From Sulfuricurvum sp. (GTDB taxonomy: Bacteria; Campylobacterota; Campylobacteria; Campylobacterales; Sulfurimonadaceae): a stretch of DNA of 64,000 nt. This document shows, in pieces, positions 1 to 64,000 of the stretch (position 1 is its first letter; every line of letters begins with the position of its first letter). The stretch spans positions 66,572-130,571 of the forward strand of contig JAGXHZ010000046.1 of assembly GCA_024635855.1 (NCBI GenBank). The letters are read 5' to 3'. The notes beneath the pieces are model-generated. The model was not told the DNA's origin and did no database searches. It saw only the letters and a program-made list of their open reading frames with translations. A program made the position numbers and the translations under genes.

Positions 1-2
1 AT

Positions 3-83
3 TTAATACTTTATAGCATCATCTATATCTTAGCACTCTATCTTATCGTCCGCTTCATTGATAAAGTTAAGCCGTTTAGCTAA
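3..83 (+). CDS. C-terminal tail of an upstream membrane protein (partial)
   Basis: An open frame enters from the left edge and ends at TAA 81-83. The visible 26 residues are very hydrophobic (LILYSIIYILALYLIVRF) and end in a short basic tail, as expected for a last transmembrane helix. It lies directly upstream of pglB on the same strand, so it probably belongs to the same glycan or polysaccharide locus. Too little is present to name a family. Confidence 0.5.
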   Translation, partial: LILYSIIYILALYLIVRFIDKVKPFS

Positions 84-117
84 AATACATTCACCTAAAT
101 ACGGAGATATAAATTCT

Positions 118-2232
118 ATGCTGAAATTACGTGAAACAAAAACTTCTATCACGACCCTACTTGTCCTTATCATAGTTGCCTATTTATTTTCAATTTCAAT
201 GCGTTTAATATGGGTTGAAAATTTCAGTGCAATGCCACAGTTTCATTGGAATAATGAACTAATGATCAATACAAATGATGGATATTGGTTTGCAGAAGGG
301 GCACGTGATATTTTGCAAGAGCACCATGAAGAGAATGATTTATCCGGAGTTGAAACGCCCCTTGCTAAACTCACGGCTATTTTATCAAAAATTATTCCCG
401 TTAGCTTTGAGACTCTCATTCTTTATATGCCGTCATTTCTAGGATCATTAATCGTGATACCTCTCATATTAATTGGTCGTGCGTTAAATCAGACTACCAT
501 GGGATTTATTGCAGCACTCATAGGTTCTATTGCTCACAGCTACTACAACCGCACTATGACAGGGTACTATGATACCGACATGCTTAATATTGTTTTTCCT
601 GTTTTGGAGATGTATTCTCTGATTCTTGCTTTAACCCATCAGCGTAACCGCTATCTCCTTCCCATTACGCTTTCAATCGCTCTATATCAATGGTGGTATC
701 CACAGGCTTATGCGCTTGATACGGCCCTATTTCTTATGATACTAGGTTATGCACTCCTCTTTGATCGTAAAAATATTTATATCTATAAAATTGCCCTGTT
801 TATTCTTATCGGTATTTTATCTTTACCCCTCATAAGTAAACTTGGGTTAGCCCTTCTCATTTTTTCTTTTTTTCATTTTCAACGTGAACTTTCAACCAAA
901 CTTTTTTGGCCTATCTCTGGAATAGTTGTAGTAATCTACTTTTTTACAGGTGGAATTGATCCTATTTTAGCGCTATTAAAAGGATATGTTTTTAAGAGTA
1001 ATGAAGAGAATGTCATCACCAGTTCTTTACACTATTATAATGTTATGTCTACCGTAAGGGAGGCCGGAGAAATCCCTTTCACTATTTTTGCAGAGCGTAT
1101 TAGCGGGCACACGATCACATTTATATTTGCGAGTATCGGTTATCTTTTAGCACTGATTGCTTACCGTCCCCTATTGGTTACACTTCCACTAGTAGGCCTT
1201 GGCTTCATTGCGATGTTTGCAGGACTCCGCTTTACAATTTATGCAGTTCCTATGATGGCAATAGGATTAGGGTATTTATTATTATGGATTACCCAACGTA
1301 TTGAAAAAACATGGCTACAGTACCTTGCACTAAGTATTTTCACGATCGCAGCCATTTATCCAAACTATACCCATATTCGGGAGTATATGACCCCAACCGT
1401 TTTTACTGCTCAAGAAGTTGCTGTATTGGACGAGTTTCGTAAAGTTGCTTCTCGAGAAGACTATGTAGTTGCTTGGTGGGATTACGGCTATCCAATTCGT
1501 TACTATAGTGATGTTAAAACATGGATTGATGGAGGAAGACATACTGGCGATCTCAATTACCCTGCCGCATTTGTCTTAACTTCTAAAGATCAAACATCTG
1601 CAGCGCATATGATGCGATTGTACACCGAATATACGGAGTACAACTCCACAAGTATAAAAAATAGAGCAGGGAATGTTTTTGAAACTATGCTTGCAGAAGA
1701 AGAATTTAAAAACCCTAACGAATTTATAAATGCTATTGCTCTTCCCGAATACAAAATGCCAGAAAAAACACGCGACGTCTACCTCTATTTACCATTACGA
1801 ATGATGGAAATTTTCCCGACGGTATCTCTTTTCAGTAATCTTGATCTTACAGGTACAGAAACTTCTCCTTCTCATTTCTTTTATGTATCCAGAGGGATAC
1901 GTGACACTGGACAAACGATTGAACTTGGCCAAGGTATATCCATACAAAAAGCCAATAATACCCTTAAAATGGGTGGACAGCTTGCTCCTATTAAAGCTTT
2001 TTACCAAGTAGGGTACGATCCTCAACAAAAACTCAAAATTAATCGACAAATATTTGCATCAGAGGGTCTGACAGTCATTTTCATGGCTAGTTACGGCCAA
2101 TTTTTAGTCATTGATGATTACTATTTTAATTCTACTTACATACAAATGTTTGTATTTGAACAATATAATCCGAATTTTTTTCAACCCGTAGTTCTAAGCC
2201 CTATGGCCAAAATTTACAAACTAAAGATTTAA
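118..2232 (+). CDS. pglB: PglB-type oligosaccharyltransferase (STT3 family)
   Basis: Single-subunit oligosaccharyltransferase that moves a lipid-linked oligosaccharide to Asn in D/E-X-N-X-S/T sequons at the periplasmic face of the inner membrane. An N-terminal multi-pass domain of about 13 helices carries the acidic metal/catalytic motifs NDGY and YYDTDM. A soluble C-terminal domain has WWDYGYP near residue 453 and an MxxI-type motif (MMEI). The ending MAKIYKLKI closely matches Campylobacter PglB, as I remember it. An in-frame TTG lies at 58, but ATG 118 is preferred: it has GGAG upstream, gives about 704 aa (family about 713), starts like Campylobacter PglB (MLK), and avoids overlap with the preceding gene. 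pglF follows immediately. No other pgl genes are visible, so the rest of the locus probably lies to the left. Confidence 0.95.
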   Translation: MLKLRETKTSITTLLVLIIVAYLFSISMRLIWVENFSAMPQFHWNNELMINTNDGYWFAEGARDILQEHHEENDLSGVETPLAKLTAILSKIIPVSFETLILYMPSFLGSLIVIPLILIGRALNQTTMGFIAALIGSIAHSYYNRTMTGYYDTDMLNIVFPVLEMYSLILALTHQRNRYLLPITLSIALYQWWYPQAYALDTALFLMILGYALLFDRKNIYIYKIALFILIGILSLPLISKLGLALLIFSFFHFQRELSTKLFWPISGIVVVIYFFTGGIDPILALLKGYVFKSNEENVITSSLHYYNVMSTVREAGEIPFTIFAERISGHTITFIFASIGYLLALIAYRPLLVTLPLVGLGFIAMFAGLRFTIYAVPMMAIGLGYLLLWITQRIEKTWLQYLALSIFTIAAIYPNYTHIREYMTPTVFTAQEVAVLDEFRKVASREDYVVAWWDYGYPIRYYSDVKTWIDGGRHTGDLNYPAAFVLTSKDQTSAAHMMRLYTEYTEYNSTSIKNRAGNVFETMLAEEEFKNPNEFINAIALPEYKMPEKTRDVYLYLPLRMMEIFPTVSLFSNLDLTGTETSPSHFFYVSRGIRDTGQTIELGQGISIQKANNTLKMGGQLAPIKAFYQVGYDPQQKLKINRQIFASEGLTVIFMASYGQFLVIDDYYFNSTYIQMFVFEQYNPNFFQPVVLSPMAKIYKLKI

Positions 2233-2238
2233 TTGATA

Positions 2239-4041
2239 ATGCCGGTAAATAAAGAGCCTAAATGCAGCATACTCACTCCCAGTTATACAAAAAGATTGCT
2301 CTTTTTTCTGGTTGCTGATTTTTTATTATTTTTTATATCGCTCCATTTTGCTTACGCATTACGATTCGATTTTAGTATCCCTCCGGAATATGTAAGCCAT
2401 TTTTATGTTGTTTTCTTCACCTTGACATTCCTAAAATGGAGCAGTTTATATCTTTTAAACGTTTACCGTATTACCTGGCGCTATTTCAGTCTCCATAATG
2501 CAATACAAATCCTTATTGGACATATACTCGCTGTATCTCTTTTTTATCTTATTTTTTCAATGGAACCAAGTTTATTTGCCCCCGTACCGAGAAGTGTTAT
2601 TGCCATCGACTTTATACTCTCTTTGCTTCTTGTCGGCGGATTTCGTCTCTCCAAACGCATTATTCTAGAACAGCAAAATAAAAGTATCACCAAACCGATG
2701 CTAATTATCGGAAGCAACCACAAATCAGCCGCACTCATCAAAAGTTCTAAAAACGGCGATGTTCCTTATACGATACAAGCCATCATTGCATGGGAACCCT
2801 CTGATTTTCATTTGCACGGTTCAACCATTGATTCCATACAGGTTTATCGTAAAAGTCAATTGGAAAAAGTCTTTAAGTTGTTTAATATCAGCAGTGTCGC
2901 CATCACAATCGATCTTCCCCAAACGGAGCTTCGAAGCTTAATAGATCAACTTACGGCACATAATATCCATGATATTCACCACTTCGTTATTTTAGAAAAC
3001 AATACCTCTTCCCTACGGGAATTTTCTATCGAAGACCTTCTTGCTCGACATCCGAAAGATCTTGATTCCAAAACTATCGAAGCCTTTATTCGTGATAAAA
3101 ATGTCCTTATTACTGGGGCAGGGGGAAGTATCGGAAGTGAAATTTCGCTGCAATGTCATCGATTCGGAGCAAGGAATCTTATATTGATTGATCATAGTGA
3201 ATTCAATCTCTATCAAATCGGCGAAAAGATCCCCGATGCGGAGCTCCATCTGTGCAATATTATCGATTACGGATCGTTAGATCAAATCATGGAAAACAGC
3301 GCCCCGGATATCGTCATTCATGCCGCAGCCTATAAACATGTTCCTCTCTGCGAAGCGAACATGCAAACCGCCATTAAGAACAATGTTATTGGGAGCCGTA
3401 ATGTTATTGACAGTGCCATCGCCCATAATGTACAAAAAATTGTGATTATTTCCACCGACAAAGCCGTCCGTCCAACCAACGTTATGGGTGCGACGAAACG
3501 GACAGTGGAACTCTATGCCCAAAATGTCAATCCCCGTAACAGTGAAATCGTAGCGGTTCGATTTGGGAATGTTCTCGGTTCAAGCGGAAGTGTCATCCCT
3601 AAATTTAAAGCCCAGATTGAATCCGGAGGGCCGCTAACCCTGACCCACCCCGATATTACCCGTTATTTTATGCTGATCAATGAGGCGTGTCAGTTGGTCT
3701 TGCAAGCGGCTGCTATTGCACGCGGCGGTGAACTTTTTATTCTCGATATGGGAGAGAGTGTCAAAATCGCCGATTTGGCCGAGACTATGATTCGTCTTTA
3801 CGCAACAGAACCTATCGAAATCGTCTATACGGGCTTACGTCCTGGTGAGAAACTCTATGAAGAACTACTTATCGACGAGAGCGAGCAAAAAACAGCCTTT
3901 GAATCGATTATGATCGCCCGTTCAACCCTCTACGAAATTGATCGTTTAAATGAAGATATAGCTCTGTTAATCGACGCATTCGATCCACGATCAGCGCTAC
4001 GCCGCATTGTCCCTGAATATTCTGAACCCGTAGAATCTTAA
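2239..4041 (+). CDS. pglF: UDP-GlcNAc 4,6-dehydratase, PglF/CapD/FlaA1-like membrane form
   Basis: Makes the UDP-4-keto-6-deoxy sugar that starts synthesis of bacillosamine-type sugars. About four N-terminal transmembrane helices (residues ~20-140) are followed by a Rossmann-like linker domain and the catalytic short-chain dehydratase domain. GAGGSIGSE near residue 295 binds NAD. STDKAVRPTNVMGATK near 407-422 has the family's altered catalytic site, with Met where most SDR enzymes have Tyr. ATG 2239 is chosen over an in-frame TTG at 2233. It starts seven bases after the pglB stop, so the two are probably co-transcribed. In Campylobacter, PglF acts in the pathway that feeds PglB, and the adjacency supports the same role here. 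It ends 5 bp from a convergent gene with no obvious terminator. Confidence 0.88.
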   Translation: MPVNKEPKCSILTPSYTKRLLFFLVADFLLFFISLHFAYALRFDFSIPPEYVSHFYVVFFTLTFLKWSSLYLLNVYRITWRYFSLHNAIQILIGHILAVSLFYLIFSMEPSLFAPVPRSVIAIDFILSLLLVGGFRLSKRIILEQQNKSITKPMLIIGSNHKSAALIKSSKNGDVPYTIQAIIAWEPSDFHLHGSTIDSIQVYRKSQLEKVFKLFNISSVAITIDLPQTELRSLIDQLTAHNIHDIHHFVILENNTSSLREFSIEDLLARHPKDLDSKTIEAFIRDKNVLITGAGGSIGSEISLQCHRFGARNLILIDHSEFNLYQIGEKIPDAELHLCNIIDYGSLDQIMENSAPDIVIHAAAYKHVPLCEANMQTAIKNNVIGSRNVIDSAIAHNVQKIVIISTDKAVRPTNVMGATKRTVELYAQNVNPRNSEIVAVRFGNVLGSSGSVIPKFKAQIESGGPLTLTHPDITRYFMLINEACQLVLQAAAIARGGELFILDMGESVKIADLAETMIRLYATEPIEIVYTGLRPGEKLYEELLIDESEQKTAFESIMIARSTLYEIDRLNEDIALLIDAFDPRSALRRIVPEYSEPVES

Positions 4042-4046
4042 TCTTC

Positions 4047-4571
4047 TTAACTCGCATGGGAGTGCGTAATACTTTGCATAAGAGTGTAAAGCTGATGCGG
4101 AGAGAAGTTTTGAGGGGTAATTTTTCCAAAAATATGCAATTCCTCCAGATACCCTTCATAACGTTTATCTTTGCTTCGCTGCATTAATCGGTAAGCATAC
4201 GCCAAATCATCTGCATTGCTTTTGGAACAAAACCACCTCTTCTTATCGTGCAATCCCAAACGGAACACTTGCGAGAATACAATTCCCATCCAATCGTATG
4301 CCGTACCGTTTTTTCGAAGCTGTCGACGTTCTACCCGCTCAATAATCTCACTTGGCAGAGAGATTTCACAAACTTCCCAATCATTAGGATTTATCTCTAA
4401 TCTCTCCGTTCGAGAAATAAAATTAAATCGGTCATTCGAGTGATAGAGTCCATCACTTCGACGAAATTCACAATGAGAGTAAGGGCTCTTAGTCCACAAT
4501 CGTATAAGTTTTTCCGCTAGCGTCCCACGTCCTTTGTAAAAAACAATGCTCACACTTTTAGTCGTGTTCAT
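4047..4571 (-). CDS. Permuted papain-fold / NlpC-P60-like hydrolase (YiiX-type)
   Basis: About 174 aa, soluble, no signal peptide. The pattern SHCEF (His), then YDWMGIV, then WFCSKSNAD (Cys) is typical of circularly permuted NlpC/P60-like cysteine hydrolases of the YiiX/YaeF type. These act on amide or ester bonds in cell-wall or lipid substrates, but no substrate can be deduced here. ATG 4571 overlaps the end of the LpxH-like gene by 14 bp, so the two are translationally coupled. A longer frame from 4622 would lie deeper inside that gene and is less likely. The family call rests on motif pattern only. Confidence 0.6.
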   Translation of the reverse strand: MNTTKSVSIVFYKGRGTLAEKLIRLWTKSPYSHCEFRRSDGLYHSNDRFNFISRTERLEINPNDWEVCEISLPSEIIERVERRQLRKNGTAYDWMGIVFSQVFRLGLHDKKRWFCSKSNADDLAYAYRLMQRSKDKRYEGYLEELHIFGKITPQNFSPHQLYTLMQSITHSHAS

Positions 4572-5301
4572 AAATCTCAAACCTTCCGTCATAATGTTCA
4601 ACAATGGCACTGCACGATTCAACCCAATCTCCGCAATTAAGATACTCGATCCCGTTAATGACTCTTATTTCGGCGTGGTGGATATGTCCGCATATAACCC
4701 CGTCATAACCTCCATCATCCGCATGGGAAGAGAGTACCTCTTCATAGTCGGTAATAAAGCTCACGGCCTGTTTTACACTCTGTTTTGCCATTTTAGAGAG
4801 CGACCAATAGTGATATTTACCAAACCAGCGACGCACCGTGTTGATCGGACGGTTCAATCGAAGTAAAAAAAGATAACAACGATCTCCTAGATGGGCAACC
4901 CATTTTTTCGTCATCGTTACCGCATCAAACATATCGCCGTGAACAACAAGGTAGCGCTTGCCGTTCAACCCGTAATGTACTTTTTCATGCGCAATGGTGA
5001 TATTATCCCCCATCACCATCGGTAAAAATGGGCGTAAAAATTCATCATGATTTCCGATGATATAGTGGACTTTCGTCCCTTTTCTGGCTTTTCGAAGTAT
5101 TTTTTGGAGGACATCGGATTGGGCTTGACTCCATCGCCAATTACGGCGAAGTTCCCATCCGTCTATAATATCACCGACCAGATAAAGGTTTTCACATTCA
5201 ACATTTCGGATGAACTCCAAAAGACGCTCGGATTGAGCGTCGCGTGTTCCGAGATGGAGATCAGAAATAAAAACACTGCGAAAAAATAGTGACTCATTCA
5301 T
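4558..5301 (-). CDS. lpxH: UDP-2,3-diacylglucosamine pyrophosphatase-family phosphoesterase (LpxH-like)
   Basis: Calcineurin-type metallophosphoesterase of 247 aa. The metal-binding series is complete: SDLHLG, GDIIDGWEL, GNHDEFLR, VVHGDMFD and CGHIHHAE. The GDxxDGWE and GNHDE forms match the LpxH-like family that removes UMP from UDP-2,3-diacylglucosamine in lipid A synthesis. Some members of this group have uncertain substrates, so the symbol is tentative. It sits 50 bp downstream of ilvD, with a perfect hairpin between them, and overlaps a papain-like hydrolase gene at its 3' end. No clear Shine-Dalgarno precedes the ATG. Confidence 0.7.
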   Translation of the reverse strand: MNESLFFRSVFISDLHLGTRDAQSERLLEFIRNVECENLYLVGDIIDGWELRRNWRWSQAQSDVLQKILRKARKGTKVHYIIGNHDEFLRPFLPMVMGDNITIAHEKVHYGLNGKRYLVVHGDMFDAVTMTKKWVAHLGDRCYLFLLRLNRPINTVRRWFGKYHYWSLSKMAKQSVKQAVSFITDYEEVLSSHADDGGYDGVICGHIHHAEIRVINGIEYLNCGDWVESCSAIVEHYDGRFEIYEHD

Positions 5302-5311
5302 GAGGGAAAGT

Positions 5312-5329
5312 GTAATCCCGAAGGATTAC
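5312..5329 (-). terminator. UUCG-loop hairpin between ilvD and the LpxH-like gene
   Basis: Perfect 7-bp stem GTAATCC/GGATTAC. The loop reads TTCG on the transcribed (minus) strand, a very stable RNA tetraloop. It lies 22 nt past the ilvD stop and about 11 nt before the next start. There is no U-tract, so it could be a weak terminator, an mRNA 3'-end stabiliser, or a structure that limits ribosome access to the next gene. Confidence 0.45.
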
Positions 5330-5351
5330 GATTTGGTGACAGAAGAGAGGT

Positions 5352-7040
5352 TTAAAGTTCCGTTTTTAAAGCGGCTCCGTTAGAAGCATTGGAGACGAGG
5401 AGGCTGTAGCGTTTGAGCCATTTGGAAGTGATCTCTTTTTTGATCGGTTTCCAATGCAGACGTCGTTGTTCCAGCACTTCGTAACTCACATTGAGCTGTA
5501 AGAGATGGCTATCAACATCAAGTTCAATCTCATCACCGTCTTCAATGAGTGCGATCAAACCTCCTTCCGCTGCTTCAGGACTGACATGACCGATTGAAGC
5601 TCCGCGTGTTGCACCGCTAAAGCGTCCATCGGTGATCAGAGCAACACTCTCGCCCAATCCCATACCCATGATAAGTGCCGTAGGAGCAAGCATCTCTTGC
5701 ATCCCTGGACCGCCCTTAGGACCCTCATAACGGATAACGACGACATCGCCCGCTTTCACTTTATGAGACATTATTCCGGCAATGGCTTCGTTTTGAGAGT
5801 TAAAACAAACTGCAGAGCCTTTAAACTTGCGCATATTCGGAGTGATACCTGCTGTTTTAACAACTGCACCCTCTTCGGCGAGATTTCCGAAAAGAATCGA
5901 CAACCCACCAACCGGAGAGTAGGCATTTTCGTTGGTATGGATAATATTTGTATCTTTGATCACCGCATCTTTGATCCGCTCACCCAGTGTCTCACCCGTG
6001 ATCGTCATTGCATCCAATTCTAATACCCCACCGCGTCGGCTCACCTCTTTCATTACCGCATTAACACCACCGGCACGGTTGATATCATCCATATGTACTG
6101 TTGAAAGCGACGGTGAAATTTTCGCAATGTGCGCCACTTTTTCAGAGATTTCATTGATTTTCGTAATATCGAAATCAACCTCTGCCTCTTTTGCAATGCT
6201 CAAAAGATGAAGAACGGTATTCGAACTTCCCCCCATTGCCATATCGATAACAAAGGCATTATGGATCGCTTTATCATTCAGGATATTACGCATATTCCAT
6301 TTTTCGGAATTTTCATCTTTGACCATCTCGACGATACGGCGTGCTGCCGTCTTAACCATCTCGATACGCTCAGGGGTCATTGCCAAAACCGTACCGTTGC
6401 CAGGGAGGGCAACCCCCATCGCTTCACAAAGGGTATTCATCGAGTTGGCGGTAAACATCCCCGAACAGCTCCCGCCCGACGGACAGGCTTCGCACTCGAT
6501 CTCATACAGTTCTTCATCACTCATTTTACCGTCAGCATGTTTTCCTACCGCTTCAAACGCAGTCGCCAAATCGATCGGGGTACCGTCTTTTTTATGCCCT
6601 GCTTTCATCGGTCCACCCGAGACAAAAATCGTCGGAACATTAACCCGTAACGCCCCCATGAGCATTCCCGGTACGATCTTGTCACAGTTAGGGATACAAA
6701 TTAGTCCATCAAGCTTGTGCGCGTTCATAACCGTCTCGATACAATCGGCGATTAACTCACGACTCGGAAGGGAATAAAGCATTCCATCATGACCCATCGC
6801 AATGCCATCATCCACGCCGATAGTATTAAATTCAAACGGAACTCCCCCCGCTTCACGAATCGCTTCCTTGACGATACGACCGTACTCTTGAAGGAAAAAA
6901 TGGCCTGGAATAATATCGATATGAGAGTTGGCTACCCCGATAAACGGTTTGTCAAAATCTTCATCTTTAAGTCCTGTTGCACGGAGCAAACTGCGGTGCG
7001 GGGTTTTATCAAATCCCCGTTTAATGGTATCACTGCGCAT
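5352..7040 (-). CDS. ilvD: Dihydroxy-acid dehydratase
   Basis: Converts 2,3-dihydroxy-isovalerate and -methylvalerate to the 2-oxo acids, the third step of Val/Ile/Leu synthesis in the cytosol. About 562 aa, full family length. Fe-S and metal ligands appear in [10 protein letters not shown] and [18 protein letters not shown]. The C-terminal [19 protein letters not shown] motif is present. ATG 7040 is chosen because AAGGA lies just upstream and the protein then starts [10 protein letters not shown], as usual for the family; the longer frame to 7094 has no such support. The gene stands alone rather than in an ilv/leu operon; leuC is 36 kb away in this window. Confidence 0.96.
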
Positions 7041-7152
7041 AAAATATCCTTTATATAGTTGTCTTTCCCTATTATATGGGACAAACATCGTCATTATTAA
7101 CGTGATTATACGGCAATTTTCTCTAAAAACTCTTTACACACCATTATTTTTT

Positions 7153-7161
7153 TGCTATACT
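7153..7161 (+). promoter_or_regulatory. Extended -10 promoter of the tRNA cluster
   Basis: TGCTATACT after a T-rich stretch, about 20 bp upstream of tRNA-Gly. It fits the TGnTATAAT-type extended -10 and T-rich upstream region common in this phylum. The divergent ilvD gene starts about 110 bp away. Confidence 0.6.
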
Positions 7162-7180
7162 TCCAGTCCACAAAAACAAT

Positions 7181-7255
7181 GCGGGAATAGCTCAGTGGTA
7201 GAGCACAACCTTGCCAAGGTTGGGGTCGCGAGTTCGAACCTCGTTTCCCGCTCCA
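7181..7255 (+). tRNA. tRNA-Gly (GCC)
   Basis: Acceptor stem GCGGGAA/TTCCCGC, anticodon GCC in the loop TTGCCAA, T-arm GTTCGAACC, encoded CCA at 7253-7255. First of four clustered tRNA genes. Confidence 0.97.
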
Positions 7256-7315
7256 GAATCTCAGTTGAAACATTGCTTTTTGATGTTTGAACTGAGATAT
7301 GTTTTTCTACGTGAA

Positions 7316-7402
7316 GCCCGGATGGCGAAATCGGTAGACGCAAGGGACTTAAAATCCCTCGGTGGTAACACTGTGCCGGTTCAAGTCCGGCTCCGGGCAC
7401 CA
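7316..7402 (+). tRNA. tRNA-Leu (TAA)
   Basis: Class II tRNA of 87 nt with a long variable arm. Acceptor GCCCGGA/TCCGGGC, anticodon TAA in CTTAAAA, T-loop GTTCAAGTC, encoded CCA. Starts 60 nt after tRNA-Gly. Confidence 0.97.
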
Positions 7403-7409
7403 TTATGGT

Positions 7410-7483
7410 GGCGGCATAGCCAAGCGGTAAGGCATGAGCCTGCAAAGCTCTGATCCCCGGTTCGAATCCGGGTGCCGCCTCCA
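7410..7483 (+). tRNA. tRNA-Cys (GCA)
   Basis: Acceptor GGCGGCA/TGCCGCC, anticodon GCA in CTGCAAA, T-arm GGTTCGAATCC, encoded CCA. Only 7 nt separate it from tRNA-Leu, so they are surely co-transcribed. Confidence 0.97.
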
Positions 7484-7514
7484 GCATAGAAAAAGATAAT
7501 TTCAATTTTACTAC

Positions 7515-7602
7515 GGGTCACTGGCAGAGTGGTCGATTGCACCGGTCTTGAAAACCGGCGAGGGTTAAACCTCCCAAGGTTCAAATCCTTGGTGGCCCGC
7601 CA
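7515..7602 (+). tRNA. tRNA-Ser (TGA)
   Basis: Class II tRNA of 88 nt. Acceptor GGGTCAC pairs with GTGGCCC (one G-U), anticodon TGA in CTTGAAA, long variable arm, discriminator G, encoded CCA. Last of the tRNA cluster. Confidence 0.96.
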
Positions 7603-7661
7603 TCACAACACAAAATTCCTTCAAAAATTTATCCCCATTTCATCAATCAAATATAACACGG

Positions 7662-7667
7662 TATAAT
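7662..7667 (+). promoter_or_regulatory. -10 element of the MarR gene
   Basis: Consensus TATAAT 44 bp upstream of the MarR start in an AT-rich spacer. No clear -35 is seen, as is usual for promoters of this phylum. Confidence 0.45.
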
Positions 7668-7710
7668 ATCTATATATAATCATTATGTATCCAACAGCTT
7701 AAGGTGTTTT

Positions 7711-8139
7711 ATGGGATTCGAATCGGACAAATCAATACTATTTCAAATCGCAAAAGCGAGAAATATCCTCAAAAAAGAGTTTGAAAAAGAGTTAAAGCCA
7801 TATGCTCTCTCCTATGCACATCGTGTTATTTTAATTAGACTTTCCGAAAAAGATGCCCTAACCCAAAAGGAACTGGCACAAGATACCTATTTTGAACAGT
7901 CCAATCTAACACTAATGCTCGATAAACTCGAATTAAAGGGTCTTGTGAAACGTTTTCCAAAAGATAATGATCGAAGAGCCTATCTCATAAAAATCACCCC
8001 TGAAGGGGAGAAGCTAATAGACGCCCTTGTTCAAATGGGAAACAATATAATGGAAAAAGCTCTGTTTGGGGTAACTCAAGAACAAAAAAAAGAGTACTCC
8101 AATTTTCTTGAATCGATTTACAACAATCTAAAAAAGTAA
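7711..8139 (+). CDS. MarR-family transcriptional regulator
   Basis: 142-aa winged-helix dimeric repressor or sensor. The DNA-binding region is recognisable: TQKELAQDTYFEQSNLTLML (recognition helix), then a wing with KRFPKDNDRRAYLIKITPEG, where the DxRR core is the hallmark of the family. AAGGTG precedes the ATG. It is followed by a strong AT-rich hairpin and then a chemoreceptor gene in the same direction. An inverted repeat in the spacer could be its operator. MarR proteins often respond to phenolic compounds or oxidants; the ligand here is unknown. Confidence 0.9.
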   Translation: MGFESDKSILFQIAKARNILKKEFEKELKPYALSYAHRVILIRLSEKDALTQKELAQDTYFEQSNLTLMLDKLELKGLVKRFPKDNDRRAYLIKITPEGEKLIDALVQMGNNIMEKALFGVTQEQKKEYSNFLESIYNNLKK

Positions 8140-8159
8140 AAATAGTTATTTTTACTTTT
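8132..8159 (+). terminator. AT-rich hairpin terminator after the MarR gene
   Basis: Perfect 13-bp inverted repeat AAAAGTAAAAATA/TATTTTTACTTTT with a 2-nt nominal loop, overlapping the stop codon. The right arm is U-rich, so it can act as an intrinsic terminator for the regulator gene. Confidence 0.65.
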
Positions 8160-8168
8160 ATCCATATA

Positions 8169-8177
8169 CCCCCCCCC
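8169..8177. repeat. Nine-base poly-C tract
   Basis: Run of nine C in an otherwise AT-rich spacer between the MarR gene and the chemoreceptor gene. Poly-G/C tracts of 8 or more are known slippage sites in Campylobacter. Here it lies about 120 bp upstream of the chemoreceptor start and could alter transcription rather than a reading frame. Confidence 0.6.
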
Positions 8178-8248
8178 TATCCTTTTTAATTTCTACAAAA
8201 CTAATTACATGAATATAAAATTAAGTTATTTGAATATACAATTTCATA

Positions 8249-8268
8249 ATAGTTATCATAGTAACTAT
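8249..8268. promoter_or_regulatory. Inverted repeat, possible MarR operator
   Basis: ATAGTTA and TAACTAT are 7-bp arms around a 6-bp spacer, 28 bp upstream of the chemoreceptor start. The size and symmetry suit a MarR-type dimer, and the MarR gene is next door. The assignment is by position only. Confidence 0.35.
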
Positions 8269-8296
8269 AATAATATCATTAACTTAGGAAAAGACT

Positions 8297-9862
8297 TTGA
8301 AAAATATGACCATTAAAGCAAAACTCTATCTCGTTCCAATGGCTCTTTTATTGGTATTTATCGTAACGTACATTGTTTACTCAAGCAAACACTCAGTTGC
8401 TGAAGCAGCTATGGAACGCTCTATTGAGTCCAAAGATGCCGTAAGTGAATTTTTAAATACGCGAATAACGGTATATCAGTTTTTAAAAAACCCCTCCGAA
8501 GAGACTTTGGTAAAAGTGAATACAAATCTTGATAAAAATTTAAAAAACGTTACCGAGCTAAAAGATAAATTATCTTTGCAAGAAAATAAAGACAAATGCA
8601 CAAAAATCATTGACCGTATACAACAATATCAAGAAGAGTTTGCACTTAAATCAAAGCAGATCATGATGGCTGATGTTGAAACTCGAAATGACATTGATTT
8701 AAGTAAATTGGTAAACATCAGTGGTGAGTTACAAAAAAAATTAGAAGAAATTACGGCAAGTGCTGTAGAGCTTAGTGTAAAATCTTTAAGCGCTGTCAAT
8801 ACACTCCTTATTTTTTGTTTTATATTTGCTATATTGATCGTCTTTATTATCAATCTTGTTGTTACAAAAGAAATTACAGGATCAATCCATCTTTTGCAAA
8901 CAAAAATTAAAAATTTTGTGGATACGAAAGATCTAAAAATTCGTTTATCGTATGATCGTAATGATGAAATCAAAGCCATCATCGATAGCTTCAACACTCT
9001 ATTAGAAACGCTTGAGCACACGATACAAGAAGCTAAAACGGCAGCAAATGAGAATGCCTCCGTTTCAAGTGAATTACACAGCACAAGTATGCAAATCGGT
9101 CAAAATGCTGAAGCAAGTATGGAAATAGTCAAAGATACCATCGATGAGATTCATGATATTAAAAATTTTATTGAATCAAGCGTCACACTATCAGAAAAGA
9201 CAAAAGAAAGCATTGAGATATCAGGAGAAAAACTCCATACTGTACTTATCGATATGAAGCAACTAAAAGCGGATGTTTCCGATGCCAGTGGGCTGGAATC
9301 AAGCCTTGCCGCTAAATTAGAACATATGAGTACAGAAGCGGAACAAGTGAAACAGATATTGGTTGTTATCAGCGATATTGCCGATCAAACCAACCTTCTC
9401 GCTTTAAACGCCGCGATTGAAGCTGCACGCGCAGGAGAACATGGACGGGGCTTCGCGGTTGTAGCGGATGAAGTCAGAAAATTAGCAGAACGAACCCAAA
9501 AAAGTCTCACCGAGATCAATGCTACGATTAATGTTATTGTCCAATCTATTGTCGACTCTTCGGATCAAATGAGTATTAATGCAAAAAATATCGAACGACT
9601 TGTCAGTGTTTCGGAAACGGTAGAAAACGTCGTGGAAGAGACAGTGTCATCGATGAAAGAGTCAAGAGATAGTGTTACTTTAAATGCAAAAAATTCTACT
9701 AAAATTGCAGAAGATTCTGTAAAAATTGTTGCTTCCGTTTCAAGAATTAATGAATTAACCTCCGATAATGCCCGAAGTGTAGAAGAAATAGCGAGTGCGG
9801 CAGAACATTTATACAAATTAACAGATGGACTAAATCTCAAGTTGCAACAGTTTAAATCATAA
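8297..9862 (+). CDS. Methyl-accepting chemotaxis protein
   Basis: 521-aa transmembrane chemoreceptor. A first helix (residues ~10-28), a periplasmic region rich in helices to about 165, a second helix (~168-190), a HAMP linker, then the cytoplasmic signalling domain. The kinase-contact hairpin is clear: [20 protein letters not shown] followed by [19 protein letters not shown]. No C-terminal CheR-binding tail is seen. A TTG start at 8297 is favoured: AGGA lies 7 nt upstream, while the in-frame ATG at 8306 is too far from it. The sensed signal is unknown. A poly-C tract and an inverted repeat in the promoter suggest variable or regulated expression. Confidence 0.93.
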
Positions 9863-9910
9863 ATTATTTTTTATGTAGTATGATCTTCTATCTCGCCAAA
9901 GGAGTCTATT

Positions 9911-10019
9911 ATGGAAACCCATTTTCAAAATGCACCATTCAAAGTATCATTGGACACAATCAAAGAGTATTGGTATTGCACCTGCGGGTAATCCGTTTTG
10001 TGATCAATAGGGGGGATGA
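9911..10019 (+). pseudogene. Collapsed copy of the CDGSH iron-sulfur protein gene
   Basis: An AAGGAG-led ATG opens a frame that starts METHFQNAPFKVSLD and runs to EYWYCTCG, then stops at TAA 9989. It is plainly homologous to the intact gene at 13353, which starts [15 protein letters not shown]. After the stop, nearby sequence still encodes PFCD and then a Gly-Gly end, like the C-terminus of the intact protein. The copy appears to have lost about 40 codons between its two CxC motifs, as expected from recombination between the two similar CDGSH units, plus point changes. Same strand as the intact copy, 3.4 kb away. Confidence 0.75.
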
Positions 10020-10027
10020 AATCCGCA

Positions 10028-12121
10028 TTACTTTAACCCTTCTAAAAGAACTGTTTTCATCTTATCCGCAGGCAACGGCTTTGAATAAAAATACCCTTGT
10101 ATGTTTTCACATCCGTTCTGGACTAAAAACTCTTTTTGCTCACCCGTTTCAACACCTTCGGCAATAATCTCAAGATTCAGACTTTGTGCCAATGCCACAA
10201 TCGCTTTTGTGATGGCACTATCTTCCTCGTCATTCGGTAAATCACGTACAAACGATTGATCAATTTTGAGTTTATTAATCGGTAATTTTTTAAGATAAGA
10301 GAGGGAAGAATACCCTGTTCCGAAATCATCAATGGCGATCTTAACTCCGATGCGGCTGATCTCTCTTAAAATTTCTATCGCCTCATCCGGATTCATCATA
10401 ATTTGATCTTCGGTCACTTCAAGCTCTATCCACTCGACCAAACACCCTGTATCTGTAATAAGATCCCTTAAGAAGCCAGTAAAATCTTTTTGCTGTAACT
10501 GCTTCATCGTAAGATTCATAGCCAAAATTCCCGGATTAAACCCCTCCTTGTACCATGCAGCAATCTGCGTCATCGCTCGCTTCATCACAAATCGATCAAG
10601 CTCGACAATCAGGCCTGTCGATTCGGCAATAGGGATAAATGCTGCCGGAGAGACCAACCCGATCGTTGGGCTTTGCCACCGTACCAAAGCTTCCATACCG
10701 ATAACCGTATTGCTCCGTCCATTAACCTGTGGCTGAAAGTAGACAACGAACTCTTCATTTTTAAGCCCTGCACGAAGACTCGTCTCCATAACAACCCTCT
10801 CTAACGCTCGTGCGGTCATTTCAGACGTGTAGTAGCGGATGTTATTTCTCCCCTCATTTTTAGCGGCGTACATAGCGGCATCGGCATATTTCAGAAGATC
10901 CTGCGGAGTATCCCCGTTATCGGGATAAAGGCTAATTCCGATACTGCATCCGACATAAAGTTCATTGTGATCGACCGTAATCGATTCAGAAAGGAGTTTT
11001 AAAATTTTGCCTGCGAGCGATAACGCCTCTTCTGCTTTTTGAAGCCCTTCGATAATAACAGTAAACTCATCTCCCCCAAAACGGGCCAACGCTTCCTCGT
11101 TTTGTATCGTTTCATTCAATCGCTTTGTTACGATGTTTAGAACTTTATCCCCCGCTTCATGCCCGAGTGAATCGTTAATCTCTTTAAAATGGTCAAGATC
11201 AATAAAGAGAAGTGCCATTTGAGAATGCTTCTCTTTCGATTTTTTTATTGCATGTTCGAGTCTTTCACTGAAAAGAATCCGGTTAGCTAAACCGGTCAAT
11301 GCATCATGCGTCGCTTGATACTGAAGTGCATTTTTTTGCGCACGAAGTTGATTATGCTGCTCAAGCAACGCTATTTTTGAGGCTCTTATCGATTTAATCA
11401 TCGTATTCATAGTCGAAGAGAGGAGAAAAATTTCTCGTGCATCATATTCCGGTACAAATTTGATCGGAATACCATCCTCATCACTATTGCCAATAACACT
11501 TACCATGTTGGAGAGCGGTTTCAAAATGAAAAGACGTATCGCAATGAAAAGAGATAGGATCAACAATAAAGAGAGGAGAAACGTATTTATCAACGCTTCT
11601 ACTATGATTTGGTTCAGCTCCTTATTCATAACTTGGTCTGAAATGAAAATAGTTATCGTGCCGAGCTTATCTCCTGCCGCAGAGGTTATTGTGTAGGTAT
11701 CAGAGAAATAACACTCCTCTAACTCTTTACGTTGCTGCTGATTTTTGGGATCATAATCGACTATATTTCCCTCGGCATCTCGGATTTTCCCGCTAATATA
11801 GGATCCTTCGCCTAAAATTTTTCCCATATTAAAATCTTCAACAATAATAGCAAGCATATCTCTTGATTCTATTTCATTTCGGATAAGGGTATCGTACTCA
11901 TGGATGGCATACGCCTCTATAAGATTAGTGACATTTTTTTGAAGTGCAGAGATACTCAAAGCTGACGTTTGCTTCATCTCTTCTATGGTCTTGCTTTTCG
12001 TTACCGTGTAATAATAGGCTGAACTTACCGACATAATTATTGTAATGGTTGAAATAATAATAATGGCAAGCGTTACATACAAAGATTGCTTGGCGGGAAG
12101 TATTTTTATTTTTTGTCTCAT
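10028..12121 (-). CDS. Membrane GGDEF-EAL protein (c-di-GMP synthase/phosphodiesterase)
   Basis: 697 aa. First helix at ~14-35, periplasmic sensor region to ~177, second helix ~178-198, HAMP-like linker, GGDEF domain with FGGDEF near 347-352, and EAL domain with EALVRW near 478. Both signature motifs are intact, so the protein could make or degrade c-di-GMP; direction cannot be told from sequence. Its ATG overlaps the stop of the upstream periplasmic binding protein gene by 4 bp (ATGA), so the two are coupled. The simplest model is that the sugar-binding-like protein docks on the periplasmic domain and controls the output. It ends a few bases past the CDGSH remnant. Confidence 0.93.
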   Translation of the reverse strand: MRQKIKILPAKQSLYVTLAIIIISTITIIMSVSSAYYYTVTKSKTIEEMKQTSALSISALQKNVTNLIEAYAIHEYDTLIRNEIESRDMLAIIVEDFNMGKILGEGSYISGKIRDAEGNIVDYDPKNQQQRKELEECYFSDTYTITSAAGDKLGTITIFISDQVMNKELNQIIVEALINTFLLSLLLILSLFIAIRLFILKPLSNMVSVIGNSDEDGIPIKFVPEYDAREIFLLSSTMNTMIKSIRASKIALLEQHNQLRAQKNALQYQATHDALTGLANRILFSERLEHAIKKSKEKHSQMALLFIDLDHFKEINDSLGHEAGDKVLNIVTKRLNETIQNEEALARFGGDEFTVIIEGLQKAEEALSLAGKILKLLSESITVDHNELYVGCSIGISLYPDNGDTPQDLLKYADAAMYAAKNEGRNNIRYYTSEMTARALERVVMETSLRAGLKNEEFVVYFQPQVNGRSNTVIGMEALVRWQSPTIGLVSPAAFIPIAESTGLIVELDRFVMKRAMTQIAAWYKEGFNPGILAMNLTMKQLQQKDFTGFLRDLITDTGCLVEWIELEVTEDQIMMNPDEAIEILREISRIGVKIAIDDFGTGYSSLSYLKKLPINKLKIDQSFVRDLPNDEEDSAITKAIVALAQSLNLEIIAEGVETGEQKEFLVQNGCENIQGYFYSKPLPADKMKTVLLEGLK

Positions 12122-13179
12122 TTTTTTGTCTCGATTCCCAAAACATTCTGTTTAATAATAGGGAGTTTCTCTTTAATATTCTCAGTTGAAATCGCTAGAA
12201 TAGGGAGTTGAATGTTTTTTTCAACCTTTCTCCCCTTAAAATAGTTATCCATAGCATGTACCGCCTCTTTACCCATCAAATAAGGCTGCTGCATTGCTGA
12301 ACCGACAAGAATCCCTTTGGGGATAAGCTCTAAAAATTGTGGTTCCGCATCAAAGGTTAGCAAAAGAATTTTATCTTTTTTCCCCATATCGCTAATCGCG
12401 TCCAATGCCGCTTGATACCTATCTGAACCTTGCAGCCATATCGCACGAAGATCCGGGTATTTCTCTATCAGTTCTTTCGAATAGCTATACGTTTCATCAT
12501 ACGAAAAAGTCGCTTGTTGTCTCATATCTGCGGTTTTAATCCCTGCTTCATCCATAGCCTGCATAAATCCGGCGGTTCTCAGTTGACCGTTCAACCTTTT
12601 TTGGGGAATTGAAATAATACCGACCCTTCCATTGACCCAATCGCGCTTAAACATCTCTTTGGCAAGAACTTTTCCAATATTGTAGGCACCCTCTCTGTTA
12701 TTGGAAGAGATATATGAGACATAGTCTCCTCCATCCGTCCCTATGTCCGCTATAACAACAGGAATATTGGCTCTTGCCGCTAGTTTTAGGATAGTGGCAC
12801 ACGCGGATGACGTAGTAGGAGATATGACAATACCCGATACATTCTCACGGATAGCTTTCGCCGTAAACTCTAACTCTTTTTTTCTGCTGTTCTCAGAACT
12901 GTAAATTGCAATCGTATACCCTAAAGAATCGGCACTGTTTTTTACTCCGCGACCCATAATTTCCCAAAATGGAATCCTCGTATCAGAAACAATATAGACC
13001 AACTTTTTGACCTTTATTTCTTTGGATAGCGCCAAGGAGTTTCCCGGAGCTGTTATTTCCTTACTTGGGGAAATTTTCTTTTCTGAACTCATTGTTGTAG
13101 TATAAAACCATACACTAAATGCAAAAGATATAAGGAGAATAAATGCGGTGATAAGAGGTTTGTTGGAGAGTTTGTTCAT
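12118..13179 (-). CDS. Periplasmic binding protein, RbsB/Peripla_BP_4 type, with N-terminal anchor
   Basis: About 353 aa. One N-terminal hydrophobic segment (signal peptide or anchor) is followed by a type I periplasmic binding fold of the ribose/galactose-binding family. The pattern is YIVSDTRIPFWEIMGRGVKN, then SGIVISPTTS, then PVVIADIGTDGGDYVSYISS, as in sugar or autoinducer-2 binding proteins. ATG 13179 has AAGGTG upstream; a longer frame to 13209 is less likely. No ABC permease or ATPase is nearby. It overlaps a GGDEF-EAL gene, so a sensory role (ligand to c-di-GMP) is more likely than transport. Ligand unknown. Confidence 0.85.
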   Translation of the reverse strand: MNKLSNKPLITAFILLISFAFSVWFYTTTMSSEKKISPSKEITAPGNSLALSKEIKVKKLVYIVSDTRIPFWEIMGRGVKNSADSLGYTIAIYSSENSRKKELEFTAKAIRENVSGIVISPTTSSACATILKLAARANIPVVIADIGTDGGDYVSYISSNNREGAYNIGKVLAKEMFKRDWVNGRVGIISIPQKRLNGQLRTAGFMQAMDEAGIKTADMRQQATFSYDETYSYSKELIEKYPDLRAIWLQGSDRYQAALDAISDMGKKDKILLLTFDAEPQFLELIPKGILVGSAMQQPYLMGKEAVHAMDNYFKGRKVEKNIQLPILAISTENIKEKLPIIKQNVLGIETKK

Positions 13180-13352
13180 TTTACACCTTGTGCTAAAAAG
13201 CCAAATCAATAGTATAAATAGTACCTAAACAGTTTCTTGACTTTACTGAATCTTGCATTTAATGCTCAACTTAATACTATTAATTCTAAAATTTTATTTG
13301 ATTTCATTATACCCCGCAGTATGATTATTTTATTTCGTTTAAGGAGTGATTT

Positions 13353-13589
13353 ATGGAAACCCATTTTATAAATGAACCGTTTAAAGCCTCACTAGATGCC
13401 GATAAAGAGTATTGGTACTGTACCTGCGGTCTCTCCAAAACGTTTCCGTTTTGTGACGGAAGTCATGAGGGAACCGGCAAAACACCAATCAAATTTTCTG
13501 AGGAAGTCGAGACCGATAGGTGGCTATGCCGATGCGGCCGTTCAGGCCGTAAACCCTACTGTGACGGATCGCATCAACAAGGGGGTTAA
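13353..13589 (+). CDS. Two-CDGSH iron-sulfur protein
   Basis: 78 aa with two complete CDGSH units: [16 protein letters not shown] and [16 protein letters not shown]. Each supplies three Cys and one His for a [2Fe-2S] cluster. Family members are small redox or Fe-S transfer proteins related to mitoNEET-type folds; the cellular role in bacteria is poorly known. AAGGAG precedes the ATG. The TAA stop overlaps the stop of the convergent transporter gene (shared TTAA). A collapsed paralogue lies at 9911. Confidence 0.93.
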
Positions 13590-14473
13590 AGCACCCTCTC
13601 CATCAAATATGCTATCAACGGCAAGGTTATCAATGCTGCCAGAATTCCGTATCCTACCAATGCTGCACTAAGTGCAGGGGCAAACCCTGCCGCAATTGCC
13701 AATGCTCCGGCGGTAATCATAGAGGGCATCCCCGATTCGAGTACGGCCGTTTTAAGTGCAAGAGGATCGGTTCCCATCGCTAACAAAATACCAAAAGCGA
13801 TCAACGGCATGACAATCAATTTCAAAGCCAATGCTTGGGTAAATAATCCGTAATCTACCTCACCGCCGAATTTCATCGAATATCCCACTGAAATCAGCGC
13901 TAATGGGACAAGAGTAGCGGCAAGTATCTGAAGATAAGGGTGCGCAAGCGGAGGCATTTCTCCCCAAATGAGGGCAAATAAAAGAAATACAAAAGGGGGG
14001 AAGAGGAGCAGCTTTTTGACAATCAACCGTTTATGAAACCTCCCACTCTCATATCGTGCAATCACTGCCGCACCGTAGAGGGAGAGGATTAAAAAGGTTC
14101 CGAACTGATCGTACATCAGAACATACGCTATCGCCTCTTCTCCCAAAAGAGTATGGATAATCGGTATACCGACAAACGACGTATTTCCAAGAGGTATCAC
14201 AAGGAGTAATGCCGCACGAACATGGGGAGGATGGTTACGGGTCATCGCGATGACAATTGCAATCACAATCGGAAGTAATAGCCATGGAATGAGAATGACG
14301 CCAAGAGCGGAGGAATCGAAATGGATCTTAGGGACTTGAAGCAATACCGTCGCAGGTAAAGAGACATAAATAACAAAAAAATTAAGGCTCTTCGCAAAAT
14401 CGACAGGAGCATCTGCTTTTTGGAGAAGTATGCCGATTAACAACAATGCTATGATAAAAATAAACTGCTCCAT
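13586..14473 (-). CDS. AEC-family (auxin efflux carrier-like) transporter
   Basis: 295 aa, almost entirely membrane helices (about 8-10). The two-repeat pattern, the N-terminal [13 protein letters not shown], and the C-terminal segment with [15 protein letters not shown] match the AEC/permease family (YfdV, MdcF-type). These export or exchange small organic acids such as malonate. The substrate cannot be predicted and there are no linked catabolic genes. The 3' end overlaps the CDGSH gene by 4 bp. Confidence 0.85.
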
Positions 14474-14537
14474 CTACTACTCCGATTAAAATTGTCGAAA
14501 TAGTAATCCTATGCCCCTTTTAAATCTCTAAAATATC

Positions 14538-14840
14538 CTAACAGCACTGGTATTCGCAGTTTTTCATCAAGCCAAGACCAATACTATGATGACTCGCTTC
14601 AAATAACTCTTCGATGTAAAACACGGAAGAGCATACATGATAGAGAACTTTCTCATCCGATTGTTTCTCGTGATAGCTTTGAGGAATTTTGGATTTGAAT
14701 GCATCCCAAAAACGGTTATTGTATTGTTCGTCCGTAGTCACTTCTATGATAGCATCTATCACTTCGGTAGCGTGTTGATAGCAGTCAATATTCATAAAGG
14801 AAACATAACGATCCACCGATTCTATCTTTTGATTCCCCAT
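14538..14840 (-). CDS. cowN: CowN-like nitrogenase CO-protection protein
   Basis: 100 aa, small and acidic. DRYVSFMNIDCYQHA, RFWDAF, the YIEELFE segment and the terminal Cys-Cys match CowN, the small protein that lets nitrogen fixers keep growing on N2 in the presence of carbon monoxide. GGGAG lies before the ATG, and a -10-like TATACAAT is seen about 45 bp upstream. No nif genes are in the window, so the nif cluster is presumably elsewhere. The assignment rests on remembered motifs rather than alignment. Confidence 0.75.
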   Translation of the reverse strand: MGNQKIESVDRYVSFMNIDCYQHATEVIDAIIEVTTDEQYNNRFWDAFKSKIPQSYHEKQSDEKVLYHVCSSVFYIEELFEASHHSIGLGLMKNCEYQCC

Positions 14841-14997
14841 TGTCTCTCCCTCTCCTTATTTTGAAACTATTGTATAGCACTTAAGAGAAAAAAAGGGAAG
14901 GTCACAAGAGAAAAACAGTTCTGATCTGTCTAAAAAAAGAGCATATTCGATTAATCATCCAAAAGGTACAATTACTCATTGAGAAAAAAGGGATCTT

Positions 14998-15912
14998 ATG
15001 CCGCATCGCTATACCTCTCCGAAAATATCCTTTACGACAATACTCAAATGGCAATTTTCCAAATCTTTTCGCAAACGGCGCACAGATGCCACACCGCTTC
15101 CCATCACCATGCAAAAGGTACTTCCAAAGGGTGAATATGCTCTCTGGCTCGGACATGCAACCCTTTGGTTAAATATTGCCGATACCTCCGTCGCAATCGA
15201 TCCGGTACTGGAAAACATCCCTCTATACCCTCGCCAAAGCCCTCTTCCGATCCCAAAAGAGGAACTCAGTGCAGATATACTCCTCTTAACCCATGCCCAT
15301 TACGATCACTACGACAAATCCTCAGTAAAATATCTGCTTAGACAAAATCCAAAAATGATTATCGTCGCACCGGCAGGATTTTGGCGCTATCTAAAAGGAA
15401 AAATTACCCGTGAACGGTGTTTTGAACTGGAGTGGTGGGAATCGGTTATGATAAGGGGACTTTTCATCACTTTGACACCGAGCAAGCATTGGAGCAAACG
15501 GACCCCATATGACACCAATAAAGCACTCTGGGGGGGATATGTCATTCAGAATGCCGAGCACACCCTCTATCATTCAGGTGACAGTGCGTATGGAGAACAC
15601 TTTAAGGAGATTGGAGAGAGATTTGAGATTGATGAAGCTTTTTTACCGATCGGAGCCTATCGCCCTGAAGCCATTATGAAACATAACCATCTCAACCCTC
15701 CCGAAGCGCTTCAAGCCGCCTCGGATTTGAGCGCCAAAACAATGATTCCGATCCATTACGGAACATTCATTCTCTCGGATGAACCCCTAAATGAACCGAT
15801 TGAATGGTTTGAAAAGCTTCTTTGTACACAAACGTACCCTTTTCAACCTTCCCCTTTAAGAGTAGGAGAAATCTATCGTTTTAATAGTACGTCTACGCTC
15901 AAATCAACTTGA
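14998..15912 (+). CDS. Metallo-beta-lactamase-fold hydrolase (UlaG / NAPE-PLD-like)
   Basis: 304 aa. The binuclear metal motif HAHYDHYD (HxHxDH) is followed by PSKHW, YHSGDSAYG and IPIHYGTF, the typical set of the UlaG/NAPE-PLD branch. It starts with a conserved N-terminal region ending in GHATLWLNI. The enzyme is probably a cytosolic phosphodiesterase or lactonase; substrate unknown. Its last 40 bp overlap the end of the convergent YceI gene. Confidence 0.85.
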   Translation: MPHRYTSPKISFTTILKWQFSKSFRKRRTDATPLPITMQKVLPKGEYALWLGHATLWLNIADTSVAIDPVLENIPLYPRQSPLPIPKEELSADILLLTHAHYDHYDKSSVKYLLRQNPKMIIVAPAGFWRYLKGKITRERCFELEWWESVMIRGLFITLTPSKHWSKRTPYDTNKALWGGYVIQNAEHTLYHSGDSAYGEHFKEIGERFEIDEAFLPIGAYRPEAIMKHNHLNPPEALQAASDLSAKTMIPIHYGTFILSDEPLNEPIEWFEKLLCTQTYPFQPSPLRVGEIYRFNSTSTLKST

Positions 15913-16400
15913 TCACGTACCACTAAAAAGACCATTTTCGGCGGAGTGATCCCGAAATCGGACATTTTCATCGTGCTTTTGGCTTTGATACGTACCTTAT
16001 AAGCTTCTTCGCTCACTGTCCCCTCAAAACTCATTGGTTTCGTGACGCCATGAAGGTTCATTGACCCTTTAAGGATGACGTTATCCCCCCCTTTAGCCAC
16101 AACCTCTTTGACTTCAAAGACCGCTTTAGGAAAAGTGGAAGATTCCAATGTCTCTTGCATATTGGTATCACGTTTTTTATTATCGCTTACCAAATCAGAC
16201 ATAGATACTTCAATCGTCCCTCTCAACGTTGCGGGAGCCGCATCCATTGACAAATGCGATGTTGCTTTTTTTGCAGTCGGATCAATAGAAGAGTCTCCGA
16301 ATACTTCCGTATGCGCTTTAATCGATCCCGATTCAAAAGACAAGTTTCCCGCATACACCGAGGCAGCTAGTAACAGTGCCGTTATACTTAATTTAATCAT
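15873..16400 (-). CDS. YceI-family periplasmic protein
   Basis: 175 aa with a signal peptide cut near SVYAG. The rest fits the YceI lipocalin-like beta-barrel, which binds isoprenoid lipids or quinones in the periplasm. Typical features are the SMDAAPATLRGTIEVSMSDL segment, the FPKAVFEV segment and GSMNLHGVTKPM. It is the last gene of a coupled six-gene operon and overlaps the preceding membrane protein gene by 4 bp. In this setting it may carry a lipid cofactor or quinone-like molecule for the haem-copper-oxidase-like protein; that is inference. Confidence 0.9.
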   Translation of the reverse strand: MIKLSITALLLAASVYAGNLSFESGSIKAHTEVFGDSSIDPTAKKATSHLSMDAAPATLRGTIEVSMSDLVSDNKKRDTNMQETLESSTFPKAVFEVKEVVAKGGDNVILKGSMNLHGVTKPMSFEGTVSEEAYKVRIKAKSTMKMSDFGITPPKMVFLVVRDQVDLSVDVLLKR

Positions 16401-17350
16401 GAAATTCTCCTAAAATAAAATGGATACACTAAGGCAAAAAGCCCTAAAATAACTGCGGCTATCCACAGCTGATGTTCTAATGCAACCGCATTCGCTGCCG
16501 ATGCGGCGATCCATCCTACCCCGATCATAGAGAGCGCTATAGTACGAATGTTTCCCATTTGAATCAGCTTATAAAATAACAGCACATTGTAGTATGAAAT
16601 AACAACCGGATAGATAACGGCAAGTAATAACGGCTCTTTTAACCAAAAAAGCAGATAACTCACTGCAAACAGCCCTAAAATAATCGGGCTTTGTTTCACC
16701 AACCCATCTCCGTAACGATACGCGAGGTAAACTCCGGCCAAATGAGAGGTGATAATGAGAAGGGTATACTTGCTCCAGATATCCATATTACCTGATCGGC
16801 TCAACGTTTCAAATAGTGCCGAATCGGCAAATATCCAAAGCATCATTACTCCGATTAGCCGCCACGGAAAACTGACATGTTCCACATGAACGACATGTTT
16901 TAGCTGTGCAAATCGTAAAGCCGCTACAGAAATGAGAGGAAGGATTACCGCGATGTCATCACGTTCCATAAATGGATACGTGTACAATGCCGTCCCGATC
17001 GTATAGGAAATGGCCAGTCCCAAAGAGAGTTGCAATTTCCCTTGAGAGCCAAAAATATAGAGAAGCAGAGGAGTCGTATATCCCACGACGAACCCAAGTG
17101 CAAACAGCATCCCCAGTGAATAGTTAGGATAAAACCACGAAATCATCATTTGTATTCCAAACAAAAAGCAAAGTTCCTGCTTGAGTCCGTGATGACGCCA
17201 AATGGCACTCGCTAACGCTCCGATCACTCCGCCTATGGGGAGAGTATAGAGATCATGGATATGTGAATTAAATGCCCCTACTACACCTGTTTGAGCGATA
17301 AGAAGATAGTACAAAAGCTGCGAGCTAAGAACAATAACGAGAAGATTCAC
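16397..17350 (-). CDS. Unknown polytopic membrane protein
   Basis: 317 aa with about nine to ten predicted helices and almost no soluble part. I do not recognise a family. Short His-containing loops (SHIHDLY near the first loop and KHVVHVEHV mid-protein) could bind metal or haem. It overlaps its neighbours by 4 bp at both ends, between a haem-copper-oxidase subunit I-like gene and a YceI gene, so it probably works with them, for example as an assembly factor or second membrane subunit. Confidence 0.75.
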   Translation of the reverse strand: MNLLVIVLSSQLLYYLLIAQTGVVGAFNSHIHDLYTLPIGGVIGALASAIWRHHGLKQELCFLFGIQMMISWFYPNYSLGMLFALGFVVGYTTPLLLYIFGSQGKLQLSLGLAISYTIGTALYTYPFMERDDIAVILPLISVAALRFAQLKHVVHVEHVSFPWRLIGVMMLWIFADSALFETLSRSGNMDIWSKYTLLIITSHLAGVYLAYRYGDGLVKQSPIILGLFAVSYLLFWLKEPLLLAVIYPVVISYYNVLLFYKLIQMGNIRTIALSMIGVGWIAASAANAVALEHQLWIAAVILGLFALVYPFYFRRIS

Positions 17351-18894
17351 TGCTTACCTCGTAAGAACAACCAATACACAAGTGCAAACGATGCATCGTA
17401 CAATCCTACCAAGAGGGCAATCCCATCCAATGTCCCTGCCATATAAAGGGCAATAAATACTGAGGCACATACCGCACGTATCGATGCGGTAAACTCCGCA
17501 AAACGATGCGGATCACTGTGGAGCCCATACCAATGTGCTAACCCCGTCCCAATCATAAAAGCAAATACAATGTACTCATAGGTTCCGCTAAAATGAAATC
17601 CCAGCAGAGGAAAAAGTGCCGCACCGCCGAGGATGAGGATCACCCCACCCCCTGCATCACTCAAAAAACCGCTTAGATGGTAGAGTTTTAACGGTGAATC
17701 AAGTTTTAATTTAAGCCTCTCATAGGTAATCCATAGCACCATTCCCACAAGTAACGCACCGATCAATGCTCTAAGGCTCAAGAAAGGCTCTACCGCCCCG
17801 CTAAATCCTGCTTCGATAATCCCTGCTATCGTGAGGACAAGGGCCATCAGGGCCATTAACACCGTCCATATGATTGCATACACACGACGAAACAGATTCG
17901 GCAAAAGATAATGGAGAATCGACAGCGCCATAAACGCCACCCCAAGCCCCATCGCAATATGCGCATGCCCGACAACCAAATCGTTGCGATGGATCAAAGC
18001 GCGAATTTCAGGGATAAAGAGAAAATTGCCCTCCACATCGACAAAGACAAATGCCCAAATCGAGAGGATCAAATACGGATTCGTTTTAAAGCTCACCCCC
18101 GCATCGCGTAACCATACCCACAACAATGGGAGGTATAACAGGGTTAAATACTGAAAAAACCACTCCTCACTGTAGCTCAAACTGTGAAAAAAATTACGGA
18201 TAATGAGAGAGAGGGCATAACCGACAAGCGGTACAATCCACAACCAATGCCAGCGGGGTTTAAACTCCTCTGAACCTACCAGCTTGATGAGAAGATAATA
18301 GATCGGAATCAGGGTAAAACTCATCCCCAATGTATTATCCCCATGCGGCCCCACAAGGGTCTGCTCCACCTGACCGTAATCGGGATTCATAAGTACGACC
18401 AACGCGATGGGTGCTGCGATAACAGCCACAAGTGAGACATTAACCCATAAAGGACGTTTTTCATAGCGGCGCAGCGCATCTATAAGGGCTAAAAGATAAA
18501 ACAGACCGCTAAATGCCAGTAAAAAGTTCAGCTGATACGGAAAATCGTAAAACGGCAATCCTCGAATGTTCCCAAATAGCAAAGCCATAGACATAAAGAG
18601 TAAAAAGAGGTTCCAAACGACAAAATAACGGCGCAAATGAGCTATTGCGGTTTCGGACAAAACTCCCTCTTTCTGAAACAGGGCAAACGGCAACAGCGAG
18701 AGCATCAACGGGAAAAAACCGTACAACATCTGCGAAATATGGATCGACCGTGCACGCTCAGGCGAGAGAAGCGTCATGGAACCATCCAGACCTAGCATCT
18801 CTACCGCATAAACCAACCCCGCAAAAAGTCCTAAAATCAACCATACAAAAGCTAAAGGAAGCTCATCGTTTATGAATTTGCTTAACAATGCCAT
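17347..18894 (-). CDS. Divergent haem-copper oxidase subunit I-like membrane protein
   Basis: About 515 aa with about 12-14 helices. The order of His motifs recalls subunit I/NorB/CcoN proteins: RSIHISQMLYG (His52, low-spin haem position), GPHGDNTLGMSF (His184, where CcoN has its helix VI His), and VVGHAHIAMGLG (His310/312, the HxH haem pair). The usual His-His pair that completes the CuB site is not evident; a single His237 (NFFHSLS) may lie there. The protein may thus be an unusual O2 or NO reductase, or a haem protein without a full binuclear centre. The start is ATG 18894 or TTG 18888 (GGAGG 6 nt upstream). It lies inside the 3' end of the ATPase gene. Confidence 0.7.
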   Translation of the reverse strand: MALLSKFINDELPLAFVWLILGLFAGLVYAVEMLGLDGSMTLLSPERARSIHISQMLYGFFPLMLSLLPFALFQKEGVLSETAIAHLRRYFVVWNLFLLFMSMALLFGNIRGLPFYDFPYQLNFLLAFSGLFYLLALIDALRRYEKRPLWVNVSLVAVIAAPIALVVLMNPDYGQVEQTLVGPHGDNTLGMSFTLIPIYYLLIKLVGSEEFKPRWHWLWIVPLVGYALSLIIRNFFHSLSYSEEWFFQYLTLLYLPLLWVWLRDAGVSFKTNPYLILSIWAFVFVDVEGNFLFIPEIRALIHRNDLVVGHAHIAMGLGVAFMALSILHYLLPNLFRRVYAIIWTVLMALMALVLTIAGIIEAGFSGAVEPFLSLRALIGALLVGMVLWITYERLKLKLDSPLKLYHLSGFLSDAGGGVILILGGAALFPLLGFHFSGTYEYIVFAFMIGTGLAHWYGLHSDPHRFAEFTASIRAVCASVFIALYMAGTLDGIALLVGLYDASFALVYWLFLRGKQ

Positions 18895-19498
18895 CCTCCA
18901 TCTCAATAATGATATCTGCATAATCGGCTATTTTTTTATCATGCGACGCCACGACAAAGCCTGTCCCCTCACCCGCGAAACGTTTAAAGAGTTCATACAC
19001 CCCAAGTGCATTTTTCGTATCCAGATTTCCTGTCGGCTCATCGGCAAAAACAATCGAAGGACGATTGATAAGGGCACGGGCAATCGCGGCACGCTGACGC
19101 TCACCCCCCGATACTTCATCGCTATAGCGACTTCCTAACTTCTCAATCCCGAGTTCGGCAAGAAGCGGATCGATCAATGTCGTATCCAGTGCCGCCAACG
19201 CTATGTTTTCACGCAAAGTCAGATAAGAGATCAAATAATGAAACTGAAATACAAACCCGATGTTGATACGACGAAAACGGTCAATATCACCAAGTTCCTG
19301 CAAAGACTTACCATCGTACCGGACAACGCCGAGTGATGGCTGAAGCAGCGTCGAGAGAATAGAGAGAAGGGTTGTTTTCCCGCTTCCGCTCTCGCCGATA
19401 ATCGCGGTAAAACTTCCCGGTAGAATCTCGATATCAACACCGTTTAATACTTTCTCGTGAGCGTAAAAATGTTCTAAAGCCTGTGCTTCGATTCTCAT
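18863..19498 (-). CDS. ABC transporter ATPase, LolD/MacB type
   Basis: 211 aa, a single nucleotide-binding domain. Walker A is GESGSGKTT (residues ~35-43), the signature is VSGGERQR, Walker B is IVFADEP, and the D-loop is GNLDTKN. These forms are typical of LolD/MacB/FtsE ATPases that partner FtsX-like permeases, and the permease gene is directly upstream with a 4-bp overlap. Such systems drive mechanical work (lipoprotein release, cofactor or enzyme maturation) rather than ordinary import. Confidence 0.93.
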   Translation of the reverse strand: MRIEAQALEHFYAHEKVLNGVDIEILPGSFTAIIGESGSGKTTLLSILSTLLQPSLGVVRYDGKSLQELGDIDRFRRINIGFVFQFHYLISYLTLRENIALAALDTTLIDPLLAELGIEKLGSRYSDEVSGGERQRAAIARALINRPSIVFADEPTGNLDTKNALGVYELFKRFAGEGTGFVVASHDKKIADYADIIIEMEDGIVKQIHKR

Positions 19499-20574
19499 GC
19501 TCCACCTCGCTGAATCAAACTCATCGGATCGATGCGAGAGGCATAAAGGGCAGGGAGAAATGTCCCCAGGAGCGCCATCGTTACCGAAACAATGAAAACA
19601 TTAATCATCAATACGGTAGTTATCTCGCCATTAATGTAACCTTGAAATTTATCGGCATGTTCAATCAGCTCCAAGATTCCAAGAGAAGCACCTAATGCTA
19701 CCGCATAAGCGACAAGGGCAATAATCAATGTCTCACTCAAAAGTTTAAAAATAATCACGCGAGAGGAGAGTCCGATGGAGCGCATAATCCCAAACTCTCC
19801 CTTGCGATCATTCACTACCATACTCATCATACTGACAATCCCCAAAATACCCATCAAAAATGCCATCGCACCGATTACATCCGAACTGGTTTGGATAATT
19901 TTGAACTGATTGTAGGAGTCAATGAAACTATCCGTCGTTTTTGCTTCAATATCGCTGCTCAATGTATTTATCTGCGTTACTATAGCTTCGCTTTTCCCCA
20001 AATCATTGAGACTCACGAGAAAAATAGAGGCACTTTTATGAAATAATTCCCCCGCATCGGAGAGATTCATCACTACTCCGCCGTCTTCAAATCCGATACG
20101 ACTTTTAAATACACCGCTGACAACAAACTCTTTTTTGGAAAGAACAATCGTTTTCGGATGTTTGAGAGTCTCAAAAATTTTTGACCCTAATATCACTTCA
20201 TCTTCTTTAGGATATCTCCCCGATGCAAGGGTATAACTGTCATATCGGTTATCACTTACCCCGTAAATAGCGACAATAGGGAGTTTATCGACCGGGGCAG
20301 CTCCCAAAATCAGGGCACTTGACTCTTTTACCCCTTTTATTTTTCGAATCTCTGCACTCAGTGAGTTATTAATATCACTGAAAAAAGTATCGGCGATCCC
20401 TTTTTGGGTAACGATAATATCACCATCGGTTTTAAGCATTGCGCTGTACATGCTCACGACTCCACCCGATATCGCACTGATAAGAAAAATAGCAGCAATG
20501 GAAACGCTCATGCTGATAAAAATAAGCGCTGTTTTAAATCGATTTTTACGCAGGGCTTTGAGCGGTGTAATCAC
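19495..20574 (-). CDS. FtsX/MacB-type ABC permease
   Basis: 359 aa. One N-terminal helix (~12-35), a large periplasmic MacB-like core domain (~40-240) and three C-terminal helices, the standard FtsX topology. The segment after the second helix (VVNDRKGEFGIMRSIGLSSR) is the conserved coupling region of MacB/LolC permeases. Coupled by 4-bp overlaps to the ATPase below and to a small secreted protein above. Likely cargo: a periplasmic or lipid component of the same operon. Confidence 0.9.
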   Translation of the reverse strand: MITPLKALRKNRFKTALIFISMSVSIAAIFLISAISGGVVSMYSAMLKTDGDIIVTQKGIADTFFSDINNSLSAEIRKIKGVKESSALILGAAPVDKLPIVAIYGVSDNRYDSYTLASGRYPKEDEVILGSKIFETLKHPKTIVLSKKEFVVSGVFKSRIGFEDGGVVMNLSDAGELFHKSASIFLVSLNDLGKSEAIVTQINTLSSDIEAKTTDSFIDSYNQFKIIQTSSDVIGAMAFLMGILGIVSMMSMVVNDRKGEFGIMRSIGLSSRVIIFKLLSETLIIALVAYAVALGASLGILELIEHADKFQGYINGEITTVLMINVFIVSVTMALLGTFLPALYASRIDPMSLIQRGGA

Positions 20575-21029
20575 TGCTCAATCGCTTTTTTAAGTTCAGC
20601 CGGCGTAGAGATAAACTCTACCTTTGTCAGAAAGTTCCCTCGAAATTTCATTACGGTGATCTTATCTTCTTGCGCAGGAAAGTTTAAGCCCTGCTCTTCA
20701 TCTTGGATCAAAAGAACCGTATGGGTATATTTACGCATTTTAGGCAGTGCGAAACTCTCCGTGATAAATTTAGGCATTTGGCTGATATCTGCGACAAAAG
20801 CCGCTTTATTTTTGGCTAGATACCCTTTTTCTTGAACGGTAAGGTATTCATTCACCGTCGCACCCGTCCCTTTTTCAAACGCCATAATAAGCGTTTTCGG
20901 CATCGCTTTGAGTGTGTAACGCTTTCCAAACTGATCGTTCAAATCCAACGGCATAACCGATTGACCGACTTTATAAGGAGCGGCCCACATACTGAGTGCT
21001 ACAAATAGTAAAATGATAACCTTTTTCAT
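20571..21029 (-). CDS. Secreted thioredoxin-fold-like protein without CxxC
   Basis: 152 aa with a signal peptide (cleavage near MWAAP). The mature part begins with YKVGQSVMPLDLNDQFGKRY, similar to the start of AhpC/TlpA-type thioredoxin folds, but there is no CxxC. Fold assignment is tentative. It is the first gene of the coupled operon that ends with YceI, starting 61 bp upstream of the next minus-strand gene's stop. A periplasmic chaperone or metal/cofactor carrier role would suit the context. Confidence 0.7.
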   Translation of the reverse strand: MKKVIILLFVALSMWAAPYKVGQSVMPLDLNDQFGKRYTLKAMPKTLIMAFEKGTGATVNEYLTVQEKGYLAKNKAAFVADISQMPKFITESFALPKMRKYTHTVLLIQDEEQGLNFPAQEDKITVMKFRGNFLTKVEFISTPAELKKAIEQ

Positions 21030-21090
21030 AATAAACCCTTATAACGTAGTGAAGTGACGAAAGTATAAAGGAAAAAAGGATAATTAACGG

Positions 21091-22086
21091 TTAATGCGTC
21101 AGCTTACTGAGTAGCTTTTCTAATTCCGTATGCTGTTCGAGGGTAAGGGCGAAACTCTCGTCCATTACCTTATCAAGATGATTCATCTCGGTGAGGGTAA
21201 TTCCGAACGGATCTTTTTTCGCCACTTTGCTTCCTCCCGAACCGATAACGACATTATCAAGTTTTTTGGAGCTGTGACGGATAAAATAGGTTAGAAAGTA
21301 TCCGCCGGAGTGATCTTTTTCAATCGCAACCACGACACGTGCGGCATTCGAACCGTTCCATGAGAGATCCGGTGCAATGATTTTGAAATCATCGACACTA
21401 AGGTAGCCGACGTATACTTTCGTATAGATATCGTGATAGCGTTGGGTTGCAACACGACGAAAGAAATCAACATCAATCGGATCACGTCCACGCAAAGAAC
21501 GGAGCATCCACGAGAGCGTCGCATAATATTTAAACGCCGCAACTTTTAACTCTTCGGCATGCGCAATCTTAGCACTCTCAACACGAATCATCGGAGCACG
21601 CTCAGACTTGGAACTCAAACGTTCCAAAATATGGCGTGCACTGTAAGGTTTTGTCAGCCATACCGATGCATAGGGAGGAAGATCGGAGGTTCCCGTCGCC
21701 CCTTCATTTAAAACCAAAAGAGCTTTGACACTATAGCGAGGGAAGAGAACCTCAAGCAATGCCCGTTTTTTGCGAAGCCGTTTTTTCAGATTGCTCACCG
21801 ACTTAACGAGGGTCATTTCAACAAAATAGAGTTCTTTATCGGTGAACAAGAGACCGTCAAACTCTCCGATCTCTTTATGGCGAGCACGATAAATAATCTG
21901 CCCTTTCCAGCTCACCGAGAGGGCATCGCTCATTGCACGGGTACGATTTTTATGCGGTCCTTTGATGATAAAACTTTTAATTTTAGGTTCGTTGGCGGCA
22001 TAGCGGAGGAGCTTTTCGTAGATGTAGTTCTCATACACTTCCCCCTCAAACGAGCGAAATGCACTGATGTATCCCTCATCTTCCAT
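21091..22086 (-). CDS. Unknown protein with PD-(D/E)xK nuclease-like region; 5' end probably frameshifted
   Basis: 331 aa from ATG 22086 (AAGGGA 6 nt upstream). The region GEFDGLLFTDKELYFVEMTL has the spacing of acidic and Thr/Lys-like residues seen in restriction-endonuclease-like folds (D...ExT). The C-terminal half is not recognised. The frame remains open for about 48 codons upstream of this start and reads like real protein, with no start codon in frame. A start with a ribosome site lies one frame off at 22253. The intact gene was therefore probably about 387 codons. Confidence 0.65.
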   Translation of the reverse strand: MEDEGYISAFRSFEGEVYENYIYEKLLRYAANEPKIKSFIIKGPHKNRTRAMSDALSVSWKGQIIYRARHKEIGEFDGLLFTDKELYFVEMTLVKSVSNLKKRLRKKRALLEVLFPRYSVKALLVLNEGATGTSDLPPYASVWLTKPYSARHILERLSSKSERAPMIRVESAKIAHAEELKVAAFKYYATLSWMLRSLRGRDPIDVDFFRRVATQRYHDIYTKVYVGYLSVDDFKIIAPDLSWNGSNAARVVVAIEKDHSGGYFLTYFIRHSSKKLDNVVIGSGGSKVAKKDPFGITLTEMNHLDKVMDESFALTLEQHTELEKLLSKLTH

Positions 22087-22253
22087 CGTCAATCCCTTTG
22101 CTTCAAGAGAGAGAAGATGATCTATATTGTAGTCATAATATAAAAGATTATCACCGAGTTCTGCATCGCCCTCAGGGATAACGGTATGGTCGAATGTTAG
22201 GATGGGAGCCTCTTTTGGCGGATTAGGGTACTCTCACAAATACCCGCTAACAT
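22087..22253 (-). other. Out-of-frame 5' extension of the preceding gene
   Basis: Reading on the minus strand, ATG 22253 (AAGG 4 nt upstream) gives MLAGICEST, then would run to a stop at 22197. The other frame gives PNPPKEAPILTFDHTV and continues without stop into the 21091 gene. Adding one C at 22226-22228 (GGG on the plus strand) would join them as STPNPPKEA. This suggests a one-base deletion or sequencing error in a short homopolymer. Confidence 0.55.
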
Positions 22254-22309
22254 TTTACCTTATTTTTGCCCTAACACTACTCTAAAGATCATCATGATAT
22301 ACTTTATTT

Positions 22310-22915
22310 ATGCAAAACCGACCGACCGAAGATCAAATCCGTACTCAATTCGTCACTTCGTTGATGGAATACTTTAAAATCGAAGAGGACATTAACCTCC
22401 GTGCGCACGTCGCCGATTTGGTACGCACTATTCACCCTTCACAATACCGTGAGTTTTTTCGCCGCTTATCCCTTCGGGAAATGCCCTATAAAAACGGCTT
22501 TGAAAAAATCGCCCTCATCGCGGAAGAGTTCGAGACTCAAGCACTCACCCCCATCGACCAAGAAGCACAAGAGCGTGCAGAAAACTTATACCGTCTAATG
22601 TACGATATCAGACGGGATGTGAGCTTGGTAAGAGACGGTGAGAAAAGTGCGCTGGAGCGGTTTGAGGCAATCCGCTTTACTTCGATCAAACATGTAAACG
22701 AAGAGAAACTTTTACTCGATGAAACCGACATCAATGTCGTCAAAGTACTTACAAAACGGTGGATTTACGACTATGTCTCATTGGATCGAAGCCTCTTCTC
22801 ATCTCGTGTTACCCATGAATACCGCAACGAAATCCTCCGTCGTGAACGGGAAAAAAATGAGCTGTTAGCCGCTCCGTTAAAAGCCAAACTCATAACATCG
22901 GTTAAACGTACATGA
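22310..22915 (+). CDS. Unknown soluble helical protein
   Basis: 201 aa, charged, predicted mainly helical, no signal peptide or membrane segment. I do not recognise a family. Shine-Dalgarno is weak. It overlaps the next gene by 4 bp (ATGA), so the two are co-translated. The partner has a winged-helix/replication-protein look, so this one may be an accessory DNA- or helicase-associated factor. Confidence 0.75.
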   Translation: MQNRPTEDQIRTQFVTSLMEYFKIEEDINLRAHVADLVRTIHPSQYREFFRRLSLREMPYKNGFEKIALIAEEFETQALTPIDQEAQERAENLYRLMYDIRRDVSLVRDGEKSALERFEAIRFTSIKHVNEEKLLLDETDINVVKVLTKRWIYDYVSLDRSLFSSRVTHEYRNEILRREREKNELLAAPLKAKLITSVKRT

Positions 22916-23793
22916 TTACCCTTCCGACAGCCCTGATCGATCGGGAAGATTTGAGTTTGATGGAGCGGGCGCTCCTTCCCCTCATCGCACGTCACACACA
23001 GCAATGGGGAGATAAGCCGCGCGACATTGATGCCGCTACCCTTGCGCAAGCGCTCCGCCACAACCCGAGAGAAGTGATCGAAGCCCTCGATAGCATGGTT
23101 AAAAAAGGGGTGTTAAAGACCATTCGCCGCAAAAGTGCGCAAGGGGTAATGATCTATTATACCTTTGCTCCGATTGAGACAATCACTTCAGCACTCCTCT
23201 CCCTCACTCCGAGTGAATACAGTGACAGCAACTATTTTCTCAATCTCTCGAATGAAATCCATGAGGAGCTACATGCTTTTGCACTGGAGTTGTGTGATCG
23301 GGAGGGATTACGACGGGAATTATTTGAGGATTTTACCCTGTATCAACGCTCTAAAAACAACCGTTCGTTTGACTGGTGCGCTGAGTTCGAGCGGTGGGCA
23401 CGCAAAGAGATCGCTTCCAATGCTCCGGTTGTAGCATCAGCTCAAGCTCTGGCTGAAGCTAAACCGACCACCGAAGAGTTCGAGATGGCGCAATATTTCA
23501 TCCGCCACCTCGCCTCCATCGATCCGCAATTCGAAGAACCGTTCGATGTGAAAAGCTGGGCGGCTCAGATCAAACTCCTGATCGAGACGGGCGGTTACAC
23601 ACTGCTTGACATCAAATCGGCGATTGATTGGCTCTTTAGTGTCAAAGGCGATTGGTTCCGTCCCAATGTTCCCGATGCCTACCATTTGCGTAAACATTTT
23701 AAACGGCTTATCGCCCATACCCGTTCATTTCGTGACGGTAAACCCCGTCTTCCTGACGGGATTGATCTGTTCGATCTTTACGAGCAGATGTAA
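22912..23793 (+). CDS. Winged-helix protein resembling phage/plasmid replication initiators
   Basis: 293 aa. The N-terminal ~80 residues look like a winged helix (RHNPREVIEALDSMVKKGVL, then a basic strand). The C-terminal part ends with AIDWLFSVKGDWFRPNVPDA and YHLRKHFKRLI. That Trp-Phe pattern with an LRKHF helix is common at the end of phage replication O/DnaD-like helicase-recruiting proteins. Function is inferred only from this resemblance. No other phage genes are near, and codon use looks like the host. Confidence 0.65.
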   Translation: MITLPTALIDREDLSLMERALLPLIARHTQQWGDKPRDIDAATLAQALRHNPREVIEALDSMVKKGVLKTIRRKSAQGVMIYYTFAPIETITSALLSLTPSEYSDSNYFLNLSNEIHEELHAFALELCDREGLRRELFEDFTLYQRSKNNRSFDWCAEFERWARKEIASNAPVVASAQALAEAKPTTEEFEMAQYFIRHLASIDPQFEEPFDVKSWAAQIKLLIETGGYTLLDIKSAIDWLFSVKGDWFRPNVPDAYHLRKHFKRLIAHTRSFRDGKPRLPDGIDLFDLYEQM

Positions 23794-23795
23794 CG

Positions 23796-24944
23796 TCAGT
23801 TAAGAATAAACTCTATTCGTCGATTTTTCGATCGCCCCTCTTCATTTTCGTTTGAAGCTACCGGATTGACATCTCCCATCCCGTTAACCATGATTACACC
23901 CGAGTCAATCCCCTGCGTTAACAGATAATCCGCTACTATTTTTGCACGTGCTTGGGAGAGGATAATGTTTGTAGCGTATTGTGCTTTAAGGCGTTGCGGA
24001 GGAATATTGTCCGTATATCCATTGATCGCTACCGATTTATAGTTACCCGATTTAAAACTTTTTGCCCATTCTCGTAAACGCTCTTTTCCTACTTCACTCA
24101 AGGCGACAACCCGACTCTCAAATAACTGAAAATTTCTGAAATATGGCGCAGGTGAAAGTGACGAGGCAACCTGTTTTTCAGGAATCGGCGTGATCGGGTC
24201 AGGTAGAGTTTCCACTTTTGGCTCCACCGCGACAACTGCGATAGGAGCTTCTGTTTTAACTTCCGCTACAACAGCCGCCGGTTCCTCTTTGATCGGTTTT
24301 ACCGCCTCAACTTTTTCTACCTTGGAGATAGGTTTAATCGGCTCTGCCATTGCAATATTTACAGCACTCTGTCCCGGCTTTAGTTTCTCCAACTCCATCA
24401 TCACGCACGCCCCTTTCACATCACGGGCGGTGAGGGTATACGTGTTTCCTTTTCGTTGCCATTGCGAATTTTTAAGCGGCTTGAGGTCTTGATCTAACCC
24501 CTGATATTTTCTCACGCCGTACCCTTTTGGTACATTGACGGTGAGAATATTCTCTGCCGTGACACAATCAGGACTCCCCTTACAATCTCCCCCACTGAGA
24601 AGAATTTTGACGATACCGTTCTCATCAGAAACTAAAAAATCATCTCTCAACGCACGTTGAAGATAAGAGTAGCGATCCGTATTGGCAAAAGAGAGTTTCG
24701 TCATCCCCTCTTTTGTTTTTTCAATAGTATGATTCGCAGGACGGACATAAACGATTCGAGTCGAGTCGAACCCTTTTTCAAACATAAAACCGTAATTTTT
24801 ATTTTTTTCGCCTTGATAATTAAAATGGAAAATACCTTCCGAAAAATCAGCCTGCGGATAAAAAATCATCTCCGACACATCCGCTGAAACACTGCTCCAG
24901 CTCAACCATAACCCTAATAATCCGACTGCCATTTTAGTTTGCAT
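23796..24944 (-). CDS. OmpA-family outer-membrane/peptidoglycan-binding protein
   Basis: 382 aa. Signal peptide (cleavage near SVSAD), an N-terminal domain of about 190 residues that I do not recognise, a Lys/Pro/Val/Glu-rich linker (~205-265), and a C-terminal OmpA domain. The OmpA domain has INGYTDN, LSQARAKIVADYL and SKNRRIEF, with the Asp and Arg that bind diaminopimelate. ATG 24944 is preferred (GAGG 5 nt upstream) over the GTG at 24950. It anchors the outer membrane to peptidoglycan; the long linker would span the periplasm. Converges with the helicase-adaptor-like gene. Confidence 0.9.
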   Translation of the reverse strand: MQTKMAVGLLGLWLSWSSVSADVSEMIFYPQADFSEGIFHFNYQGEKNKNYGFMFEKGFDSTRIVYVRPANHTIEKTKEGMTKLSFANTDRYSYLQRALRDDFLVSDENGIVKILLSGGDCKGSPDCVTAENILTVNVPKGYGVRKYQGLDQDLKPLKNSQWQRKGNTYTLTARDVKGACVMMELEKLKPGQSAVNIAMAEPIKPISKVEKVEAVKPIKEEPAAVVAEVKTEAPIAVVAVEPKVETLPDPITPIPEKQVASSLSPAPYFRNFQLFESRVVALSEVGKERLREWAKSFKSGNYKSVAINGYTDNIPPQRLKAQYATNIILSQARAKIVADYLLTQGIDSGVIMVNGMGDVNPVASNENEEGRSKNRRIEFILN

Positions 24945-25010
24945 TATCACCTCACTGTAATAAAGGGATGATACAATAAATCAAACCAATTTTCGGTTAA
25001 AGGAGTACCA

Positions 25011-25778
25011 ATGAATCTACTCTCCCTTTTTTTAAACCACACTCTCACAACCGCCACCGTTCAATATGCTCTTGATCTTACCCTCGTACGCGGAATTGAA
25101 AACGGCTATTACGGTAAAAACAAAACATTGCATGTCGTCTTGTCGCCGTTTGGAGTTCTTACCTTGATCGCCGAAGAGAAAAAAGAGATACTTGATGCCC
25201 TTTCTTTACTCAACATTTCATTAGATTTGCAAAACCTCATCACCCAAGATTATCCGATCCGTATCGATCCGCAATTGGGTACACTTTTCCAAGTAACCAA
25301 TGAAGCCATTACATTGCGTGAAGCCTCAATACTGAATCTAAACGTTATTGCCCTTGCCATAAGCCAAAGCGTCGGATTGGAGCATTACGAGAAACGGCTC
25401 GATACCCTCTTCTCCCAAAGCCGCCGCATTGTTGAATCGATCCATACCTTCTCCATCAGTCGCCGTTCCCATCTAATGCAGTTTGCCAAACGCCTCGCCC
25501 TTACCCGCCATGACATGGTAAGCAATCTGTTGCTACTCGACAAACCCAATATATTATGGGATGATGAAGAGGCAGAGACGTTATACAACCGTTTGGCCTT
25601 TGTCCTTGAACTCTACGATCGTCACGAAATAGCGCTCTCCAAACTCTCTCAGATCAAGGAAGATGTCATGCTTGTCATGGATATCATTAACCATAAAAAA
25701 AGTGAGTTTTTGGAATGGATTATTATTATTTTGATTGCTGTCGAAATTGTGATGGGCGTCATTGACTTCATCCGCTAA
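25011..25778 (+). CDS. RMD1/YagE (DUF155) family protein
   Basis: 255 aa. The C-terminal half matches the RMD1/DUF155 family: WDDEEAETLYNRLAFVLELYDR followed by a helical stretch and a single C-terminal transmembrane helix (EWIIIILIAVEIVMGVIDFI). Eukaryotic members sit in mitochondrial or peroxisomal membranes; bacterial function is unknown. AAAGGAG precedes the ATG. It stands alone between an OmpA gene and a cytochrome c gene. Confidence 0.85.
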   Translation: MNLLSLFLNHTLTTATVQYALDLTLVRGIENGYYGKNKTLHVVLSPFGVLTLIAEEKKEILDALSLLNISLDLQNLITQDYPIRIDPQLGTLFQVTNEAITLREASILNLNVIALAISQSVGLEHYEKRLDTLFSQSRRIVESIHTFSISRRSHLMQFAKRLALTRHDMVSNLLLLDKPNILWDDEEAETLYNRLAFVLELYDRHEIALSKLSQIKEDVMLVMDIINHKKSEFLEWIIIILIAVEIVMGVIDFIR

Positions 25779-25809
25779 TGTAAACAACAATAGAGCGGAA
25801 TAGGTTTTA

Positions 25810-25818
25810 TGCTACAAT
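25810..25818 (+). promoter_or_regulatory. Extended -10 promoter of the cytochrome c gene
   Basis: TGCTACAAT is an extended -10 (TGnTAnAAT) 28 bp before the cytochrome c start, with GGAGG between them. Confidence 0.55.
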
Positions 25819-25846
25819 AATCTTATCTACATTTGGAGGTGATCGC

Positions 25847-26137
25847 ATGATGAAAAAATTGGTTGTTTTGAGTGTGTTAGGGATATCGGCATTAATGGCT
25901 GCGGACGGAGCTAAACTCTACGGTGCCAAATGTGCCGAATGTCATGGAGCTAACGGTAAAGATACCGCGATCTCAGGTAAAGCGATCGCCGGCGACGCTG
26001 CAGTGCTCACAAAACTCTCCGGCTATAAAGCCGGAACTTTCGGTGGGGATCAAAAAGTAACGATGCAAGCATCTTTGGATGGTTTAAACGATGACGATCT
26101 AAAAGCTATCGCGGGACACGTCGGTACTCTAAAATAG
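25847..26137 (+). CDS. Small periplasmic class I cytochrome c (c553-like)
   Basis: 96 aa with a Sec signal (cleavage near LMAAD). The haem site is CAECH in the first third, and a Met in KVTMQASL is the likely sixth ligand. This is the soluble c553-type electron carrier that passes electrons between the bc1 complex or periplasmic dehydrogenases and cbb3 oxidase in this phylum. GGAGG is 7 nt before the first ATG. Its end overlaps the convergent CBS-GGDEF gene by 9 bp. Confidence 0.93.
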   Translation: MMKKLVVLSVLGISALMAADGAKLYGAKCAECHGANGKDTAISGKAIAGDAAVLTKLSGYKAGTFGGDQKVTMQASLDGLNDDDLKAIAGHVGTLK

Positions 26138-27481
26138 AACCTTTTCGGGGCGTGTTTCGCATGCAATCGTTCGATTACGCCCCATGTTTTTTGCCGCATA
26201 CAACGCATTATCGGCACGTTCAACCGCATTGTGCAAAGTGTCTTCGCAAGTTACTTCCGTAATTCCAATGCTGCAGGTAATTTGTCCCACATCGTCAAAT
26301 GATTTCGATTCAATCATATTCCGAATTTTTTCCCCGACATGATACGCTTCTTCACATCCCGTATTTCGAAGCAGCAAAACAAACTCTTCTCCGCCCCATC
26401 GCGCAAACAAATCGGCTTCACGAACCGTTGCCACGACCGAAGTAACAAAATTTTTCAGTACATAATCTCCGATATTATGCCCATAGGTATCATTTACCTG
26501 TTTAAAATGGTCCAAATCAATCATCATTAATGAAAGTTGTGTCACCTGCCGTTTCGCATTGGAAAGCTCTTGGGAAAACAGCTCGGCAAACATATGACGA
26601 TTATGTATCTCCGTCAAAGAGTCTTTCGTAGCCAATTGCGTTAAATGACTATTTTTTTGTTGAAGTATTTGGGTGATCTCTTCAAATTGTTTAAAATGCT
26701 CTTGCATTAACTGAGACCATTTTAAATACGTGCGTGCGATCAAATCCTGCTGGGTTACAATCCCCACAACATCCCCTTCGTCATTCGTTACAACGATTCG
26801 CTTAAAGTGACGGTTACGTAAATACTCAAGCCCTTCGTGAATCGAAACTTTTTCACTCAGCATTTCAATCGGAGTAGACATAATATCACCCACAACGACA
26901 GAGGGGCTGATCCCCTCACCGATAAATTTTATAATATCTTTCGAGGTAAGGATACCTATCGCCTGTTTCTCTTCTTGAATAATGATGCAATCACTGAGCG
27001 AATCTTTCATAAAACTCAACACTTCCGACATAGGCGTACGCGGAGAAAAGCTTTTATACCCGTATTTTTTTTCAAAAATAGTCGAGATCTGAAGTGATTC
27101 CAAAATAACCTGCGGATCGACACTCGCGACGATATCACTGTTTGTCACCAGCCCGTACAGACTCCCGTCTTTATTGCACACACAAATATGTTCATCAATA
27201 TCATTCGTAAGGTTAAGGGCATTAATGACATTGCTCTCTTTATCGATCAAAGGAAGTGTACGGAGTTTAATTTGAGAAAGCGGAGTTGAAAAACAGACCC
27301 CCTCAAGCTTAAGACGAATAATGTCTTTAGTCGTAATAATATGATGAAGGGCTTTATTAACGACAATAATACTGCGGTGATTATGTTGGTGCATTTTGTT
27401 TAACGCATCTTGGATAGTACTATGGATATCAACCGTAATCACATCGGTTGTCGCAATCAATCCAAGCGTGGGAAAAAACAT
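26129..27481 (-). CDS. Cytosolic CBS-domain diguanylate cyclase
   Basis: 450 aa with no membrane segment. Four CBS motifs in a row (two Bateman modules, residues ~1-265) precede a short coiled linker and a GGDEF domain with active GGEEF (RWGGEEF). CBS pairs usually bind adenosine nucleotides or S-adenosyl compounds, so this enzyme probably makes c-di-GMP in response to energy or methyl-donor state. Ends convergently into the cytochrome c gene. Confidence 0.9.
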   Translation of the reverse strand: MFFPTLGLIATTDVITVDIHSTIQDALNKMHQHNHRSIIVVNKALHHIITTKDIIRLKLEGVCFSTPLSQIKLRTLPLIDKESNVINALNLTNDIDEHICVCNKDGSLYGLVTNSDIVASVDPQVILESLQISTIFEKKYGYKSFSPRTPMSEVLSFMKDSLSDCIIIQEEKQAIGILTSKDIIKFIGEGISPSVVVGDIMSTPIEMLSEKVSIHEGLEYLRNRHFKRIVVTNDEGDVVGIVTQQDLIARTYLKWSQLMQEHFKQFEEITQILQQKNSHLTQLATKDSLTEIHNRHMFAELFSQELSNAKRQVTQLSLMMIDLDHFKQVNDTYGHNIGDYVLKNFVTSVVATVREADLFARWGGEEFVLLLRNTGCEEAYHVGEKIRNMIESKSFDDVGQITCSIGITEVTCEDTLHNAVERADNALYAAKNMGRNRTIACETRPEKVLF

Positions 27482-27709
27482 AAATACATCTCCTCAGTTT
27501 AATTATTTTGATTATAACGATTGAAAGCCAAAAAAGAAATCAAACCGAGAATCGAGTTTAATATTAAAATAATATATAACATTATACAATCTGTAAAATT
27601 ACTTAAGGATATCATACTCTCTATGCGTTCATGTAAATTTTTGGCCCGTTGTCTCGGTAACATTGTTACTCTCGCCCACCGTTGGTTTGTACCTATCGCA
27701 TAGTCACTG

Positions 27710-29038
27710 ATGGAACTATTGGCGATATCCTCACTTGTTATCGTTTTAGCCCTCTGGGTAGGTCACTCGATCTTTCTCAACCGCCGTCTTATCGAAAGTC
27801 AAAAAAGATATCTGCAATTTTTCAGCGACTCTCCCGTCGCCCTTATCGTTGTTGATCGCTACTATAATATTATCGAATGGAACCAAACCGCCGAAGCGAT
27901 TTTCGGATGGAAGGACAATGAAGCGGCAGGGGAGAACATCATCGAGTTTATTGTCCCTATTTTTGATAAAGAACACGTCACCTCCGTGCTTCAAAAAACC
28001 TCTCTTGAGGGGGTAAGCTACTCCAAAAATTATAATATTACGAAGCATGGCAGTGAAATATTTTGTGAATGGCGCAATCGCCGATTAGAGGGTGGAAAGG
28101 GAGAAATCCTGTGTATGGCGCAAGACATTACCCTCTCCAAAAAAACACTCGATGAGCTAAATAAACGTTCCACTGCACTTGAAAGTGCCGGGGACGCTAT
28201 TTTCTATACCGATGAAAAAGGGCTGATCGAGTTTGCCAATCCAAGTTTTTTTGCCCTCATGCTTAACGATCAAGACCATCTGTACGGTACCCATATCGGT
28301 AAATATCTTTTTAAAGAACGGCTTACGTTTAATTCTCTCCTTTCCCAATCCAATGGCCATACATGGAGAGGAACGGTTACGAAACCTTCTGCAAACAAAG
28401 AAAAAGTTCTTAGCGTCACCATTACGGCGATTTATCATCATAACCGTCTTATCAGTTATGTCGCGAATCTGCATGACATAACCCATATAACCTCCCATGT
28501 TGATGATCTCACCTATCGGGTTCAACATGATCCTCTTACCGGAGCAACGAATCGTGCTACACTCAATGATCGATTGAAGCAAGCTATCAGCCGATCAAAA
28601 CTGCTCAAAGAGAAAATAGCCCTCTATTTTATTGATTTAAATGACTTCAAATTAGTCAATGACCGTTATGGGCATGAAGCGGGAGATCGATTACTGCAAG
28701 ACGTCGCGAAAAATATTCAATCCAGTCTCCGTAACAGCGATACGGTTTGCCGTTACGGCGGAGATGAATTTATCGTTATGATTGAAGCCGTCAAAGATGA
28801 GGAGTATCTACGCAATATTCAAGAGATTATCAATACCGCGATTAGTGAACCGATTTATGTTGATGAAAACACCACCCTTCATGCCCGTGCAAGCATCGGA
28901 ATGGCACTCTATCCGGATGATGCACAAGAGGCTGAAACCCTGATCAAAGCAGCCGATATGGCAATGTACGTTGATAAAAAAGAGAAAAATATTAAGGGAC
29001 GCGAACCAATACTTTGCGCTGACAGTCACAGTCACTAA
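27710..29038 (+). CDS. Membrane PAS-PAS-GGDEF diguanylate cyclase
   Basis: 442 aa. One N-terminal helix (~1-22), two PAS domains (~30-140 and ~150-270) and a GGDEF domain with YGGDEF. The first PAS has SPVALIVVDRYYNIIEWN, the second SAGDAIFYTDEKGLIEFANP. It should make c-di-GMP under control of PAS-bound ligand or redox state. The start is ATG 27710 without a clear Shine-Dalgarno. The 3' end overlaps the convergent gene by 47 bp. Confidence 0.9.
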   Translation: MELLAISSLVIVLALWVGHSIFLNRRLIESQKRYLQFFSDSPVALIVVDRYYNIIEWNQTAEAIFGWKDNEAAGENIIEFIVPIFDKEHVTSVLQKTSLEGVSYSKNYNITKHGSEIFCEWRNRRLEGGKGEILCMAQDITLSKKTLDELNKRSTALESAGDAIFYTDEKGLIEFANPSFFALMLNDQDHLYGTHIGKYLFKERLTFNSLLSQSNGHTWRGTVTKPSANKEKVLSVTITAIYHHNRLISYVANLHDITHITSHVDDLTYRVQHDPLTGATNRATLNDRLKQAISRSKLLKEKIALYFIDLNDFKLVNDRYGHEAGDRLLQDVAKNIQSSLRNSDTVCRYGGDEFIVMIEAVKDEEYLRNIQEIINTAISEPIYVDENTTLHARASIGMALYPDDAQEAETLIKAADMAMYVDKKEKNIKGREPILCADSHSH

Positions 29039-29318
29039 AATAGACCCATTGTTCCTGATAGACCGGTTGCGGGGCATAAACAATAGGAGTACTTTGAACG
29101 TAGGTAACGCTTTCACGTCGCGGCTCGGACAACACATATCCGAGAGCTCCTCCGATAACCAAAGGGACTACCCAGTTTGAGGAGGGATAATGGGATATTT
29201 TTGCATGTCTAGGCGGCACATAATGACTTCGTCCTCTATCATGGTGACCGGCATATGCACTTGAAGTTACAAGGATGGTAGCGGTAATAACCGCTATCCA
29301 AGGATGTACTGTTTTCAT
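28992..29318 (-). CDS. Small secreted His/Tyr-rich protein
   Basis: 108 aa. Signal peptide (cleavage near SSAYAG), then a His/Arg-rich stretch (GHHDRGRSHYVPPRH), a hydrophobic Gly-rich segment (WVVPLVIGGALGYVLSE) and a C-terminal CDCQRKV. AGGAG precedes the ATG. No family is recognised; the His and Cys content could bind metal, and the Gly-rich helix could sit in a membrane. Confidence 0.7.
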   Translation of the reverse strand: MKTVHPWIAVITATILVTSSAYAGHHDRGRSHYVPPRHAKISHYPSSNWVVPLVIGGALGYVLSEPRRESVTYVQSTPIVYAPQPVYQEQWVYFSDCDCQRKVLVRVP

Positions 29319-29423
29319 AGGAAACTCCTATTTTTAAGATAGCGGTATCATGACAAAACAGTGTGAAGCAATTGTGCATGGCTAAATATTCGCTAAAATA
29401 GCACCACTTATCGGAGGAATACA

Positions 29424-30191
29424 ATGCGTCTACTCACCCTTTTCACCGCTTCAGCTCTTCTGTTTTCACTTCTTTTGGGAAATCCGCAATGCTACCTCGA
29501 AAGCTACCCCGACCTCGTCGCCTCTGCGGATAATAACACTCTCATTCTCAAAGATGGAACACGGTTTCCGTATCATACCGACAGTATCAAAACCTCATGG
29601 GACGATAAAATAAACAATGCCGATCTGGCTATGCAACTCTCTCAGCGCTACGATGCAGGGGGAAGTGAAACCCCACCTGAGTATCTGTTCGATCCGGGAC
29701 GCTTACGCTACCAACCGTTTTTTCAAGCCCTCTATGGCAAAAATAAAAAAGAGATTGAAAAAAATCTCGTCACCATTAGCTGGCCGAGCCTTAAAGGCTC
29801 GGTTAAACTCCCTGTCACTAAAGTGGGCGGAGTGGATAAAAAACTTTACGCCATCGGTCAAGAGATCGCCAAATTACCCAGACGTGATCGTATTTGGGCC
29901 GAGGGGGCAACCACGTACTGCTACCGCGTCATAAAAGACACGGATCGCCTCTCCATGCACAGTTTCGGGATTGCTATCGATCTCGCCCCCACTACGACAC
30001 AATACTGGAAAGACGAAGCCCCCTCAGAAACGGCTAAAATCGGTTATAAAAACACTATGCCTCTCTCGATTGTCCGTATTTTTGAAAAACACGGTTTTAT
30101 CTGGGGAGGGCGATGGTATCACTACGATACCATGCATTTCGAATACCGTCCTGAACTTCTTGCCTCTTCATGTGTGAAAAAAGTGAAATAA
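29424..30191 (+). CDS. Secreted M15-family peptidase (D,D- or L,D-carboxypeptidase-like)
   Basis: 255 aa with a signal peptide. The zinc motifs SMHSFGIAIDLAP (HxxxxxxD) and WYHYDTMHFEY (final His) are those of M15 peptidases such as VanY and phage endolysins, which trim peptidoglycan stem peptides. Four bases separate it from the guanine deaminase gene downstream, so they are co-transcribed, but no functional tie is evident. Confidence 0.88.
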   Translation: MRLLTLFTASALLFSLLLGNPQCYLESYPDLVASADNNTLILKDGTRFPYHTDSIKTSWDDKINNADLAMQLSQRYDAGGSETPPEYLFDPGRLRYQPFFQALYGKNKKEIEKNLVTISWPSLKGSVKLPVTKVGGVDKKLYAIGQEIAKLPRRDRIWAEGATTYCYRVIKDTDRLSMHSFGIAIDLAPTTTQYWKDEAPSETAKIGYKNTMPLSIVRIFEKHGFIWGGRWYHYDTMHFEYRPELLASSCVKKVK

Positions 30192-30195
30192 CGCC

Positions 30196-30654
30196 ATGAA
30201 TCCATGGATGGTAATTGCATACAATGAGGCTCTAAAAGGGATGGAAACCGAAGAGGGGGGGCCTTTTGGAGCGGTAATCGTCCGTAACAATGAAGTGATC
30301 GCGCGTGCACATAATGAAGTGCTCATCTCACATGATCCTACCGCTCATGCGGAAGTTCTTGCTATTCGCCGCGCTAGCGCACTATTAGGAAAGCATGATC
30401 TCTCCGAATGTATCCTCTATACGACCTGCTATCCCTGTCCAATGTGCCTGGGGGCCATCCTTTGGGCTCGTATTTCAAAAGTCTGTTATGCTTCGACCAC
30501 CCAAGAGGCCGCCGCCGCAGGATTCGAGGATACCCATTTTTATGAAGCTCTCAAACATCCCAAAACGGCGATCAACCTCGAAGTAATTGACCCTGAAATA
30601 GGCAAAAAGCTTTTATATTTATGGCATATTAAAGAGGATAAAAAGTTTTATTAG
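30196..30654 (+). CDS. guaD: Guanine deaminase, CDA-fold
   Basis: 152 aa. Zinc and catalytic motifs HAEVLA and CYPCPMC are intact. The C-terminal pattern TQEAAAAGFEDTHFYEAL resembles the domain-swapped tail of the Bacillus-type guanine deaminase rather than TadA. The enzyme would convert guanine to xanthine. Its stop overlaps the convergent arsC stop by 4 bp. Confidence 0.8.
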   Translation: MNPWMVIAYNEALKGMETEEGGPFGAVIVRNNEVIARAHNEVLISHDPTAHAEVLAIRRASALLGKHDLSECILYTTCYPCPMCLGAILWARISKVCYASTTQEAAAAGFEDTHFYEALKHPKTAINLEVIDPEIGKKLLYLWHIKEDKKFY

Positions 30655-30995
30655 CCGATAAACTCAACCACTTTTTCTACGGGACGACCGATCACTGCTC
30701 GATTTGCGTCGATTACTATCGGTCGTTCGATAAGTTTCGGATGTTCTGCCAATACATCAATCAGTTTTTCTTCATCCGTTATTTTCGCAATACCTAGCTC
30801 TTTATACAGATCTTCTTTGGTACGCATTAGCTCCCGCGCCGAAATGTCTAGTTTTTTTAGCAAGACGGTAATTTCTTCTCGGGATGGCGGAGTGTCAAGG
30901 TATTTAAAAACCTCGAATCTACTCCCTTTTTCTTCCAATATCTTCAGCGCTTCACGTGATTTTGAACATTTCGGGTTATGCCAAATAGTTGTCAT
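30651..30995 (-). CDS. arsC: ArsC-family arsenate reductase (glutaredoxin type)
   Basis: 114 aa. PKCSKSREAL carries the catalytic Cys, and IERPIVID and AVIGRP carry conserved Arg residues of this family. AAGG lies 8 nt upstream of the ATG. No arsR, arsB or acr3 is nearby, so a role in arsenic resistance is possible but unproven; the Spx/YffB relatives of the family have other roles. Confidence 0.85.
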   Translation of the reverse strand: MTTIWHNPKCSKSREALKILEEKGSRFEVFKYLDTPPSREEITVLLKKLDISARELMRTKEDLYKELGIAKITDEEKLIDVLAEHPKLIERPIVIDANRAVIGRPVEKVVEFIG

Positions 30996-31061
30996 GTGAT
31001 TAACCTTTTTAAAAAGAATTATAACCCATCCAATAAATCAAATAAAACTTAAATAATTTTA

Positions 31062-31073
31062 TTAACTAGTTAA
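31062..31073. promoter_or_regulatory. 12-bp palindrome in the promoter of the TonB-dependent receptor operon
   Basis: TTAACTAGTTAA is a perfect palindrome about 60 bp upstream of the receptor start and 22 bp upstream of a possible -10 (CATAAT). It does not match a Fur box. It could be the operator of an unknown metal-responsive regulator. Confidence 0.3.
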
Positions 31074-31135
31074 CACAAATGTAACACTTCTTCTTCATAA
31101 TCGCACACTTTAATCCTAAAACTTAAGGAAGTGTG

Positions 31136-33316
31136 ATGGTAAATACCCGCCGGATTACGCATTCTCTCTTACTCTCCGCTCTCATTGCAAGCTCGTGTTC
31201 TGGGGTAGAAAATCTCGGAATTATCGGGATTGACTCTACCACGATCGATGATCGTTTTCACCCAACACGTACCGAGGTCTCTTCAACCTCCGCTATCGAT
31301 GGACAAAAAGTCGATGAAGCCCATATTGAGAATCTTCAACAGGTTCTTCAATCGATTCCAGGAATTACAAGTGAGATTAAATCGGGTGACACTCTAAAAA
31401 TTCATATTCGCGGTGTGGAAAATCAGCGCTATATGGGTGAAAAACCGGGGGTTGCCGTCGTAATCGACGGTGTCCCCGTGTTTGAGCGCACAGGAGCAGT
31501 CAATATCGACCTCGATAACATCGCTTCAATCAAAGTGATTAAAGGGGGAGCCTCATACCTTTTCGGAGACGATGCCCTGGCCGGAGCCGTTATCATCACC
31601 ACCAAAAAAGGGGCGGTCAATAAATCGATGGCGGCTTCTGAATTCGGCAGTTTCGGCTATCAAAAACTATTAGCCGAAACCTCTTTTGCCAAAGACTCGT
31701 TCAACGGACGAATCCAATTAAGTGAACGTAAAAGCGACGGCTATTGGGAAGATTCTGACTATTTATCCCGCTATGCGAACGGAAAACTCCAGTACTACAT
31801 CGATGATACGAGTGATCTTACTTTCGGACTAGAAGCGTCTCAGCGGGAAAAAGATTCGCACGGTACGGTAGAGGGGATGGCGCAAGCGCTCACCGACCCG
31901 ACCAGCGTAGAAGGGCGTGACTATTCGCGAATGTACGATGTCGATCTTCTTAAACTCTTTCTCACTTACGCTAAAGATTTCGGAAATAACACCAACCTCC
32001 TCGTCAACATATATCAATACGGAGACGATACCAAGTTTGTGAGCGCACCCCAAAAATACAGTTCCACCGGCGCTGTCGTGACCAATTCAGATGCCTATAC
32101 CACCCTCAATGATTATCACCAAGCCCAACGCGGAATCAAAAGCGAATACCGAAGTAGCGGAGAAAGTCTTGCCTACATGATCGGTGCCGATATCCGCAAC
32201 AACCTTTATGAAAACAAAACTTCTTATCTAGTAGATTTTAAAACCAGTGCAGCATCACCTACCATCTATCGTGCCGGAACGATCACCGGAGACAATGAAA
32301 CCACGGAAGAGGTCTATGCCCCTTATCTCGAAGTCAAAGTACCTCTTAGTGAAGCCACTACCCTGACGCTAAACGGCCGATATGATAACATCCGCTTAGA
32401 TTACGATGATCGACTTAATTCCCTCAAACTTAAAAAAGATTTTGACGTTTATTCTCACCGTCTCGGAGTATCCCATACCCTCAACGACACAACAACTCTC
32501 TTTTTTAGCCGTTCTACCGGTTTCCGTGCACCCTCCATCGATCAGCTCTTCAACGGATCGATCACTCTCGATTCTAAAGTACTTAATAATCCCGATCTCA
32601 AACCGGAACAGGCGGTCAATTATGACTTAGGGGTTCGAGGGAATATCCCGGCGCTGTATAATACTCTCACCTATGAAGCGACTCTCTTTTTGCTTGATCG
32701 TAAAGATTACATCATGTCCTCGATTGGACAATACACCGCAGCAACCACCACTAACCCGCAAAAATACGAAAACATCGGCGGTATGCGTAGCCAAGGTTTA
32801 GAGCTATCCCTCCAAAGCGACCCCAAAAGAACCTTCTCTTTTGATTTGGCTTATACCTACTTGGATGCCTATTTTACACAATACAACAATTTTTACCTCG
32901 GACTTGGAAGCCCTTATCTGCCCACATATACGCAAGTTCATTATGACCTAACGGGTAATACCGTTCCACGAACATCACATCATACTCTGAATTTAACCGG
33001 CAATTACACTATTACCCCCTCCACCGTATTAAGCACTGAATGGACTCTCAAATCAAGCTACTACGCCGATGAACTCAATCAACTCAAAATGCCTGGATAC
33101 GGTGTCGTCAATTTACTCGTAAAACATGCTGAGAAATGGGGTGATTTTACTTTTGATCTGTTTGCCCGTGTCGATAACGTGTTCGATAAATTCTATTTTA
33201 ACACGACACGCAGCAGCGGAGATCGTGATTACAACAAAATTTACAATGAAGAAGATTTATCTCTTACCGTCAATCCGGGACGTGTTTACACTGCCGGTCT
33301 TTCAATCAAATTTTAA
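31136..33316 (+). CDS. TonB-dependent outer-membrane receptor
   Basis: 726 aa. Signal sequence, N-terminal plug domain (LQQVLQSIPGI, then IHIRG, PGVAVVIDGVPV and IKVIKGGASYLFG), then a 22-strand barrel ending in the usual aromatic (GLSIKF). AAGGA precedes ATG 31136; an in-frame GTG lies one codon earlier. It imports a bulky chelate such as a metal complex, but the ligand cannot be read from sequence. It starts a five-gene operon that ends with its own TonB. No Fur box is seen. Confidence 0.93.
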   Translation: MVNTRRITHSLLLSALIASSCSGVENLGIIGIDSTTIDDRFHPTRTEVSSTSAIDGQKVDEAHIENLQQVLQSIPGITSEIKSGDTLKIHIRGVENQRYMGEKPGVAVVIDGVPVFERTGAVNIDLDNIASIKVIKGGASYLFGDDALAGAVIITTKKGAVNKSMAASEFGSFGYQKLLAETSFAKDSFNGRIQLSERKSDGYWEDSDYLSRYANGKLQYYIDDTSDLTFGLEASQREKDSHGTVEGMAQALTDPTSVEGRDYSRMYDVDLLKLFLTYAKDFGNNTNLLVNIYQYGDDTKFVSAPQKYSSTGAVVTNSDAYTTLNDYHQAQRGIKSEYRSSGESLAYMIGADIRNNLYENKTSYLVDFKTSAASPTIYRAGTITGDNETTEEVYAPYLEVKVPLSEATTLTLNGRYDNIRLDYDDRLNSLKLKKDFDVYSHRLGVSHTLNDTTTLFFSRSTGFRAPSIDQLFNGSITLDSKVLNNPDLKPEQAVNYDLGVRGNIPALYNTLTYEATLFLLDRKDYIMSSIGQYTAATTTNPQKYENIGGMRSQGLELSLQSDPKRTFSFDLAYTYLDAYFTQYNNFYLGLGSPYLPTYTQVHYDLTGNTVPRTSHHTLNLTGNYTITPSTVLSTEWTLKSSYYADELNQLKMPGYGVVNLLVKHAEKWGDFTFDLFARVDNVFDKFYFNTTRSSGDRDYNKIYNEEDLSLTVNPGRVYTAGLSIKF

Positions 33317-33325
33317 GGAGCTGAT

Positions 33326-34141
33326 ATGAAAAAAATACTCTTCTCCCTCTTAGTGGGAGTCTCCCTTTGGGGATATGGCGATGGAGCGATCTACTGGACT
33401 CCGCATGGATGTGATGATGGGAAAGCGACCGCTTCCAAACATGGTGGTCACGGCAAAGGGGAGAGTGCCATGTTCGCTTTGATGAACAGTGAAGCGAATG
33501 CTTCTGTCAAACTCATTCTTCCCAATCTCTCCGAAAAAAAATTGACCGTTAAACTCAATACACTCATGCTGCCAAAACCCTCTATGGGGGGATATTATGC
33601 GATGGTAGCGGAAGGTAATACTACGAACGGAGCCTACAGCGCCATTCGCTATCTTTCCCTTCAAGGGCGTCCCGCCAAAGTTTCCCCAACTTTACTAACT
33701 GCTGTACCTAAATCAGCATTGGAAATTGTTCCCGATCCGCTACACCGTGAGCATGATCGCTATACCGCTTCCAAATCGTACCGATTTCTCCTCCATTTTC
33801 AAGGAAAACCGCTCATCAATACCGCCGTTACCTTAGAGACTCACGATACTCCGGTTCAAACCTATACAACGGATCAAACAGGTGCATTTTCGATAACGCT
33901 TCCCAATGATTTTAAAAATGTAAAAGTAGGACGAAGCGAAAACAAACCTTCTGAATTTCTCCTAACAACGCAACATCGCGATGGAGAACACCTCTATAAA
34001 AGCACTCTAACCATGCCCTATTCCCTTAACCCAAATGATTATTGGCAATCCCAAACCTATGGAGCGGGAGCCATCTTTATCGGCTTCTTAGGGGGGCTAC
34101 TAGTCTATCGACGTACCAAAAAAGGGGCTAAAAATGGATAA
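33326..34141 (+). CDS. Secreted DUF4198-like protein with C-terminal membrane anchor
   Basis: 271 aa. Signal peptide, a His-rich N-terminal stretch (SKHGGHGKG), a beta-rich Ig-like middle resembling DUF4198 (a family often next to metal transporters), and one C-terminal helix (GAIFIGFLGGLLVYRRTKK). Probably a periplasmic, membrane-anchored metal-handling protein that receives cargo from the receptor. Overlaps the polyferredoxin gene by 8 bp. Confidence 0.7.
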   Translation: MKKILFSLLVGVSLWGYGDGAIYWTPHGCDDGKATASKHGGHGKGESAMFALMNSEANASVKLILPNLSEKKLTVKLNTLMLPKPSMGGYYAMVAEGNTTNGAYSAIRYLSLQGRPAKVSPTLLTAVPKSALEIVPDPLHREHDRYTASKSYRFLLHFQGKPLINTAVTLETHDTPVQTYTTDQTGAFSITLPNDFKNVKVGRSENKPSEFLLTTQHRDGEHLYKSTLTMPYSLNPNDYWQSQTYGAGAIFIGFLGGLLVYRRTKKGAKNG

Positions 34142-35135
34142 ATTACTCACTCTCACAATACTTCGCCGTGTTGTACAGCTCACCGCATTCGTCTTTTTCG
34201 TTTACGGAGCGATGATTTTTACTACCTTTTATACAGGAGATAAACTGACCCAAAATCTCCCTGCCCTCTCATGTGCTTACGATCAGAGCGGGGGAGATTT
34301 TTGTGCGCTGATCCCGCTCCAACATCAGATGGATCACCGTGTTTCGACCTTCTTTACCCAAAATGCAGGGGCGATGGAAGCATTGATGGGAACACTCATC
34401 ACCATCGGTACCGTTGCCCTTTTGATTCTTATCCTCAACAAAGCGTTTTGCGGATGGCTCTGTCCTCTCGGATTTTTCCAAGAGACGATCACGATAATCG
34501 GCACCAAACTTGGACTCACCCAGCTTACGTCACTAAGCCGTGAAACGATCACTAAAATCCGCCCGATCAAATGGTTTATTTTCCTCTTTCTCGTTCTCAT
34601 TTTACCTCTGCTTACGGGGATCGGTTTTCTAGGACACGAGTGGGGAAACCCTTATTGTTCCATCTGCCCGAGTCGCATCATGACAACGGCCATGACGGGT
34701 GATCTGTCTCAAGTTTATATCTCTCAGGCCAATGGAGGCTACTTTGCCCTCTCACTGATCGCCGATTTACTCTTCGGACTGATGATCGCCCTCGCTCTCT
34801 TCATCCGTCAGCCGTTTTGCCGTATCTGCCCGATCCTTCCGATGCAGACGCTATTTAAAAAAATCGGTCTTTTACGTCTCGTCAAAAACGGATCCTCCAG
34901 CTGTGAATCGTGCGGAAACTGTATCAAAGCGTGTCCGATGGATATTTATGAGATTCAAGATCAAGCCGAAAACCGCAATATTACCCATAGCGACTGTACC
35001 CTCTGCGGACGATGTGTCGAGTTTTGTCCTCATGATGGGGTCATGAGCTTCAAATACGGTCCACTCACCCTCTATAGCTCTTCCAAAGAGGGGTTCAAAA
35101 AGCGGACCAAACTCGATAAATGGTGGAAGGGTTAA
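34134..35135 (+). CDS. Polyferredoxin membrane protein (NapH/CcoG/NosR-C-like)
   Basis: 333 aa. About five helices carry membrane-embedded Cys motifs (CGWLCPLGFF, CSICPSR, CRICPIL) and a C-terminal pair of 4Fe-4S motifs (CESCGNCIKACPMD and CTLCGRCVEFCPHD). Relatives move electrons across or onto the membrane, as in NapH, NosR and CcoG. In this operon it may reduce the imported metal, for example Fe(III) or Cu(II), for release or transport. No nap or nos genes are nearby. Confidence 0.85.
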   Translation: MDKLLTLTILRRVVQLTAFVFFVYGAMIFTTFYTGDKLTQNLPALSCAYDQSGGDFCALIPLQHQMDHRVSTFFTQNAGAMEALMGTLITIGTVALLILILNKAFCGWLCPLGFFQETITIIGTKLGLTQLTSLSRETITKIRPIKWFIFLFLVLILPLLTGIGFLGHEWGNPYCSICPSRIMTTAMTGDLSQVYISQANGGYFALSLIADLLFGLMIALALFIRQPFCRICPILPMQTLFKKIGLLRLVKNGSSSCESCGNCIKACPMDIYEIQDQAENRNITHSDCTLCGRCVEFCPHDGVMSFKYGPLTLYSSSKEGFKKRTKLDKWWKG

Positions 35136-35138
35136 AGA

Positions 35139-35783
35139 GTGGAACCACTAGCCCTCCTCTCCCTTTTCATTGTTGCCCTCTCCTATGGAGCGACAGCCTG
35201 TATGCTCACGTGCATGCCGCTCCTCTCCCCCATACTTTTGGCTAACAGTGCAACACGACAGCAAAGCCTCCGAATCTTGCTTCCTATCAGTTTAGGGCGT
35301 ATCAGTGGCTATATAGCCCTCTCTGTTATTGCTTACTATGGTGCAACGATGATTAAATCTCTCATCAGCGATACCACCCTAATGGGGTACCTGTTGGGGA
35401 GCGTCACCCTCATTCTCGCAGGGCGATTATGGTTCTCCCTTAGAACCTCATCCTGCTGTAGCACCACAACTGAGACACCCCAAGAGGCAATACCCCTTTT
35501 TATGATCGGCGTTTTCTTATCGATGTCACTCTGTGCCCCCGTTATCACGATGATGACCCTCAGCGCAACCACCCCCTCTTTATTCTGGGCAATCGTCTAT
35601 GGCTTTACCTTCGGGTTAGGGGCAACACTATTGTGGTTTCTCTTTTTTTCAGTAGTTCTCACCGCCATACTCAAAGAGAGTCTACTTCACCTCTCTCGCT
35701 ACCGAGCATTACTCCAACACACCGCGCCGATCCTCCTTGCAGGGGTAGCGATTGCAATCTTTAACGGATGGATACACCTATGA
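35139..35783 (+). CDS. DsbD_2/TauE-like membrane transporter
   Basis: 214 aa, about six helices, GTG start (AAGGG 8 nt upstream). The first helix has ATACMLTCMP, a Cys-containing motif seen in the sulfite-exporter/DsbD_2 and urease-accessory UreH-like families. It may move metal, or electrons if the Cys pair is redox-active. Follows the polyferredoxin gene by 3 bp and overlaps tonB by 4 bp. Confidence 0.75.
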   Translation: MEPLALLSLFIVALSYGATACMLTCMPLLSPILLANSATRQQSLRILLPISLGRISGYIALSVIAYYGATMIKSLISDTTLMGYLLGSVTLILAGRLWFSLRTSSCCSTTTETPQEAIPLFMIGVFLSMSLCAPVITMMTLSATTPSLFWAIVYGFTFGLGATLLWFLFFSVVLTAILKESLLHLSRYRALLQHTAPILLAGVAIAIFNGWIHL

Positions 35784-36457
35784 TGACAACCGCACGTAAA
35801 TCGTTTCTCCTCTCCCTTACCTTTCATGCCCTCATGGGTTCTTTGGCTTTTGGGGTACTAACCCAGCTCTCTACCCCCCCTAAACTTGTGAAAATCCCTA
35901 TGCATCACGTGACGCTGATCTCTCTCTCAAAACCCTCTCTAAAACCCCAACCTCTTCAACCGCCTCTCACGGAGAAAACAAAACCTCTTGTAAAAGAGCC
36001 ACAAAAGCCATTACTACAAAAACAGCTCGTTGCAAAAGAGCCGATAGCCATCGCACCCCCGATTCAATCTTCTGCAATCTCACATGTAATACCCGCCGAA
36101 GCCCCTGCACAGCCCTATGTTGCACCCGCACCGCCACCGGTAAAAGTATCACCTAAACCCGATCTAACGGCTGCGAAAAGATCATTTTTTGCCTCTTTGC
36201 GTACCTCGATACAGAGCCATTTACGCTATCCGACCGCGGCACGACGAAGAGGGATGGAAGGGGAGATCGATGTACGATTCACATTGGCGAATGATGGAAC
36301 GATTAATACCATTTCGGTTCAGCGGGGAGAGGCTATTTTCCATAATGCGGTCAAAACTGCCGTCTCCTCAGCTTCAGGTATTGATGTACCGAAAAATCTC
36401 GCAGACTCTTTACCGATGGAGATTGAACTGACGTTAGAATTTAAGCTAAACAGCTAA
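35780..36457 (+). CDS. tonB: TonB energy-coupling protein
   Basis: 225 aa. One N-terminal helix, a Pro/Lys-rich periplasm-spanning region, and a C-terminal TonB domain (YPTAARRRGMEGEIDVRFTL). ATG 35780 gives the usual ATGA overlap with the preceding gene and has GGA 7 nt upstream. It is dedicated to the receptor at the start of this operon. ExbB/ExbD are not in the window. Confidence 0.88.
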   Translation: MMTTARKSFLLSLTFHALMGSLAFGVLTQLSTPPKLVKIPMHHVTLISLSKPSLKPQPLQPPLTEKTKPLVKEPQKPLLQKQLVAKEPIAIAPPIQSSAISHVIPAEAPAQPYVAPAPPPVKVSPKPDLTAAKRSFFASLRTSIQSHLRYPTAARRRGMEGEIDVRFTLANDGTINTISVQRGEAIFHNAVKTAVSSASGIDVPKNLADSLPMEIELTLEFKLNS

Positions 36458-36530
36458 GAAATAAGCACAACTTAGCCCTATTTATGGTAGGATTAAGCTT
36501 ATTTAATTCGTCATCATATGAGGATTGTTC

Positions 36531-37519
36531 GTGTCCCTAAAATTACCCTTTTCTTCTTTAATTCTCTTTTTACTCTCTACGTATGCGCACGCTTACGAAT
36601 TGGGTCGTGGGGCACAAATAAACGATCATATCAATGTCGGCGGATACTTTTCGACAGAATTCGAAGCAGGCCGAAGTGATGAGACCTTTACCCTTGATGA
36701 TGTAGCCGTCATGGCCTATGGGGATATTAACCCAATGATTTCGTATTTGGCGGAGTTTGAAGCGGTCGGGTTTTACCATAAAAATCTCAGTAACGGAAAC
36801 GAGGGGGGAAGCCAAAAATTTCATGCCGAACGGCTGTACGGCGATCTGTGGATGTCGGATGATTTTAATGTCCGTTTCGGGAAACAAATCACCCCCATCG
36901 GGTATTGGAATATGGAGCCGATCAACGTTTTACGCGATACCACCTCCAACCCTCTTTACAGCAAGCTCCTTTTTCCAAAATTTCTAACTGGTATCGATAT
37001 CAACGGCTATGTACCGAGTACTGAGGGGTTGCGCTATCACCTTTTCGCCCAAAAAAATCGTGATTTGGATGAAGAGTATATCAATATTCCCAACACCCAC
37101 TTTACGGTTTAGCCGTTGAAAAAGAGTTTTCTATGGAGTGGAACGGAGGGGGAAGTGTAGGGGAATATATCACCAAGACCAATCAACGAACACGCTTTCT
37201 TCAAGCAAATGTCAAATACGATGATACCCAATGGCAATTTATGACAGAAATACTCTTTGCTAAAAGTGAATTTAATGACCGCCACAACAACTCTACCCTC
37301 TCAGGCTATGCGCAGGCAATGTATCATTATGTGCCTGAACACGCTGTAGTCGGAAGAATTGAGCATTATAACGACCATTTCTCTGACTATAAAGACACCA
37401 TCTTCACGCTGGGATATAGCTATCGCCCCCTTTATCCTGTCTCTTTAAAAGGGGAATACCAATGGCATTCTCAGAATGAGGAGAATCGTGCGCTCTTCTC
37501 TTTTTCGGTACTCTTCTGA
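36531..37519 (+). pseudogene. Porin-like outer-membrane protein, interrupted by a frameshift
   Basis: A GTG start (AGGA 6 nt upstream) with a signal peptide (YAHAYE) leads into a beta-barrel resembling phosphate-selective (OprO/P) porins. The frame ends at TAG 37110-37112. The next frame, from about 37100, continues with YGLAVEKEFSMEWNGGG and ends in FSFSVLF, a barrel end with terminal Phe. One extra T at TTT 37101-37103 would restore a protein of about 329 aa. It is therefore a pseudogene, a phase-switched gene, or an assembly error. It is directly followed by a phosphate-binding-like gene. Confidence 0.8.
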
Positions 37520-37920
37520 TGAAAACAATTACACTACTCCTTATTTTCGTTTCCACGATTTTCGGAGCACAATACAGTGTGATTATCTCAAAAAAAGCCG
37601 AGGTGGGGACATTATCCGCGCAACAGATTCGGGATATTTTTTTACAGAAACGGCACTCTTTAGGAAATCAGAAAATCATCCCCCTCAATTTAGTCGGTCA
37701 GGAGCCTTCTCGAATCGCTTTTGAGAGTGACGTTTTAGGTATGGGAAGAGATCGGTTAAACGCCTACTGGGTCAAACAACATTTCCAAGGAATCACCCCT
37801 CCGATCACCCAACCCTCACATGAATCAATCAAAGCGTTTGTCCAAAATGTGGAGGGGGCTATCGGATACATCCCCTCTTCCATGGCCGATGGCAGCGTAA
37901 AGGTGATCTATGAGTTTTAA
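37519..37920 (+). CDS. Short periplasmic phosphate-binding-like (PstS-type) protein
   Basis: 133 aa with a signal peptide. SAQQIRDIFLQKRHSLGNQK and the GAIGYIPSS end match the minimal PBP_like/PstS-like domain often found beside porins and sensor proteins. It starts at the last base of the porin stop and overlaps the HD-GYP gene by 11 bp. Likely a ligand sensor for that enzyme. Confidence 0.85.
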   Translation: MKTITLLLIFVSTIFGAQYSVIISKKAEVGTLSAQQIRDIFLQKRHSLGNQKIIPLNLVGQEPSRIAFESDVLGMGRDRLNAYWVKQHFQGITPPITQPSHESIKAFVQNVEGAIGYIPSSMADGSVKVIYEF

Positions 37921-39424
37921 ACTTAAAACCATTCTCCTCTTTTTAGGGGTCAGCCTTATCCCCTATGCATTGAGTATGATTTTGCTAGGCAGCTCGTTTC
38001 GTCAAGAACAATACAATGCCGTTACGCAAGAGATGAATACCCAGCTAAGCCTTACGGTAGAGCGAATCGATCAACATCTGCAAACCCTCCAAAACGATAT
38101 GGCATTTATTGCCAAATCAGAAGTTATGAACGATCTCTACACTCAAGATTTGGATCGTCGTATCAGTACCATGCTTCTCTCTAAGAAAAATGATATGAAG
38201 ATGAGCGGTGACTTTTATGTTATAGACTTGAACCGTAAAATTATTGCTTCCAGTGACTTTAGCACTATTTCAAAAATCAAATCCATACAACCTTTTTTTA
38301 CAATCCCCATTCACTCATCCTTTAGCCAAGAAAAAATTGCTGAACTCATCGTCACCTATCCGCTCGAAAATTTCCAACCATTTTTTTCCAACTCTCCGCA
38401 GCGCCATTATTATCTCAAGCATCGTGATGGAACCATCGCGCTTCGACCCAATGTTTTTGAAGAATCGCTCCAAGTCTCCCATCCGCTCAAACATCAGCCG
38501 GAACTAACGATTGTTTTGGAAGAGGAAAAAGGGTTCGCTTACCGATTGCTCTACAAATATGAACAATGGTTTATCGCTCTACTGATCGCGGGTGCCATTT
38601 TTATAGCCGCCGCTGCCTATTATATTGCTACGGGGCTTATCCGCCCTGTTATTGCCCTCTCCGATACGGCCAAAAAAATCACTCGAACCCAAGATTACAC
38701 TCAGCAAGTTTCGCTCGATCGGGATGATGAAATCGGGCAGCTTTCCGATGCTTTCAATACGATGATCGGCGGGATGGATAAAGCGTTAGATGAAATCACC
38801 ACCCTCAACCATGAGATCGAAGATACACAGCGTGAAGTCGTTTTTACAATGGGTTCCATCGGGGAGAGCCGTTCGAAAGAGACGGGAAATCATGTCAAAA
38901 GAGTGGCAGAATATTCCAAACTTCTTGCCCTGTATTACGGCCTTAATGAAGAAGATGCTGAGATGCTCAGACAAGCTTCTCCTATGCATGATATCGGAAA
39001 AGTAGCCATCCCTGATGCTGTTTTGAACAAACCGGGTCGTTTTGATGAGGAAGAGCGGCGTATTATGGATACCCACGCCGAACTAGGGTATGAGATGCTC
39101 CAGCACTCCAACCGACCTCTCCTTAAAATGGCAGCTACGGTAGCGTATGAACATCATGAAAAATACAATGGAAGCGGGTATCCAAGAGGCTTGAGCGGTG
39201 AAGAGATCCATATCTACGGCCGTATTACGGCATTGGCCGATGTGTTTGATGCGCTGGGGAGTGATCGTGTCTACAAGAAGGCATGGGATGATGAGAAAAT
39301 CTTTTCCCTCTTCAGGGAAGAGCGCGGTGAACATTTCGATCCGAAACTGATCGATATCTTTTTTGAACGTTTAGATGAATTTCTCGCGATTCGTGAGACC
39401 TTTAAAGATACCCACGAATCTTAA
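37910..39424 (+). CDS. Membrane HAMP-HD-GYP c-di-GMP phosphodiesterase
   Basis: 504 aa. Helix at ~5-25, periplasmic domain to ~220, second helix (~222-245), HAMP, then an HD-GYP domain with HDIGKVAIP and HHEKYNGSGYP. HD and GYP residues are intact, so it should hydrolyse c-di-GMP to GMP. The periplasmic domain and the overlapping binding-protein gene suggest regulation by a phosphate-like or anionic ligand. A porin for the same ligand would be the frameshifted gene upstream. Confidence 0.93.
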   Translation: MSFKLKTILLFLGVSLIPYALSMILLGSSFRQEQYNAVTQEMNTQLSLTVERIDQHLQTLQNDMAFIAKSEVMNDLYTQDLDRRISTMLLSKKNDMKMSGDFYVIDLNRKIIASSDFSTISKIKSIQPFFTIPIHSSFSQEKIAELIVTYPLENFQPFFSNSPQRHYYLKHRDGTIALRPNVFEESLQVSHPLKHQPELTIVLEEEKGFAYRLLYKYEQWFIALLIAGAIFIAAAAYYIATGLIRPVIALSDTAKKITRTQDYTQQVSLDRDDEIGQLSDAFNTMIGGMDKALDEITTLNHEIEDTQREVVFTMGSIGESRSKETGNHVKRVAEYSKLLALYYGLNEEDAEMLRQASPMHDIGKVAIPDAVLNKPGRFDEEERRIMDTHAELGYEMLQHSNRPLLKMAATVAYEHHEKYNGSGYPRGLSGEEIHIYGRITALADVFDALGSDRVYKKAWDDEKIFSLFREERGEHFDPKLIDIFFERLDEFLAIRETFKDTHES

Positions 39425-39449
39425 AGCAATTTTACTTTCCACTGTAAAG

Positions 39450-42225
<2,776 letters not shown>

Positions 42226-42273
42226 AATAACTCCTCTTTATTTTCTTCTATTATAGACAAACTTAGATACTGT

Positions 42274-42285
42274 AGTGTTAACACT
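42274..42285. promoter_or_regulatory. 12-bp palindrome in the b561-katG divergent promoter region
   Basis: AGTGTTAACACT is a perfect palindrome, about 50 bp upstream of the b561 start and 128 bp upstream of the divergent gene at 42413. A peroxide-responsive repressor site is conceivable, but it does not match PerR or OxyR consensus well. Confidence 0.3.
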
Positions 42286-42412
42286 TTATCAATCTGGAAA
42301 TAATTATTTTCAGGCTGTTTAAAATTTTGTAGAAATTATTTAGCCCAATAAATTTAGTTTTTCTTATAAGATGAGAGGGTACCATTTAGTTATCTTGAGT
42401 CAGGAGTTCCTT

Positions 42413-42934
42413 ATGAAACCTCTATTGATTGCCCTTAGTTTTTTTACTGCCGCGGCTTTGGCCTGCGGTAATCCATCCAACAGTTTTAACAGCGGATACA
42501 GCGCTCATTCGACTCCGGCATTGATCGAACCGATCACCTATGCACTGGATCAGATAGGAATGGGAGACAACAGCGATATTCGAACGGCTATTCATCTTTA
42601 TAAAAAGGAGGTCCGTTCATTGACCCCTTCGATTCCTACCGAAGCGTTCCAAGGGAGTAATTTCAACCCGGGGGCTTACGCTCTTAACTCTCCCGATGCA
42701 AAAGCACTCAAAGCACAAATTGATCTATTTGACACCATTTATCTGATTCTCAGTGACGAACAAAAAAAACAGTTCCCGACCCTCATCGGGATCTATCAGC
42801 ACCATATGAAGTTTATAAATAGTTCTAAAATGTGTGCCGGTCAAAAAAAAGGATGCAACAACGATAAAAGTAAATCCTGTGGTGCGAAAAGTTGCGATAC
42901 CCCTAAAAACATAAAACTCACCCCAAAACGCTAA
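42413..42934 (+). CDS. Secreted protein with Spy/LTxxQ-like segment and Cys-rich tail
   Basis: 173 aa from ATG 42413 (AGGAG upstream). Signal peptide (cleavage near ALACG). A helical middle with LSDEQKKQFPTLIGIY resembles the LTxxQ motif of Spy/CpxP periplasmic chaperones. The tail is Lys/Cys-rich (KMCAGQKKGCNNDKSKSCG and SCDTPKN) and probably binds metal. Function unknown; perhaps an envelope-stress or metal sensor. Confidence 0.7.
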   Translation: MKPLLIALSFFTAAALACGNPSNSFNSGYSAHSTPALIEPITYALDQIGMGDNSDIRTAIHLYKKEVRSLTPSIPTEAFQGSNFNPGAYALNSPDAKALKAQIDLFDTIYLILSDEQKKQFPTLIGIYQHHMKFINSSKMCAGQKKGCNNDKSKSCGAKSCDTPKNIKLTPKR

Positions 42935-42943
42935 GATGCGGTA

Positions 42944-42952
42944 TGGTATAAT
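42944..42952 (+). promoter_or_regulatory. Extended -10 promoter of leuC
   Basis: TGGTATAAT fits an extended -10 (TGnTATAAT) 35 bp upstream of the leuC start. AAAGG lies just before the ATG. Confidence 0.6.
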
Positions 42953-42986
42953 CGCGCCATTATTTACACCTTAAAAGGTTATTATT

Positions 42987-44255
42987 ATGCGCCAAACCAT
43001 TACTGAAAAAATATTCTCCGAGCACGTTGGACGTACCGTATACGCGGGTGAAATCGTCCGTTCCCCTATCGATATGGTTATCGGTAACGACATTACGACC
43101 CCTATCTCGATCAAAGCATTCGAAGATTCAGGTGCGACTAAACTTGCGAATCCTGAGGGATTCTCAATCGTCCTTGATCACTTTATCCCCGCCAAAGATA
43201 TCGCTTCCGCCAACCAAGCACGTATCAGCCGTGATTTCGCTAAAAAATATCAGATGAAACACTTTTTCGACGAAAAAGATATGGGAATCGAACACGCTCT
43301 TCTTCCGGAAAAAGGGTTGGTCATTCCGGGTGATGTCATCATCGGTGCCGATTCGCATACCTGTACGCATGGAGCATTAGGGGCTTTCTCCACAGGGATG
43401 GGTTCAACTGACCTTGCATTTGCCATGATCACAGGAGGAAACTGGTTTAAAGTCCCTGAATCGATCAAAGTCATATTGAGCGGTAAGCCGGGAAAATACA
43501 CTACGGGTAAAGATATTATTTTGGAGATTATCCGTATGATCGGGGTGGATGGCGCGCTATACCGCACTCTCGAATTTACCGGAAGCACGATCCCTTACCT
43601 CAGTATGGATGACCGTTTCAGTATGTGTAATATGGCAATCGAAGCGGGGGCAAAAAGCGGCATCGTCGCGTATGACGAAATCACGGCGGAATTCCTCGCC
43701 GATAAGCCGCTTGCTCGCGAACCAAAAATTTATCATTCTGACGACGACGCAACCTACGTTCAAATCCTTGAAATCGATGTGGCCAATCTCGAACCGGTTA
43801 TCGCGTATCCGTTCTTACCCTCCAACGGACACAGCCTCACCCAAGCCGTCAGTGACAACATCAAAATCGATCAAGCTTTTATCGGAAGCTGTACGAACGG
43901 TCGCTTGTCTGACCTTAAAATTGCCGCTGAGATCCTCAAAGGCAAACGTGTTCACCCCGACGTCCGTCTTATCGTCACACCGGGGACACAGAGAATCGTC
44001 CGTGAAGCAACCAAAGCGGGATATATCGACATCATCATCGATGCGGGCGGGGTCGTTTCTAACCCAACCTGCGGTGCATGTTTGGGCGGATATATGGGAA
44101 TTTTAGGAGATAACGAAGTGGCCGTTGCAACGACCAACCGTAACTTCGTGGGACGTATGGGTTCACGCAGCTCCAAAGTTTACCTTGCCAACTCTGCCGT
44201 GGCTGCGGCTTCGGCAATTACGGGCTATATCACCGACCCTGCATCCATTCAATAA
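42987..44255 (+). CDS. leuC: 3-isopropylmalate dehydratase large subunit
   Basis: 422 aa. Aconitase-family enzyme for the second step of leucine synthesis. The 4Fe-4S ligands are in GSCTNGRLSDL and PTCGACLGG, and DSHTCTHGALGAFSTGMGST is present. At about 420 aa it belongs to the shorter archaeal-like/LeuC2 (HacA-like) form. leuD is not adjacent, so it must lie elsewhere; homoaconitase-like use is less likely but cannot be excluded. Confidence 0.93.
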   Translation: MRQTITEKIFSEHVGRTVYAGEIVRSPIDMVIGNDITTPISIKAFEDSGATKLANPEGFSIVLDHFIPAKDIASANQARISRDFAKKYQMKHFFDEKDMGIEHALLPEKGLVIPGDVIIGADSHTCTHGALGAFSTGMGSTDLAFAMITGGNWFKVPESIKVILSGKPGKYTTGKDIILEIIRMIGVDGALYRTLEFTGSTIPYLSMDDRFSMCNMAIEAGAKSGIVAYDEITAEFLADKPLAREPKIYHSDDDATYVQILEIDVANLEPVIAYPFLPSNGHSLTQAVSDNIKIDQAFIGSCTNGRLSDLKIAAEILKGKRVHPDVRLIVTPGTQRIVREATKAGYIDIIIDAGGVVSNPTCGACLGGYMGILGDNEVAVATTNRNFVGRMGSRSSKVYLANSAVAAASAITGYITDPASIQ

Positions 44256-44279
44256 TATCTTAATCGTAAGGAGAGGTTC

Positions 44280-44741
44280 ATGCGTTCATTCACACTTGCC
44301 GCTGTATTATTTTTAGCTTCTAGCTTAAATGCTTTGGATTTCGGTTCACTCATGCAAAGCGTAACACCCGTTGCCCAAAGTGCAACACCTACGGTCGATG
44401 CCTCTTTGAGTTCTAATCCTCTTATCAAAAATCTCACTACTACACTTGGGGTCACTCCGACCCAAGCAATCGGCGGAACCGCGGCTATCATCAATGATGC
44501 CAAAGGAAATATGAAGCCTGCGGATTTTACCGAGCTTACCAAACAAATGCCTCAGGCCGGAACTTTACTCGGTGCGGCACCCTCAGGGATGCTAGCCCTT
44601 GGCAACGTAACATCCCAATTCTCTTTTTTAGGGATGGATGCTTCAATGATCACAAAATTTTCACCTTTGGTACTCCAATACCTCCAAAGCGGTACAACTC
44701 CGGGAATGGATAAAATCCTCGCCACCGCATTTGCTCAATAA
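44280..44741 (+). CDS. DUF2780-like secreted protein
   Basis: 153 aa with a signal peptide. The mature part, GVTPTQAIGGTAAIINDAKG and KQMPQAGTLLGAAPS, follows the DUF2780 pattern. Function unknown. AAGGAG precedes the ATG. The stop overlaps the start of mobA (TAATG). Confidence 0.8.
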   Translation: MRSFTLAAVLFLASSLNALDFGSLMQSVTPVAQSATPTVDASLSSNPLIKNLTTTLGVTPTQAIGGTAAIINDAKGNMKPADFTELTKQMPQAGTLLGAAPSGMLALGNVTSQFSFLGMDASMITKFSPLVLQYLQSGTTPGMDKILATAFAQ

Positions 44742-45322
44742 TGTTTTCTCTCTCTTGTGTTCTCTTTGCAGGTGGTAAAAGTTCTCGCATGGGGGAAGAT
44801 AAATCTCTCCTCCCTTTTGGCGGCTACACTACCCTCACAGAGTTTCAATATACGCGCTTAAAAAGGATTTTTAGTCGAGTCTGTATCTCGACAAAAAATC
44901 GGAATAAATTTGACTTTGACGGTGACTTTATCCTCGATCCCATCTCTGCCGACTTTGCACCGACAGCGGGGTTTGTAAGTGCGCTAAGAGCATTGGAAGA
45001 TGAGCGAATAATGGTGTTGAGTGTCGATACTCCGTTTGTGGATGAGAGAGTATTTCAGACCCTGATCGATGCCGATTCGCCAGAACTTGATGCGGTAATC
45101 GCCCGAACAAGCGAGGGGAACCACCCGATATGCGGTATATACCATCGCTCTTTATTGGAAGATTTTGAACGTATGTTAACTGATGGAGATCACCGCTTAG
45201 GGAAACTGCTCGCCTCTTCCCACACCCGCTTTGTCGATTTTACCGACGAAGCACCCTTTAGCAACCTCAACCATCCTCACGAATACCAAGAAGCACTCGA
45301 ACGTTTCACTGCTCGTCCATGA
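44741..45322 (+). CDS. mobA: Molybdenum cofactor guanylyltransferase
   Basis: 193 aa. LFAGGKSSRMGEDKSLLPFGG is the nucleotide-binding signature of MobA, which adds GMP to Mo-molybdopterin to give the bis-MGD cofactor used by DMSO-reductase-family enzymes. LSVDTPFVD is the metal-site region. Such an enzyme is encoded at 53823 in this window. Coupled by TAATG to the preceding gene and by 4 bp to the next. Confidence 0.9.
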   Translation: MFSLSCVLFAGGKSSRMGEDKSLLPFGGYTTLTEFQYTRLKRIFSRVCISTKNRNKFDFDGDFILDPISADFAPTAGFVSALRALEDERIMVLSVDTPFVDERVFQTLIDADSPELDAVIARTSEGNHPICGIYHRSLLEDFERMLTDGDHRLGKLLASSHTRFVDFTDEAPFSNLNHPHEYQEALERFTARP

Positions 45323-46431
45323 AACCTCTTTTTCCGCTGATCATCACCCTCTTTTTTAGCATGGTGCACTATTTGGGATATACCCGTATAATTCGCCATT
45401 TACATGTATCCGCGAGAACAAAAACAGTGTTCAAAATCCTGTTGATCCTCAACATGATCGGCATTATCGGCTATCTCCTCAGCCGCTACCTCTTCAGCCC
45501 TCCCAAAACCCTCTATTTTATCCTCTCATTAAGCATCGGAGTCGGCTTCATCCTTTTTCTCAGCATTGTATTGTATGAATTGCTCCATTTTTTACAGCGC
45601 CGTATCCCGTTTGATCCACAAAAAAGGGCATTCTTTAAACGCTCCAGCGATTTGGGTTTTTTAGGATTAGGGAGTGCTTATTTTTCAGCAGCGGTGATCG
45701 AGGGGTCCAAAGATCCCATAGCCACCTTTGTCACGGTAGAGCAAAACCGTTTTGATGGCAAATCCTACCGTATTGTCCAAATCAGCGATATGCACATCGG
45801 CGGACTGATTGACCGTGAATTTGTTGCCAAAAGTGTTACCATGGTAAATGCGCTGCAACCCGATCTTGTCTGCATCACAGGTGATCTCTCCGATGCCCAC
45901 ATCGATCAGATCAAAGAGGCGGTTGATGAGTTACGCCAGCTCAAAAGCCGGTTCGGTACCTATTACGTCGTGGGCAATCATGAATATTTTCACTCTCTGG
46001 AAAGCACCGTCGCTCATCTCAAGGCACTGGGTATTCATGTCCTCGAAAACCGCTCCACGCTAATCAATGGAGATTTTTACATCGTGGGGGTTTATGATCT
46101 CTTTGGGTTTAGGGCACTCCATCATCTCCCCGATATTGCTCAAGCAGCACAGGGGATTCCTCACAATACCCCGACATTGCTCTTAGCCCATCAACCCAAA
46201 TATGTCGATTATTTAGGTGATTTCACCCCTTCACTGATTCTCAGCGGACATACACACGGCGGGCAAATCTGGCCTTTTCACTATTTGGTAAAACTGGTAC
46301 AGCCCTATCTCAAAGGTCTCTATACACTAGGAGATAATCACCATATCTATGTCAACAGCGGCATAGGTTTTTGGGGTCCTCCGATGAGGCTTGGCTCCAA
46401 CGCCGAAATTACCTGTATTAGTTGGTCATAA
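45319..46431 (+). CDS. Membrane metallophosphoesterase (YaeI-like)
   Basis: 370 aa. Three or four N-terminal helices, then a calcineurin-type domain: QISDMHIGG, TGDLSDAH, GNHEYFHS, LLAHQPK and LSGHTHGGQ. Relatives act on lipid-linked or membrane phospho-substrates. The start overlaps mobA by 4 bp. Substrate unknown. Confidence 0.88.
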   Translation: MKPLFPLIITLFFSMVHYLGYTRIIRHLHVSARTKTVFKILLILNMIGIIGYLLSRYLFSPPKTLYFILSLSIGVGFILFLSIVLYELLHFLQRRIPFDPQKRAFFKRSSDLGFLGLGSAYFSAAVIEGSKDPIATFVTVEQNRFDGKSYRIVQISDMHIGGLIDREFVAKSVTMVNALQPDLVCITGDLSDAHIDQIKEAVDELRQLKSRFGTYYVVGNHEYFHSLESTVAHLKALGIHVLENRSTLINGDFYIVGVYDLFGFRALHHLPDIAQAAQGIPHNTPTLLLAHQPKYVDYLGDFTPSLILSGHTHGGQIWPFHYLVKLVQPYLKGLYTLGDNHHIYVNSGIGFWGPPMRLGSNAEITCISWS

Positions 46432-46434
46432 CGT

Positions 46435-47316
46435 TTACTCTTCCGCACACTTTTTGCACGGCTCTTTCTCACTTTTGCGGACCAAATAAATAAATACTGC
46501 AAAAACAAGGAGTAAAAAGGCTAACGCGGCAATCAAAGTCGATGCATACGGCAAGTCTTTATAATCGTGGAGAGCGATTTTAAAGACTACCAGCAACGCT
46601 TCAATCAACAATGCAATAATAATCGATACTGAAAAGTTCAGAAGCGTTTTCGCATTAAATGCATCACTTACATGCTGTGTACGAGGTAATACCTCTTGTT
46701 CGAAAATCGTTTTTCCCAAATCGTATACCGCAAGACCTAAAGTCAAAGCAATAATCGGCTTAAACACCGTATCCATACTCAGCGGTTCTGCTCCGAAAAT
46801 ATATCCTCCAAACGTATAAAAGCCGTACAATACGACAAAGACTCCAAAAAAGAGGAGCCCGCCGCCGATAACTGCGTAGGAGGAACGATTGATCTGCTTG
46901 AAAACATCATTTTTCTCGATGAGATCAAACCGTTCTAACAATTTACGTACCCGAAAATCTAAAAAGAGATACCCTTCTGAAACGGCATAAACCACCGTAA
47001 TGCACAAATGACCCGTTGCCGTTGAGATATAGGGTTCACTTACATGGTACCCTTTTTGAATCGCCACCTCATCGACCAAATACGTGCGATCAACTCCTGC
47101 GTGATGTCCCTCTTCGCGGTCGGCGTAAATATTAGGTGAATTTTGAACAAATCCCTCATCGCATTGATACACCAGCTCCAAACTCGGAAACGTTTTATAA
47201 AGCCGTTCTGCGAGTTGTACGTTGAAGGTTTTTAAACTAACTCTACCTAAAGATGTAAGAATAAATTTTTCGATCAACGGGGCATTGGCAGCGTAACTTC
47301 GTACTAAATTTTGCAT
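46435..47316 (-). CDS. PDC-sensor-like membrane protein
   Basis: 293 aa. The N-terminal ~130 residues resemble a single PDC/Cache-like sensor (VAIQKGYHVSEPYISTATGH is typical). The rest has four helices and a short Cys-containing tail (CKKCAEE). There is no output domain such as a kinase, MCP or GGDEF. It may be a sensor that signals through another protein. Confidence 0.75.
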   Translation of the reverse strand: MQNLVRSYAANAPLIEKFILTSLGRVSLKTFNVQLAERLYKTFPSLELVYQCDEGFVQNSPNIYADREEGHHAGVDRTYLVDEVAIQKGYHVSEPYISTATGHLCITVVYAVSEGYLFLDFRVRKLLERFDLIEKNDVFKQINRSSYAVIGGGLLFFGVFVVLYGFYTFGGYIFGAEPLSMDTVFKPIIALTLGLAVYDLGKTIFEQEVLPRTQHVSDAFNAKTLLNFSVSIIIALLIEALLVVFKIALHDYKDLPYASTLIAALAFLLLVFAVFIYLVRKSEKEPCKKCAEE

Positions 47317-47539
47317 CTGTTCCCCTTAATATTAATTTTTTTTGATTTTTTTATAAAGTCTTGCCCTGTACTGTAGTCATCAGCACAAAGCAATTCTATG
47401 AAACTTGAAGGAGGTTATGAGCATTTTGGAATTACGTGCTATCCTTTAGCTCCACCAAAATCTCATGACAAAACTATAGCCCATTTTTTATTCTCATTAT
47501 GATTATTTTTTAATCACTCTCCAATTTACCCCTCTTAGC

Positions 47540-47545
47540 TATAAT
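47540..47545 (+). promoter_or_regulatory. -10 element of the moaC operon
   Basis: Perfect TATAAT 25 bp upstream of moaC, at the end of a 254-bp spacer with no other convincing gene. Confidence 0.5.
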
Positions 47546-47570
47546 AATGAAAATACTACACAATAGAGAA

Positions 47571-48059
47571 ATGATGAAGTTAACCCATCTCGATGAACGC
47601 GACCGTCCTAAAATGGTAGATGTTTCCGATAAAACGACCACCTCACGCATTGCGGTTGCCAGTGGACTCATTACGATGAGCCAAGCCGCCTTTGATGCGG
47701 TCATTACCCAAACCGCTAAAAAAGGGCCGGTGCTCCAAACCGCAGTTATTGCCGCAATCATGGGGACAAAAAAAACCAGTGATCTTATCCCGATGTGCCA
47801 TCCCCTTAATCTCAGCGGAGTAAACTGTGATATAGAGGAACTCCATGCTCTTCCGGGTTTTAAACTTACGGTCACGGCAAAGCTCAGTGGACAAACGGGT
47901 GTGGAGATGGAAGCCCTTACCGGAACCAGTATAGGATTGCTTACCATTTATGATATGCTCAAAGCTATTGATAAATCGATGGTGATAGGGCCTATTCAAC
48001 TTGAAACCAAATCAGGAGGCAAAAGTGGTGATTATCAACGAAGAAACGAAGAAGCTTGA
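47571..48059 (+). CDS. moaC: Cyclic pyranopterin monophosphate synthase
   Basis: 162 aa. Second half of the first Moco synthesis step, making cPMP. Conserved [21 protein letters not shown] (catalytic Cys/His), [12 protein letters not shown] and YDMLKAIDK are all present. ATG 47571 or 47574 is used; the longer frame to 47547 is unlikely. The tail of the gene overlaps the DUF493 gene. Confidence 0.95.
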
Positions 48060-48294
48060 ATTAGAATACCCTTGTAACTGGTGCTATAAAGTTGTTGCCT
48101 ATGAACGAGCGGGGATAGAGATTGCCGCACTGGAGATCTTCTGCGAAAGAGAGTATTCACTAAATCCCTCAAAAGCGAGTAGCAACGGTAAATACATCAG
48201 CATGAACTTAGAATTGTTAGTCCATAATGAAGAGGAACGAACCTATTTTTTCGAAACGCTTAAAGCGCACCCCCATATTAAAATGGTGTTATAA
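48025..48294 (+). CDS. DUF493 (YbeD/HP0495-like) protein
   Basis: 89 aa from GTG 48025, which has GGAGG 5 nt upstream inside the moaC 3' end. [16 protein letters not shown] and the later [20 protein letters not shown] match the small alpha/beta fold of HP0495/YbeD. Function unknown; in some bacteria it lies near lipoate genes. An upstream TTG at 48001 is less likely. Confidence 0.85.
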
Positions 48295-48303
48295 AGGAAA
48301 TTC

Positions 48304-49353
48304 ATGAATCTCGAAACCCTTAAACGTGATATCAAAACCCACTATAAATCTCTTCACGATACCAATGTCGAAACAAAAGTAAACAGCGTAATCAATGAGT
48401 TAGAGAGTGAGTTTTCACTTAAGCCTAGCCTTCTCACCCTCCAAGAACTGAAAACATTGACCGGTGCTATTTTGGAAGAGGAAACACTCTCTTTGCATGA
48501 TGAGCTCGAAGAGTTAATGGCTCAGAAGGAGCGCATTGAACGTCTTATTCACCGTAAAAGTGATGAGTTACAACATCTTAAATATACCCTTTTTGATACG
48601 TTTGAGAAAATGTTCGGGCATGAAGAAGAGACTCTTGAAAAGCTCCATCAAATCAAAGTTCAGTCGGTTGATCTCCTTGATATTCTAGAAGAGATGGTAG
48701 AGAGTGCCATTATTACCACGCTAGAGAGAGGCTCGGATATCGAAGAGACTCTTCATGAAATCATCAAAGAGATTACGTTTGAAACCCTAAACGCTAATGT
48801 CCTAAATGCTGTCCGTATTCGTCGTATCCTCTCTAGTATCCTCCAAAGTGCACTAAACTTGGCAGAAGCCACCCCGAACCAAGCCGATACTATTTTACGA
48901 GGTACCCTACTCGGTATCCGTTCAGCACTCTACAAATCAATTCAAAAATTCCATCAATATCTCCTCTACGTTCCTGAAGAGGTTAAAGCCCTTTATCGTG
49001 ACGAATATAAGACCATTGAAGAAGAACTCGATCATATCGATACTCTCTTTGCTCAAGTGATCCACTCCCTGAGCAATCGCAATTCATCTGCTATGATAGC
49101 GCGGTTAGAAAACATCAGTAACGATATCCGTTTCGATATCGAAGAGATCAAACACCTCTCAAAAGAGACGGTAGAGCTCTTACGAAATCGTCTCTCAAAA
49201 CTTACCCGCGGAGTAACAGAACAGGGGAATAAGCTTCTGAAGTCTAAATCGGCTCAAGAAGCTAAAGCTATGGGTGTACGCGCTTGGAGTGTTGCCAAAT
49301 CAGCAATGAACGGTGCCATTAAAGGGGCTAAAGAGGTTATCGATAAAAAGTAG
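48304..49353 (+). CDS. Unknown coiled-coil protein
   Basis: 349 aa, soluble, highly charged and almost all helical, with a strong coiled-coil region (~60-110) and more helices to the end. The C-terminal part is Ala/Lys-rich and amphipathic (AWSVAKSAMNGAIKGAKEV), as in membrane-binding or filament-associated proteins. No family recognised. Co-directional with moaC and DUF493, 9 bp downstream. Confidence 0.7.
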   Translation: MNLETLKRDIKTHYKSLHDTNVETKVNSVINELESEFSLKPSLLTLQELKTLTGAILEEETLSLHDELEELMAQKERIERLIHRKSDELQHLKYTLFDTFEKMFGHEEETLEKLHQIKVQSVDLLDILEEMVESAIITTLERGSDIEETLHEIIKEITFETLNANVLNAVRIRRILSSILQSALNLAEATPNQADTILRGTLLGIRSALYKSIQKFHQYLLYVPEEVKALYRDEYKTIEEELDHIDTLFAQVIHSLSNRNSSAMIARLENISNDIRFDIEEIKHLSKETVELLRNRLSKLTRGVTEQGNKLLKSKSAQEAKAMGVRAWSVAKSAMNGAIKGAKEVIDKK

Positions 49354-49360
49354 TCTTTTT

Positions 49361-50449
49361 CTACATATCCCGCGCTAACGTAAACATATTGGCGTTACTT
49401 TTCATAAAGCTCGCACAGCGATCACAGACGGGATCGCCCCCTTTATAAGGGTAAGGGCAGCGACACTCATGACACGTTACCATCTCATAATGAACCAGTT
49501 GTTCGGAGCGTTCATACGCAATACTTACCAAATCAAATCCCTCTTTAGCTGTGATCGCCTTAGGCTTACAAATATCCTCACAAATACCGCATCCGATACA
49601 TTTTCCCTGTGAGAAATATATCCCCTGTTTATCACTGGTCGGGAATAGTGCATCCGTAGGGCAAAACTGCGTACAGTCCCCGCAGTTGGTACAGGTATCA
49701 AAATTGATCTGTTTATTAAAAAATAGTGGAGTGCTTTCTGGAAATTGCGTTGTCTCCAACTCTGTAACCATCTCTTTGAGGGAGTTTTTAAGCAATATTC
49801 GCTTCAACGGCATCTTCTGATCCGGAAGTTTGTGATGTGCCGTTGTCATAGAAATATGATTTACCGAACCTTCGGAAAGAGACTCTTTTACTTTCTCAAA
49901 TCCCTTACGGAAAAGGGCACGGCGCCCCGATTCTTCCTCTTTCTCTTCAATGCTCTCAATCCTATGAGGGCTTTGAATCGTCTCTAAAAATCGGTTTGTC
50001 CCCTCAATTTTTTCACGAATTGAACCTTCCAATACTCCGTTTGTATTTAGAATACACCCTGCACAATGGCTCACATCACATGTAACATTCTTCCCGCTTC
50101 GCAAAGCCATTACCGCGAAATGTTCAACATCAAATACACCCAAACACGGAGTGGTTACTTTGCAGGATAGGATTGGGGTTTCCTCACTATGCTGATAGGT
50201 CGCGGCGTATCCATTAGAATCGAAGCTTTCTATCTCCAAAGCTTCGGTAGGACAACTTCCGATACACCCGGCACACTCGACACACTCATTCTCAAACAAA
50301 GTTAATTTGTTTCGTACAATATGAAATGCTCCCTTGGGGCAAATATCGATGCAAAGGGTGCAATCGTTATGGTAATACTCATTTCTAAGACAACGTGTCG
50401 CCGTATAACTAAAAAGATTGCTTTTTTGAACGAAATTGATATTACCCAT
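49361..50449 (-). CDS. Cytosolic multi-cluster 4Fe-4S ferredoxin with zinc ribbon
   Basis: About 362 aa from ATG 50449 (AAGGA 7 nt upstream). Four 4Fe-4S motifs, two at each end: CTLCIDICPKGAF, CVECAGCIGSCPTEA, CTNCGDCTQFCPTDA and CIGCGICEDICKPKA. A zinc-ribbon-like CHECRCPYPYKGGDPVCDRC follows. No signal sequence. Last gene of the molybdoenzyme operon and overlapping the TorD-like gene by 8 bp. It is the kind of accessory ferredoxin seen beside complex molybdoenzymes, perhaps giving electrons for cofactor insertion or maturation. Confidence 0.88.
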   Translation of the reverse strand: MGNINFVQKSNLFSYTATRCLRNEYYHNDCTLCIDICPKGAFHIVRNKLTLFENECVECAGCIGSCPTEALEIESFDSNGYAATYQHSEETPILSCKVTTPCLGVFDVEHFAVMALRSGKNVTCDVSHCAGCILNTNGVLEGSIREKIEGTNRFLETIQSPHRIESIEEKEEESGRRALFRKGFEKVKESLSEGSVNHISMTTAHHKLPDQKMPLKRILLKNSLKEMVTELETTQFPESTPLFFNKQINFDTCTNCGDCTQFCPTDALFPTSDKQGIYFSQGKCIGCGICEDICKPKAITAKEGFDLVSIAYERSEQLVHYEMVTCHECRCPYPYKGGDPVCDRCASFMKSNANMFTLARDM

Positions 50450-51011
50450 TTGCGGATCCTTGTACCAAATACTCATAATCTGCACTCAAAAATTCAACGA
50501 GAAAGTCACACATATCGCGATAGAACGGAGTGTCTGCCATACTCTTCATCCCCATCATATAAGGGATAACCCAAGGAAAAATATGTTGATCTAAAAATTC
50601 AAATTGTGACTTTTCTTCATTCCGGTAGACCAAGGTTTGCATAAAGGCCAATTCGATCCCCAAATGATCCGGTGCCATAATCTGTGTTTGATCCATATTA
50701 ACTTCGAATCCATGGGTAAAATAAAATGCCATAACAGGATTTTGTAGCCCCACAAGTGTTTCATTCTTAGCATCTAGAACAAATGATTCCACCGGTTGGG
50801 TATTGAGGATATACATTGAGGTATAGTCGGTATTGAGTTGATCATAGAGTGTTTCAATATCTGTTGCCAGTACCCACTCTTTTGTCTCTTCACCGATAAT
50901 CTCTAACAATTCCGTATTGCTTTTGAGATCATTGATAAAACGACGATCTGGGATATCACTCATAACACGAGATAAAAAAGCATAGATGTAGAGACGATAT
51001 TCATTATTCAT
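50442..51011 (-). CDS. TorD/DmsD-family molybdoenzyme chaperone
   Basis: 189 aa, all helical. EYRLYIYAFLSRVMSDIPD at the N-terminus, the YTSMYILN segment and APDHLGIELAFM in the middle are typical. Such proteins bind the Tat signal of a catalytic subunit and hold it for bis-MGD loading. Its client is surely the enzyme encoded upstream at 53823, in the same transcript. Two hairpins lie between this gene and the structural genes. Confidence 0.88.
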   Translation of the reverse strand: MNNEYRLYIYAFLSRVMSDIPDRRFINDLKSNTELLEIIGEETKEWVLATDIETLYDQLNTDYTSMYILNTQPVESFVLDAKNETLVGLQNPVMAFYFTHGFEVNMDQTQIMAPDHLGIELAFMQTLVYRNEEKSQFEFLDQHIFPWVIPYMMGMKSMADTPFYRDMCDFLVEFLSADYEYLVQGSANG

Positions 51012-51086
51012 TGGTAATCCTGAAAAAAAGTAAGGGATTGTGTCATATGAGGACTTTGAGACAGCAAAGTTTAGAGCATTAAGCTT

Positions 51087-51124
51087 CTAACCCAAAAGGG
51101 TTAGAGGGGTGTTTATAAACACCC
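51087..51124 (-). terminator. Double hairpin between structural and accessory genes of the molybdoenzyme operon
   Basis: Two perfect stem-loops: CTAACCC/GGGTTAG with a 4-nt loop (51087-51104), and an 18-bp palindrome GGGTGTTTATAAACACCC (51107-51124) that spans the stop codon of the small secreted protein gene. They could partly terminate or stabilise the transcript, so that the chaperone and ferredoxin are made in smaller amounts than the enzyme subunits. Confidence 0.55.
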
Positions 51125-51514
51125 TTTGAAGAACGATTTCTTCGGTGGAGGCGGAGATTTAAATTCCGTTGCCATAATCGTATTGGTCGCTTCATCAAGT
51201 GTACCGAGAACAACAACACCGTTTTTATTGATCCCTTCACGCATTTCTGCGAGTTTCAATTTCGTGGTATCGATTGTATACACTTTTCCCGTATTGTGTT
51301 GATAAAGGGCATACTTTGCCTCTTTTGTCGTCACCCCGGCTTCGGTTTTACGAAAACAGCCATCTGAACCGCACACATAGTTTTCCAAATAACAATCGGC
51401 AAATGCACCTTGAGCGGCACATCCAGGAGTAGTTAAAAGCCCTTCGAACTCTTCAGGTTCGTTAGCAAATGCACTGAATACCAATGCTGCACAAAGCAAT
51501 GCAACTTTTTTCAT
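51113..51514 (-). CDS. Small secreted Cys-rich subunit-like protein
   Basis: 133 aa with a signal peptide (cleavage near FANEP). Five Cys in the mature part, including PGCAAQGAFADCYLENYVCG, SDGCF and the terminal GCL. No family recognised. Coupled by a one-base TAATG overlap to the gamma-subunit gene, so it is probably a structural or assembly partner of the enzyme in the periplasm. Confidence 0.75.
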   Translation of the reverse strand: MKKVALLCAALVFSAFANEPEEFEGLLTTPGCAAQGAFADCYLENYVCGSDGCFRKTEAGVTTKEAKYALYQHNTGKVYTIDTTKLKLAEMREGINKNGVVVLGTLDEATNTIMATEFKSPPPPKKSFFKGCL

Positions 51515-52716
51515 TATTCTACCTCCGCTTTGAGAGATTTGAGATACGCTACGATATTATCGATAGTCTCTTTATCCAAGAAACTGTAATCGGTCATCGT
51601 AGAAACGCGTTTCCCTTTTTCAATATTGTACCACGGAGTATTAGCGTGCGCATTACGATTGTAACCTGGAACGACAACCGCAGATGGTTTTAAGATTGAT
51701 TCACGTAAGTATGCTGACGTTGAGTACCCGCCGATATTTTTCAATGAAGGAGCCATAAACGATTTTGCATCTGCCGCTTCCATTTGATGACACCCATTAC
51801 ATCCGTTTGTCATAGCCGCTTCTTTGCCTTTTACCACATCACCTTTAGTATCCGATGTCAATTCAGCAACCATAGCTGTCGTAGACTTTTGACCTTCAAG
51901 GTTGATAGCTACCCATGAACTTAGATTTTTCAATCCGTTACGCCCCATCGTTGAACCATCCCAAACTGCGATAGCAACTGGAACCGTTCCGTTTAAATTG
52001 ACATAAGCATCTTTAAGAGGACGAACCAAAGTTCCGCTCCAACCTGCAGGTCCATGAACCATAGCCCCATTGGATTTAACAGAGTTATCTTTCACTTCCG
52101 TAGTTGAGCGAAACCCTTCCGCTACGAAAACCTTTTCATAATCTGTTTTTGCTAATGATGCAACTTTCGCATCATATTCGGCTAATTCTTTACCAAACAC
52201 ACCTGTTTGTTGACGGTTGATTTGAGTAGAAACATCTTTATTTCCATTCGGTTCATATACTTTTGCAGTAGCTTTTTGGAGATGTACTACTACCGGACGT
52301 CCCTCAGAACCCATTCCGATATACGGCAAAGGTTGAGCTTTTTTCGTTGTTCCTGCAAACTGAACGGCAAATCCATCGGTATAGACATCACTGCTCATAC
52401 ACTGTTCAACGTCTTTCGTTTTATCAACCCATTTGACCATTACCGCAATATTTTTTCCATCGTGTAATGCACCGATTTGAGCTTTTTTCCCTTTAGCATT
52501 TGCGACAAGTTCATTTGCTTTTTTATCATTAAATTCAATCGATGTTTGAGGATAAAGAGTAACTGTTTCAAACTTTGCTTTTGACCAAAGCGTAGAATCT
52601 GCTTTAATGGTATCAAGATTATCAGTTACTTTTACCGCACTAATTGCAGGGTTAGCTGCCAAAGCCGCAGAAGCGGCAATCCCCAATGAAAGAATAGTAG
52701 TAAGAAGCTTTTTCAT
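51514..52716 (-). CDS. Gamma-type haem b subunit fused to cytochrome c (EbdC/SerC/DdhC-like)
   Basis: 400 aa. Signal peptide, then an ethylbenzene-dehydrogenase-family haem-b domain (~30-285). Its PYIGMGSEGRPV segment holds Met135, the likely axial haem ligand. The C-terminal domain (~295-400) is a mono-haem cytochrome c with CNGCH (306-310) and a later Met. The gamma subunits of selenate reductase, dimethylsulfide and ethylbenzene dehydrogenases lack a fused cytochrome c as far as I recall. The fusion suggests electrons pass straight to or from the cytochrome c pool. One-base overlaps join it to both neighbours. Confidence 0.85.
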   Translation of the reverse strand: MKKLLTTILSLGIAASAALAANPAISAVKVTDNLDTIKADSTLWSKAKFETVTLYPQTSIEFNDKKANELVANAKGKKAQIGALHDGKNIAVMVKWVDKTKDVEQCMSSDVYTDGFAVQFAGTTKKAQPLPYIGMGSEGRPVVVHLQKATAKVYEPNGNKDVSTQINRQQTGVFGKELAEYDAKVASLAKTDYEKVFVAEGFRSTTEVKDNSVKSNGAMVHGPAGWSGTLVRPLKDAYVNLNGTVPVAIAVWDGSTMGRNGLKNLSSWVAINLEGQKSTTAMVAELTSDTKGDVVKGKEAAMTNGCNGCHQMEAADAKSFMAPSLKNIGGYSTSAYLRESILKPSAVVVPGYNRNAHANTPWYNIEKGKRVSTMTDYSFLDKETIDNIVAYLKSLKAEVE

Positions 52717-53813
52717 TAGTGGTGCCCTCCTGCTTTTGTAAACTTGCCGGCGATATAACGGGTATCGACCGGAGCCAATGGATTACGTTTGTTCTCACGT
52801 GCAACTTGTTGATAGTAGTTATTGTCCAAACGGAACATATCAGAATGTTGGTATGCGATCAATAGATCCATAAGCTCACTTACACCCGTCTCTTTACGTT
52901 TTTTCATCTCTGCTTTAAGTGTTTTGATCGCATCGTGAACCGCTGGACCAAATAATTTTTCAAGTTCTTCAACCGGAAGACGAGTTGACCCCTCGATAAT
53001 TTTACCCTCAGCATCAAATTTCGCCGGAGATTCGGTCGGAGGAATATAATATACGTTTGGTTGTGTACCGTAATCAGAACGTAAACCGATAGCTACTTTG
53101 TACTTGTGTACCAATTTATGGACTTGTGACTCTTCATCATCTAAGAACCCTACAAAACGGATACGTCCGACACATTGTTGCGCACACGCCGGTGGAAGAC
53201 CTTGCTCGATACGTGGGAAACAAAGGATACATTTCTCTGATTTAGAGATTTTCGGATTGAAATAGATTTTTTTATAAGGACATCCCGCGATACAATAGCG
53301 ATACCCTTGACAACGATCCAAGTCAACCAAAACAACACCGTCTTCTTCACGTTTGAAGATTGCGTCACGCGGACACGCACTCAAACACCCCGGATTTGTA
53401 CAGTGGTTACAAATACGTGGAAGGTAGAAGAAATAGTTGTCTTGCGGAAAAACTCCCGCACCTTCATCCTCATCCCAGTTCGGTCCCCATGTCGGAGAAA
53501 CGTGCGGATGAAAACTATTACTGTCTTGTGATCCGCCCATTAATGATTCATAGTTGTAATCCCAAGGCACCCCATAATCGGCTTCTAGGTTAGGGATTAC
53601 ACCCTGTTGGAGGTCACCGGCAGCATCAAATCCGCCACCCAATTCCATCCAATTTTTTGGATAACCCGTACCTGGATAGGTCTCAACGTTATTCCAATAC
53701 ATATATTCACGACCGTTACGGTTCGTCCATTGCGTTTTACATGCTACGGTACATGTTTGGCACCCGATACATTTGTTCAGGTCCATTACCATTGCTAATT
53801 GTCTTTTAGACAT
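52716..53813 (-). CDS. Iron-sulfur beta subunit, NarH/DdhB-type
   Basis: 365 aa. Four cluster motifs: CIGCQTCTVACKT; CNHCTNPGCLSACPRDA; CQGYRYCIAGCPYKK; and CILCFPRIEQGLPPACAQQC. The CQGYRYC form is typical of type II DMSO-reductase-family beta subunits. MYWNNVETYPGTGYP near the start is a further family mark. No signal peptide: it is carried across by the Tat signal of the alpha subunit. Next gene overlaps by one base. Confidence 0.92.
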   Translation of the reverse strand: MSKRQLAMVMDLNKCIGCQTCTVACKTQWTNRNGREYMYWNNVETYPGTGYPKNWMELGGGFDAAGDLQQGVIPNLEADYGVPWDYNYESLMGGSQDSNSFHPHVSPTWGPNWDEDEGAGVFPQDNYFFYLPRICNHCTNPGCLSACPRDAIFKREEDGVVLVDLDRCQGYRYCIAGCPYKKIYFNPKISKSEKCILCFPRIEQGLPPACAQQCVGRIRFVGFLDDEESQVHKLVHKYKVAIGLRSDYGTQPNVYYIPPTESPAKFDAEGKIIEGSTRLPVEELEKLFGPAVHDAIKTLKAEMKKRKETGVSELMDLLIAYQHSDMFRLDNNYYQQVARENKRNPLAPVDTRYIAGKFTKAGGHH

Positions 53814-53822
53814 CTAAACCCC

Positions 53823-56735
53823 TTAATACTGTACGTCTTTTGCTTTTTCGTAATTCACGGCGCCATCATAAGCGTACTGATTACCGTCCCAAAGGCCACC
53901 GAATTTCAAGTGCCCCCATCCGTCTGCCATTTCAAGAAGGTTCAATGCCGTTGGTACAACTTCATTATGCCCTTTGTTTTTCAAATACATGTACGGTTCC
54001 CATCCATGCTCAAGAACCAATCCGTCTGCCGGAGCAGAAGAGGAGAGTTTTGCCATCGCATAGAATTCACCTAAAGCATTAAAGATACGGATTGTTTCAC
54101 CGTCTTTGATCCCTTTGGCTTCCGCTACGACACGGTTAATTTGGATCGCAGGAACACCGCGTTGGAGACGCAAAAGTGTGCGTGATGTTTTATAGTTCGA
54201 GTGGATTGACCAACGAGCATGCGGTGTCATAAATACGTACGGGTAGTCTTTTGACTGAGGACGAATTCCTTCCATACCGGTATTGGTTGCCGCACCCATT
54301 TTAATGTACATTTCATGGTCAACGTAGAATGTTTGACGTCCCGAAACCGTCTCAAGGCGTTCCATTTTATACAAATGGTCTTCATTTGAGTTAAATGGGC
54401 GGTCAGAATACAATGGAGATGATTTTGCCGCTTTTTCATTAATCAGCAAGAATCCGCCCACTTTGTACATTTTCTCCATTGTCCACGGCTCATACTGCTC
54501 ACATTTTTCCAGTGCCGCTTGAACGGCCATTTTATCGGTACCGAGATACACTTCACCTGCACCCTCAGACTCTTCATCCGTATTGGTGAACTCTTTGTGG
54601 AAAATAGTCAAATCATGGAAACCCGGTTTCGCGAATTTTGGATGATCTTTAACTTTTGCTTTAGAGATATTTTCAGGACGGTTTGCCAACTCTTCCATTT
54701 TTTTAGCAAGGAAGGTAAACATTGACCATTCATCCATCGACTCACCGATATTTTTGATGTTTGCAACCGGCTGAGCCAAGTTGGTAAAACGGTGATAACC
54801 CGGAGAAGTACGTAAGTCATACACTTCATAGTGTGATTTCGCAGGAAGAAGAATATCGGCAAATTGTGCCGCTTCAGACATACGATAATCGACATACGCA
54901 TAGAATTTTGTTTTATTCAAAAACGCTTTACGGTAATCAGACCCTTTATTACGACGGAACTTAGAGTCCGCAACAATAAGAGCACAATCAGGCTGCCACC
55001 ATGGTTTATTTACATTTCCATGCTTAGACGCTTGATTGACTTTATCGTTTTCACCTGATTTAAGCATTTCAGATAATACTGCCATATATTCATTTTTAGA
55101 CATCCCGTTTTGGGCACGTTTAACATCTTCATCACTGAAATATTTGTCAAATGTTTTCATCCCGTCGCCAAATACGAATTCACCGACGAACCCTGAACCG
55201 AAACGAGCGTTGTATTTGCCACTGAACCCGGATAATGCTCCAAGCCCCGAGAGGGTAAATTCATTTTCCGTGTTGATACCGCCGTATGGTCCCATACGTC
55301 CGGTAAGACCACAGATAGAGGCGATATTCCAAATTGTCATAACCCCGTTGAAATATTTATTCAACGAGAATCCGGTTGTAATCTCTACAACTTTAGGGAT
55401 AGCGATATCACGTGCGAGCTGACGCGTCGTATCCGGGTGAACACCCGTCACTTCTTGGATAGATTCAGGGCTAAATTTTGCTGCCGATTTTTTCAGCATT
55501 TCAAATACCGTTGTCACTTCACGTTTGTCTCCGTGCATATCGGTAATAGTCCATTTTCCTTCGAGTTCCGGAACGATACCGTGATCGTCAAGACGAAGTG
55601 ATTTTTCACTGCTCCCCTCCGTACCCGGCATTAAAGCAACTTTGCCGGTTGCTTTATTCATACAATAGAATTGTTCATTATATTTGTGATGATCTTCTTC
55701 ATTCGCTGCATGTTCCATGTCATTACGACGGATCATTTTTTGTGTTTTTACATCTACAAGGAACGGAAGATCGGTCAATGTTTTGACAAACTCAGGTTTA
55801 AAGAGTTTTTCATTCAAAATAACATTAATAACACCCATTGCAAGGATATTATCCGAACCTGCTTTGATCGGGATCCAAAGGTCAGCAGATTTTGCCGTCG
55901 CATTGAACTCAGGGGTAATAACGATGACTTTTGCTCCGTTGTATTTTCCTTCCCATACGAAGTGAGCATCCGGGATACGAGAAACCGATGGATTTCCTCC
56001 CCACATGACTGCTGTATCAACGTTATACATGAAATCCCACGTACACCCGAGGTTACCTTCACCGTACGCAATCGCCGCACCCGAGAACATATCCCCGAGG
56101 TATGATGATGGATAAATACGGATCGCACCGAGCTGTGTAGAAAAACGCAACGGCGCACCACGACGACCCTCGGTCAAAAGACCGGTTCCCGCGTGTACCA
56201 TGAGTTTATCCGGTCCGCGTTCAGGATCGGTCATACAATTGAAAATCTCTTGGCATACGCGCTCAGCCGCTTCATCCCAGCTAACACGTTTCCATTTACC
56301 TTCACCACGCTCACCGACACGTACCATTGGATAAAGGATACGATCTTTTTGGTACATTACTTGGGAGTGCTGAACCCCTTTATTACATCCGCGAGGATTA
56401 AAGTCAGGGATTTTCGCATTGATAATCGGATAACGCGCTGATTGGTTTTCACGGGTAACAACACCGTTATTTGACCAAACTTCCCATGCACAGTTACCTT
56501 GACAGTTTACACAGTGGTATGCAAAACCATGTTCCTCTTTTTTACCGTACGTGAATGAAAACTCGTTACGGTACATCTCTTCAGTATAGTTGGTATTTGG
56601 ATAATTTTCTTTTCCGTTCTCAACTGACATTACGTTGGTTTTAGCAAATAGTGAGCCTTGTGAAGCTACTAATGCTGCCGTCATCCCTGAAACTTTCAGG
56701 AAATCGCGGCGTTGATTGTTCATTACTTTTGTCAT
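53823..56735 (-). CDS. Type II DMSO-reductase-family molybdopterin catalytic subunit
   Basis: 970 aa, Tat signal NQRRDFLKVSG. The FS0 cluster motif is H74-x3-C78-x3-C82-x34-C117, the His-first form of type II enzymes (NarG, EbdA, SerA, DdhA). The likely Mo ligand is Asp234 (CTWDFMYN). AAGG is 8 nt before ATG 56735. Family members reduce nitrate, selenate or (per)chlorate, or oxidise dimethylsulfide or hydrocarbons. The substrate here cannot be assigned, but the secreted rhodanese gene 10 bp upstream favours a sulfur compound. The Tat signal and the gamma subunit show it is periplasmic. The enzyme probably forms an alpha-beta-gamma complex. Confidence 0.93.
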   Translation of the reverse strand: MTKVMNNQRRDFLKVSGMTAALVASQGSLFAKTNVMSVENGKENYPNTNYTEEMYRNEFSFTYGKKEEHGFAYHCVNCQGNCAWEVWSNNGVVTRENQSARYPIINAKIPDFNPRGCNKGVQHSQVMYQKDRILYPMVRVGERGEGKWKRVSWDEAAERVCQEIFNCMTDPERGPDKLMVHAGTGLLTEGRRGAPLRFSTQLGAIRIYPSSYLGDMFSGAAIAYGEGNLGCTWDFMYNVDTAVMWGGNPSVSRIPDAHFVWEGKYNGAKVIVITPEFNATAKSADLWIPIKAGSDNILAMGVINVILNEKLFKPEFVKTLTDLPFLVDVKTQKMIRRNDMEHAANEEDHHKYNEQFYCMNKATGKVALMPGTEGSSEKSLRLDDHGIVPELEGKWTITDMHGDKREVTTVFEMLKKSAAKFSPESIQEVTGVHPDTTRQLARDIAIPKVVEITTGFSLNKYFNGVMTIWNIASICGLTGRMGPYGGINTENEFTLSGLGALSGFSGKYNARFGSGFVGEFVFGDGMKTFDKYFSDEDVKRAQNGMSKNEYMAVLSEMLKSGENDKVNQASKHGNVNKPWWQPDCALIVADSKFRRNKGSDYRKAFLNKTKFYAYVDYRMSEAAQFADILLPAKSHYEVYDLRTSPGYHRFTNLAQPVANIKNIGESMDEWSMFTFLAKKMEELANRPENISKAKVKDHPKFAKPGFHDLTIFHKEFTNTDEESEGAGEVYLGTDKMAVQAALEKCEQYEPWTMEKMYKVGGFLLINEKAAKSSPLYSDRPFNSNEDHLYKMERLETVSGRQTFYVDHEMYIKMGAATNTGMEGIRPQSKDYPYVFMTPHARWSIHSNYKTSRTLLRLQRGVPAIQINRVVAEAKGIKDGETIRIFNALGEFYAMAKLSSSAPADGLVLEHGWEPYMYLKNKGHNEVVPTALNLLEMADGWGHLKFGGLWDGNQYAYDGAVNYEKAKDVQY

Positions 56736-56745
56736 AGTCTTAGCC

Positions 56746-57867
56746 TTATCGTTTAATCGGAAGGTTCATATCGTTACCCCAAACATCCCAGCTTCCTGTG
56801 AAGACTTTGACGTTTTTGTAACCCAACAATTGAAGCGCCGTAATATGTTCCGAACTTCGTCCCGCGCCTACATGGCAATATGCGTAAATGGTTTTATCCG
56901 GAGTAACTCCGTAAGCATCATACACTTTTTGAATTTCAGCTGCCGACTTGAAAGAGAGTTTTTTATCGGCATCGGAGATTTGGCTCCACTCGATAAAGGT
57001 TGATCCCGGTACATGTCCGCCGCGTGCAACATTATCCATTTTACGTTCACCGACGATCTCAGCGATACCGCGAGAATCGATAATGACGTATTTGGATTTT
57101 TTACCGTTTTTAAGGATATCTTCCATTGCGTGTTTTACTTCATTTTTGTCCGCGATTACATTCCATTTGATTTTTTTAGGATCAATTTTATATTTTTTCG
57201 CTTTTACAACCTCATCCCCTTTTATAACAAGGAGACGTTTTTCAACTTCCGCCATTTTCGCTTGAAGTGCTTTTGCATCTTCAGATGCTTTTTTAATTGC
57301 TGTATCCAGAGCCGCTTTATCCGCACCCTCTTTTTTCAGTGCTTCTTTCGAATCTTTTTCTATTTTCTTAGCAGCTTTAAGCGCTTTATTTAATGTATCG
57401 TACTCTTTTTGAGCCGGATCCGCTGCCATCATAGCCGCACGTCCGCCGTTAAGTACTTTTACATTTTTATGACCGTAACTGTCAAAAAATGAATATACAC
57501 CCGTTGCATTAGGCCCTTTAAAGTCATCGTATGCGATAACCATCATGTCATTACTGATCCCTTTTTTGCCGATCATCTGCTCAGCGTCATCAACACAGCG
57601 GTACAACGGGGCACAGTGCATCTCTCCATCGATTTCCGAATGGTGAAGGTGGTGAGCGTACATCTCTACCGAACCTTTAATATGACCAAGTTTATAAATA
57701 TCTTCGTTATCACCCGATACGAACATCACTTTTGGATTACCGATAAGCTTGACCGCTTCTTCGGCAGAAATAAGAATACTATTATCCTTATACCCATCGG
57801 CTGCCATTAATACGGTCGCTGCCGACAGTGATGCCGCAACACATAGTGTCTTTAGCAATCTGTTCAT
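56746..57867 (-). CDS. Secreted tandem-rhodanese sulfurtransferase with coiled-coil insertion
   Basis: 373 aa from ATG 57867 (AAGGAG 5 nt upstream). Signal peptide, first rhodanese domain (~28-150) in which the active Cys appears replaced by Asp (AYDDFKG), a Lys/Ala/Glu-rich coiled coil (~155-225), and a second rhodanese domain with active Cys331 (AYCHVGAGRSSE). Sulfurtransferases carry sulfane sulfur as a Cys persulfide. As first gene of the molybdoenzyme operon it may present or accept sulfur for that enzyme. The coiled coil could hold it to a partner. Confidence 0.88.
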   Translation of the reverse strand: MNRLLKTLCVAASLSAATVLMAADGYKDNSILISAEEAVKLIGNPKVMFVSGDNEDIYKLGHIKGSVEMYAHHLHHSEIDGEMHCAPLYRCVDDAEQMIGKKGISNDMMVIAYDDFKGPNATGVYSFFDSYGHKNVKVLNGGRAAMMAADPAQKEYDTLNKALKAAKKIEKDSKEALKKEGADKAALDTAIKKASEDAKALQAKMAEVEKRLLVIKGDEVVKAKKYKIDPKKIKWNVIADKNEVKHAMEDILKNGKKSKYVIIDSRGIAEIVGERKMDNVARGGHVPGSTFIEWSQISDADKKLSFKSAAEIQKVYDAYGVTPDKTIYAYCHVGAGRSSEHITALQLLGYKNVKVFTGSWDVWGNDMNLPIKR

Positions 57868-57927
57868 CCGTGCTCCTTTTTTTAATATGCACACACTGGT
57901 GCTTTTATATACGGAATTACCGCTTCT

Positions 57928-57933
57928 ATTATA
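57928..57933 (-). promoter_or_regulatory. -10 element of the molybdoenzyme operon
   Basis: TATAAT on the minus strand, preceded by CCCC, about 60 bp upstream of the rhodanese gene. The same CCCCTATAAT core is found before the fadL gene at 63495. The region to 58160 is an AT-rich divergent promoter stretch. Confidence 0.5.
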
Positions 57934-58160
57934 GGGGTGAGACTCTTAATAAACGGTAAATATCTTTTTCTTATACACAAAAAGATTACAATATGTTACA
58001 TTCTTATCACAATTTTGCGACAAAGCATGATTAGACGTTATTTTACGTTTTCTTATACTACTCACTCTGTTTTTACACTTATACACTATAACTAATACTT
58101 ACATTTTAATCACTTTTTGATAGTATGACGATTATTTTTATCACAAAAAAAAGGGAGCTT

Positions 58161-58766
58161 ATGCATACCGAAACCATCAACCATGCGATCATGCAATCCG
58201 ATACAACAGCGCTTATTGAATTATTAGAAGATAAAAGCCTTCCTATTGAAGAGGTCAAATCAATTTATGAAGCCTTTAAAAGTGATAAATTACTTGTCGG
58301 ACAAGTCGCAATGAATCTCTCATTACGAACATCTGTCTATGAGCGTGAGAAAGAATACAGCCCAATTATGGTTGAATTACTTATTGACATCGCAAGTAAT
58401 CCAGTCGATATGGGAGCACGTTGGGCCGTTGCTAAAAATCCTCATACACCGATCGAAGTACTCGCTCACCTCTCAGCCGATCCAATTAATCTCGTAAGAG
58501 CCTTAGTCGCTGCCAACCCCTCAACTCCAAGTGACGTATTGGAAAAGTTCTTTAGCGATGAGAAAATCGTCCGTGACGGACTCTCCGGCAATCCCAATAC
58601 ACCTGCTAAATTATTAAAAATATTATGTGATGACAACGATAAAATGGTTCGTATGCGTTTAGCTGAAAACCGTGCAGCACCCAAAGAAATTATCACTGTA
58701 TTAACAAATGATAATGATCCCGACGTCAGTAAGGCTGCCCTTGCCAATTTGGGAGCACGTGGATGA
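58161..58766 (+). CDS. LRV (leucine-rich variant) repeat protein
   Basis: 202 aa from ATG 58161 (AAGGGAG upstream); an earlier frame from 58125 is unlikely. After an N-terminal helical part come repeated units of about 24 residues, such as ARWAVAKNPHTPIEVLAHLS, RALVAANPSTPSDVLEKF and MRLAENRAAPKEIITVL, the LRV pattern. LRV proteins are best known beside nif genes, but no nif gene is here. Overlaps the next gene by 4 bp. Confidence 0.85.
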   Translation: MHTETINHAIMQSDTTALIELLEDKSLPIEEVKSIYEAFKSDKLLVGQVAMNLSLRTSVYEREKEYSPIMVELLIDIASNPVDMGARWAVAKNPHTPIEVLAHLSADPINLVRALVAANPSTPSDVLEKFFSDEKIVRDGLSGNPNTPAKLLKILCDDNDKMVRMRLAENRAAPKEIITVLTNDNDPDVSKAALANLGARG

Positions 58767-59137
58767 AAAAACACCATTTTGAAGAACGCAGTCAATTTAT
58801 GACTCTCGAAAATCATTTTTTAAATACCTTTTTTTCAGGTCTTTATCTGAGCGCTGCTGATTTTATTTCTATCGGCAACGCCAATGGATTAAACCTCCGG
58901 ATGCACTCACGTGAAATGCTTATCAAAGATTTACTCAATGAATCCAATAAAATCGGCACCCTTAAAGATGTCATCACATCGCTCAATACTTTGATTGACG
59001 AGCGTATCAGTGTATGCCATCGACTTAGCCTTGAATATCCCCTTGCCCGTATTCCCCTAGCCAAACTTGCACAAAAAGCCAATGGGACAAAGGCATTATT
59101 AGCCCGTGAAGCGAGAGGAAATCCGTATGAACACTAA
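58763..59137 (+). CDS. Unknown small helical protein
   Basis: 124 aa, soluble, no signal. Not recognised. It overlaps the LRV gene by 4 bp and mrp by 11 bp, so the three form one translation-coupled unit. A link to Fe-S cluster delivery is suggested by position alone. Confidence 0.75.
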   Translation: MKKHHFEERSQFMTLENHFLNTFFSGLYLSAADFISIGNANGLNLRMHSREMLIKDLLNESNKIGTLKDVITSLNTLIDERISVCHRLSLEYPLARIPLAKLAQKANGTKALLAREARGNPYEH

Positions 59138-60167
59138 AGAGTTGCAAGATGCACTAAATGCCCTCGCCTATCCAGGTCTTAGCCGAAATCTCGGGGAACT
59201 AAAACTCATTTCGGAAGTCAAAGTAACAGATGGAGATGCGAAAATTGAGCTCCTTACCGTCAGTGATGATTCATATCTCACGGTAAAATCAGCAATTGAA
59301 GCGGCTTTGGGGGAACAATTCTCACGTCTAAATATCACCAAAAAAGCTCAAGTTCAAAAAGATACAAACTACGGTAACAGTTCCAACCCCAACAACCGCG
59401 CACCCTATGCTGCCAATGTCATAGCAGTAACGAGCGGCAAAGGGGGAGTCGGTAAAAGTACCGTCAGTGTCAATCTCGCCATTGCTCTTGCGCAAAAAGG
59501 GTATCGAGTCGGGATTTTAGATGCCGATGTTTACGGCCCTAATGTGCCGCGCCTCACCAATACCGATTTGGAAAAAATCCGCTGGAGTGATGATAATAAA
59601 ATCATCCCAAGTGAAAACTATGGGATCAAGATCATGAGTGTCGCACTCACGACTCCGACCTCAGACACCCCTCTTGTATGGCGCTCATCCGTTGCTGTCT
59701 CGGCACTCATACAATTTCTTGAAGATGTAGAGTGGGGAGAGCTTGACTTTCTCGTCATCGATATGCCTCCGGGAACCGGTGATATCCAACTCACTATGGC
59801 ACAAGAGCTCCCTATCACGGCAGGAGTGATTGTAACCACTCCACAACTTGTAGCGAGTGATGACGTCAGCCGTGCCATCCGAATGTTTCAAGACATTCAT
59901 GTCCCCATGGCAGGATTAGTAGAGAATATGAGCTATTTTATCGCTCCCGATACCGGAACCCGTTATGATATTTTCGGAAGCGGCGGTGGAGCACGACTGG
60001 CTGCACGTTATAGCATTCCCTTATTAGGCCAAATTCCTTTAAACATGGATATTCGAGAAGGTTCGGATAACGGTGAACCGCCGGTTGTTTTAGGAAGCGA
60101 TGAATTGAAAAGTTATTATAAAGAGATTGTTGAAAATATGCTCAAAGCGGTGAAGTTTAAGATTTAG
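59127..60167 (+). CDS. mrp: Mrp/ApbC/NBP35-family P-loop ATPase (Fe-S carrier), CxxC missing
   Basis: 346 aa from ATG 59127 (AGAGGA upstream). N-terminal DUF59/MIP18-like domain (residues 1-90), then the P-loop domain with deviant Walker A GKGGVGKST. VIDMPPGTGDIQLT and the later GLVENMSYF are typical. In most Mrp proteins the next residues hold CxxC, which binds the shared 4Fe-4S cluster; here they are A-P-D-T. It therefore may not carry a cluster the usual way. The 3' end faces a palindromic repeat and the convergent disrupted lipoprotein gene. Confidence 0.93.
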   Translation: MNTKELQDALNALAYPGLSRNLGELKLISEVKVTDGDAKIELLTVSDDSYLTVKSAIEAALGEQFSRLNITKKAQVQKDTNYGNSSNPNNRAPYAANVIAVTSGKGGVGKSTVSVNLAIALAQKGYRVGILDADVYGPNVPRLTNTDLEKIRWSDDNKIIPSENYGIKIMSVALTTPTSDTPLVWRSSVAVSALIQFLEDVEWGELDFLVIDMPPGTGDIQLTMAQELPITAGVIVTTPQLVASDDVSRAIRMFQDIHVPMAGLVENMSYFIAPDTGTRYDIFGSGGGARLAARYSIPLLGQIPLNMDIREGSDNGEPPVVLGSDELKSYYKEIVENMLKAVKFKI

Positions 60168-60176
60168 TGCTTCGGC

Positions 60177-60246
60177 ACCCTGAACTGGGCTCAGGGTCTA
60201 ACAGGAGATGCCGAATCTACCCTAAAGGGCACGTGAAGTTCGGCAT
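60177..60246. repeat. Intergenic palindromic repeat element
   Basis: Two nested hairpins: CCCTGA/TCAGGG around ACTGGGC (60178-60196), and ATGCCGAA/TTCGGCAT (60208-60246) with an inner CCCTAAAGGG. The pattern, with TTCGGCA at the left edge (from about 60171), is typical of small dispersed palindromic repeats of bacterial genomes. It lies between the stops of convergent genes and could act as a two-way terminator. Confidence 0.6.
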
Positions 60247-60259
60247 GACAGAGATAAAC

Positions 60260-61093
60260 TTATTTAAATATCTTTTTCAAATCAGCTTCAATCGCACCCG
60301 GTACGGTTGCAATCGTCATAAATTCAGACATTGTAAGCAGCGGATAGCTAATGGCAATAAAGTATTTCGCACTCAATGCTTTTGCTTGACCGCCTTCAAT
60401 CAATACTGCCCACGGAAGCAATTGTCCATTTTGAGTTCCAATTTTTTTAACGAATCCGTTTGTACGACGCTCTAAGGTTACAAAAGCAACATAACGATCA
60501 TCTGAAAGTTTAACAACTGCGGTTGTCCCTTTTGCTGCTTGCGCTTTTGCAACCAAATCAGCCGTTGAACCCTCACCTACTACACCCATATCTTCATAGT
60601 ACGGCATTCCAACCATAAAATGGTATCCTGCCAAGCCGGCAAATTCCCATTTATCATTAGAGTCTTTAAAAGGACCGAATGCTTTTTCCAATGCGCTCAA
60701 TTCTGCCGATGCGACTGCATGACTGTACTCTTTTTGCATAAATGCTTTTCCGAAATAAACCGGATTAGCAATACTGATTTGCTTACGTTCTTCATCTACC
60801 AATAAGCGCCCCACAGCCGCAAGCCCACGCGTTGGCTTATTTGCCATTGCTTTCATTTGTGCATTGCTAAAAAGTACACTTGTTCCGGCATCTGTTTTCT
60901 AAGTACCAACAACTTCAAATCCGGCAGCTGTAAGCTTTGATTGTGTATCTTCTACGGAAGCGTAAGCTCCAATTTTATACGCAGCAACCACTTTTTCAAC
61001 TTTTACCCCAGCCTCTGCTTCAGGAGAGACTCCGGCACATCCGCAAAATCCGAGAACGAGTGCGCTCATAATGAGTGTATAGATTTTTTTCAT
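60260..61093 (-). pseudogene. Lipoprotein gene interrupted by an in-frame TAG
   Basis: ATG 61093 opens a frame with a lipoprotein signal (ALVLGFCGCAG). It stops at TAG 60899-60901 after 64 codons, but the same frame continues without shift for 212 more codons to 60260. The text across the stop reads GFEVVGT-stop-KTDAGTSVLF, and the downstream part has protein-like composition. The likely lost residue is Tyr. Overlaps the DUF302 gene by 4 bp. It is most simply a nonsense mutation; read-through or an assembly error is possible. Confidence 0.75.
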
Positions 61094-62040
61094 TTCTCTT
61101 GTGCTCCCAATTCTGTCATGATTTTGATGATCTCTTTATCAAGTGCAACGATAGAATCGTTCATTTTTTGATCCTTAATCCCCATAACCGCTGTCCAAGT
61201 AGCCAAACGAGGCATACCGATCATAACTTTATTAGACCCTTTTTCAATGTACATGTACATTGAGCACGGCGCAAGCGCTCCCGCATCAGGACGCCCTTGG
61301 TTAAAGATCCCCTCAGAGAATTTAAAGTGACACAATGAATAAACCCAATAAGCATCAAATCGACCAAACTCGATATTCGCATCGGTCATAGAGCCTTTGA
61401 TATCTTTGTATCCGGCAATGATGTATTGGTTTGCTTCAAATGCTTCTTCAAATTTTCCTTGAAAATCTGCGATAAAACCATCCAAGCTAGCCCCTCGCTC
61501 AAACGGAAGCTCAAATGTCATCATTGGTTTTGCCGGAAGGGCACTGTATTCTACGATTTGAACTTTACTCCCGATCTCTTTTTCGATCATCTTATCAAGC
61601 TCAGGGAATGTTGCAATAAACTTTGCACGTACATCAGCATCTTTAACCCCGGTGATATCTAGCATCGCTTCAGGAGTGATGTGCCCTACATACGTTTTAT
61701 CTTCAGATTGTTTTTTCCATACATGGAGGTTAAACGGACTAAATCCACCCAAGCTCGGTTCTTTCATCAAAAGCGGGCCAACTGCTGCATCTTTCGTGAC
61801 CGAGAAAAATCCGAGATTATCAAGATTTGTCCCGCCGTACTTGGTTTTATAGGCATCGTTAATACGCTCATGCGGATCAGACAATACAAATCCGATGGTA
61901 CTGATCTTATTATTGACCATATCCATATACGCTTTTTCTTTATCACCCTCACCGATATAAAACTTTGCACCTTGTGCCCCAAATGCTACCGAAGCAGCCA
62001 GTGAAAGTGCTGCCGCACCTATTATTATTCTATTAAACAT
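61090..62040 (-). CDS. Secreted DUF302-type protein
   Basis: 316 aa from ATG 62040 (GGAGGAG upstream). Signal peptide (cleavage near AFGAQ). The C-terminal half has the DUF302 pattern LAPCSMYMYIEKGSNKVMIG, and the N-terminal half is a related but diverged unit. DUF302 proteins are found in many chemolithotrophs and their function is unknown. Coupled to the disrupted lipoprotein gene. A nested inverted repeat lies in its 5' region. Confidence 0.78.
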   Translation of the reverse strand: MFNRIIIGAAALSLAASVAFGAQGAKFYIGEGDKEKAYMDMVNNKISTIGFVLSDPHERINDAYKTKYGGTNLDNLGFFSVTKDAAVGPLLMKEPSLGGFSPFNLHVWKKQSEDKTYVGHITPEAMLDITGVKDADVRAKFIATFPELDKMIEKEIGSKVQIVEYSALPAKPMMTFELPFERGASLDGFIADFQGKFEEAFEANQYIIAGYKDIKGSMTDANIEFGRFDAYWVYSLCHFKFSEGIFNQGRPDAGALAPCSMYMYIEKGSNKVMIGMPRLATWTAVMGIKDQKMNDSIVALDKEIIKIMTELGAQEK

Positions 62041-62071
62041 ATGATTCTCCTCCATGTAATCGCTTTTGAGC

Positions 62072-62108
62072 TGTGATATGCCCTTTTTAAAAGGGGTATT
62101 CTATCACA
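62072..62108 (-). promoter_or_regulatory. Nested inverted repeat at the DUF302 gene promoter
   Basis: TGTGATA/TATCACA outer arms around CCCTTTTTAAAAGGGG. A -10-like TAGAAT (minus strand) overlaps the arm near 62100. It could be an operator or a structured leader for the DUF302 transcript. Confidence 0.45.
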
Positions 62109-62188
62109 AAGCCATCAAATAAACGATAATAACAATCCAACTATTTTGGTCTCTTATTATGGCTTGTAAAGGTGAATGGATTGTGAAT

Positions 62189-62205
62189 CTCTCCCGAGGG
62201 GAGAG
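62189..62205 (-). terminator. Hairpin after the fadL-type gene
   Basis: CTCTCCC/GGGAGAG with a 3-nt loop, 11 bases past the fadL stop. No long U-tract follows, so termination may be partial. Confidence 0.55.
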
Positions 62206-62215
62206 AACAAGTTAC

Positions 62216-63439
62216 TTAGAAAGCGAAGTTTACTTGAACGCTTAGAGCATCTTGACTGTGCTTTGTTTCAATAGTTGTAGCAACGTTAGCATTCATACCA
62301 TTAAATGCAGCAATACTAAATCTTTCAGTTGCTTCTGGTACATATACATATGCTAAATCGATTGAGGTCATTTTATTAAACGCATATGTTCCACCGATTG
62401 TGTAATGATCTTCTACCATTGCAGGGAATCCCAATAAATTAAACATATTGTCTAATGCGCCTTGCGCAGTTGCTCCATTATGTTCTTTAATTGGACTTTT
62501 TGAATGATTGTAACCTGCACGTAGTGCCCAATTATTCTGTGCATATTGGTAACCTACGATATATACATTTTGGTCATCCCAACCAAAATCCTTGTATCCT
62601 TTAGCATCTGACCATTTGATTTTTTTGTAATCAACCGCAAGTGTGTGTCCTTCCATTGTGTATGACGCACCAAGACCTATTTCAGCTGGTTGTTCCAAAT
62701 GATCTGACAAAATAGCAGTACCGGCAACACCATTAAACTCTGTTGTTGCTGTTTTAATTTGTCCCTTATATTCCATATCAATTGCTGATTTATATGAAGC
62801 ACCAACTGTCAAGCCTTCCATTTCATAAGCTACTCCGAGGTTATAACCCATTCCAAAATCTTGTGCAACACCTGTTGTGTCACTTACACCAGCACCGAAC
62901 TGAGTTGCATCATAGTTAATATCCAATGATCCATATTGAAGAACTGGAGCAATACCGAGACTTAATCCTCCAGTTTTATATGCCAACGGTACACCGAACT
63001 GCATCAATTGAAGATTGGTTACCATTTTCAAGTTAGCAATTGTTCCTGTAGCATCACGATAATCAGTACCCATTCCAGCAGTACCCCACATTCCGACACC
63101 CCATGAAAAACCATTACCTGCATTTTGAGCAAGCGAAACTTCTGGGATTACACTAAGGTCTGCATCGCTTGAATAGGCACCTTCATTTGCTCCCATATCT
63201 GTTTTAACATCAGGCATAAAAACAGTTCCGCCAAATGAAACTTCAGTCCCTTTAACTGAAGTGATCATAGCAGGGTTAACAAGTGCTGATTCAGCGCCAT
63301 GAGACATACCTATACCAACACCGCCCATACCGCGTGCTTTAGCACCCAATCCGATTAAATGATCTCCATTGGTTGCGAATGCTGATGTAGCACTTAGAGC
63401 CATAGCAGCTGCTACAGCGATTTTGATTGAACGTTTCAT
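62216..63439 (-). CDS. OmpP1/FadL-family outer-membrane transport protein
   Basis: 407 aa from ATG 63439 (AGGAG 5 nt upstream). Signal peptide (ATSAFATNG). The mature start GLGAKARGMGGVGIGM and ALVNPAM match the FadL/TodX family of 14-strand barrels for hydrophobic substrates (fatty acids, aromatics, possibly sulfur). It ends with FNFAF-type Phe. The substrate is unknown. In a sulfur oxidiser, uptake of hydrophobic sulfur or hydrocarbons is possible. Confidence 0.93.
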   Translation of the reverse strand: MKRSIKIAVAAAMALSATSAFATNGDHLIGLGAKARGMGGVGIGMSHGAESALVNPAMITSVKGTEVSFGGTVFMPDVKTDMGANEGAYSSDADLSVIPEVSLAQNAGNGFSWGVGMWGTAGMGTDYRDATGTIANLKMVTNLQLMQFGVPLAYKTGGLSLGIAPVLQYGSLDINYDATQFGAGVSDTTGVAQDFGMGYNLGVAYEMEGLTVGASYKSAIDMEYKGQIKTATTEFNGVAGTAILSDHLEQPAEIGLGASYTMEGHTLAVDYKKIKWSDAKGYKDFGWDDQNVYIVGYQYAQNNWALRAGYNHSKSPIKEHNGATAQGALDNMFNLLGFPAMVEDHYTIGGTYAFNKMTSIDLAYVYVPEATERFSIAAFNGMNANVATTIETKHSQDALSVQVNFAF

Positions 63440-63494
63440 TAATTCTCCTAGATAAGTTTGAAATTGAATCGGTAAACGATTCGTAAACAACACC

Positions 63495-63500
63495 ATTATA
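63495..63500 (-). promoter_or_regulatory. -10 element of the fadL gene
   Basis: TATAAT on the minus strand, preceded by T-rich and CCCC sequence, 55 bp upstream of the start. Same core as the promoter at 57928. Confidence 0.55.
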
Positions 63501-63663
63501 GGGGCGAAAAAATTAAATTAAACTTAACACAAAAATATCACACTATAAAAAAAAGTTATATTTTCGATCATACTTATAATACGACGGTTTAATAGGTTTA
63601 TCTTATACCAATAAATCGTCATAATAACCTGTAAAAGCCCTTATTGCTTACTATATGACTCTA

Positions 63664-63692
63664 TACGAAAAAAAAATATTATTTTTTTCGTA
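63664..63692. terminator. Long AT-rich inverted repeat, possible rRNA operon terminator
   Basis: TACG plus A-run and T-run plus CGTA form an 11-bp stem with a 7-nt loop. A second, weaker stem (CAAACAA/TTGTTTG, 63785-63800) lies closer to the 5S gene. Either could end the minus-strand rRNA transcript. The rest of 63440-63870 is AT-rich with no gene I can support. Confidence 0.4.
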
Positions 63693-63870
63693 AAACAATT
63701 TTACATCTCTGTTTCTTACAGTAACAATGAGAGTGACATTTTTGTGATAAATAAAACATTTACGATAGATATTGTGAAGAGAAACAAACAATTTTGTTTG
63801 GTTGGGTGATTAACAATAAGAAAAATGATTAAAGCGGGGGATTGTATTGTAAAAGAAGTATAAATCTGAG

Positions 63871-63987
63871 GCCAGGCGGCGACCTACGTTTCCACACCTG
63901 AAAGATGCAGTATTATGAGCGATGAGGGTCTTAGCTTCCGGGTTCGGAATGGGACCGGGCGTTTCCCCCTCTCTATAGCCACCTGAA
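63871..63987 (-). rRNA. rrf: 5S ribosomal RNA
   Basis: About 117 nt on the minus strand. The ends pair as CAGGTGGC/GCCGCCTG. The core CCCGGTCCCATTCCGAACCC and the later GGTGTGGAAACGTAGG region are classic 5S. It is the end of an rRNA operon whose 23S would lie beyond 64000. Exact ends are uncertain by one or two bases. Confidence 0.95.
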
Positions 63988-64000
63988 CACTCAGAAAGGA

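Follow-up and report, generated by a model that had tools for sequence, protein, structure and literature searches.

A rhodanese-led molybdoenzyme operon of Campylobacterota that may stand in for the missing half of the Sox pathway

What does a periplasmic molybdoenzyme do whose operon begins with a secreted rhodanese? The question is raised by a 64,000-nt stretch of DNA from Sulfuricurvum sp. (JAGXHZ010000046.1; hereafter, the window), in which seven co-directional genes run along the minus strand from 57867 to 49361. They encode, in this order, a secreted tandem rhodanese of 373 aa (56746..57867); an alpha subunit of 970 aa (53823..56735), namely a type II-like molybdopterin oxidoreductase with what is, by eye, a Tat-type signal (RRDFLK); an iron-sulfur beta subunit of 365 aa (52716..53813); a gamma subunit of 400 aa, in which an EB_dh haem b domain is fused to a cytochrome c (51514..52716); a small secreted Cys protein of 133 aa (51113..51514); a TorD-type chaperone (50442..51011); and a multi-cluster ferredoxin of 374 aa with no signal seen (49361..50485). 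This layout, given in a preliminary description of the locus, is borne out by the open reading frames and by Pfam and NCBIfam matches, with alignments in addition for the chaperone and the ferredoxin. The same description placed moaC and mobA close by, and they are indeed found on the plus strand at 47547..48059 (from the list of open reading frames, with homologues matching 47541-48041) and, as located by homologues, at about 44741..45316. On the other side, three conserved genes diverge from the operon on the plus strand, for a leucine-rich-repeat-variant (LRV) protein (58125..58766, relatives aligning from 58161), a 124 aa protein with no Pfam match (58763..59137) and an Mrp/NUBPL-type iron-sulfur P-loop NTPase (59106..60167). 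The reading that we favour, and believe about as readily as we doubt it, is that the operon encodes a periplasmic sulfane-sulfur dehydrogenase, SoxCD-like in its working and built from unrelated parts.

Is the arrangement an accident of one genome? Exact-word scanning, a procedure in which distant relatives are not represented, yielded 71 related loci, whose source titles are, with two exceptions, those of Campylobacterota. Linkage of the rhodanese in related genomes had been set beforehand as a test of the preliminary description, and the survey of gene neighbours finds it in 64/64 loci whose contig reaches that far; the small Cys protein is likewise linked in 57/57. The gene arrangement is therefore beyond chance. 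The ferredoxin is the least constant member, with no match at E 1e-4 in L056, L058, L061 and L070, though the sequence continues there, and the same is true of TorD in L056, L061 and L070. Among the 42 loci with at least 3.5 kb downstream of the operon, moaC is present there in 34 and mobA in 20. For the alignments, complete proteins longer than 80 percent of the window protein's length were taken as rows, the window protein being added to each set (rhodanese 60/64, alpha 61/71, beta 63/67, gamma 57/62, small Cys protein 56/57, TorD 53/53, ferredoxin 42/52).

The first gene indeed encodes, as had been described, a secreted tandem rhodanese, with two Pfam Rhodanese stretches and, by eye, a Sec-type signal. 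Its AlphaFold2 model (pLDDT 89) matches the Thermus rhodanese 1uar in Foldseek (E 1.1e-16); both the fold and the catalytic Cys of the superfamily are present. The active-site loop, residues 331-337 (CHVGAGR; 56857..56877, minus strand), follows the pattern C-[HQM]-V-G-[ATS]-G-R around Cys331 in 61/61 rows and has seven residues rather than six, one more than the loops of the solved relatives compared with it (CRIAER, CRIGER). In the same 61-row alignment, the first rhodanese domain carries an invariant patch of H72, H75, C85 and C91.

The molybdoenzyme itself has the marks of the type II DMSO reductase family. In particular, H74, C78, C82 and C117 of alpha, proposed earlier as the ligands of the FS0 cluster, align with the FS0 ligands of relatives, giving one His and three Cys. 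The family's Asp ligand of Mo is present as well; it is not Asp234, as was first thought, but D215, which aligns with PcrA D170 and EbdA D223 and is kept in 18/18 rows of alpha's own clade. The beta subunit scores 516.8 bits against NCBIfam TIGR03478 (cut-off 480.7), and the four clusters ascribed to it agree with its 15 conserved Cys, each kept in at least 63 of the 64 rows, a number that three [4Fe-4S] and one [3Fe-4S] would call for. The earlier view of gamma as a haem b-cytochrome c protein also stands, since it has an EB_dh domain and a cytochrome c with CxxCH at C306/C309/H310; M135, K148, K263, CxxCH 306-310 and M374 are kept in 58/58 rows. That said, alpha and gamma are divergent and fall below the cut-offs of their best-scoring type II families (734.7 bits versus 984.75 for TIGR03479, and 89.2 versus 169.85 for TIGR03477), which counts against the proposed function.

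In a tree of 18 rows from its own clade (three listed homologues and 15 taken from the alpha set, which with the window has 62) with ClrA-like, DdhA-like, PcrA, EbdA and NarG rows, SerA and NxrA not being among them, alpha forms a clade of its own (support 100/100) on a long separate stem of 1.43 changes per site. Alpha thus lies outside the clades of known substrate that were placed, as the preliminary description would have it. It is sister to DMS-dehydrogenase-like enzymes (support 98/94) and not nested among them, the Ddh rows coming from source names and a Rhodovulum sulfidophilum record rather than a characterised sequence. Neither is it nested in the ClrA clade, nor with PcrA, EbdA or NarG, where EbdA and NarG are long branches. 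DdhABC(D), the nearest clade, shares with the operon an alpha-beta-gamma-chaperone plan, a haem b gamma and oxidation at sulfur; the operon adds to this a cytochrome c in gamma, the rhodanese, the small protein and the ferredoxin. Chlorate reductase from the Ideonella dechloratans plasmid likewise has its alpha, beta, gamma and chaperone genes together, but its alpha is 33 percent identical and branches outside, and no rhodanese is annotated beside it. Annotation pipelines and earlier papers (Nar) nonetheless imply that the enzyme reduces nitrate, selenate or chlorate. Some source names do read nitrate reductase or nitrite oxidoreductase alpha, and Nar is listed for Sulfuricurvum and Thiovulum in print. 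However, alpha scores 221.6 bits where the NarG cut-off is 1084, NarG, PcrA and ClrA lie elsewhere in the tree (in which SerA has no row), there is no NarI-type protein among the seven, and NapA, over cut-off in 41/53 of the genomes carrying the operon, could already serve nitrate. What is more, such a reductase would have no need for a rhodanese or a Cys-armed partner, and we regard this reading as highly improbable.

The key part of the operon is, in our view, the small Cys protein, a candidate sulfur carrier. The Cys-rich secreted protein of the preliminary description is present, with no Pfam or NCBIfam family match, and its predicted fold appears OB-fold-like. It ends in an arm, PPPPKKSFFKGCL (51116..51154, minus strand), of the form PPPPxKSFFKGCL, in which the penultimate Cys132 is kept in 56/57 rows, the 57th (L066) being masked there; the ending SFFKGCL is found in 120/120 among the homologues listed. 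While the whole alignment averages 44 percent column identity, with four further invariant Cys (C32, C41, C48, C53), the arm is nearly invariant. In the predicted structure its mean pLDDT is 76 for residues 121-130 and 57 for residues 131-133. Such a cysteine-tipped arm of a small protein recalls SoxY and DsrC. With SoxY it shares the Cys on a C-terminal arm, a likeness in working and not membership, as it has neither the SoxY domain nor the GGCGG terminus and ends in FFKGCL instead. Alternatively, the rhodanese could serve cofactor or iron-sulfur assembly, with the small protein an assembly or structural subunit and a substrate unrelated to sulfur. The helper genes for Moco and Fe-S that cluster at the locus would fit this, as would the predicted OB-like fold, which is also that of the haem chaperone CcmE. 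Yet Moco is inserted in the cytoplasm, whereas the rhodanese carries a signal for export, and two other type II clusters, one for chlorate reductase and one haloarchaeal, have no rhodanese annotated within 6 kb. We consider this alternative very improbable.

How does the operon relate to known sulfur oxidation? In 397 Campylobacterota genomes, alpha (at least 69 percent identity) is found in 53 and the arm protein in the same 53, with neither found in the others at the limits used. SoxC is over cut-off in 93 of the 397, that is in 3/53 operon genomes versus 90/344 others, an overlap of 3 where 12.4 would be expected (P 0.0003). The pattern is sharper in the 91 genomes with soxB, a set that excludes G205, whose partial soxB scores under cut-off. 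Namely, 17 of them have the operon without soxC, 70 soxC without the operon, three both and one neither; in other words, 17 of the 18 that lack soxC carry the operon, and 70 of the 71 that lack the operon have SoxC (Fisher 1.7e-14, kinship ignored). As among soxB genomes the operon is found mainly where soxC is missing, it may be an unrecognised stand-in for the missing half of the Sox pathway. Would this hold if kinship were taken into account? On a tree built quickly from an RpoB stretch, the presence of the operon and that of soxC each require eight changes, and in six independent pairs (starred branches) soxC goes the opposite way to the operon in 4-5 and the same way in none (in one for two of 200 pairings). 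A kinship-aware sign test on the pairs gives a median p of 0.0625, not below 0.05, this form of the complementarity resting on one marker, the RpoB stretch, and six independent pairs. Neighbourhood points in the same direction: a Nitratiruptor record (L045) has soxA and soxB upstream of the rhodanese at a distance of about 5-8 kb, and in six genomes (G003, G019, G035, G042, G263, G377) soxB shares the strand of alpha and is 6.5-15 kb away from it. One of these, Nitrosophilus kaiyonis (G263), has the operon and soxB with no soxC, and is described in a paper's title as hydrogen-sulfur- and thiosulfate-oxidizing. The earlier idea that the rhodanese points to sulfane sulfur is strengthened by the way in which operon and soxC nearly exclude each other among soxB genomes, as well as by the soxAB neighbours of the Nitratiruptor record, some 5 kb upstream; the substrate itself is putative.

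Several observations speak against the proposed role, among them the three genomes with both soxC and the operon, the carriers without SoxB and the growth of Nitrosophilus alvini. As to the second, 33/53 operon genomes have no soxB and 32/53 no SoxY over cut-off, which, as far as the assemblies are complete, means no Sox partnership for most hosts. The enzyme could then oxidise persulfide or polysulfide beside sulfide:quinone reductase, protecting the periplasm or supplying thiosulfate or sulfite, with no link to Sox and with the soxC pattern an accident of kinship. The 33 carriers without soxB are in line with this, as is the presence of alpha in a record (P0118) of Malaciobacter mytili, a heterotroph. 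On the other hand, 17/18 soxB genomes without soxC carry the operon, over several branches of the RpoB tree, and we think this reading unlikely.

As to the third, N. alvini (G063) has the operon, with alpha matching at 100 percent over 958 aa, but neither a match to soxB nor a soxC that passes the cut-off. Could the enzyme work in the reverse direction? It would then draw electrons from cytochrome c to reduce polysulfide, thiosulfate or polythionate in the periplasm, with the rhodanese delivering the sulfur in the way that Sud does for Psr of Wolinella. In Wolinella, too, a periplasmic rhodanese works alongside a Mo enzyme belonging to this superfamily; Sud is, however, a single-domain rhodanese, and Psr a quinol-fed membrane reductase with no type II features. 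According to its description, N. alvini was tried on thiosulfate, S(0) and sulfide but could use only H2 as donor, while thiosulfate and S(0) served as acceptors, which favours a reductase; the same table also names H2 as the sole donor of Nitratiruptor labii, N. tergarcus and Hydrogenimonas thermophila, a comparison of phenotype only. The Wolinella rhodanese-related polysulfide-sulfur transferase is cited in a passage of PMC7952632. That said, a reductase would leave the near-complementarity with soxC and the soxAB neighbours unexplained, the rows nearest to alpha in the tree are DMS-dehydrogenase-like, gamma is of cytochrome type, and the seven genes show no quinol-oxidising membrane anchor. 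What is more, sulfur reduction needs low-potential electrons. On balance, we hold the reverse direction to be rather unlikely.

Returning to the sulfane dehydrogenase, whose substrate and direction we infer, the following course can be envisaged. Polysulfide, thiosulfate or the sulfane bound to SoxYZ would give up sulfane sulfur to the secreted rhodanese, forming a persulfide on Cys331, a step suggested by the fold and the invariant Cys, and the rhodanese would hand this sulfur to Cys132 on the proline-hinged arm of the OB-fold-like protein. The arm would extend to the Mo centre of alpha, and there the terminal sulfur would receive oxygen atoms derived from water, end as a sulfonate and leave as sulfite or sulfate. 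Judging from the family architecture, electrons would pass from FS0 through the beta clusters, haem b and the cytochrome c domain of gamma to a soluble cytochrome c, and on to an oxidase or a nitrate chain, while TorD, MoaC, MobA, Mrp and LRV would support maturation. In hosts with soxABXYZ, the operon would supply the missing SoxCD step, and in hosts without Sox an accessory route from polysulfide. The likeness to SoxCD acting on SoxY lies in the proposed reaction, the periplasmic place, a Mo enzyme with a cytochrome c, a substrate on a C-terminal Cys arm and the same place taken in soxB genomes. Homology to SoxC finds no support, TIGR04555 being absent from the 24 families listed for alpha and the four for gamma; SoxC has the sulfite oxidase fold, whereas alpha is of DMSO-reductase type with an Fe-S chain and haem b.

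The preliminary description held that none of the familiar type II enzymes (for nitrate, selenate, chlorate, dimethylsulfide and ethylbenzene) is described with a rhodanese in its operon. In print there is one such case, the sole one found in the PMC literature searched: the 2022 paper on Candidatus Thiovulum stygium gives an operon of rhodanese, narG, narH, a cytochrome c related gene and an unannotated gene, read by its authors as a nitrate reductase with a rhodanese (PMC9938260). Compared by description, this is very probably the same operon. The Thiovulum transcripts of that paper were the only data found that possibly bear on its expression, and the same text reports that no genes were found by which a known mechanism could oxidise the sulfur further to sulfate (PMC9938260).

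Strains without soxCD are commonly expected, as in PMC12403661, to oxidise thiosulfate no further than sulfur. Several sulfur-oxidising Campylobacterota are without SoxCD, such as Sulfuricurvum (S. kujiense is stated to lack soxCD in PMC4288042) and the Nitratiruptor-type genome G003, or, like Thiovulum, are listed as without Sox at all. In favour of the proposed function, S. kujiense on thiosulfate alone formed no S(0) in 5 weeks; against it, its thiosulfate medium had a possible zero-valent component, and the Sulfuricurvum of a mine-water study is said there to have a complete Sox. We tentatively suggest that the operon encodes a second sulfane dehydrogenase of independent origin from SoxCD, in which a DMSO-reductase-type Mo enzyme is served by a dedicated OB-fold-like sulfur carrier of a kind not described before and by a rhodanese that loads this carrier and has a PTP-like loop of seven residues, and which completes sulfur oxidation in Campylobacterota with a truncated Sox and is the missing route of S(0) oxidation in Thiovulum. 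The proposed function is directly testable in cultured strains. If it is true, predictions of sulfur end-products from the presence of soxCD would fail in these groups, genes that at present bear the label nitrate reductase alpha or beta would need renaming, and a new type of protein-bound sulfur carrier would join SoxYZ, DsrC, TusA and LbpA.

The seven genes grouped in the preliminary description do form a single co-directional unit on the minus strand, running from the tandem rhodanese (57867) to the ferredoxin (49361), and its closest matches are Sulfuricurvum records, with alpha identities of at most 97 percent. The residues assigned as the FS0 His-Cys3 ligands of alpha (H74, C78, C82 and C117) stand, as does the haem b-cytochrome c make-up of gamma, in which an EB_dh haem b domain is joined to a cytochrome c and M135, K148, K263, C306, C309, H310 and M374 are kept in all 58 alignment rows. 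The Mo ligand has to be corrected: namely, the aspartate aligned with PcrA D170 and EbdA D223 is D215, and the D234 proposed earlier is another residue.

Scanning one genome per species yielded 71 loci, all titled as Campylobacterota taxa save L013 and L019, which are titled only as bacterium. The suspected linkage of the rhodanese to the enzyme holds in these relatives, with a match in 64 loci and the remaining seven contigs beginning within alpha. Similarly, the small Cys protein, whose C-terminal arm with its penultimate Cys132 is invariant, is matched in 57 loci, and the other 14 contigs stop short of its gene. TorD and the ferredoxin are slightly less constant, since at E 1e-4 no match to TorD or ferredoxin was found in L056, L061 and L070, and none to ferredoxin in L058, where the sequence continues in each case. 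Alpha lies in at least two pieces in four of the operon genomes discussed below (G037, G042, G151 and G256) and in loci L057 and L069, reflecting either assembly errors or decay. Some small Cys proteins (L012, L037, L063, L069) have an apparent lipobox start (e.g. LSGC), and therefore the protein may be either tethered to the membrane or free, depending on the species.

In an IQ-TREE tree of 32 rows, built without SerA and NxrA and rooted at the midpoint, the Campylobacterota alphas form a single clade (100/100) on a stem of 1.43; its sister group is a set of DdhA-like rows (98/94), whose Ddh label comes from source names. ClrA-like rows fall outside, and PcrA, NarG and a haloarchaeal enzyme lie across the root; EbdA and NarG are long branches. 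As anticipated, alpha thus has a clade of its own, outside those of known substrate among the ones placed (ClrA-like, DdhA-like, PcrA, EbdA and NarG).

Alpha is matched at E 1e-60 or better in 54 of 397 Campylobacterota genomes, and the small-protein profile (E 0.001) in 53, once apiece, these being the same genomes minus G295. The G295 match (L117, G295:C42) was rejected as an operon alpha: it is a PcrA-like enzyme, 33 percent identical to the window alpha, that groups with perchlorate reductase, in a genome also carrying soxB and soxC. Among the 53 operon genomes, family cut-offs are exceeded by NapA in 41, SoxY in 21, soxB in 20 (91 of 397 overall) and soxC in only 3 (93 of 397 overall). 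The operon and soxC are nearly complementary: the 91 soxB genomes comprise 17 with the operon only, 3 with both, 70 with soxC only and one, G288, with neither (Fisher 1.7e-14, related genomes being treated as independent). Kinship was checked on a quick tree built from part of the RpoB sequence of all 91 genomes, on which the operon label and the soxC label need eight changes each. In six independent pairs, on its starred branches, soxC runs opposite to the operon in 4 to 5 (sign test median 0.0625); no pair has the two changing in the same direction, apart from one pair in two of 200 pairings. Two close swaps occur as well: one is G182, which has soxC but not the operon and sits inside a clade whose genomes carry the operon, Sulfuricurvum-like ones among them; the other is G002, an operon genome lacking soxC within a clade of soxC genomes. 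It should be noted that part of the recorded absences may stem from incomplete assemblies.

Beside the operon lies a second conserved unit (58125-60167), divergent from it and encoding an LRV repeat protein, a 124-residue protein and an Mrp-type P-loop NTPase. Where at least 3.5 kb upstream is available, at least one of these genes is present in 42 of 42 loci and all three, under our ORF rule, in 31; moaC and mobA lie downstream in 34 and 20, respectively, of the 42 loci with 3.5 kb there. The annotation of a haloarchaeal type II cluster (L073) likewise lists a P-loop NTPase together with a HEAT-repeat protein, so that pairs of this kind may help type II enzymes in general to mature. Six genomes have soxB on the strand of alpha, at a distance of 6.5 to 15 kb. 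In the Nitratiruptor locus L045, a SoxA-type cytochrome gene and soxB (979-3514, the soxB match of genome G003) lie 5.4 kb from the rhodanese, separated from the operon by a porin-like ORF and the divergent unit; with a NapA-like molybdoenzyme gene downstream (20671-22901), operon and divergent unit are sandwiched between the two.

The rhodanese (56746-57867) has two rhodanese domains (model pLDDT 89), and its closest solved structure is the Thermus rhodanese 1uar. The loop of its catalytic Cys331, C-[HQM]-V-G-[ATS]-G-R in 61 of 61 alignment rows, is one residue longer than the CRIAER/CRIGER loops of the solved relatives shown. Seven-residue loops of this type occur in Cdc25 and tyrosine phosphatases and could bind an oxyanion. 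In the first domain, H72, H75, C85 and C91, likewise present in all 61 rows, look like a metal or cofactor site.

How do these findings fit the recorded physiology? PMC4288042 states that soxCD is absent from Sulfuricurvum kujiense, RIFRC-1 and the PC08-66 bin; a mine-water study, however, gives Sulfuricurvum a complete Sox system (PMC10086054). On thiosulfate alone, S. kujiense formed no S(0) in five weeks, according to PMC6890823, and peaks in its medium were possibly those of thiosulfate and sulfate, a zero-valent contribution being possible too. For Thiovulum, PMC9938260 reports that sox, dsrAB and aprAB genes were not found, and describes in the Movile strain a six-gene operon including rhodanese, narG, narH, a cytochrome c related gene and an unannotated gene. 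Nitrosophilus kaiyonis (G263, small protein 100 percent identical to P0211), called hydrogen-sulfur- and thiosulfate-oxidizing in the title of its report, has the operon and soxB, whereas N. alvini (G063, alpha 100 percent identical to P0074) carries the operon without soxB and grew with H2 as its sole donor, thiosulfate and S(0) being among its acceptors. Sulfur growth therefore tracks soxB here, and the operon alone is insufficient. This contrast is consistent with a Sox helper and also with a reductive role. We infer the direction, substrate, carrier loading and electron path of the enzyme, and give an even chance to its being a SoxCD-like sulfane dehydrogenase; a sulfur-compound reductase we consider unlikely, and most of the remaining probability goes to other persulfide chemistry.
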